IMG/VR virus record: IMGVR_UViG_3300034356_003581
Coordinates: 1-28,145 of that record
Reading direction: 5' to 3' (one strand)
From: a virus
Length of the DNA: 28,145 nucleotides
Part shown: one piece after another, positions 1-28,145 of the stretch
Position numbering within the stretch: the stretch's first letter is position 1
How the letters are laid out: each line of letters begins with the position of its first letter
Notes under the pieces: generated by a model
The model's database searches: none
What the model was told of the DNA's origin: nothing
What the model saw: the letters and a program-made list of their open reading frames with translations, nothing else
Made by a program: the position numbers and the translations under genes

Positions 1-1178
1 ACATATCCATTGCTCCAACGGATTTGACGGGGGTTACATCTACTGCTGCCGAATTAAATATTCTTGACGGCGCGACGCTTTCGACAACGGAACTCAACTA
101 TGTCGACGGAGTAACCTCTGCTATTCAGACACAGTTAAATGATAAGGCCCCACTTGCTTCACCAACCTTCACCGGAACGGTAGTTCTTCCAGACAACACA
201 GTTGCTCTTGGTGCAAAAACAACTGGAGATTACGTTTCGTCTCTCGTTGCTGGAACTGGCGTTACCCTTACCAACAACTCTGGAGAAACAGCAACTCCGA
301 CGGTCGCAATCGGCCAATCAGTAGCGACTTCTGCTTCGGTTACATTTGCAAAAGTTGACACCACCGGAGATTTAACCGTAGGTGGAAACCTAACGGTCAA
401 TGGCACCACGACAACACTAAACACAGAGACCCTCTCGATAGAGGACAACATTATTGTCCTTAACTCCAATGTGTCTGCATCACCATCGCTAAATGCTGGA
501 ATCGAAATCGAGCGTGGCACATCAACAAATGTATCGCTCCGCTGGAATGAAACAGATGACAAGTGGCAGTTCACCAATGATGGAAGCACATATGTAGATT
601 TTGGCGCTGGTGGCGCAACCATTTCTGAAACAGCACCGGCTAGCCCAACGGCTGGTCAAGTATGGTTTGAGTCAGACACCGCGCAAACCTTTGTTTACTA
701 CGATTCTCAATGGATTGAAATAGGCGCTTCAGGAATGGCTGCGGTTGTTTCGGACAGCGCGCCATCTTCGCCTATTACAGGTCAAATATGGTTTAACTCC
801 CTCAATGGCGGAACATACGTTTACTACAGTTCTGCATGGACTGAGGTGGGTGCAGTTCCCATCAACGCTCTTCTCAACACAATCAATGCCAAAGGCGACT
901 TGCTTGCAGGAACAGCCGACAATACTATTGGTCGTCTCGGAGTGGGCACAAACGGTTATTTTCTAAAGGCTGATTCTGCTGAAACGACAGGTTTGGTTTG
1001 GGCGGCTATACCAAGCGTTTCCATCCTTGATGACGTTGGTGATGTAACGATTACTTCTGCCGCATCAGGACAAGTATTACAATGGAACGGTAGCGCGTGG
1101 ATAAACGCAACAGTCAGTACTGATATTATGACTAGCAGTAAGAACGCAGCACTTTTAGTAATGGAAATAGGAGTCTAA
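1..1178 (+). CDS. Modular tail fibre protein, 5' end outside window
   Basis: Virion-exterior fibre. The frame is open to the left edge (first full codon at base 3), so the TTG at 24 is internal and the gene begins upstream. Visible modules, counted from the first codon: two TAAELN/TTELNYVDG repeats (about 13-38), typical of aquatic-phage fibres; a GDLTVGGNLTVNGTTTT beta segment (about 122-138); two copies of an SPTxGQxWF...YVYY..W.E.G module (about 207-243 and 253-285); a NAKGDLL...RLGVGT module (about 295-325); and a final SGQVLQWNGSAW element. The last two kinds recur in genes at 4268, 5121 and 6622, indicating module exchange. No enzymatic motif is seen. An AGGAG sequence at 1169-1173, inside its last codons, probably serves the next gene. 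Confident as a fibre; receptor and position on the virion are unknown. Confidence 0.85.
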   Translation, partial: ISIAPTDLTGVTSTAAELNILDGATLSTTELNYVDGVTSAIQTQLNDKAPLASPTFTGTVVLPDNTVALGAKTTGDYVSSLVAGTGVTLTNNSGETATPTVAIGQSVATSASVTFAKVDTTGDLTVGGNLTVNGTTTTLNTETLSIEDNIIVLNSNVSASPSLNAGIEIERGTSTNVSLRWNETDDKWQFTNDGSTYVDFGAGGATISETAPASPTAGQVWFESDTAQTFVYYDSQWIEIGASGMAAVVSDSAPSSPITGQIWFNSLNGGTYVYYSSAWTEVGAVPINALLNTINAKGDLLAGTADNTIGRLGVGTNGYFLKADSAETTGLVWAAIPSVSILDDVGDVTITSAASGQVLQWNGSAWINATVSTDIMTSSKNAALLVMEIGV

Positions 1179-1179
1179 A

Positions 1180-1515
1180 ATGGCATCAGGAGATAGAGCA
1201 GAAGCACGGATTTGTGCTCCAACCCAACTAGGCACTTCAACAACTACATTGGTGACGGTTCCTGCAGGACAAACATATATCTGTAAGCAGATTCTTATTT
1301 GCAATACGGACACGGTGGACCGCACGGTGACTTTGGCTATCGGTTCTGCAGCCACTGCTTCTAACCGTATTATTTCTGCATTGCCAATTGGGGCAAACGA
1401 CATCATCGTACTCGATACCGCTTTGTTGCTTCTGACCACGGAAACACTGCAAGGTTTGTCGGATGTCGCTTCCAAGGTAAATGTGACGATAGTCGGAATT
1501 GACAAGACCAACTAG
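1180..1515 (+). CDS. Small beta-rich virion protein, paralogue of the 6989-7351 gene
   Basis: A 111-residue protein with no recognised domain name. It is rich in Val, Thr and Ile in alternating patterns (TTTLVTVPAGQTY, then DRTVTLAIG, then VNVTIVGID), which suggests a beta-sandwich. It matches in layout the 120-residue product at 6989-7351: a central Asn-bearing strand, a TLAIG/TIEWG strand, a hydrophobic IIVLD/LVLVVPGLIL strand and a closing strand, so the two look like divergent copies. The ATG lies 2 nt after the stop of the fibre gene and 6 nt after GGAG at 1170-1173, so translation is probably coupled. Likely a tail-surface or fibre-associated decoration protein; this is inference from fold impression and neighbourhood. 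Confidence 0.7.
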   Translation: MASGDRAEARICAPTQLGTSTTTLVTVPAGQTYICKQILICNTDTVDRTVTLAIGSAATASNRIISALPIGANDIIVLDTALLLLTTETLQGLSDVASKVNVTIVGIDKTN

Positions 1516-1517
1516 TT

Positions 1518-2393
1518 ATGGGCATTGCCTCTAGTCTCGGCACCTATCGCTATAACCAATATGGCGTTGCTACTGGCGGAATAGGTTCTGCTATTTCAAC
1601 AACTGTTAATGGTGTGTCGTACAACTATTTGACTTTTACTTCTGATGGTACTTTGACCGTTACCAAGGCAGGGCTGTTTGACATTCTGGCTTTTGGCGGT
1701 GGAGGCGCAGGAGGTGATGGCGATGGCGGTTCCGGAGGGGGGCACGGTGGCGGTGGCGCTGGCGGAAGAGTGCAGTCAACAATTTATTTGTCTGCCAACC
1801 AGACTATAACTATCGGTGCTGGCGGTGCTGGCGGTGCATATAACTCAAACTTTGGTGGAGCAATGGGCGGTGACTCAGGCATAGGTGGTTTGATTGTTGC
1901 TGTTGGAGGTAGTGCTGGTACTCACGCTCCGGGTTCAACCCCTCTTGCTGGTTGGCTAGGGCGAACAGGTGGCTCTAATGGCGGTCAAGACGCATCCTAT
2001 GGAACTGTTGGTTATCAGCCAAGAACCAATGTTCTAGGTCAAGGAAATATCGGTGGCGACGGCTCGGGCGGCGGCGGTGGTGGCGGCGGTGGTGCAGGCG
2101 CTGTTGGTGCTACAGGTTCGTCTTCTGGAATCGGCGGCGCTGGTGGCGCTGGTGTCGATGTTTCAACTTTCATTGGCGGCTCTGCCTTGTTTAAGGCTGG
2201 AGGGGGCGGTGGTTCTGGAACTACAACGGGCGGTGCTGGTGGCAGCGGCGTTGGTGGTGCCGGAAGAAACGGCACGAACACCAGCGGTTTTAGCGCCTCA
2301 GCCAATACGGCTGGTGGCGGTGGTGCCTCTATCGGGCAAGCAACTGGTGGCAACGGTGGCAGCGGAATAGTTTATGTGAGGTTTAGGGTCTAA
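1518..2393 (+). CDS. Glycine-rich adhesin-like tail protein, one module, subtype A
   Basis: A 291-residue protein. Residues 1-55 form a short beta header (QYGVATGG...YNYLTFTSDGTLTVT), followed by FDILAFGGGG and about 220 residues dominated by Gly runs, with the strand STIYLSANQTITIG near residue 90 and the closing motif GGSGIVYVRFR. Such Gly-rich modules are common at phage fibre tips; the T2/S16 gp38 adhesins use polyglycine-II helices, and a similar receptor-binding role is inferred. The FDI-LAFGG entry and the IYLSANQT strand define subtype A, shared with both modules of the next gene. The ATG follows the previous stop by 2 nt with no clear Shine-Dalgarno. The last base of its TAA is the first base of the next ATG (TAATG). 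Confidence 0.85.
   Translation: MGIASSLGTYRYNQYGVATGGIGSAISTTVNGVSYNYLTFTSDGTLTVTKAGLFDILAFGGGGAGGDGDGGSGGGHGGGGAGGRVQSTIYLSANQTITIGAGGAGGAYNSNFGGAMGGDSGIGGLIVAVGGSAGTHAPGSTPLAGWLGRTGGSNGGQDASYGTVGYQPRTNVLGQGNIGGDGSGGGGGGGGGAGAVGATGSSSGIGGAGGAGVDVSTFIGGSALFKAGGGGGSGTTTGGAGGSGVGGAGRNGTNTSGFSASANTAGGGGASIGQATGGNGGSGIVYVRFRV
1621..1648 (+). repeat. 28-bp direct repeat, copy 1 (pair at 3327-3354)
   Basis: The 28 bases here, coding for part of the YNYLTFTSDG header, are identical to 3327-3354 in the header of the second module of the next gene. Flanking bases on both sides are similar but not identical, so this is the best-preserved core of a longer homologous segment and a likely point for recombination between adhesin modules. 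Confidence 0.85.
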
Positions 2394-4024
2394 TGGGTAT
2401 TTCAGGCGCACGACAAAAACGACTTGCAACCCAATACGGTATTGCTTCAGGCGGTACAGAAACGGATATAACCGTTTCAGGTGTTTCGTATAAGTTACAT
2501 ACCTTTACTTCCGATGGAAACTTTGTTGTTTCTACAGGTGGTTGGTTTGATTTATTTGCGGTTGGTGCAGGGGCAGCAGGAGGTGGAGGCAACGTTTCCT
2601 CAACTAACCAAAACGGTGGTGGTGGCGGTGGCGGAAGTGTTTTGCAAACAACAATCTATCTATCTCCAGCAACTTATGCGGTTGACATTGGTGCAGGTGG
2701 TGCGGCTGCAACTGATGATAACGGTGGTTCGGGATTTGCAACAACCATTGGAACAATTTATTATGCTGTTGGCGGTGGTGGAGGTGGTAGAGGAAACGGT
2801 GTGGCTGCAACTGGTGTTATTGCAGGTGGTGGAGGCAATAACAATAAAGCAGGCGCAACAACTACAGCGCCGAACATTGGTTTTTCAGGTGGTAATGGTG
2901 CGGCAGATGGTCCTACTGGTGGAGCAGGCGGTGGAGCAGGTTCGGGAGCCGCTGGTAGTAATGGTACGACATCAGTTGGCGGCGCTGCTGGTGCGGGTAT
3001 TTCCCCTTCAACCTTTACTGGCGGAACAGTAACTAACGGCGTTGGAGGCGGCGGTGGAGGTGCTAGGGGTAGCGGCAGCGGTGGTGCGGGTGCAGACGGC
3101 GGTGGAGCGGGCGCTTCAACAACGAACGGTAGTGGCACAGCAGGAACAGCAAATCGTGGCGGTGGAGGCGGTGGTTGTAATGGTTCAGGTTCGGCGGGCG
3201 CTGGCGGTTCGGGTGTTCTTTATATTCGCCGCCGTATTGAAGGTGATGCTCTTGCTACAACACAAGGTTATGGTGTTGCTACAGGTGGTACAGGACCTAC
3301 TTCAACAACTGTTGATGGTATTACATACAACTATTTGACTTTTACTTCTGATGGAACTTTGACGGTCACTACCCCAGGTTTTTTTGATTTCTTAATCCTT
3401 GCAGGTGGTGGTGGTGGCGGCCGTAGTGGGAATGTCAATCAAGCGTGTGGTGGTGGTGGCGGTGGTCGTTATTTGATAAGTAGCGTTTATTTGTCAGCAA
3501 ACCAAACCGTTACGGTTGGTGCTGGTGGTGCAGGTGCTACAGCAGACGGCAAAAACGGCAATCGTGGTGGCAATTCTAGTATTGGTAATTATGCAACTGT
3601 AGGTGGTGGTGCAGGTTCTTGGGTTTATACATCTGCTGGTGGTGGTGGTGAGTCAGGTCGGCAACTTGATGGTGGGTCGGGTGGTGGTGGTTCGCAAACG
3701 CAAGGTGAGTTTGGTTTGGCGATAATCGCTGGACATGGCACAACTGTTACTGCTGGTCTAAATGCTGGAGGCGCAGGTTACGGCGGCACTAATTCAGGTA
3801 CTACGGGCGGTGCTGGTTATGATGTGAGTGCTTTTATTGGTGGTTCAACACTCTATAAATGTGCTGGTGGTGCTGGTGTTGGGGGAACTGGTGGTTCAAG
3901 TGTGGGTGGCAATAGTGGAACTTCTGCTGCTGCGAATACGGCTTCAGGTGGTGGTGGCAATACAAGTGCAAACGCTGGTAGTGGCGGCTCAGGTATTGTC
4001 TATGTTAGATATAGAACAGCATAA
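2393..4024 (+). CDS. Glycine-rich adhesin-like tail protein, two tandem modules, subtype A
   Basis: A 543-residue protein made of two copies of the same design. Module 1 (about 1-280) has the header YKLHTFTSDGNFVV, then FDLFAVGAG, the strand TTIYLSPATYAVDIG, Gly-rich runs and the end motif GGSGVLYIRRR. Module 2 (about 281-543) restarts with QGYGVATGG and YNYLTFTSDGTLTVT, then FDFLILAGGGGGG, IYL-type SVYLSANQTVTVG, and ends GGSGIVYVRYR. Module 2 is closer to the single module of the preceding gene than to module 1: a 28-bp stretch is identical (1621-1648 and 3327-3354). This suggests duplication or recombination between neighbouring genes. It starts on the TAATG overlap with the upstream gene. 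Probable receptor-binding tip protein; the exact receptor cannot be read from sequence. Confidence 0.85.
   Translation: MGISGARQKRLATQYGIASGGTETDITVSGVSYKLHTFTSDGNFVVSTGGWFDLFAVGAGAAGGGGNVSSTNQNGGGGGGGSVLQTTIYLSPATYAVDIGAGGAAATDDNGGSGFATTIGTIYYAVGGGGGGRGNGVAATGVIAGGGGNNNKAGATTTAPNIGFSGGNGAADGPTGGAGGGAGSGAAGSNGTTSVGGAAGAGISPSTFTGGTVTNGVGGGGGGARGSGSGGAGADGGGAGASTTNGSGTAGTANRGGGGGGCNGSGSAGAGGSGVLYIRRRIEGDALATTQGYGVATGGTGPTSTTVDGITYNYLTFTSDGTLTVTTPGFFDFLILAGGGGGGRSGNVNQACGGGGGGRYLISSVYLSANQTVTVGAGGAGATADGKNGNRGGNSSIGNYATVGGGAGSWVYTSAGGGGESGRQLDGGSGGGGSQTQGEFGLAIIAGHGTTVTAGLNAGGAGYGGTNSGTTGGAGYDVSAFIGGSTLYKCAGGAGVGGTGGSSVGGNSGTSAAANTASGGGGNTSANAGSGGSGIVYVRYRTA
3327..3354 (+). repeat. 28-bp direct repeat, copy 2 (pair at 1621-1648)
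   Basis: Exact copy of 1621-1648, located in the header of the second glycine-rich module of the 543-residue protein. Recombination between the two copies would delete the first gene's glycine region and module 1, leaving a single fused in-frame gene. Confidence 0.85.
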
Positions 4025-4043
4025 GTAGTAAAATAGGAGATAT

Positions 4044-4268
4044 ATGAGCGCACAATATTTTGCACAACTAGATGAAAACAATGTGGTTACGCACGTAGCA
4101 GTTGTCATGCGCCAGTTCTTAGAAGCAAACCCCGACCGTTACCCGGGTCGCTGGGTGGAAACATTCTTTGATACTGAAGGTAAAACCTATGCTGGGGTTG
4201 GGTTTGTTTACGATGATGAAGCACAGGACTTTGCTGCTCCTGTCGCTCCAGAAGTAGGGCCTGAGTAA
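4044..4268 (+). CDS. Small tail-associated protein of a family common in cyanophage-like myoviruses
   Basis: A 74-residue acidic protein. It opens with FAQLDENNVVTHVAVV, continues with FLEANPD...WVETFFDT, then a Gly/Tyr stretch (KTYAGVGFVYDDE) and a DFAAP end. Small proteins with an 'xFAxLDENNxVxxVxVV ... W(I/V)xTxxxT ... YAGIGxxYD' layout are familiar from tail-fibre regions of aquatic myoviruses; they have no defined function as far as I know. The start is supported by AGGAG at 4035-4039, five bases before the ATG, one of the few clear ribosome binding sites in this run, after an 18-base gap. Its stop overlaps the ATG of the next gene (TAATG). A role as fibre connector or assembly factor is possible but unproven. 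Confidence 0.8.
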   Translation: MSAQYFAQLDENNVVTHVAVVMRQFLEANPDRYPGRWVETFFDTEGKTYAGVGFVYDDEAQDFAAPVAPEVGPE

Positions 4269-4918
4269 TGGGTGTTTCTGCGTTTTCTGGTGCTTCCTCG
4301 GTAATTAAGCCAGGTGTCGTGACGAGTTCGACTCGTCCTTCTTCGCCGTTTGTTGGTCAACTTATTTATGATACAACGGTGTCTCAGACTTTGGCATGGA
4401 ATGGTTCTGCTTGGGTCGTGCAAAGTCCTGGGATGGTTCTTGTTGCAGCACAGACGATTGGTTCAGCAGTTTCCAGCGTGACCGTATCAAGTGCGTTTAG
4501 TGCAGCTTATGACGCATACAAAATAGTTGTTACTGGCGGCGCAGGTTCAACAAATCAAACATTAACACTTACTTTAGGTTCAACCTCTACGGGGTATTAC
4601 GCTAGTTATTTTCGCACTACCAGTTTTTCTAATGCCGCTTACGACGGACAAATCTTAAACAATGGTTCTGGTTGGAGTGAGTCAGGTTACGGAACTACTA
4701 GCGGTTTAGGTATGAACATAGAATTACAAAGCCCGTTTTTGGCTAAAACAACAATTCTTGGCGGTGTTTACCAAAGAGGCAACACAACTGTCTTGGGTAT
4801 AGGAACTGTTAGCGGAATGTTAAACAACACTACAAGTTACACAGCATTTACAATTACGCCATCTAGTGGCACAATGACGGGTGGCACAGTTCGCGTTTAT
4901 GGATATGCAAACAGTTAG
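4268..4918 (+). CDS. Tail surface protein with GQxxY/W-SAW module and beta domain
   Basis: A 216-residue protein. Residues 15-55 carry the module SSPFVGQLIYDTTVSQT...WNGSAWV, also present in the fibre at 1-1178 and the protein at 5121. Residues about 57-216 form a Ser/Thr-rich beta domain with periodic strands (SSVTVSS, YKIVVTGG, QTLTLTLGST) and end in GTVRVYGYANS. The end, the YDAYKI(V) segment and the size of this domain recall the YGIK proteins at 7361-8948, so it may be a remote member of that family. It starts by TAATG overlap and sits directly before a coiled-coil gene and a glycine-rich gene, the same order as seen at 8430-10881. Likely host-recognition or baseplate decoration. Confidence 0.75.
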   Translation: MGVSAFSGASSVIKPGVVTSSTRPSSPFVGQLIYDTTVSQTLAWNGSAWVVQSPGMVLVAAQTIGSAVSSVTVSSAFSAAYDAYKIVVTGGAGSTNQTLTLTLGSTSTGYYASYFRTTSFSNAAYDGQILNNGSGWSESGYGTTSGLGMNIELQSPFLAKTTILGGVYQRGNTTVLGIGTVSGMLNNTTSYTAFTITPSSGTMTGGTVRVYGYANS

Positions 4919-4926
4919 GGCATGAC

Positions 4927-5121
4927 ATGACATACAAAATCCAAATCGACGATGAAGTGCGTGACGCAACCGAAGAAGAAGCAGCCGTCATTGACGCACA
5001 AAAAGCAGAAGCCGAAGCACTAGCGGAAGCCAAAGTTGCCAAAGCAACCGCAAGACAGGCTTTGTTAGAAAAATTGGGTATTACAGAAGAAGAAGCACAA
5101 CTGCTTCTTGGTGGTATCTAA
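4927..5121 (+). CDS. Small acidic coiled-coil protein preceding an adhesin gene
   Basis: A 64-residue protein: a short N-terminal strand (YKIQIDDEVRDAT), then a helix very rich in Glu, Ala and Lys (about 16-48), and a C-terminal LLEKLGITEEEAQLLLGG motif. The product at 8957-9181 has the same plan and an equivalent end (KLKALGLSDAEVEALVG). Both directly overlap a glycine-rich gene by one base (here TAATG at 5119-5123). Proteins of this type are frequent next to fibre genes in aquatic phages. A dedicated chaperone or a trimerising linker for the downstream adhesin is an attractive inference from position only. AGGG at 4917-4920 may be the ribosome binding site; the ATG at 4922 in another frame stops after two codons. 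Confidence 0.75.
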   Translation: MTYKIQIDDEVRDATEEEAAVIDAQKAEAEALAEAKVAKATARQALLEKLGITEEEAQLLLGGI

Positions 5122-6416
5122 TGGCATTCTCATTTCCTGCTTCCCCTGCTACCAACGACACCTACACCGTAGGTTCTCGTACATACACTTGGACGGGTTC
5201 TTTTTGGGAAATGACAGGCGGGTTAATCACAACAAGCCAATTAACAGATTTAGGTGTTACTGCAGCCAAGATTAATGATGCAGCCGTTACTACAGCCAAG
5301 ATTGACGACCTTGCTGTCACCGCTGCAAAGATTGCAGGCACAACTATTACAGAAGGAAAAATTGCATCGAATGCGGTTACGACAGGGAAAATTGCTTCAA
5401 ACGCTGTCACACAAGCAAAACTTGACTCAACTTTGAGCGGTGTCACTATCTGTACTTCATCAACAAAACCTGCTTCACCTTTCACGGGGCAAACTATCTT
5501 TGAGACTGATACAAATTTGATGAAAGTGTACTTATCTACTGGTTGGAGTAGTGGGACTTTACATGCTTCCACTATTACTGTTGAATACCTCGTGATTGCT
5601 GGCGGCGGCGGTGGCGCTGGCGGTGTGGGTGGTGGCGGCGGTGCAGGTGGATACCGTTCGTCTGTTAATGGGGAATCCAGCGGTGGTGGGGCATCAGCCG
5701 AATCCGCATTAAGTCTTTCAAGTGGGACATACACCGTTACGGTTGGTGCTGGTGGAACGAAAGAATCTCCAACCAACTCAAACACACAAACAAATGGTGC
5801 TAACTCTGTTTTTAGCACCATCACTTCCTTGGGTGGTGGTTTCAGCGGAGGTTACGCGCATGCGGCTGCAACTGGTGGTTCTGGCGGTGGCGGCTCCGAC
5901 GGCGAAACATCATATCTGGGTGCAGCAGGAACTTCTGGTCAGGGCTATGCGGGTGGCGCGGGTGGAAACAACGGAACCAATTTTGTCGGTGGTGGCGGCG
6001 GTGGCGCTGGTGGCGCAGGCGTATCAAACACCAATGGTACTGGTGGCCTGGGTGGCAACGGTGGCCTGGGTATTGCATCGTCAATAACTGGGACTTCGGT
6101 TAATCGTGGTGGTGGTGGTGGTGGTTTTGGCTACATCAACGGTGGCGGAGGCACTGGTGGAACGAGTGCTTTTGGTGGTGGAACTGGCGCAGTATTGACT
6201 GGTAATGGTTCTAATGCAACAGCAAACACAGGAGGAGGCGGAGGCGGTGGCGGTGCTGGAACGGCTATCGGTGGTGCGGGTGGTTCTGGCATTGTTATCG
6301 TCCGCTACCTAACAGAGGATGCAACTGGCAAAACTATTACTGGTGGAACTGAAACAACGTCTGGTTCGTACACAATTCGTACATTTACTGCATCAGGAAG
6401 TTTGGTAATTGCATAA
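5121..6416 (+). CDS. Fibre/adhesin: decapeptide-repeat stalk plus glycine-rich module, subtype B
   Basis: A 431-residue protein. Residues 1-34 are a small SPATNDTYTVG...YTWTGSFWE module like the one at 6416. Residues 41-100 are six decapeptides with Lys at exactly 50, 60, 70, 80, 90 and 100 (pattern xVTxAKIxxx), probably a trimeric stalk. Residues 112-145 are another SPFTGQ module. From about 152 (EYLVIAGGGGG) to 398 is a glycine-rich module with GGYRS, YTVTVGAGG and NSVFSTITSLGGG, ending GGSGIVIVRYL. This is subtype B, shared with 9181-10881. The last ~33 residues (TGKTITGG...YTIRTFTASGSLV) match the header that leads into the second module of the 9181 protein, but the protein stops there: an orphan header. 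TAATG at the start; TAATG at the end. Confidence 0.87.
   Translation: MAFSFPASPATNDTYTVGSRTYTWTGSFWEMTGGLITTSQLTDLGVTAAKINDAAVTTAKIDDLAVTAAKIAGTTITEGKIASNAVTTGKIASNAVTQAKLDSTLSGVTICTSSTKPASPFTGQTIFETDTNLMKVYLSTGWSSGTLHASTITVEYLVIAGGGGGAGGVGGGGGAGGYRSSVNGESSGGGASAESALSLSSGTYTVTVGAGGTKESPTNSNTQTNGANSVFSTITSLGGGFSGGYAHAAATGGSGGGGSDGETSYLGAAGTSGQGYAGGAGGNNGTNFVGGGGGGAGGAGVSNTNGTGGLGGNGGLGIASSITGTSVNRGGGGGGFGYINGGGGTGGTSAFGGGTGAVLTGNGSNATANTGGGGGGGGAGTAIGGAGGSGIVIVRYLTEDATGKTITGGTETTSGSYTIRTFTASGSLVIA
5241..5420 (+). repeat. Six 30-bp in-frame repeats encoding decapeptides
   Basis: Six consecutive 30-base units encode decapeptides with a fixed Ala/Gly-Lys-Ile/Leu at positions 9-10 and 1 of the next unit. 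DNA identity between units is partial, strongest in the GCCGTTAC/GCAAAGATT-like parts. The same peptide style occurs on the other strand in the fibre at 14196-14996 (residues 83-162), so both fibres probably use this stalk element. Confidence 0.8.
6108..6125 (+). repeat. (GGT)6 glycine-coding microsatellite
   Basis: Six perfect GGT units in frame within the glycine-rich module of the 431-residue adhesin. Gain or loss of a unit keeps the frame and changes only the length of the Gly run. Confidence 0.9.
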
Positions 6417-6622
6417 TGGCTGCTATAGATTTCCCTAACTCTCCGTCAACAAATGACACCTTCACAACTGCTGGCAAGACATGGTTGTATAATGGTGTGT
6501 CATGGACACTCGTAGGAGTATCTACGGCAGGTCCAGGCAATTCGTATAATCTAGACGGTGGCGTAGCGTCAACTGTTTACGGTGGTATCACCAATTTAGA
6601 CGGTGGAGGAGTAGCAGGCTGA
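6416..6622 (+). CDS. Small tail protein with W-NGxSW module and NLDGG end
   Basis: A 68-residue protein. Residues 4-33 (DFPNSPSTNDTFTTAG..W.YNGVSWTLV) match the N-terminal module of the 431-residue adhesin just upstream (SFPASPATNDTYTVG...WTGSFWEM), so it looks like a free-standing copy of that module. Residues 42-68 hold a repeat-like YNLDGG...VYGGITNLDGGG element, a motif often seen near the C-terminus of small phage tail proteins. One-base overlaps on both sides (TAATG at 6414, TGATG at 6620) argue that it is translated with its neighbours. Function unknown; possibly a fibre connector. Confidence 0.75.
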   Translation: MAAIDFPNSPSTNDTFTTAGKTWLYNGVSWTLVGVSTAGPGNSYNLDGGVASTVYGGITNLDGGGVAG

Positions 6623-6978
6623 TGGCGGTAAAAATCCAATTGCGTCGAGGACTTGCCTCTGAGTGGACCTCGGCTAACCCGACCCTCGCGGCAGGTGAAT
6701 TAGCCTTAGAGACAGATACAGCCAAATACAAAATAGGTGACGGCACAACCGCTTGGACAAGCCTCGCGTACTCATCTTTGCCATCAACGGCTATTAATGC
6801 ATCCACAGTTACCGCTAAAGGCGACCTTTTGGTTGCTACGGCAAGCGGAACCATTGCCCGTTTGGGCGTTGGAACAGCAGACCAAGCACTCGTCGTTGAT
6901 TCATCCACGGCAACTGGTGTAAAATGGGCAACACCTGCTTCCGGCGCGGATGTTCTACAAGTTCAAGTATTTTCCTAG
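6622..6978 (+). CDS. Short fibre protein with Mtd-N-like start
   Basis: A 118-residue protein. Residues 2-50 (VKIQLRRG...W...NPTLAAGELALETDT.KYKIGDGTTAWTSL) match the consensus of the domain found at the N-terminus of the Bordetella phage major tropism determinant and of many short fibres. Residues 58-107 carry the KGDLLVATASGTIARLGVGT...VKWATP module that also occurs in the fibre at the left edge. The protein ends soon after, so it lacks any long receptor-binding domain and may be a connector or a shortened fibre. It starts by TGATG overlap. No diversity-generating retroelement parts are seen nearby, so the Mtd likeness should not be read as evidence of one. Confidence 0.82.
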   Translation: MAVKIQLRRGLASEWTSANPTLAAGELALETDTAKYKIGDGTTAWTSLAYSSLPSTAINASTVTAKGDLLVATASGTIARLGVGTADQALVVDSSTATGVKWATPASGADVLQVQVFS

Positions 6979-6988
6979 GAGATAACAG

Positions 6989-7351
6989 ATGGCAACATTT
7001 AACAAAGCGAAACTGTCTGGTTCTACTGATGGCTTGGCTATCAAGGTTACGGGTACGGGCACTGGCTCGACTGTAACTGTTCATACTGCTGTTGCTGGTA
7101 CTACGGCAGGCGTGTTTGACGAGATTTGGTTGTATGCAAACAACACTTCTTCGTCGGCCGTGAAATTGACGATTGAGTGGGGCACTGCTACTGCGGCTGA
7201 TGGCAACATTGAGTTAACTATTGCTGGTGAGTCTGGTTTGGTTCTTGTTGTTCCTGGTTTGATTTTGCAGAACTCTAAGGTTGTGAAGGCTTTTGCTGGT
7301 ACGGCTGACGTTATTTTGCTTACCGGCTATGTCAATGCGATTACCGCATAG
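6989..7351 (+). CDS. Small beta-rich virion protein, paralogue of the 1180-1515 gene
   Basis: A 120-residue protein, beta-rich by composition (STVTVHTAVAG, VKLTIEWG, IELTIAGESGLVLVV). It has the same order of strand-like segments as the 111-residue product at 1180-1515, though identity is low, so I infer an old duplication. AGGAG at 6977-6981 lies seven bases before the ATG and supports this start; the gap to the previous gene is 10 bases. Codons are markedly T-rich (GCT, GGT, GTT), unlike the C-richer first fibre gene, suggesting a different recent origin. A tail-surface or decoration role is likely; no catalytic motif is seen. Confidence 0.72.
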   Translation: MATFNKAKLSGSTDGLAIKVTGTGTGSTVTVHTAVAGTTAGVFDEIWLYANNTSSSAVKLTIEWGTATAADGNIELTIAGESGLVLVVPGLILQNSKVVKAFAGTADVILLTGYVNAITA

Positions 7352-7360
7352 GCGGTAGTT

Positions 7361-7936
7361 GTGACTCTGCGTTACGATACCCGTTCTAGGGTTTCTACTT
7401 ATACACAGTCATGGGTGTCTAATGTTGACCCTGATTTTGGTGTGTTTGAATCTATTGCTACTAATATTGTTGGTGCTGGTGGTTCTGCTTCTTTTACATT
7501 TAGTGTTATTCCACAAACATACAAACATTTGCAACTGCGAATTGCTGCTGGTAACAGTTCATCTGCATATTTGTCTTTGGTTATGAACTCTGATACTGGT
7601 TCTAATTACGCTTTCCACCGTTTGAGTGGTGATGGTGCAACAGCAGATGCCAATGCTTCAACGAGCAGGGCAGACATGATTTTGACTGGTGCTGGTGGTA
7701 TGTCTACTGATGCAAACATTCGTGGGGGTTTTATAGTAGATATTTTGGATTATGCAAATACAAACAAATACAAAACTGTTCGTAGTTTGAATGGTAACGA
7801 TGCAAACGGTTCGGGTTCTATGAACTTGTCATCAAATGTTTGGTTGAGTACGGCAGCAATAACTAGTTTAACTTTGTCAAGTTCATCAAACTTCCGACAG
7901 TATTCACATTTTGCTTTGTACGGGATTAAGGGATAG
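7361..7936 (+). CDS. YGIK-family tail protein, copy 1
   Basis: A 191-residue protein and the first of three tandem paralogues. After a unique 27-residue N-terminal segment (TLRYDTRSRVSTYT...) comes the shared domain: FESIATNIVGAGGSASFTFS, an IPQTYKHLQLR strand, a polar middle with N-G-rich turns, a VWLSTAAITSLTLSSS strand and the end FALYGIKG. The fold is probably an all-beta jelly-roll-like or sandwich domain; this is inferred from the alternating pattern. Start is GTG, 9 bases after the previous stop, without a strong Shine-Dalgarno (GGCGG at 7351-7355 is weak). Likely a receptor-binding or tail decoration protein; I know of similar proteins in aquatic phages but no assigned function. Confidence 0.78.
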   Translation: MTLRYDTRSRVSTYTQSWVSNVDPDFGVFESIATNIVGAGGSASFTFSVIPQTYKHLQLRIAAGNSSSAYLSLVMNSDTGSNYAFHRLSGDGATADANASTSRADMILTGAGGMSTDANIRGGFIVDILDYANTNKYKTVRSLNGNDANGSGSMNLSSNVWLSTAAITSLTLSSSSNFRQYSHFALYGIKG

Positions 7937-8938
7937 TTATGGCTGTTTCAGCGTATGAACTAATAGCCACAACAACTGTTGCTACTGCTACAAGCGCAGT
8001 CAATTTTAGTTCCATCTCACAGGCATATACTGATTTGGTTGCCGTTGTAAAAGCAAACGATAGCAACGGTTATTTGTTGGTGCGTTTCAATTCGGATAGT
8101 TCATCTTTGTATAGCCGAACATACTTGTCGGGCAACGGCAGTTCCGCTAGTTCTGCAAGAGGGACTGGTGAAGCACAAGGATATACAACCGCAGGTACAA
8201 CAACAAACCTTTTAAATGTTGGCTTGCTAAACATTATGAATTATTCAAACACTACAACTTTCAAAACTTTTCTTGGTCGTGAAAACCTTCCTGCTTCTTC
8301 AGTTCAAGCAACCGTAGGTTTGTATCGTTCTACTTCAGCGATTTCTACTGTCTCGTTTTTGTCACCGTCTGCTACAGCAACTATTGCTATCGGTTCAACA
8401 TTTACTTTGTACGGGATTAAGGCTGCGTAATGGCTGCGTATAATTTGATTGGAACTACAACTGTCGGTTCGGGTGGTGCAGCAAGCATAGATTTTACTAG
8501 CATCCCTCAGACATACACAGACCTTGCGGTTGTTATGTCTGCAAGAATTGATGGTGGGACTATTTACGGCGATGTTCAAACATCGTTTAATTCCGACACA
8601 ACAGCAGCAAATTATTCTTGGAGAAATTTGACTGGTAACGGTGCGGCTACTTCATCAGAAACTAGTAGTTCTGGAAATGCTAGATATTGTTTGATGATGG
8701 CGGGGAGTGGTACTACGAGCAATACGTTTGGTAATGGGGTTTTGTATATTCCAAACTATGCAGGTTCAACATATAAATCTTTTTCTTCTGATTCATGTTC
8801 GGAAAATAATGCATCAACTTCATACCTTAGATTTTTTGCTAATTTATGGTCATCTACTTCGGCAATAACTTCAATATCATTTAGCGGAGTGGGTAACAAT
8901 TTCTTACAGTATTCATCAGCATCCCTGTACGGGATTAA
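7917..8938 (+). repeat. TGTACGGGATTAA, three copies at the ends of the YGIK genes
   Basis: The same 13 bases close each paralogue, at 7917-7929, 8408-8420 and 8926-8938, coding for L/LYGIK. Copies 1 and 2 match over 16 bases (TTTGTACGGGATTAAG). Conservation exceeds the rest of the genes, so it may act as a recombination anchor or simply encode a constrained C-terminal tetrapeptide. Confidence 0.85.
7939..8430 (+). CDS. YGIK-family tail protein, copy 2
   Basis: A 163-residue paralogue of its two neighbours. It reads YELIATTTVATATSAVNFSSIS, QAYTDLVAVVKAND, then a variable NG-rich middle, then LYRSTSAISTVSFLS and the end FTLYGIKAA. The ATG follows the previous stop by two bases. The stop (TAA, 8428-8430) shares its last A with the next ATG. 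Start and end of the domain are conserved among the copies while the middle third diverges, as expected for a binding face under diversifying selection. Function is inferred only. Confidence 0.8.
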   Translation: MAVSAYELIATTTVATATSAVNFSSISQAYTDLVAVVKANDSNGYLLVRFNSDSSSLYSRTYLSGNGSSASSARGTGEAQGYTTAGTTTNLLNVGLLNIMNYSNTTTFKTFLGRENLPASSVQATVGLYRSTSAISTVSFLSPSATATIAIGSTFTLYGIKAA

Positions 8939-8948
8939 AAACAGTTAG
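8430..8948 (+). CDS. YGIK-family tail protein, copy 3
   Basis: A 172-residue paralogue: YNLIGTTTVGSGGAASIDFTSIP, QTYTDLAVVMSARI, a middle segment distinct from the other copies, LWSSTSAITSISFSG, QYSSASLYGIKNS. The IPQTYTDL element is closest to copy 2 and the FLQYS element (near the end) is closest to copy 1 (FRQYS), which hints at recombination among copies. It is directly followed by a coiled-coil gene and a glycine-rich gene. Overlaps copy 2 by one base. Confidence 0.8.
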   Translation: MAAYNLIGTTTVGSGGAASIDFTSIPQTYTDLAVVMSARIDGGTIYGDVQTSFNSDTTAANYSWRNLTGNGAATSSETSSSGNARYCLMMAGSGTTSNTFGNGVLYIPNYAGSTYKSFSSDSCSENNASTSYLRFFANLWSSTSAITSISFSGVGNNFLQYSSASLYGIKNS

Positions 8949-8956
8949 GAAAAACT

Positions 8957-9181
8957 ATGGCAACAAAACTAGTAATCAATTGCACCACAGGCGAACAAAC
9001 CGAAGTGGAATTAACAGCAGAAGAAGTCGCACAACGAGAGGCTGACGCTGAAGCATTCGCTGAACAAGAGGCTTTGCGTTTGGCTGAAGTTGAGGCTAAA
9101 GCATCAGCAAAAGCATCTGCACAAGCAAAACTTAAGGCACTCGGTTTGTCCGATGCCGAGGTGGAGGCTTTGGTCGGCTGA
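8957..9181 (+). CDS. Small acidic coiled-coil protein preceding an adhesin gene, second copy
   Basis: A 74-residue protein with an N-terminal strand segment (TKLVINCTTGEQTEVELT), a long Ala/Glu-rich helix (about 21-60) and a C-terminal KLKALGLSDAEVEALVG. It has the same plan as the 64-residue product at 4927-5121. AGGA at 8947-8950 lies six bases before the ATG. Its TGA shares the A with the ATG of the double glycine-rich gene, repeating the arrangement at 5121. A role in folding, trimerising or attaching that adhesin is inferred from the recurring pairing. Confidence 0.77.
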   Translation: MATKLVINCTTGEQTEVELTAEEVAQREADAEAFAEQEALRLAEVEAKASAKASAQAKLKALGLSDAEVEALVG

Positions 9182-10881
9182 TGCGTGGTGGTAGAACTCG
9201 TCCTTCACAGTATGTGAATCAGAACCCTCGCTACAAGTTACAACAAACTTTTAGCGGTGGTGTTGAGTCGTACGTGTCTGTGGCTGGCGTGTTTTATAAG
9301 GTTCACACGTTTTCCGATACTGGTTCTTCAGCGTTGACTTCAAGGTCAAGTGGTCCTGGTTTGGATACTGAGTACCTAGTTATTGCAGGTGGCGCTGCTG
9401 GTGGTGGGAATAACGGCGGTGGCGGTGGAGGTGCTGGTGGCTACCGAACAAATGTTGTCGGTGCAACAACGGGCGGTGGCGGTTCTGCCGAAAGCGGACT
9501 ACAACTAACCGCTGGTTCCTACACGGTAACCGTTGGTGCGGGTGGCGCAGCGGTTGGCGCTGGAACAGATGGAAATAGCGGCTCCAATTCGGTTTTTGGT
9601 TCCATTACTTCTTTGGGCGGTGGAGGTGGTGGAGGTCAGGACGCTGTTTCTGGTGGTGGTTCTGGAGGTGGTGGTCAAGGTGGTTTTAGTGGTGGTGCTG
9701 CTTCTTCTTCTCCGACGCAAGGTTTTGCAGGTGGAAACGGAACTTCTGATGGTGCTAGTTATCGCAACGGTGGTGGTGGTGGTGGTGCTGGTGCTGTTGG
9801 TGGTTTAGCAACTACTGGCATCGGTACAACTGCTGGAGTTGGTGGCGCAGGTCGTTCTAGTTCTATTACTGGTACTGCCGTGACTCGCGGCGGCGGAGGT
9901 GGCGGCGGTTCTTTTTACGGCTACCTAGGTGCTGGTGGCACGGGTGGCGGTGGCGCTGGTTCGCAAAATGCTTCAACTGCTACTAGCGGTACGGCAAATA
10001 CTGGCGGTGGTGGCGGTGGTGGGGGTGAAAGTAATAGTGGTGCTGGCGGTTCGGGTGTGGTTATTTTCCGTTACCTCACAGCAGACGCAAATGCAAAAGG
10101 TTTGACTATTTCGGCTACAGGTGGTAGTTCAACTATTTCGGGTGTGTACACAGTTTGGTCATTTACGGCTACGGGTACGGTGACTGTTTCGGTTGCATCT
10201 CGCACGGTTGACGCAGAGTATTTGGTTGTCGCAGGTGGCGGAGGTGGAAGTCGTGGTGGTGGTGGAGCAGGTGGATACCGCACAGGAACACAATCACTTA
10301 CTGCTGGAAGTTCCTACACCGTAACCGTTGGTGCTGGCGGTGGTAATTACGCAAACGGTTCTGATTCTGTATTTTCTGGCATCACATCAACAGGTGGCGG
10401 TCGTGGTGGTGGCACTGGTGATGCTGGCGCGAACGGTGGTTCGGGTGGCGGTGCTGGTGGAGCGAACTTTGCTGACGGTCAAGTAAACGGTGGTATCTCT
10501 AGCCCTGTGACGAGTCCTGTGCAGGGTTTTCGTGGTGGCAATAGTAATTCGGGTGAAATAAACTCAAACAGTCCTGCTTGTGGTGGTGGTGGTTCTAGCG
10601 CTGTTGGTGGTCAGCGAGTAAGTACCACGGTGTCGGGTGCTGGCGGTGCTGGAACAGCAAACTCAATTTCGGGAAGTAGCGTCACTTACGCAGGTGGTGG
10701 CGGAGGCGGTATTTTTTCAGGCACAGGTGGCGCAGGTGGCGCAGGCGGTGGGGGTGCTGGTGCCGTTGGAACCGCAACAGGTGGAACAGTCAATACTGGT
10801 GGTGGCGGTGGGGGAAGCGGCGGTGCTACAGGTGCTTCTGGCGGTTCAGGAATAGTTATTATTAGATACCCAATCGGGTAA
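9181..10881 (+). CDS. Glycine-rich adhesin-like tail protein, two tandem modules, subtype B
   Basis: A 566-residue protein. A basic N-terminus (MRGGRTRPSQY...) precedes header 1 (FYKVHTFSDTGS). Module 1 starts at EYLVIAGGAAGGG, has GGYRTNVVG, YTVTVGAGG and NSVFGSITSLGGG, and ends GGSGVVIFRYL near residue 300. A linker with header 2 (STISGVYTVWSFTATGTVTV) leads into module 2 (EYLVVAGGGGGS, GGYRTG, YTVTVGAGGG, DSVFSGITSTGGG), which ends GGSGIVIIRYPIG at the C-terminus. Both modules are subtype B like the 431-residue adhesin. Starts by TGATG overlap with the coiled-coil gene. Contains an in-frame (GGT)6 at 9769-9786. Probable tip adhesin; receptor unknown. Confidence 0.86.
   Translation: MRGGRTRPSQYVNQNPRYKLQQTFSGGVESYVSVAGVFYKVHTFSDTGSSALTSRSSGPGLDTEYLVIAGGAAGGGNNGGGGGGAGGYRTNVVGATTGGGGSAESGLQLTAGSYTVTVGAGGAAVGAGTDGNSGSNSVFGSITSLGGGGGGGQDAVSGGGSGGGGQGGFSGGAASSSPTQGFAGGNGTSDGASYRNGGGGGGAGAVGGLATTGIGTTAGVGGAGRSSSITGTAVTRGGGGGGGSFYGYLGAGGTGGGGAGSQNASTATSGTANTGGGGGGGGESNSGAGGSGVVIFRYLTADANAKGLTISATGGSSTISGVYTVWSFTATGTVTVSVASRTVDAEYLVVAGGGGGSRGGGGAGGYRTGTQSLTAGSSYTVTVGAGGGNYANGSDSVFSGITSTGGGRGGGTGDAGANGGSGGGAGGANFADGQVNGGISSPVTSPVQGFRGGNSNSGEINSNSPACGGGGSSAVGGQRVSTTVSGAGGAGTANSISGSSVTYAGGGGGGIFSGTGGAGGAGGGGAGAVGTATGGTVNTGGGGGGSGGATGASGGSGIVIIRYPIG
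9769..9786 (+). repeat. (GGT)6 glycine-coding microsatellite
   Basis: Six perfect in-frame GGT units in module 1 of the 566-residue adhesin, comparable to the tract at 6108-6125. Confidence 0.9.
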
Positions 10882-10889
10882 TCTAAAGA

Positions 10890-11672
10890 ATGGTCAAAAT
10901 GGGCGATACAGAAGAATTGTATCCACAGGTAGTTGTTTATAAAAATGCTTTAAAAGAACCGGATGTCTTTTTAAAGGCAATTCTCCAAGATTCTTCGCAA
11001 GTAGAGAAGTGGGGAATGTGGTATTCACTCGGACGACAAACAATGATTAATGGATATAATCATTACATGGGCGACTCATTCCCCGAACCGCAACAATGGT
11101 CGCAGAGTCGCAATCAAAACGACAACTATGTAAGCACATCTGTAGCAGAGGCGTTCTACTCAAGCACCAAAGACTACGTAGAAAGATACCAAGTCGAGAT
11201 GCAGAACTGGAGCCATGGCGGACCAACCATAAACAGTCATACCGCGCACAGTGCGGATGGCAAACTTGCCATGCAGCACCACACCGATTTTATAATGTCG
11301 AAGTCCGAATGGCCAGGATTCAAGCATTGGCTTACCTGTAATATATATATTAACGACGACTACGAAGGCGGTGGCTTGTCCTTTAAGGTTTTCACCAGTG
11401 ACACAGAATATGACAAATTTTCATACAGCCCCAAAGCTGGGGACGCACTAGTTTTCCCGTCACACCACCCTTATTATCACGGTGTTAAAAAAACCCTGTC
11501 CGGCGAAAAGTTTTTTATACGAACATTTTGGGGCTACGAATATGAAGGAAGCGCAGAATGGAACAAGAACAAAGATTTATTTGGTGAAAAATGGATAGAG
11601 GCAGAAGAAGAAAGGTCGAAAAGCGAAAATAATTCAAGTAAATGGATGAAGGGTTACGTTGAGGAAGATTAA
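10890..11672 (+). CDS. 2-oxoglutarate/Fe(II)-dependent oxygenase-like protein 1
   Basis: A 260-residue protein of the prolyl-4-hydroxylase-like superfamily. The iron-binding triad is visible as His131-x-Asp133 (MQHHTDF) and His197 (YYHGVKK), and Arg211 (FFIRTFW) is placed to bind the 2-oxoglutarate carboxylate. The DDYEGGGLSF and KAGDALVFPS segments between them are typical of the double-stranded beta-helix core. Enzymes of this family hydroxylate protein, nucleic acid or small-molecule substrates; the substrate here is unknown. It is the last gene of the plus-strand run, 8 bases after the adhesin stop. A second in-frame ATG at 10899 is an alternative start; neither has a clear Shine-Dalgarno. 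Its stop shares TTAA with the stop of the opposing gene. Confidence 0.88.
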   Translation: MVKMGDTEELYPQVVVYKNALKEPDVFLKAILQDSSQVEKWGMWYSLGRQTMINGYNHYMGDSFPEPQQWSQSRNQNDNYVSTSVAEAFYSSTKDYVERYQVEMQNWSHGGPTINSHTAHSADGKLAMQHHTDFIMSKSEWPGFKHWLTCNIYINDDYEGGGLSFKVFTSDTEYDKFSYSPKAGDALVFPSHHPYYHGVKKTLSGEKFFIRTFWGYEYEGSAEWNKNKDLFGEKWIEAEEERSKSENNSSKWMKGYVEED

Positions 11673-12379
11673 GATTTATGGTAAAAATTAATTGGGTCAG
11701 GGTTTGAAGTATCCGCAAGACCAGTTTCGATATTTTCAAATACCATATTTTGGTCTCTTAAGCGCTTGACAGCTGGGTCAAAAGCAAATGTTGTAGATAT
11801 GTACCTTGTTGAAGGTGGCAAAACCGGCAGCGTGTAATGGGTGTACGAAGTTAGACCAGGGTGCAACAACAAATCCCCTTTTTCGGGCTTGTATGTTGTA
11901 CCTTTGTACTTGTACACAACCTCACCACCGTTGAAATCGTTGTGGTACAGGGCCATTCCAAACTGCACATAATTCGTTGTACCGTCTGTTCCGGATGGAT
12001 TGTCTGCATGTTCAAACATTGCCTCGCCGACCTGCATCCTATGAACCGTAATCAAACCACCAAATGTCCACTTTTCTTCCTGGCTGTCGTCAAAGAGCGC
12101 TCTTATGCGACCCATAATGTTTTGCACGTGAGGGTGCCTAGTGTTTTCATCACCAAGATAGAGAATCTTGTTGTTCCACCAAATTCGTTTATCTTTGTCC
12201 CACTCTTCAGGTGTGCCGCTTTCTGCTATTGACACATACCAATCGCGCTCTTCTTGGGTTGTGAAGTCTTTTATAACATGAACATTTTTCTCAACAAATT
12301 TGTAATTTGGGTGATTGAGAATGCCAGCAACTTGATAGATGGAGTCGTCATTTAGGTAATCGTTCGGGTTATTGTGCAT
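11669..12379 (-). CDS. 2-oxoglutarate/Fe(II)-dependent oxygenase-like protein 2
   Basis: A 236-residue protein. Triad His124-x-Asp126 (MFEHADN) and His181 (YTHYTLP), with Arg192 (TRYISTTF) for 2-oxoglutarate. The core segments NDFNGGEVVYKYKG and KPEKGDLLLHPG support the fold. An HVIKDF element at 34-39 is the usual N-terminal entry strand. It is not a close copy of the oxygenases on either side, so the three probably came separately or diverged long ago. The gap to the upstream gene is 20 bases. It has no convincing Shine-Dalgarno. Substrate unknown; protein or polysaccharide-linked hydroxylation is possible. Confidence 0.87.
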   Translation of the reverse strand: MHNNPNDYLNDDSIYQVAGILNHPNYKFVEKNVHVIKDFTTQEERDWYVSIAESGTPEEWDKDKRIWWNNKILYLGDENTRHPHVQNIMGRIRALFDDSQEEKWTFGGLITVHRMQVGEAMFEHADNPSGTDGTTNYVQFGMALYHNDFNGGEVVYKYKGTTYKPEKGDLLLHPGLTSYTHYTLPVLPPSTRYISTTFAFDPAVKRLRDQNMVFENIETGLADTSNPDPINFYHKS

Positions 12380-12399
12380 AATGGTAATTGCAGAATTCT

Positions 12400-13128
12400 C
12401 TATGTTCCAGTTTCTTGGTAGAACTTTGGATTATGGAACTTGTCTGAGTAGTCGAGCATCGTTACGAGTGAATATTTTGTACCTTCCTCAACTGGAAGTG
12501 AGCGGTGTGGGTACATAAAATTTGACGGGAATACCATTAAATCTCCAGCGAGTGGTTTGATTTTCAGATTCCAAAGACGAAACTCCAGCTCTCCACCAAC
12601 AAAGTCGTCATTAGCATATGCCACCAGAGAGAGAGTGCAGTTGTAAGAATAACCGTGGTCAGAATGTTCGGCAAAATGTTGCCCTATACCGTATTTTACA
12701 AAATTGGTTGATTCCCAATATCGTAATTCTGAAATGTTGTAAGTTGCACAGTAATGCTTGACTGCTTGTAGCTGCCTAAAATATGTTTCATCATACATAG
12801 CAACAAGCAATTTTTCCTGTGGCGACGAACCTTTGGCAATATTCATTGATGTTTTGAATTTGAAATCATAACAATCTCTATATTCATTGTTTTTCATTTT
12901 ATAACCAACTAATGCTTCACCCCACGCAGCATTGTCTTCGTTTTTTAGTAAATAATCTTCAACTGTTGAAATGATATTTAATTCTTTTGGCAAAACATCG
13001 TGATATACGTGAATACCTGGAGCAACAATCTCAAATGAAGACCAAGTTTGTGCATCTATATTGCGCCACTCCTGCTGTCTTTTATCAAGCTCCATTTGTT
13101 CTGTGTTGGTCATTTTTGTTTCTACCAT
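12400..13128 (-). CDS. 2-oxoglutarate/Fe(II)-dependent oxygenase-like protein 3, Lys in the cosubstrate site
   Basis: A 242-residue protein. The triad is His155-x-Asp157 (AEHSDHGY) and His208 (YPHRSLPV). The usual 2-oxoglutarate Arg, ten residues further on, is replaced by Lys218 (GTKYSLVTML); Lys is used in some members of the superfamily, so activity is not excluded. NDDFVGGELEFR and LAGDLMVFPS are the core strands. The start ATG at 13126-13128 overlaps the TAG of the upstream Cys-rich gene (ATGGTAG), which suggests translational coupling; an in-frame ATG five codons later is an alternative. Same strand and run as oxygenase 2. Substrate unknown. Confidence 0.86.
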   Translation of the reverse strand: MVETKMTNTEQMELDKRQQEWRNIDAQTWSSFEIVAPGIHVYHDVLPKELNIISTVEDYLLKNEDNAAWGEALVGYKMKNNEYRDCYDFKFKTSMNIAKGSSPQEKLLVAMYDETYFRQLQAVKHYCATYNISELRYWESTNFVKYGIGQHFAEHSDHGYSYNCTLSLVAYANDDFVGGELEFRLWNLKIKPLAGDLMVFPSNFMYPHRSLPVEEGTKYSLVTMLDYSDKFHNPKFYQETGT

Positions 13129-13352
13129 TTACCCAATGGGCAAACTGCTGCTGGAAGTTTTACTTTCATTTTCATAAAACATCCGCACTCTTTGCATTGG
13201 TGCGTTAATTTGAGAAGGCTGGGGCATGCTTCGCATATTGCATACCTGTTAGATGAAATATCATCGGCTACGTACTCAATGTTGGGATTTATCATATCCC
13301 ACGGACGGGTGGTGCCTAGTTTCTTTTTATACTCTTGCCATGGATTTGCCAT
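13122..13352 (-). CDS. Small four-cysteine protein, DUF6171-like
   Basis: A 76-residue protein. The second half has the pattern C-EA-C-(11)-C-KE-C-GC-FM..K...A.CPLGKW, with Cys at CEAC, CKECGC and CPLG. This resembles a small phage protein family with a treble-clef or rubredoxin-like zinc site that I recall as DUF6171, often found near 2OG oxygenases in cyanophage-like myoviruses. The first half (ANPWQEYKKKLGTTRPWDMINP) looks basic and aromatic. Function is unknown; metal binding is inferred from spaced cysteines. It overlaps the downstream oxygenase gene by 7 bases. No clear Shine-Dalgarno. Confidence 0.78.
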   Translation of the reverse strand: MANPWQEYKKKLGTTRPWDMINPNIEYVADDISSNRYAICEACPSLLKLTHQCKECGCFMKMKVKLPAAVCPLGKW

Positions 13353-13361
13353 GGGGACATC

Positions 13362-13574
13362 TTAGCTCAATGGCCAGGATGACCCTATTCGCGGCGGAAC
13401 ACCACCTACTGGGAATCCTCCATCAAGCAAATAGACCTGTGGGTTCGACGAAAGAACCGCTACCCTTCGTTCATCAACTGGGCTCAATACCTGCACATCA
13501 GCAATTTCACCATCTATAACAAAAATAAATGTTGGGAATCCAGTCAAATCTGGCATTTCTGTTGAGTCGCTCAT
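13362..13574 (-). CDS. Small conserved phage protein of unknown function
   Basis: A 70-residue protein when started at the ATG at 13572-13574, preceded by AGGAG (13579-13583) at good spacing. The frame is open 8 codons further up, but that start has no ribosome binding site and would cover this one. The core reads FPTFIFVIDGEIADVQVLSP...VAVLSSNPQV, a layout I know from unnamed proteins in aquatic myoviruses (a FIFVxDGEV strand followed by a AxxSSNPxV element). It ends in a Gly/Pro segment (GGFPVGGVPPRIG). First gene after a probable promoter, upstream of the Cys-rich and oxygenase genes. Function unknown. Confidence 0.75.
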   Translation of the reverse strand: MSDSTEMPDLTGFPTFIFVIDGEIADVQVLSPVDERRVAVLSSNPQVYLLDGGFPVGGVPPRIGSSWPLS

Positions 13575-13578
13575 TTTT

Positions 13579-13583
13579 CTCCT
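13579..13583 (-). promoter_or_regulatory. Ribosome binding site AGGAG that fixes the start at 13574
   Basis: AGGAG on the minus strand, 4-5 bases before the ATG at 13574, decides between this start and an open frame that extends to 13598. Confidence 0.8.
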
Positions 13584-13609
13584 ATTTGTTAATTGCAATA
13601 TTCAAATAG

Positions 13610-13639
13610 ATTATAGCCCTGGGAGGCTGGTATTAACAA
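13610..13639 (-). promoter_or_regulatory. Possible sigma70-type promoter for the oxygenase island
   Basis: On the minus strand there is a perfect TATAAT (13610-13615) preceded by TTGTTA (13634-13639) with an 18-base spacer. The -10 box lies in an AT-rich gap 36 bases before the ATG at 13574. The -35 box overlaps the stop codon of the upstream structural gene. It would allow the small-gene/oxygenase group (13574 down to 11669) to be expressed apart from the tail genes. The -35 match is modest; no experimental support. Confidence 0.45.
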
Positions 13640-14199
13640 CATTGAATACAAGACACAAACGCCGCATAGGTTGCTGGACAACCACAGTTTGGGTCTCCAA
13701 ATGCATTCCAGTTACCGCCAAAGTAGCAACCCTGCGCAACGGAGTTAGGGCTGAAATCTTGGAAGCTGTACAAAAACGCACCAGCCGACGGCCAAGAAAC
13801 GCATGTGTATCCTGCGCATGGGTCAACCGGGAAGAAAGGTGGCGGGAAGAAAGGTGGCGGGAAAAACGGCGGGAAAAACGGCGGGAAAAACGGTGCTGGG
13901 GAAACAGGGCTGACACTACTTGAGGCATCCGAAACCGCACTCACCCCATAACCACTAACCGCAGTAACGGTAAACGTATAGGCGGTTCCGTTGCTCAAAC
14001 CGGTAACCGTTATCGGCGAAGATGAGCTAGAACTAGTTACCCCACTAGGGCTTGATGTTGCTGTGTACGTGGCAACACCCTTACCGTCGTAGACGGGCAA
14101 AGTAAAAGTAACGGTAGCTTGTTCGTTTCCTGCAGTTGCAGAAACAGATGTTGGCGTATCAACAAATTTGCCCTGACTGGATGTGTTCCCAGGAATCAC
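13633..14199 (-). CDS. Fibronectin III / Phe-Pro repeat / Cys-rich protein
   Basis: A 188-residue protein in three parts. Residues about 14-97 are a fibronectin type III domain (TPTSVSATAGNEQATVTF...SPITVTGLSNGTAYTFTVTAV). Residues 101-124 are a run of FFPP and FFPPP units. Residues 125-188 are rich in Gly, Trp/Tyr/Phe and contain eight cysteines (128, 133, 158, 172, 174, 184, 187, 188), ending QCC. The start is GTG in a GTGA overlap with the upstream fibre stop, so it is probably translated with that fibre and could sit on the virion. Many Cys suggest disulphides or metal binding once outside the cell. I do not recognise the C-terminal domain. The Pro repeat sits beside putative prolyl-hydroxylase-like enzymes, which may be coincidence. 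Confidence 0.8.
   Translation of the reverse strand: MIPGNTSSQGKFVDTPTSVSATAGNEQATVTFTLPVYDGKGVATYTATSSPSGVTSSSSSSPITVTGLSNGTAYTFTVTAVSGYGVSAVSDASSSVSPVSPAPFFPPFFPPFFPPPFFPPPFFPVDPCAGYTCVSWPSAGAFLYSFQDFSPNSVAQGCYFGGNWNAFGDPNCGCPATYAAFVSCIQCC
13828..13893 (-). repeat. Minisatellite of 2 x 15 bp and 3 x 12 bp coding FFPPP/FFPP
   Basis: On the plus strand two exact 15-base units (CGGGAAGAAAGGTGG, 13828-13857) are followed by three exact 12-base units (CGGGAAAAACGG, 13858-13893). All are in frame with the minus-strand gene. Exact identity of neighbouring units points to recent slippage expansion. Confidence 0.93.
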
Positions 14200-14996
14200 G
14201 ATGCGCTCAAGTCACCCATCAGCATCCAAGTGTTCGCCGCGGCGCACTTCAGCAAAGTTGCCGACGAGTACTGTGCGCGCAAGTAGGCACCAGGGGTTGC
14301 ATAAAGTATTACTGCTCCAGAGGCACCAACAACCTGTGTCTTTCCTGAGCCGTACTGAATGATGTGAATCTGCGCGCCAGCGGGGAATGTGACCGAAGCA
14401 TCAGTAGGAACGGTGACCGTATTCGCTGTTGATGTTATGTTCATTTTGATGAACTTGTTCTTGTCTGTAAGTTGAAGTGTGTAGTTCCCTGTTTTTATAT
14501 CAATTGTTGCATCTGCTAATTTACCCAATTCGATTGCAGCGTTGCTTTTGATGTCGGCATTGATTATTGTGTCATTTTCAATCATTGTGCTGGTGACGAC
14601 ACCAGTGTCTGCGAGGGTTACTGCAGTACCAGAAATTTTTGTTTTATCAATTGCTGCTGTTGCGTTGATGTCGGCATTAACGATTGTTCCGTTGACAATT
14701 TTTGCGGAAGTAACGGAGTTGCTGGCAAGTTTTGCTTCTGTAATTGCTCCGTCGCTAACAACAAATTGAGCAGAGTCCTGCCATGCGGCTCCGTCAAAAA
14801 ATTGAATTAAGTTAACATCATCGAGGTAACAAATGCGGCCTTCTGACAAAACAGGCTGACCGAGTCCGCCGAATGCGGCGTCGCGCGTTGCGGCATCCGC
14901 AAAACGGGTAACGGCTTGGTCCATGAGGTATCCATTGACCTGTGCCGCGGTGAGTATTTCTCCCGAAGCAAACACTCTGATTCCTGAGCCAGCCAT
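14196..14996 (-). CDS. Tail fibre protein with actinophage-like N-terminal module
   Basis: A 266-residue protein. Residues 4-75 (GIRVFASGEILTAAQVN.YLMDQAV..FADAATRDAAF...PVLSEGRICYLDD...FFDGAAW) match a module found at the start of minor tail/fibre proteins in many actinobacteriophages. Residues about 83-162 are ten-residue repeats of the type xITxAKLAxN/SVTSAKIVNG, like the stalk of the 431-residue adhesin on the other strand. Residues about 170-266 form a beta domain (YTLQLTDKNKFIKM, TVTVPTDASVTFPAG, GAVILYATPGAYL, NTWMLMGDL) seen as a C-terminal head in aquatic-phage fibres. AAGGAG at 15004-15009 supports the ATG. It follows the gpI-like gene, the usual place of the first fibre. Confidence 0.85.
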   Translation of the reverse strand: MAGSGIRVFASGEILTAAQVNGYLMDQAVTRFADAATRDAAFGGLGQPVLSEGRICYLDDVNLIQFFDGAAWQDSAQFVVSDGAITEAKLASNSVTSAKIVNGTIVNADINATAAIDKTKISGTAVTLADTGVVTSTMIENDTIINADIKSNAAIELGKLADATIDIKTGNYTLQLTDKNKFIKMNITSTANTVTVPTDASVTFPAGAQIHIIQYGSGKTQVVGASGAVILYATPGAYLRAQYSSATLLKCAAANTWMLMGDLSAS

Positions 14997-15040
14997 TTTT
15001 AAATCTCCTTATTATTAAGTGAAAAGTTTATCATTTTTAT

Positions 15041-16567
15041 TTATGCTGAAGTCGTGAAGGTAACTGGCGTTGATTCAACAGCGCTGGTTCCGGCTTCGTT
15101 GACTGCTTTGAGCTTGACGTAGTAAAGTGTTGAGCTACTAAGCCCGGTTATTGTTATCGGAGGAGTCCCCTTTGCGGGCGACAATGGAGCGTATGCCTCA
15201 TACGTGACTCCGTCGGTGGATATTGCGACTTGATAGTTGGATATGATTCCGCCGCCGTCTCCGCCCCCAGGAACAGAAAGGGGCAAGAATGTTAGGGTCG
15301 CGGTTGTTGACGTCACAGAGCTCACCGTAATGCTGTCTGGGGCGTCTGTGGGGGTGACAACGACACCAAGTCTTATTTCCGACAATCGCCCATACGACAG
15401 GTCGTCAAGGGTTAAATAGAACTCATCAATCGTTTCGTGGTAAATCTTATAACCCATTGGTCTTGCTGGCTCCATGGCTGCAAGAACCAAATGACTTGAC
15501 TCGCCCGTTGATGCGTCCGGAGTCTCGTTTTCCAAGGTTCTAACAAGAAAACTCCACACATCACCATCGTAGTTTGGGGTTATCGAAACGCTCCTGGTTG
15601 AATCTGTATCGTCTTTTGTGTAAAGGAGAACCTGTCTTGCCGAGTTGAGCAACGCGCTTCTCGTGCCTGCGCCTCGTCCGTAATAGGAGTTGAGCAATTG
15701 CCACTCTATAAAGTTTCGTTCGTCTGCGTATGTGGTGAAGAATTTAGAGCCATCAGCTTTAGCAATATTCTTCCTAACCGAAGAACCTGTAAATTGTGAA
15801 AGCCAGTTGATGTACTTGTCTTTCACAAAGGCAGGGTTAACAAGGGCGCTGTTCGCAACTGGCTCTGCAAGCTCGACGGTATTCGTAATCTCGTTTCGCT
15901 CAAATGGATATATATCCTTGTATTCGGTCATGACCTCATTTGAAGCTGATGTGAGTATGTCGAGAAGTCTGTGGAACGGAGCTGTTGGTTGCGCCTGTGC
16001 GCTGTCTATTTCCCAGTAGAAATCCGGCATAAAGTTTCGTGCGAGTGCTATGTACTGGTTGTTATAAAAAGCTCTATCGTCAATCAAGTTTGGATATGTT
16101 AGGTATATGTTTCCGCCGTCATGTCCAGATACGGTTATGGATGCAGAAACGCTATGAACGTTATTGTCGTCTGGCACTACAACCGTGTTTGATTGAACGG
16201 CACTATATAGACCGCCAGATAAAGTTTGCTGGTATGGGTCTAGGGCAACTTCGCCATCAACAACAAGCTGCGCGGTAGCGGTACATTCTGAAGAAGGTCT
16301 TAGTTTGGCGTTGAAGGATAATGTCTTGCCATTTTCCGAAAGTCTCAGCAACTGCTGGTCTAGGATTATTGTTACATCACCAGTTCCGGATGGGGCAACT
16401 CTCAAAACATAGCGCAAGTTTGTAACAAACTCGGTTGGTATAACGCTTAGCGTACTGTTTGTGGAAACCCATTCAGAACCGGAAGAAGATATAGAGATAC
16501 TGGTGCTGGCAGACGTCGACCTAAGAAGGGCATTGTCAGAAGACAGTAGGTTTACTGTGGTGGCCAT
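15041..16567 (-). CDS. Tail protein I-like baseplate protein with N-terminal beta domain and C-terminal Fn3
   Basis: A 508-residue protein. Residues 1-165 are a beta-rich domain resembling carbohydrate-binding-type sandwiches. Residues about 175-320 (FMPDFYWEIDSAQ..PTAPFHRLLDIL, NWLSQFTG, ERNFIEWQLLNSYYGRGAGT) correspond to the P2 gpI/Mu gp48-like region that links baseplate to fibres. Residues about 407-508 are a fibronectin type III domain (APDSITVSSVTSTTATLTF...PPITITGLSSSTLYYVKLKAVN). Its place directly after baseplate J agrees with gpI. It is longer than typical gpI (about 180-200 residues) because of the flanking domains, which may bind the cell surface or glycans. The ATG is one base after the J stop. 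Confidence 0.8.
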   Translation of the reverse strand: MATTVNLLSSDNALLRSTSASTSISISSSGSEWVSTNSTLSVIPTEFVTNLRYVLRVAPSGTGDVTIILDQQLLRLSENGKTLSFNAKLRPSSECTATAQLVVDGEVALDPYQQTLSGGLYSAVQSNTVVVPDDNNVHSVSASITVSGHDGGNIYLTYPNLIDDRAFYNNQYIALARNFMPDFYWEIDSAQAQPTAPFHRLLDILTSASNEVMTEYKDIYPFERNEITNTVELAEPVANSALVNPAFVKDKYINWLSQFTGSSVRKNIAKADGSKFFTTYADERNFIEWQLLNSYYGRGAGTRSALLNSARQVLLYTKDDTDSTRSVSITPNYDGDVWSFLVRTLENETPDASTGESSHLVLAAMEPARPMGYKIYHETIDEFYLTLDDLSYGRLSEIRLGVVVTPTDAPDSITVSSVTSTTATLTFLPLSVPGGGDGGGIISNYQVAISTDGVTYEAYAPLSPAKGTPPITITGLSSSTLYYVKLKAVNEAGTSAVESTPVTFTTSA

Positions 16568-16568
16568 G

Positions 16569-18017
16569 TCATTCCGGTGCCAATGTATAAGTTATGGTTA
16601 TATCTTCCGCCGATATTAATGGCAGTGAACCTTTGTTCAAGAATAGGATGTCGTCCCCAAATTGTGGGAGCCAACCGTCATTGGTCCCTGTTATGGACAG
16701 TGATTCAACATAGATGACACCAGGGATATTACTGATTAGTGATATCAAGCGTGTTTTTCTTATTCTGTCATCCGTGTAGGGGAATTCAGTTGGAGATAAA
16801 TACGAAATTATGTTGTTTTCAATATTCTCTTGCAGTGTTTCTTGCACAAATGCTGGGTCGATTACTATTGACGCAACAAGCTCCATTGTTAGTAGATTTG
16901 CGTCAAGAATGTTAAACGATAGACCAGCAACCGACCTGTCTGTAATATCTAGAAGTATCGTTTCTTTTTCGGTTTCTGTCAAAAACGTATTTAGGCCATA
17001 TGTGAAAACGGTAATATTCCCAGGATTTTCAATTCCGACAGATGCGGTTCCACTAATAGAGGTACTACCAGAGTTCGAATTGAAGCTTGCAAAGGAGAAT
17101 GTCGTATCTGATGTTCCAGTTATTGTCCTCCCACCGTTGAAGGAAGCACCGCAGTTTTCCAGCGTAACCACGTCACCAACTACGAACAAGTGATTTTCAG
17201 CAGTCGCCACGGTTGCAACGTTGGTGTTGAGAAATGTGGTAATAACATCCGCAGACCTGGCAACAGTTATGTCTCCAAACTCTTCGTCTCCATCGGTTAG
17301 GTCGTACGACTTGGCGCGACTAACAATATCTGGATAACTTGAAATGATATAAGAATCAAGTTGCGATGATTTGTTTATTGCGGAGCTAAGAGACCTTAGG
17401 TACGTCGCGGATTTAGACAAATAATCTGAATCTTCATCTGCATTGAGCCCGTTGGCAAAGTTGGCAAAAGTATCAACAGATAGAATGTTTGTTCCAGCGC
17501 TAATTACACTTAGCTCTGTGCCTGGTGTGGTTATCGGAGGAATCACCCCTGGGGTTAGGCAAGAGACGGTAACGGATGCGCTCGGGAGTTCGTCCTCTTC
17601 GCCGGGGTTTTCTATGCCCGCAATAACAACTGTTTCAACGGTCTGAAAAGCAAATTCAGTTACTTCATCTTCGAAAAGGGTTTCATAACTAAAGATTGTT
17701 CCGGCCGGTATTGTGCCACCAGAGTAGGAATCAAGGGTTATGGTTACATCAACCTCTGCTGCTACGGCCTGTTGCTTCGAGTAACCAAGAATGTTTATTA
17801 TCCCTTCCATCAAACGGTCTGGAAGTCTGTTTATGGATGCAATATTCAAAGAACTAATATATGATGCGGCTTGGAAAATTGCATCCTCTGGCGTTCCAAC
17901 GCGAAGGTTAAACTCGGGAAGCGTCAATCGCGCAATCTCGATTGCGTCAAAGTAAATATCGCCTGGCTCGGCATCAAAGATGCTTAAGTCAATGTACTTA
18001 GAAAAATCTGCGGCCAT
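16569..18017 (-). CDS. Baseplate J-like protein with an inserted beta module
   Basis: A 482-residue homologue of P2 gpJ/T4 gp6-type wedge proteins. The N-terminal third (DAIFQAASYISSLNIASINRLPDRLMEG..NILG, then TITLDSYSGGTIPAGTIFS) and the C-terminal third (ETILLDITDRSVAGLSFNILD..., FVQETLQENIENNI..YLSP, RLISLISNIPGVIYVESLSIT) match the family. Residues about 258-332 look like an extra module: VATVATAENHLFVVGDVVTLENC....FNGGRTITGTSDTTFSFAS, a 'H-G/F-VGD-V ... FNG ... TTF' repeat unit found in assorted phage fibre proteins. The protein builds the baseplate wedge with the gp25-like product. TAATG overlap with the upstream gene. Confidence 0.9.
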   Translation of the reverse strand: MAADFSKYIDLSIFDAEPGDIYFDAIEIARLTLPEFNLRVGTPEDAIFQAASYISSLNIASINRLPDRLMEGIINILGYSKQQAVAAEVDVTITLDSYSGGTIPAGTIFSYETLFEDEVTEFAFQTVETVVIAGIENPGEEDELPSASVTVSCLTPGVIPPITTPGTELSVISAGTNILSVDTFANFANGLNADEDSDYLSKSATYLRSLSSAINKSSQLDSYIISSYPDIVSRAKSYDLTDGDEEFGDITVARSADVITTFLNTNVATVATAENHLFVVGDVVTLENCGASFNGGRTITGTSDTTFSFASFNSNSGSTSISGTASVGIENPGNITVFTYGLNTFLTETEKETILLDITDRSVAGLSFNILDANLLTMELVASIVIDPAFVQETLQENIENNIISYLSPTEFPYTDDRIRKTRLISLISNIPGVIYVESLSITGTNDGWLPQFGDDILFLNKGSLPLISAEDITITYTLAPE

Positions 18018-18325
18018 TACTGAACCTCGCCTTTTACCCTAAACGAAAACTCAACTTTCATTTCATTTCCATTACTGTTGATATTTGTATTGAGATTTGT
18101 TATTTGAACTTCTGGGACAAATCGCGCTGCGTTAAGCACAAATACACCCTTGTCAATTCCGCGGAAAGATGGGTCCAAAACTCCAAACCTTGGAGAAAAA
18201 ACGTGCGTTCTCGGCTCCGTCAGGATGGATATGGTTAGAAGTTGGGCGTAAAAGTCCTCGGTTCCATCCCTGTGCTTCTGGAATCCGCTTCTGTCGAACT
18301 TCACGGGGAACTTAATCATGTCCAT
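18017..18325 (-). CDS. gp25/gpW-like baseplate wedge protein
   Basis: A 102-residue protein fitting the gp25-like lysozyme-fold family (T4 gp25, P2 gpW), a structural wedge part without lysozyme activity. Recognisable are KFPVKFDRSGF..H, QLLTISILTEPRTHVFSPRFGVLDPSF, and the closing EMKVEFSFRVKGE strand. The EPR...P.FG.L motif is the family's signature near the centre. Size and position, just before J, are typical. Both ends overlap neighbours by one base (TAATG), so it is translated with the gpV-like and J genes. Confidence 0.87.
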   Translation of the reverse strand: MDMIKFPVKFDRSGFQKHRDGTEDFYAQLLTISILTEPRTHVFSPRFGVLDPSFRGIDKGVFVLNAARFVPEVQITNLNTNINSNGNEMKVEFSFRVKGEVQ

Positions 18326-18702
18326 TATGCGTTCTCCAATGCAGTGACTCTCTGATTCAGGGATATGATTTGATTCTGGAGACTCGTTATTGTTGCCAGA
18401 AGACTCTCAACGACCGTCTTTGATGCAAATACATCTGCTTTTATCTTCGAAGAACCAAAAACTATGAGGTCGGTAAAAAACTCATCAGAGAAAGTACACA
18501 TTACGATGTCGCCTTTTATCATCTTGTTCAGGGTTGTAACTCCAATGGGGACAACTGGGCCGAATGTGGCGCCGAGGGATTTCACGTTGACCGTTACCCT
18601 GCCTGATGCGTCGACATACGTGACTGTTCCATTGTAAAATTTCCCCGGTTTGAGGGGGTGTGATGAGCCTTTTTCTCTGTTTACAATATCCGGCGAAGCC
18701 AT
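18325..18702 (-). CDS. gpV/gp5-like OB-fold baseplate protein with coiled-coil end
   Basis: A 125-residue protein. Residues 20-85 (FYNGTVTYVDASGRVTVNVKSLG...GPVVPIGV....KGDIVMCTFSDE...DLIVFGS) have the strand pattern of the OB fold of P2 gpV/T4 gp5. The C-terminus, from about residue 92, is a heptad helix (VVESLLATITSLQNQIISLNQRVTALENA in part), likely a trimeric coiled coil. It lacks the beta-helix needle and the apex metal-binding motif, so it is either only the spike base or an unusually short spike. It lies between the hub and gp25-like genes, as gpV does. An 84-base gap precedes it; AAGG is the probable ribosome binding site. Confidence 0.7.
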   Translation of the reverse strand: MASPDIVNREKGSSHPLKPGKFYNGTVTYVDASGRVTVNVKSLGATFGPVVPIGVTTLNKMIKGDIVMCTFSDEFFTDLIVFGSSKIKADVFASKTVVESLLATITSLQNQIISLNQRVTALENA

Positions 18703-18786
18703 GTTAAGCCTTGTTTCTTTGAGTTTGACAAGTAAAGTTTACATTAAAGTGCATAAATGAATGAAGGTTCACAATTGTCCATCCGT
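18703..18786. other. 84-base gap between hub and OB-fold genes
   Basis: This is the longest gap in the minus-strand tail run to the left of the tape measure. It is AT-rich, with no gene and no strong hairpin followed by T residues. A promoter cannot be named with confidence. Confidence 0.5.
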
Positions 18787-20427
18787 TCATGTCAGACCGG
18801 CCGTGTTTGGGTATACGCCACCGTTGTAATAGTCAATTCCTGGAAACCTAACTCGCAGTATCTCTATTTGCTGCCTATGAATAAAGTCAGCATATTTTGT
18901 TGCATTCGTAGGGCTGTCAAGTTTTGCCAAAAACAACCCGTCAGATAGGTATTTTGCAATCGCTTGCGCTTCTGTTAGCTGTACTGCGAATCCACCGACT
19001 GTCCATATCGGGGTTATGAGTACGGCTGTATTCCCAGGCTTCCAACCATTGTAATTAATTGTCAGGTCTGGTTTTTGGAATATTGTTATAGAAAAGGTTG
19101 TTTTTGGCTCCCCGTCCACCGTCAGAATGGGGCGTGAATAGAGTGGGATGTTCCCGACAGACAACAATCCGCTCTTCATCCGAGGATAGACAGAGGAAAA
19201 ACTGTATTCCGTAAGTTCGGTCGGAAGCGGGAAGTAAGCGCCATTCACGGCAGGAGGCACTGGCTTGTTTCCTTTTTGATTCGTAACCCGTGTTGGTATT
19301 GGTCTTTCGGCATTCGTCTGCAAGAACCTGACTCCGACAGGAAGCTCTTTTGCTTCTTTGGGTTCAAGTGTCGGTTTTCTGAAACTTACCGTTACTGGGT
19401 CTGGGGTCCTATCCGAGAAGCTAACCGAATCGATTAGGTAGTATCCGTTAAGGCTTGGTACGTTTCCAACATAAGCTGTCATACCTGGTCTGATTTGTGT
19501 ACCGTTTTGTCTGTCGACGACTATTGAGCCATCTCCATATCTGGGGTCATTTGTAGAAACGTTTATTGTCGGATAGGACATAGTGAAGAAGTAGCCAGAT
19601 GTACCCTTGCCTACGGCAGGGTATTGAAGGGGTATGTATTTTGTCCCTTTTGACTCAAACCTGTCTTTCTTCTTGTTCCAAATTCTAACAGTGTCTCCAC
19701 TGTCAATCCCCCATTTGTGTAAAAGGTACTTTTCTGAAGCAAATACTAAATATCCATCAACTTCAAAAATAACAAATTTTGCATCCTTGGCAAGTCTGTC
19801 CAGAACGTCCCACAGAGAGTCTGCTTGCTTGTCTCCGGTGGCTTTTGTTACGGTTTGCTTCTTCGAAGTTTCTTCGCCAAAGTATTTTAACCCATATTTT
19901 ATTGCTGCGTTTTTTACGAATGTGCTTCCTGTTCCTTTTACCGTTCCTGGATTTCTGTCTCTTTTCATTTGCTGAATTGCTTTAGAAAAGCACTTTACTT
20001 GCCAGGTTGGGCTTCCACCAGGTCCTTGGGAAAATGTTAGTGAAGCTATTTCAAATAGTTGTTTTTGTTTTATTAAATTTGCTCCAGAACTATTTATATT
20101 ACTTATTTCGTTTAGGGTATTTGTTTCGTAAATAACATCTCTACCAATTTGAAAATAGTTATTTGTTGCAAACTCAAGAACTCTTGGGTGTGTCTTTTCC
20201 GCCTCTGCTATTTTTGAATAATCTGTGTTCATGGTTTCTAAAACATCAAAGCTCAGCTGAGAAGCCTCGTTCATTGAGTAGTCAACACTGACAGAAATTA
20301 TTGAATGGTCTATGTTGGTCATGATGCCGTCAGATAGGGAGCCAATTGAAATTTTTCCAGCAGAGTTTGGTACACTGCCGGAGTATTCCCCAATATCTGG
20401 GCTGGCATACCGGAAGGTTGTCGCCAT
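18787..20427 (-). CDS. gpD-like tail hub protein
   Basis: A 546-residue protein placed where P2 gpD/T4 gp27-type hub proteins lie. Residues about 40-290 carry the typical hub outline: SVSVDYSMNEASQLSFDVLE, FEIASLTFSQGPGGSPTWQVKCFSKAIQQMKRD, then KQADSLWDVLDRLAKDAKFVIFEVDGYLVFASEKYLLHK, the last being the 'W..L..LA..AGF..F..DG.L.F.S' element. Residues about 310-365 (DGSIVVDRQ...IRPGMTAYVGN.PSLNGYYLIDSVSFSD) complete the hub core. About 150 further residues, with IDYYNGGVYPN at the end, do not match anything I know and may be a cell-contact domain. Starts five bases after the upstream stop. Confidence 0.8.
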   Translation of the reverse strand: MATTFRYASPDIGEYSGSVPNSAGKISIGSLSDGIMTNIDHSIISVSVDYSMNEASQLSFDVLETMNTDYSKIAEAEKTHPRVLEFATNNYFQIGRDVIYETNTLNEISNINSSGANLIKQKQLFEIASLTFSQGPGGSPTWQVKCFSKAIQQMKRDRNPGTVKGTGSTFVKNAAIKYGLKYFGEETSKKQTVTKATGDKQADSLWDVLDRLAKDAKFVIFEVDGYLVFASEKYLLHKWGIDSGDTVRIWNKKKDRFESKGTKYIPLQYPAVGKGTSGYFFTMSYPTINVSTNDPRYGDGSIVVDRQNGTQIRPGMTAYVGNVPSLNGYYLIDSVSFSDRTPDPVTVSFRKPTLEPKEAKELPVGVRFLQTNAERPIPTRVTNQKGNKPVPPAVNGAYFPLPTELTEYSFSSVYPRMKSGLLSVGNIPLYSRPILTVDGEPKTTFSITIFQKPDLTINYNGWKPGNTAVLITPIWTVGGFAVQLTEAQAIAKYLSDGLFLAKLDSPTNATKYADFIHRQQIEILRVRFPGIDYYNGGVYPNTAGLT

Positions 20428-20432
20428 TGCCG

Positions 20433-21971
20433 CTACTTCTTCGCTATCCTGGACGTAAATAAGGCTCGCTCGCCAAAATCAGGTGTGCTGGTTGTGGGTA
20501 CTGGTGGGATTATTTGTCCAGGGACAAGTTTTGGAAGCGAAATAATATTTATGTACTCAATTGGAACTTCCTGAAGAGTTATGTCGCATGTCGCTCGGTT
20601 TATTGAGCCTGTTGCGGTTCTGATTAGCGACGATACGGTCAATTCGTTTATGACAAACTGAACACCAGCACCAGTCGACATGGAAAAAGGATTTGCATTT
20701 ATCAATAGGTCATCAAACCCATAAAGTATTACAGGATATGGCCGTGCTGCCATATTTCTTAGATTCTCAAGTTTTTCGTCAATTGAGATTGTTATCCCAT
20801 CATCGGCGGTTTCTCCGAAAGCGCCAGTTCTATAAGTGTTCTCTGGTATGACCAAAAACTGAAAAGAAACCTTCATGAGTCTGTAGTTCTTCCAGTCAAC
20901 CAAAGGGATTCTGCCAACTCGTTCGATTTCAGTCCACTCTGAACCAAGGTTCTGATAGTTAATCTGATTCGGCTTAGGAAGAAAGTAGTGTCGTGCTGTT
21001 GTTTGCAGCTGGCTATCACCAGACTTGTAGTACTGAACCATTTGTGGCTCTCCGCCCTCGGGCTCACCAGGCGCAACAAAACCAAAATTTCCACGGACAC
21101 GTACGGTTGCTTTTATGGCTGCTTTTGGAGCCGTGGATTGTTCCGACAGACTTCCATTTTGATTCACCCCACCGGCCGAGCCATTATTCCTGATGCCACT
21201 GGCACCAGCACCAGCGGCTCCTGGGGTTGGTGGCGGGGAATCAATAAGGGCGATTGCTTGTGCCCTGGTGTTTCCCTGCGCTATAAGAGCAAGGATTTTT
21301 CCTTCTTTCAAGGAGTCTTCTGTCGAATTGCCAATTGCCCCAATCAGATAATCAACGCTTGGCGGTATAGAAAAGAACTTTTGGGAAACAGGATGGTACC
21401 AGTACGTTTGACCATTTTCTGAAGTTGTCCCAGTCCCTATAACCTTAACCCAAACCTGAACCGACGAGCCACCGTATGGATTTTCACCTTTTGCACCAGA
21501 TGATTGGAACGTTTTTTTTAGCTCATCCCACTGGACATATTGGAACGTTGCCCGATATATAGAAGACTCCCAGAGTTTTGATGTTCCAACATCGGATGCT
21601 TTGTAGCTTGGTTCGCTTCGCGCGTTGGCGTCGGCCAGTCTCGAGCTACTGACTCCGCTCGGGTCGCTCTCATTTGGTCCAGTATTCCTGGCGCCGAATA
21701 TTTGAAGAATATATTCATCGTTCAAAAAATATTCTTGTAACTTTTTTGTAAACTCGGGCTTAGGATTCCAGTATTCTTTTGTGTTAAGTCTAATCCAGCC
21801 AGCCCCCGTCGGCTCGTCTGGTTTCGCCAGCATGGAGTTGGTGACCTTGAACAAGCCATAAATTTTAAATCCCTTGTAATTGTTGCTAGGATTGTATTGT
21901 TCTAGTGTTCTTATTGGAACGTAACGGATAGAGCCCGTGTAGTAAGGTCCGACTGTATCTCCGGTAGTCAT
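20433..21971 (-). CDS. Baseplate or tube-end protein, C-terminal tail-assembly domain
   Basis: A 512-residue protein. The first 220 residues (TGSIRYVPIRTLEQYNPSNNYKGFKIYGLF..., two VQWDEL/VQVWVKV strands, YWYHPVSQKF) have no recognised domain. A disordered linker follows (SPPPTPGAAGAGASG..., about 245-280). The last 190 residues (HYFLPKPNQINYQNLGSEWTEIERVGR.PLVDW, LENLRNMAARPYPVILYGFDDLLI, IRTATGSINRATCDITLQEVP) resemble the domain encoded between tape measure and hub in many myoviruses, sometimes fused to LysM (XkdP/Mu-like). No LysM is visible. A role closing the tube at the baseplate is inferred. TAATG overlap with the tape measure gene. Confidence 0.68.
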   Translation of the reverse strand: MTTGDTVGPYYTGSIRYVPIRTLEQYNPSNNYKGFKIYGLFKVTNSMLAKPDEPTGAGWIRLNTKEYWNPKPEFTKKLQEYFLNDEYILQIFGARNTGPNESDPSGVSSSRLADANARSEPSYKASDVGTSKLWESSIYRATFQYVQWDELKKTFQSSGAKGENPYGGSSVQVWVKVIGTGTTSENGQTYWYHPVSQKFFSIPPSVDYLIGAIGNSTEDSLKEGKILALIAQGNTRAQAIALIDSPPPTPGAAGAGASGIRNNGSAGGVNQNGSLSEQSTAPKAAIKATVRVRGNFGFVAPGEPEGGEPQMVQYYKSGDSQLQTTARHYFLPKPNQINYQNLGSEWTEIERVGRIPLVDWKNYRLMKVSFQFLVIPENTYRTGAFGETADDGITISIDEKLENLRNMAARPYPVILYGFDDLLINANPFSMSTGAGVQFVINELTVSSLIRTATGSINRATCDITLQEVPIEYINIISLPKLVPGQIIPPVPTTSTPDFGERALFTSRIAKK

Positions 21972-24900
21972 TATCTACGCTCCCTTATGTTTCTTTCGCG
22001 TGCATCAATCTTTTGGATTACCGCAGCAGCTATAGCTTCAGGTGATTGACCTGGAGCGCCATTGACTGTGATGTTGTTTGTGACGCTTGAGCCGCTTTGG
22101 CCCGGCATCGATTGCGGCATCTTCCCAAATGATGGAACTGCTGTGTCTCCCATAGCCCCAGGGCCAGGGACAACATGGAGATGTCTATTTGCGTTGTTCC
22201 CGTGGAACTCAGCGAACCCACCGTTTGCATGGACGAGCTTTGAATATGCTCCAAGATTTTGTCCAGTGAGGTCATATGCTCTCCCGGTGGCATGGTCCGA
22301 ACTTGGCGAGCCGAGACCAAATGTTCTGAAAGCGGAAGTAATGTTTCTTGTTCCTGCAAGTTGACCATTCATCGCTGCATGTCGGCCCATAGTCTGTTCA
22401 AGGCGAGATGATGTCGTATCTCCAATTCCCTTACCTCTTGGTGAGTATGTGTCGTTGGTGGTCATTAATTCATCAAATGCTGCTTTTGTAAACCACTCTG
22501 GTCTTTCGCCTTGTGGCCCAAATATTGCTGCTCCCTGTTTAACGAAGTTGTCTACTGCGGTTTTAAAATCTGCAGCCGCTATACCCATTCCTTGAGCGAC
22601 CACGTCCAGGTCTCCAGTTAATTCGTTCACTACTGGGTCCATTGCTTTTATTTTTGATGGGTCAAGACCCATGTATTTTAGGTATGCTTCAGTTCCACCC
22701 ATTCTTCCCGCGGCCTCACCAAAACTTCCACTTTCAATCACCGACAAGAATTCTTGTTGCTTTTTAGAGTCCATTCCACCAATCATCGCGCTCAGGTCGG
22801 CATTGCTTGCTGTCAAATTGCTTTCACCAAGTTTGCCCTGAATGCCTACTATCCCCTGGTTTATCAAATTCGTTTTTTGTTCAGCAAACATTCTGCTGAA
22901 GAATGGGGCAAGCGCCCCCTCCATCCCGGACAAAGCATTACCCTCTTGATATTGGGTTCCACCAACGCCAACTGCTTTTTGCATCTCAAAAAATGCTTTA
23001 ATTGCATCGCCCTTATAGAACGAAAGCATATCTGCAGACATATCCATGACGTATTGCATCTTGGATTCTTCTGATAGCGCGCCGCCAGCAAATTGGTCTT
23101 TTATGGTTCTTGCTTTCATGTCAAGCGTTTCTGATGCCTTGATAGCTTTTATCTCAGTCTCGAACATACTTGTTGGTGCCAACAGCGCTTCGCGATTTGC
23201 TGCCTTCATTTCTGCTGCGCTTCGCACAAGCGCCACCCCAAGAGCTTTTGCAACCTCAGTAAATTCAACCGTTGAGTCATAAAGGTTGACTCCAAGTTGC
23301 TGGGCAAGAACTTCTATTTCGGCGCCAGACTTACCGCTCATCTCTGCGAGCAGTGAAGTTCTTGCGCTATAAATCTCATCCATTTTTTCGTAGGTTTTAC
23401 CGACACCATCAAGCCTCTTTCCTAATTCCCCAAGCGCGGCCTCTTTGTCTTCTTTCATTGTCGCAAGTTGCTCTTCGCTTATGGAAAGACCATAAGCAGA
23501 TTGATTGTCATATATTTTTTGAATTAGCGCTGTTTGGGCTTTAGCCTTCTTGCCGTCGCCTTTTAGTTTTCCAATGGCCCAGTCACCAATCGATACTGCG
23601 GTAGTAACGGATGCGCCAACCACCCCACCGACAACTGCTCCAACAGCAATTCCTACTGGACCAAAACCGGACCCGGCATATCCACCAATCATTGCGCCGG
23701 TTCCGGCTCCGACGAGGGCATTTCTGCCGTAGCTTGTTTTATCTGTCTTCCCCATCGCCAAAACGCTGTCTGCTTCACCGCGTAATCCACCGAGTTTTTT
23801 ATTTAGAATCTTTGAGCCACCGCCAAGAGCCGTGCCTCTGCCTGCAAGGCTGCCACCAGCTTCTAATATTTTTCTGTTCTCTTCGATTTGGGTAACAGCA
23901 ACACTTTGTATTGAATTTATCAGCCCATCAAAAGCTCCAGATATAACCCCTCTTGAGGCTTCTGCTTGTCTTTTTAGTTTGTTTGAATTTCCTATAATTG
24001 CGCCGCCAACCAAGCCAATTGCCGCTCCGACTGCGGCCCCTGCTGGTCCTGCAACCATCATTCCCATTGCTGCACCGCCACCAGCTCCAGCGAGTGCGCC
24101 GCTTCCAGCTCCGCCAGCCTGAAGCGCTGCTCCACCAAGACCAACTGCAAGTCCAGCCATCGGATTAAACATTCCCACTGTTCCACCAAGGGCCAGAGCT
24201 CCACTCATTTCCTCTGGTGCGTATTGGCTCAGCATGCCCATACCCATGCCGACCCCCATTCTGGCGGTCATGCTGTTGTTTAGTCCTGTGATTCCAGCCT
24301 TTTCGTTTCCAAAAATTCTTGCGCCAATTTGCGTTTCTGAACGGTTATAGCGCATTCTCATTCGCGCCTGTGCAAGTCTTCCAGGCGTATAACCAGGTGT
24401 TAATGGACCGACAGCTGGACCCATTAAGTTTCGCGGAGTTCCTGTTGCGCCACCGTAGTACGCAGCGTGAGTTGTTGGCAGAGTGCTACCCATCCCCGTT
24501 CCGGTTGGTACTGGTCCTCCGGTGCGCCCACTTGAAAATCCAGGCGCTCTAGGTCCGCCAACGCCAGGACCAGCAATGGTCACGTTCGTTGCATTTACAT
24601 TCATTGTGCTTAGATTGCTTGGAAGAAATCCGCCCTTATTTTGAGACATTTTTTTCCCACCAACAAACATGGCCATCAGAGGCAACAGAGAGCCAAACAT
24701 CCCAGCACCGGCAAACTTCGTCATACCACCAGCAAGAAGGTCGAACATTTCTTTAACGCCCTTAACAACATCATTAATCAATGGCAAAACGTCAAAAAAT
24801 GCTGCTTTAAGTTTCATTGCGAAATTAGAAACCGAACGTATAAGCTCACCAGCTCTTTCACCAAATTCTAGAACTTGGGTTCGGTTCTCTTGTAGGAGGT

Positions 24901-26221
24901 CATTAAATTGCGTGAAGTTTTGTGCGCCAGCTTTTATCGCGCTCCAGATTGGTGAGAAGGCTTCTTCTAAAACCTTTGCACCTTCAAGGAATGGTCGCAT
25001 CGAGTCAACCATTTGCTTCCAGCCGTATTTAAAACCATCCCACCAATCCCCGATTCGACCAAAAAACCCCTCAGCTCTTGGTAGCCATTTTTCTACAAGA
25101 TTAACCATCCAGGTGCTTGTTTTGTCGACAGCGGAAACCAGTCCATCCATCAGGGTCCCAGTACCAAATGCCGAAACAGCTCCCATCATTCTTTTTAAAT
25201 CACGAGATATTATTCTAAAAATTTTCTGCATTGCAACTTTTGCTGGCTCAAGAAATTGCCCACCGAAATCAGCAAACTGACCACGCACTAAATTGAAAAA
25301 GGTTTTTATTTGTCCGATAAGAGTTTGATTGACAGCATCAAACTGGCCAGCAACTCCACCAAGCTTTGCGAGTTCTCCAGACATAATTAACTGCTTGAGT
25401 TGGTCTTTTGTTTTTACATTGGCTTTTTTCAATGCTTCAGACATTTCTGGACCGATTGCTGTTGCTGCGGCCTTTACGTCACCTAGGCTTTTCTTTGAGT
25501 CAGAAAGGGCCGCAATCATTACTGCGACTTTTTCTGCTGCCGCACCAGGGTCTTGGCCTGCAGCACCAAAGTCCATTAGCGATTTGAACAACCCAGTTGA
25601 AGCATTTATCTGTGGTGTTGTCATAGTTTTCGACATTGATGCATATGCTTTATTTAGGTTTGCCACACCAAGACCAGCCAGGCTCGCGTCCATCTGGAGC
25701 GCACGCATAGCAACTTGCGCTTGATTGAGGCCTGAACCAAACTCGCCTGCACCTTTACCCCTGTAGGCAAACATTGCGGCCTGTTGCTCTCGTATTGCCG
25801 CTGCGGCAGTAGCAATCGTCACGGCAGCAGCGGCAGCACCACCGGCTATGACCTGCATAGCTCCAGCGTAGGCTTTGGCGAGAAATTTGCCAGCAATAAA
25901 CAAACCGTGGATACCAATCATTGCAGCGCCCATTAAGGCCATTTCAAGGATTACACCCTTTAGGGCCATCGTTACGAATTTAGTTAATACTCCGCCGAAA
26001 GCTTTAACTCCTTTGTCAAGGAAGTCAAAATGCCTTTTAAGTTGATTGGTGCTTTTTGTCAGCCCATTGTCCATTTTGTTCAGATAGGTGTTTACGTCGC
26101 TGCGTCCTGATGAAAACTTTCCAGACTCACGCTTTAGGCGTTTAATTGCCTGCGTAGTTTTTTCAATCGAGGTAGTCCTTGCGTCTACATCAATTTTTAT
26201 GACGATTTTTTCGTCTGCCAT
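21971..26221 (-). CDS. Tape measure protein with C-terminal M15/LAS-type peptidase motif
   Basis: A 1416-residue protein, the longest gene here, following the chaperone gene as expected. Residues 73-146 are hydrophobic and Ala/Gly-rich. Residues 150-350 (MRALQMDASLAGLGVANLNKAY, FNLVRGQFADFGGQF) look like a phage tail tape measure core domain. Residues 530-630 are Gly/Pro-rich. Residues 675-744 and 836-884 are glycine-zipper-like hydrophobic stretches that may insert in the membrane. Near the end, ITSAFR...SSDHATGRAYDL (His1310, Asp1317, the H-x6-D spacing) and RHLHV (His1347/His1349) match the zinc ligands of M15/LAS peptidases, which cut peptidoglycan cross-bridges. At about 1.5 angstrom per residue the tail would be about 200 nm long at most. 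Starts after AAAGGT. Confidence 0.92.
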   Translation of the reverse strand: MADEKIVIKIDVDARTTSIEKTTQAIKRLKRESGKFSSGRSDVNTYLNKMDNGLTKSTNQLKRHFDFLDKGVKAFGGVLTKFVTMALKGVILEMALMGAAMIGIHGLFIAGKFLAKAYAGAMQVIAGGAAAAAVTIATAAAAIREQQAAMFAYRGKGAGEFGSGLNQAQVAMRALQMDASLAGLGVANLNKAYASMSKTMTTPQINASTGLFKSLMDFGAAGQDPGAAAEKVAVMIAALSDSKKSLGDVKAAATAIGPEMSEALKKANVKTKDQLKQLIMSGELAKLGGVAGQFDAVNQTLIGQIKTFFNLVRGQFADFGGQFLEPAKVAMQKIFRIISRDLKRMMGAVSAFGTGTLMDGLVSAVDKTSTWMVNLVEKWLPRAEGFFGRIGDWWDGFKYGWKQMVDSMRPFLEGAKVLEEAFSPIWSAIKAGAQNFTQFNDLLQENRTQVLEFGERAGELIRSVSNFAMKLKAAFFDVLPLINDVVKGVKEMFDLLAGGMTKFAGAGMFGSLLPLMAMFVGGKKMSQNKGGFLPSNLSTMNVNATNVTIAGPGVGGPRAPGFSSGRTGGPVPTGTGMGSTLPTTHAAYYGGATGTPRNLMGPAVGPLTPGYTPGRLAQARMRMRYNRSETQIGARIFGNEKAGITGLNNSMTARMGVGMGMGMLSQYAPEEMSGALALGGTVGMFNPMAGLAVGLGGAALQAGGAGSGALAGAGGGAAMGMMVAGPAGAAVGAAIGLVGGAIIGNSNKLKRQAEASRGVISGAFDGLINSIQSVAVTQIEENRKILEAGGSLAGRGTALGGGSKILNKKLGGLRGEADSVLAMGKTDKTSYGRNALVGAGTGAMIGGYAGSGFGPVGIAVGAVVGGVVGASVTTAVSIGDWAIGKLKGDGKKAKAQTALIQKIYDNQSAYGLSISEEQLATMKEDKEAALGELGKRLDGVGKTYEKMDEIYSARTSLLAEMSGKSGAEIEVLAQQLGVNLYDSTVEFTEVAKALGVALVRSAAEMKAANREALLAPTSMFETEIKAIKASETLDMKARTIKDQFAGGALSEESKMQYVMDMSADMLSFYKGDAIKAFFEMQKAVGVGGTQYQEGNALSGMEGALAPFFSRMFAEQKTNLINQGIVGIQGKLGESNLTASNADLSAMIGGMDSKKQQEFLSVIESGSFGEAAGRMGGTEAYLKYMGLDPSKIKAMDPVVNELTGDLDVVAQGMGIAAADFKTAVDNFVKQGAAIFGPQGERPEWFTKAAFDELMTTNDTYSPRGKGIGDTTSSRLEQTMGRHAAMNGQLAGTRNITSAFRTFGLGSPSSDHATGRAYDLTGQNLGAYSKLVHANGGFAEFHGNNANRHLHVVPGPGAMGDTAVPSFGKMPQSMPGQSGSSVTNNITVNGAPGQSPEAIAAAVIQKIDARERNIRERR

Positions 26222-26293
26222 ACCTTTACTGCTCCATGTGAGTTTTTAAGTCACGTGAGTGTAAAAGCGGCCGAGCTATGCAGTTTGGGCCTG
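26222..26293. other. 72-base gap between chaperone extension and tape measure gene
   Basis: Holds the palindrome TCACGTGA (26251-26258), a short direct repeat ACTCACRTG on the minus strand, and the ribosome binding site AAAGGT of the tape measure gene. No gene of useful length. Confidence 0.5.
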
Positions 26294-26493
26294 CTAAGTC
26301 TTCGACTTTCGCTCTTGCTCTTCGCGGTCGTTGGATATAACTTTAGCACAGGCAAGCCTTATCATCCAGTCAATGTCGTCTGATTGAAGGATTTTTAGGG
26401 GGTCTGTCCCGAACAGTTCTCCAAGTCGAGCAGCTGTTTTAATTTCTGCTGAATCGACTAGTTCGTCGAAGACCCCTTCGAGGGGTCCACGGC
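26294..26493 (-). CDS. Tail assembly chaperone, -1 frameshift extension (T-like part)
   Basis: An open frame, -1 relative to the chaperone gene, that begins after a TGA at 26495-26497 and ends at TAG 26294-26296. It has no sensible start codon of its own. After the overlap it encodes VFDELVDSAEIKTAARLGEL, then FGTDPLKILQSDDIDW, MIRLACAKVISNDREEQERK and a final SKT. The W..R.A.A..I..DRE end is like the second chaperone frame in many tailed phages, made only as a fusion by programmed frameshifting. Slippage must lie in 26461-26494, where two runs, CCCC (26482-26485) and GGGG (26473-26476 on the minus strand), would keep pairing after a -1 slip. A slip at GGGG gives a fusion of about 236 residues. 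Confidence 0.75.
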
Positions 26494-27003
26494 ATCAACC
26501 GTATCTGAGTACCCAGATGCATCAAGAATTGCTAATGCAGCGGCTTCAACGTGTGGGTCGACACCAAAGAATGCTCTAACGCAATCCGGAAGTGGGCGTG
26601 ACGTTTCTGTCATCTCAAGGAGAAGTGGGGAAGCAAATGTGATTTCGTTTCCATTATCGTCAAATACTTCTTCTCCATCGATTTCGATTCCGACGGTTGT
26701 ATGACCGATAACCATGCATGCAAATTTCGTTGCATCAAGGCCATGTCGCGAATCTTCACCAGATGCTTTACGCCAGTTACGCATTTGATTCTGGGTGATG
26801 TTCGGACTAATGCGAACATGAACACCAGGGCGTTCTGGTACTTCAAGCAAAACCACCGTGCGTTCTACCTTCTTGGTAATAACTTCACGAAGTCGGTCTA
26901 ACGCAGTATCGCCCTTTGGGGCGGCCTCTGCTTTGGCCTGCTTTGCTTTTGCTGGTGAAACTGGAATTTCTACTTCTGTGCTGTAAAGGCTGTTGTCGCT
27001 CAT
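26458..27003 (-). CDS. Tail assembly chaperone, main frame (G-like part)
   Basis: A 181-residue protein between tail tube and tape measure, the fixed place of the tail assembly chaperone that coats the tape measure before the tube polymerises. Residues 1-35 are Lys/Ala-rich and flexible. Residues 45-150 have a short beta region (RTVVLLEVPERPGVHVRIS), then a helical one (MRNWRKASGEDSRHGLDATKFACMVIGHTTVGIEIDGE, LLEMTETSRPLPDCVRAFFG). It ends KGSSTN shortly after the frameshift overlap. The Rxx/W and IxxNP-like tail of lambda gpG is not recognisable, so identity rests on order and on the overlapping -1 frame. No Shine-Dalgarno precedes the ATG, which lies in a hairpin. Confidence 0.82.
   Translation of the reverse strand: MSDNSLYSTEVEIPVSPAKAKQAKAEAAPKGDTALDRLREVITKKVERTVVLLEVPERPGVHVRISPNITQNQMRNWRKASGEDSRHGLDATKFACMVIGHTTVGIEIDGEEVFDDNGNEITFASPLLLEMTETSRPLPDCVRAFFGVDPHVEAAALAILDASGYSDTVDAVDPSKGSSTN
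26471..26487 (-). promoter_or_regulatory. Hairpin overlapping the predicted frameshift site
   Basis: On the minus strand GACCCCT - CGA - AGGGGTC forms a perfect 7-bp stem with a 3-base loop. Both candidate slip runs, CCCC and GGGG, sit in its arms, in the only region where the two chaperone frames overlap. Canonical slip sites lie just before a stimulating structure; here the site itself is in the stem, so its effect is uncertain. Confidence 0.5.
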
Positions 27004-27022
27004 GTGGCAAAAACTACCACAT
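27001..27022 (-). promoter_or_regulatory. Hairpin enclosing the chaperone start codon
   Basis: On the minus strand ATGTGG (27022-27017) can pair with CCACAT (27007-27002) across a 9-base loop. The A and U of the chaperone's initiation codon (27003-27001) are in the right arm and no Shine-Dalgarno is present. It might limit chaperone synthesis, but a 6-bp stem is weak and may be chance. Confidence 0.3.
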
Positions 27023-27069
27023 AGACAGCGTGGTCCAGTGCAACTACTTTTTGTCTAGTTTTAAAGAAA

Positions 27070-27543
27070 CTAGGCTGTTGGAGATTCAACGTCCTGGATT
27101 GCGAATGTCAAAGCAAATGTTGCTGGTGCACCAGAAGATGAGTCACCATCTGGCTCAGTGATTCCAACAAGAAGGGCCTTGTAGTAGACGCGGTCAGTTC
27201 CAGGAACTGCAAGGTCGCAGTCGAAAACCTGTACTGTTACGTCGTACTCTGCACGACCAACGAGTGGGCGGAGACGGGCAATCTTCTCTGCGATTCCGGT
27301 TCCAAGCTCTGATGCAACTCTATCTGAGTCGTAGTGAGCGGTCAATGTGATGTCACCTATTTCAGATGGTGCACAAAGAACTGTTGGGCGAAGCTTTCCG
27401 CCTTCGTAGATTTTTTCAACGGAAGCGGTTATCTCACCACCAGACACCTGAGCAAACTTGAAGCTTGTCCACTTTGGGTGTGTCTGATTTGTTGGCACAA
27501 TACTTCCAAGTACTTGCCTTTGTGAAACTTTGGTATTTGGCAT
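27070..27543 (-). CDS. Tail tube protein
   Basis: A 157-residue protein directly downstream of the sheath gene, as in P2/Mu-like and many other myoviruses. It forms the inner tube. Visible elements are a central FAQVSGGEITASVEKIYEGGKLRP...LCAPSEIGDITLTAHYD, then GRAEYDVTVQVFD, and a C-terminal PATFALTFAIQDVESP. The G-GGxl-xP-v---EigdiTlt---d pattern is that of the tail tube family whose monomers are small beta-sandwiches. GGAGGA (27551-27556) is a strong ribosome binding site, fitting a protein needed in many copies. No sign of truncation. Confidence 0.88.
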   Translation of the reverse strand: MPNTKVSQRQVLGSIVPTNQTHPKWTSFKFAQVSGGEITASVEKIYEGGKLRPTVLCAPSEIGDITLTAHYDSDRVASELGTGIAEKIARLRPLVGRAEYDVTVQVFDCDLAVPGTDRVYYKALLVGITEPDGDSSSGAPATFALTFAIQDVESPTA

Positions 27544-27557
27544 GCTTTATTCCTCCG

Positions 27558-28145
27558 TTAGACGACTGACGCCGTAAGGTTTGACTTGATAATGTCGACT
27601 TCGATTTTGTCGCCGATGCTGCTGACGCGAAGGCCAACTTTTGCCTTGACAGTGCCACCGGCAAGCTGTGAGACTGGGTTGAGCTTTGCGTCGCATCGGA
27701 CAGTGAAACCTGAGTCAATCTTTCGTCCGTTTGCATCGTAGGCCTCAAACAAGGCTCCAATGTCGCGAAGCGGGGAAAGAATTGCGATAAGGCGTGACTC
27801 GATTGCGCTGAAGATTGTGTTTCTTCCGTCAATCGTGCTGAAGACAAGGTCTTCAAGGCTTCTGCCAGCTTCAATAACAACGTGATTCACGGTGTCTTGT
27901 GCTGTTATGTATCTGAAGTTCTCATCATCGGATGACAATGAACGTGCTCCATAGATTCGGACAGAGTTCTGAATGATTCTAATTGCATTGACACAGCTGT
28001 CGTCGAGTGAGTCACCGTTCGTCTTGTCGATGTCTGTCTTTACGCCAGTAACAAAACGTGATGCTGAGAGCAAGCCTGCGGCTGGAACGTGAGAGCCAGT
28101 CTGGTTGTGAGCGGTTGCTCTTTTTGCTGCGACATAACCAACTGG
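27558..28145 (-). CDS. Tail sheath protein, C-terminal part; 5' end outside window
   Basis: The frame is open to the right edge of the window (196 codons visible, including the stop), so the TTG at 28073 is internal. The sheath contracts during infection. The visible part matches the conserved C-terminal region of contractile-tail sheath proteins: VPAAGLLSA, then CVNAIRIIQNSVRIYGARSLSSDDENFRYITAQD (the 'N.IR....R..GARTLSSD..WRY' element), VIEAGRSLEDLVFSTID, and a last KVGLRVSSIGDKIEVDI strand that pairs with the neighbouring subunit. Its presence fixes the virus as a myovirus-type phage. The tube gene starts 14 bases after its stop. Confidence 0.92.
   Translation of the reverse strand, partial: PVGYVAAKRATAHNQTGSHVPAAGLLSASRFVTGVKTDIDKTNGDSLDDSCVNAIRIIQNSVRIYGARSLSSDDENFRYITAQDTVNHVVIEAGRSLEDLVFSTIDGRNTIFSAIESRLIAILSPLRDIGALFEAYDANGRKIDSGFTVRCDAKLNPVSQLAGGTVKAKVGLRVSSIGDKIEVDIIKSNLTASVV

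Follow-up and report, generated by a model that had tools for sequence, protein, structure and literature searches.

Which of its two neighbours does the small protein at this locus serve? Twice in the 28,145-nucleotide stretch of viral DNA analysed here (hereafter the window), a gene for a tail-tip beta protein is followed by one for a small beta-hairpin/helix protein (CC) and one for a glycine-rich adhesin. A preliminary description took this arrangement for a transferable host-recognition unit in which CC would fold or attach the glycine-rich adhesin. We propose instead that each CC is probably a tip assembly protein, a tail-fibre chaperone of minimal size that specifically serves the product of the tail-tip gene just upstream, with beta A as the putative client of CC-A, and beta 3, perhaps along with betas 1 and 2, as that of CC-B.

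Layout of the two units and fold of the small proteins

All genes of both units lie on the + strand. In unit A, beta A (4268..4918; betaA profile E 7e-37), a protein of 216 aa that ends in RVYGYANS (C-terminal class GGT(I/V)RVYGYxNS), precedes CC-A (4927..5121; 64 aa; N-terminal class YKIQID), assigned by the CC profile (E 1.9e-22) and class pairing, and the glycine-rich adhesin Gly-A (5121..6416; PF21722, E 9.6e-10; phrog_2295). In unit B, three tandem tail-tip beta proteins stand before CC-B, namely beta 1 (7361..7936; betaB profile E 4e-26; ending LYGIKG), beta 2 (7939..8430; betaB profile E 5e-20; ending LYGIKAA) and the unit B beta proper, beta 3 (8430..8948; betaB profile E 1e-62), of 172 aa and ending in SLYGIKNS (C-terminal class LYGI(K/S)NS). 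CC-B (8957..9181; 74 aa; N-terminal class KLxxxCxTGE) was assigned by class pairing and its structure model, and Gly-B (9181..10881; PF21722, E 2.4e-34; phrog_2295) follows. The units are alike in spacing, with a gap of 8 nt between beta and CC and an overlap of 1 nt between CC and the glycine-rich gene, and the motif LGxxxxExxxLxG lies at the C-terminal end of each CC. The six genes, their order, the overlap, this motif and the YG(I/Y) ends of the betas are exactly as first described.

Order and spacing are indeed repeated, but the boundary of the cassette had been misplaced, and the units are not copies of each other: beta A and the unit B beta show no significant similarity (BLAST, E 5.5), and that between CC-A and CC-B is confined to the C-terminal 16 residues (E 0.039). 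The domains of Gly-A and Gly-B belong to one common family (E 8e-6; PF21722) and pass the Gly_rich_2 cut-off of 24.3 bits with 39.3 and 119.8 bits, respectively. Duplication as the origin of the two units was rejected as unsupported because the betas lack BLAST similarity. No RNA families (Rfam) were found in the window.

Members of the CC family comprise 62-77 aa and consist of one hairpin and two helices. The CC-B model (pLDDT 92.7) has strands at residues 3-7 and 14-18 and helices at 21-61 and 66-73; the two-stranded hairpin, of about 18 residues, is predicted with a confidence above 90 when CC is modelled alone. Searches with the CCs against Pfam, PHROGs, NCBIfam and PDB sequences produced no match of weight, and comparison of the model with solved folds no meaningful match (Z <=3.7). 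Ribosomal protein L9, to which the PDB sequence matches pointed (E 0.11 and weaker), was discarded as a chance coiled-coil similarity. For beta 3, a lectin-like beta sandwich is predicted from the model of a relative (L002) rather than from the window sequence. The viral fold matches of the tip-domain model include fibre proteins (lambda Stf-type, collagen-repeat); against solved folds, the L002 model scored highest with the GH32 C-terminal domain (Z 7.6), with galectins and legume lectins at Z 5.8-6.3 and the lambda gpJ tip at 5.9, all values of a kind that often arises by chance.

Neighbours and partners of the small proteins among relatives

The CC queries (84 relatives with CC-A, 80 loci being kept; 193 relatives with CC-B) gathered about 145 CC-bearing loci from viral contigs, a sample biased to such loci by the way it was fetched, which clustering at 70% identity reduced to 113 clusters. 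A YG-ending tip protein is encoded directly upstream of CC in 134 of the 143 distinct loci and 105 of the 113 clusters. The scan of genome contigs yielded a single locus, in an Actinomycetota MAG (L168). The cultured Pelagibacter phage HTVC019P has a 54-aa protein, gp44 (MTKIILNLQTNELTKVSLTSEEE...), encoded directly 3' of gp43, which is annotated as a tail fiber protein. Searches of phage isolates by megablast (12.4 kb) and tblastn (both CCs) returned no matches, possibly as a result of low-complexity filtering that masked the CCs, and a scan with the window sequence of beta 3 found no relatives, probably because the core of this protein is too variable. Natural fusions of CC and tip were absent from all loci (no CC match in an ORF of more than 150 aa).

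Not only are the two genes adjacent, but their products fall into matching classes. The N-terminal class of CC agrees with the C-terminal class of the upstream tip in 45/45 and 64/64 YG-classified cases, representing two main classes, and the corresponding table after clustering is 36:0:0:45. The Spearman correlation of the CC N-terminus is 0.68 with the C-terminus of the upstream tip, some of which may arise from adjacency itself, vs. 0.10 with the downstream gene and 0.11 with the C-terminus of CC itself. In the most diverse subset, the CC N-terminus/tip C-terminus correlation is 0.54, vs. 0.01; within the YKIQID class alone, tip and hairpin are only weakly correlated (0.15, p about 0.13). 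At the level of sequence, this class matching indicates the upstream beta tip as the likely partner of CC. A fused single-chain model of tip and CC, used as a stand-in for complex prediction, contained no evidence of an interface, and the hairpin was less confident in it (blocks 78-83, linker 67) than in CC alone, so that prediction gives docking no support.

The earlier suggestion that CC is a folding helper is the best reading of these data, with the upstream tip, and not the glycine-rich adhesin, as the client. We infer that CC binds the tip, trimerises and acts as a chaperone, and that the tips function as lectins. The N-terminal hairpin would recognise the nascent, lectin-like tip by its C-terminal domain, while self-association of the long helix, probably as a trimer, would align three tips with one another and the conserved end, LG(I/L)TxEExxLL, would cap the bundle; CC might afterwards leave or stay as a cap. 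An unlikely alternative is that CC is a permanent part of the virion, a trimeric coiled-coil adaptor or cap that joins short tips to the fibre shaft. The B-type tips, of about 170 aa and with no obvious attachment domain, need something to attach them, some Tfa proteins do remain on the virion (PMC9608196, PMC7289586), and a tip-matched N-terminus combined with a conserved C-terminus would also fit a common docking site. However, the A-type tips have their own, varied N-terminal regions and should need no adaptor, yet they have CC, and a single CC stands behind the three tips of the array, two of which lack one of their own.

That CC folds or attaches the adhesin encoded after it, the three genes forming one transferable unit, is highly improbable. 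The order does recur within the window, its spacing unchanged, and is kept, glycine-rich gene included, in close relatives (e.g., L001-L004, L006-L008 and L032). Across the sample, however, a search for the co-occurrence of CC with downstream glycine-rich genes placed CC mostly away from them, the outcome that the preliminary description had itself named as refuting its reading: of 138 distinct loci, just 14 have such a gene downstream of CC (12/113 and 2/43 clusters), and the 1-nt overlap at the 3' end of CC is generic, as 29 of the 38 clustered CCs having one precede genes of other kinds. The CC N-terminus, as seen above, does not track the downstream gene. Moreover, the near relatives L002 and L006 possess the Gly-A gene but neither beta A nor CC-A, two further glycine-rich genes of the window (1518-2393 and 2393-4024; PF21722) have no CC, and in phage ct2KA10 (L169) the same tip array ends in CC with no glycine-rich gene downstream. 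Gly-A and Gly-B are neighbours, outside the conserved tip-CC pair. The broader view of the locus as a host-recognition gene cluster whose parts are exchanged between phages is borne out.

Variability of the tips and two-part evolution of the small proteins

The betas are a hypervariable array of putatively lectin-like tips with DNA-conserved junctions. Relatives of beta A are 47-80% identical to it, and in most syntenic relatives the identity is 51-58% for beta 1 and 43-52% for beta 2; between the window and L002/L006, the tips are 43-58% identical, vs. 92-99% for the neighbouring genes and 88-93% for CC-B. At the DNA level, the mean pairwise identity among seven syntenic loci is 0.78 at the beta 1/beta 2 junction (7889..7948) and 0.81 at the beta 2/beta 3 junction (8429..8488), and it reaches 0.73-0.91 over the block formed by the beta 3 C-terminus, the spacer and CC-B (8909..9208), with minima of 0.33-0.46 in the beta cores.

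CC evolves in two parts. Relative to L164, the window differs in a segment that comprises the beta A core and most of CC-A (4422..5089), DNA homology stopping at 4422 and resuming at 5089; the beta A core and the CC N-terminus (MTIPQIRIIDGD in L164, MTYKIQIDD in CC-A) differ together. The C-terminal motif is conserved at the protein level across phages with unrelated CC N-termini. Third-position identity (about 0.8 from the end of the tip through the spacer to the start of CC in 35 relatives, vs. 0.40-0.60 in the tip core) and the sawtooth identity profile at all array junctions might suggest that the CC start serves chiefly to anchor recombination at the DNA level or to couple translation, with little protein function, and is kept by tip exchange, but this is the least probable of the readings given the protein-level conservation of the C-terminal motif despite low third-position identity (0.46-0.48), the distinct N-terminal classes that match those of the tips, and the stable predicted fold.

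Under the chaperone reading, the unit of exchange would be a tip plus its matched hairpin, recombination would have its boundary within the CC gene, and the recipient genome would keep the CC C-terminus and whatever gene stands behind it, be it for a glycine-rich adhesin, a lysin-like protein or another. More tentatively, the locus might be an adhesin cartridge array of three tandem lectin-like tips, each exchangeable between DNA-conserved junctions, of which the last would bring along half of a mini-chaperone that evolves in two parts; this N-terminal half would automatically supply the folding module suited to the new tip, and the constant half would remain in the recipient phage.

If these proposals are correct, an unannotated family of 60-75 residues that is common in uncultured viral contigs acquires both a function and an identified client, and receptor-binding tips of uncultured phages can be spotted simply by looking for a protein that ends in YG and is encoded ahead of a hairpin-helix protein. 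Split inheritance would then show where phages swap host-recognition parts without breaking assembly, and the gp43/gp44 pair of HTVC019P makes the pairing available for testing in a cultured phage.

Comparison with known fibre and chaperone systems

The preliminary description knew of no such unit; small chaperones beside tail fibres, including one for the glycine-rich fibre of a lake cyanophage, have been reported (PMC9608196, PMC7289586, PMC10579305). Gly-A and Gly-B resemble glycine-rich receptor-binding lattice proteins, such as the adhesin gp38 of Salmonella phage S16, in composition, and differ in matching PF21722 and phrog_2295. For XkdW (PF09636), which does not match the CCs of the window, the likeness comes only through L140, where a CC gene behind a fibre-type gene encodes an XkdW-like N-terminus (E 0.0056; 16.8 bits, under the cut-off of 24.6) joined to the same C-terminal motif. 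The Tfa proteins of phages Mu and lambda are likewise encoded directly behind the fibre and have a modular N/C architecture, but they are much larger, and Tfa models yield no match to the CCs. In the Alteromonas phages V22 (gp26/gp27) and A5 (gp8/gp9), a tail fibre is followed directly by its cognate chaperone (PMC7289586, PMC10579305), so that a module of fibre and chaperone is common to distant phages, although those chaperones have 195-240 aa and a helical body with beta extensions.

The lake myocyanophage Pam3, with tail fibre gp24 and chaperone gp25, offers a further comparison (PMC9608196). Its gp25, of about 162 aa, comprises a five-stranded beta-sandwich and four helices (PMC9608196), whereas CC is smaller, with one hairpin and two helices; CC-B lacks the multi-stranded N-terminal sandwich of about 55 residues or more typical of the gp25/Tfa kind, and the CCs have no sequence homology to known members in the databases searched. 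Here, moreover, the tip has a gene of its own, distinct from that of the glycine-rich part, and it is the tip that CC tracks. The logic is nevertheless the same: like gp25, CC is paired with a fibre component, has a variable N-terminal part, putatively for fibre binding, and a conserved helical C-terminal part, and its gene lies immediately downstream of the fibre or tip gene, as in the 134 loci counted above and in HTVC019P.

Organization of the adhesin cluster

The six genes of the two units in the preliminary description are all borne out as open reading frames: in unit A, a tail-tip beta protein ending in YG (beta A, 4268-4918), a small coiled-coil (hairpin/helix) protein (CC-A, 4927-5121) and a glycine-rich adhesin gene (Gly-A, 5121-6416), and in unit B, beta 3 (8430-8948), CC-B (8957-9181) and Gly-B (9181-10881). 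In both units, the CC gene follows a gap of 8 nt and overlaps the next gene by 1 nt, the CCs share a C-terminal motif, and the Gly genes match PF21722 and phrog_2295. The unit B beta is the last of three in tandem (starting at 7361, 7939 and 8430), and two further glycine-rich genes (1518-2393 and 2393-4024) lack a CC. The units are not duplicates of each other: beta A and the unit B beta showed no significant similarity (E 5.5), and the alignment of CC-A with CC-B was confined to the last 16 residues (E 0.039).

A fibre-like protein with the C-terminal end LLVMEIGV (3-1178) is followed by a 111-aa phrog_1276 protein (1180-1515). A small phrog_14370-type protein (MSAQYFAQLDENNVV...) is encoded at 4044-4268; phrog_14370-like proteins lie directly downstream of the CC in phage ct2KA10 (L169) and at some other loci. 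The ct2KA10 gene order resembles that of the window (fibre-like ORF, 108-aa protein, two glycine-rich genes, three tips), with 4044-7351 extra in the window between the second glycine-rich gene and the tip array. The N-terminal domain of the 118-aa protein at 6622-6978 is of the major tropism determinant type (PF18454, E 4e-15), with no receptor-binding domain matched. Behind the adhesin cluster stand three consecutive 2OG-Fe(II) oxygenase-like genes with matches to PF13640 (10890-11672, plus strand; 11669-12379, below the cut-off, and 12400-13128, both minus strand). The tail genes (15041-27003, minus strand) are convergent with the cluster and include matches to a minor tail protein (15041-16567) and a tail assembly chaperone (26458-27003) as well as a 1416-aa ORF (21971-26221). 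Judged from its sequence, the cluster is a host-recognition locus.

Partners of the coiled-coil genes

Searches of viral contigs with CC-B and CC-A (best 80 of 193 and best 80 of 84 relatives, respectively) together yielded approximately 145 distinct CC loci, a sample retrieved through the CC itself in which many loci are related to each other. Where enough upstream sequence was available, the protein encoded 5' of the CC had YG within its last 22 residues in 134 of 143 loci. The preliminary description had proposed a transferable host-recognition unit of beta, CC and glycine-rich adhesin, in which the CC might fold or attach the adhesin. Its tip and CC part stands, whereas the glycine-rich gene drops out as a member, being next downstream in only 14 of 138 loci, and in 12/113, 8/78 and 2/43 after clustering at 70, 60 and 50 % identity. 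Among the genes 3' of the CC are two sizeable groups that begin like lysins (28 and 21 loci, so labelled from sequence patterns only), besides many singletons; among the clustered loci, the 1-nt overlap is mostly shared with non-glycine-rich genes, and in ct2KA10 a three-tip array like that of the window is followed by a CC without a glycine-rich gene after it. The conserved pair is thus tip and CC, with the glycine-rich gene as a neighbour.

All 45 CCs starting with YKIQID were preceded by tips ending in GGTIRVYG, and those starting with KLxxxCxTGE by LYGI-ending tips in all 64 cases whose tip fell into either main class (upstream of five further such CCs, the YG end was unclassified or absent). 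After 70 % clustering, the table of tip class by CC class read 36:0:0:45, so that in this sample the two main classes are never crossed. The distance correlation of the CC N-terminus (n=113) was 0.68 with the tip C-terminus, 0.10 with the downstream gene and 0.11 with the CC's own C-terminus; by linkage alone, the start and the end of such a small gene should be tied at least as strongly as CC and tip. Among the 27 most diverse loci, the values were 0.54 with the tip and 0.01 with the downstream gene. Tip and CC correlate weakly (0.15) within the YKIQID class; the signal in that case sits between classes, not inside this one. On these sequence comparisons, the CC would most likely be a mini-chaperone of the upstream tip.

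Probable exchange of tips between relatives

Between the window and its nearest relatives (L002 and L006), the genes starting at 6416, 6622 and 6989 share 92-99 % amino-acid identity and CC-B 93 and 88 %, respectively, as against only 43-58 % for the three tips. DNA identity over seven syntenic loci follows a sawtooth: it is high at gene junctions (0.76-0.91), stays at or above 0.73 in CC-B and drops to 0.33-0.46 in tip cores. Identity at third codon positions, compared in 35 tip-CC pairs on other contigs, was 0.75 at the tip start, 0.40-0.60 in the core and about 0.8 from the end of the tip through the spacer to the start of the CC. The simplest reading is homologous recombination at conserved junctions; alternatively, the junctions could be conserved by constraint on RNA or translation signals. 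In L002 and L006, other DNA replaces the window's ~979 to 5092, where homology restarts, so Gly-A occurs there without beta A or CC-A. At another relative locus (L164), homology ends at 4422 inside beta A and restarts at 5089, and the N-terminus of the CC differs from that of CC-A.

Predicted structures and known chaperone systems

Tip and CC of L002, which are in frame across a 9-nt gap, were modelled as one read-through fusion, with a mean pLDDT of 87 and an all-beta tip. The tip matched, among others, fibre proteins (Stf-type, collagen-repeat) in a viral structure library. Its matches among solved structures were lectin-like sandwiches, with Z 7.6 at best, and, at Z 5.9, the lambda gpJ tip; since these solved matches are only middling, "lectin-like" describes the fold, not a function. 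The tip fold also matched, over 172 columns, a 455-aa protein annotated as glycine-rich (BFVD A0A6J5Q1Y0), which points to an occasional union of tip and glycine-rich domains in a single protein. The model of CC-B alone, a high-confidence one, shows a beta-hairpin followed by a helix of 41 residues and then a short one; hairpin confidence was not raised in the fusion, so the prediction lends docking no support.

A fold match (E 0.19, probability 0.99) was assigned by length and position to gp44 (54 aa) of Pelagibacter phage HTVC019P, and the sequence, then inspected, is CC-like without the LGITEEE end. Directly upstream lies gp43, annotated as a tail fiber protein, and the pair (L170:14533-15554) offers a cultured test case for tip-CC pairing. 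Two CC relatives (L140, from 4836; L156, from 4032) combine the same LGITEEEAQLL end with very different N-termini, XkdW-like in L140 and MLIPNGG... in L156, and the fibres upstream of them end in MEIGA, not YG. The XkdW-like N-terminus joined to the same C-terminal motif points to a common C-terminal part that goes with several N-terminal modules.

The CCs fell into no sequence family in Pfam, PHROG, NCBIfam and PDB-sequence comparisons and their N-terminal domain is much smaller than that of known chaperones, so we do not claim membership among these. In the Pam3 fibre/chaperone pair, the tip is bound by an N-terminal domain that is not conserved, and trimers form through a helical domain that is (PMC9608196); the tip/CC pair would follow the same logic, which also matches that of the Alteromonas V22/A5 pairs.
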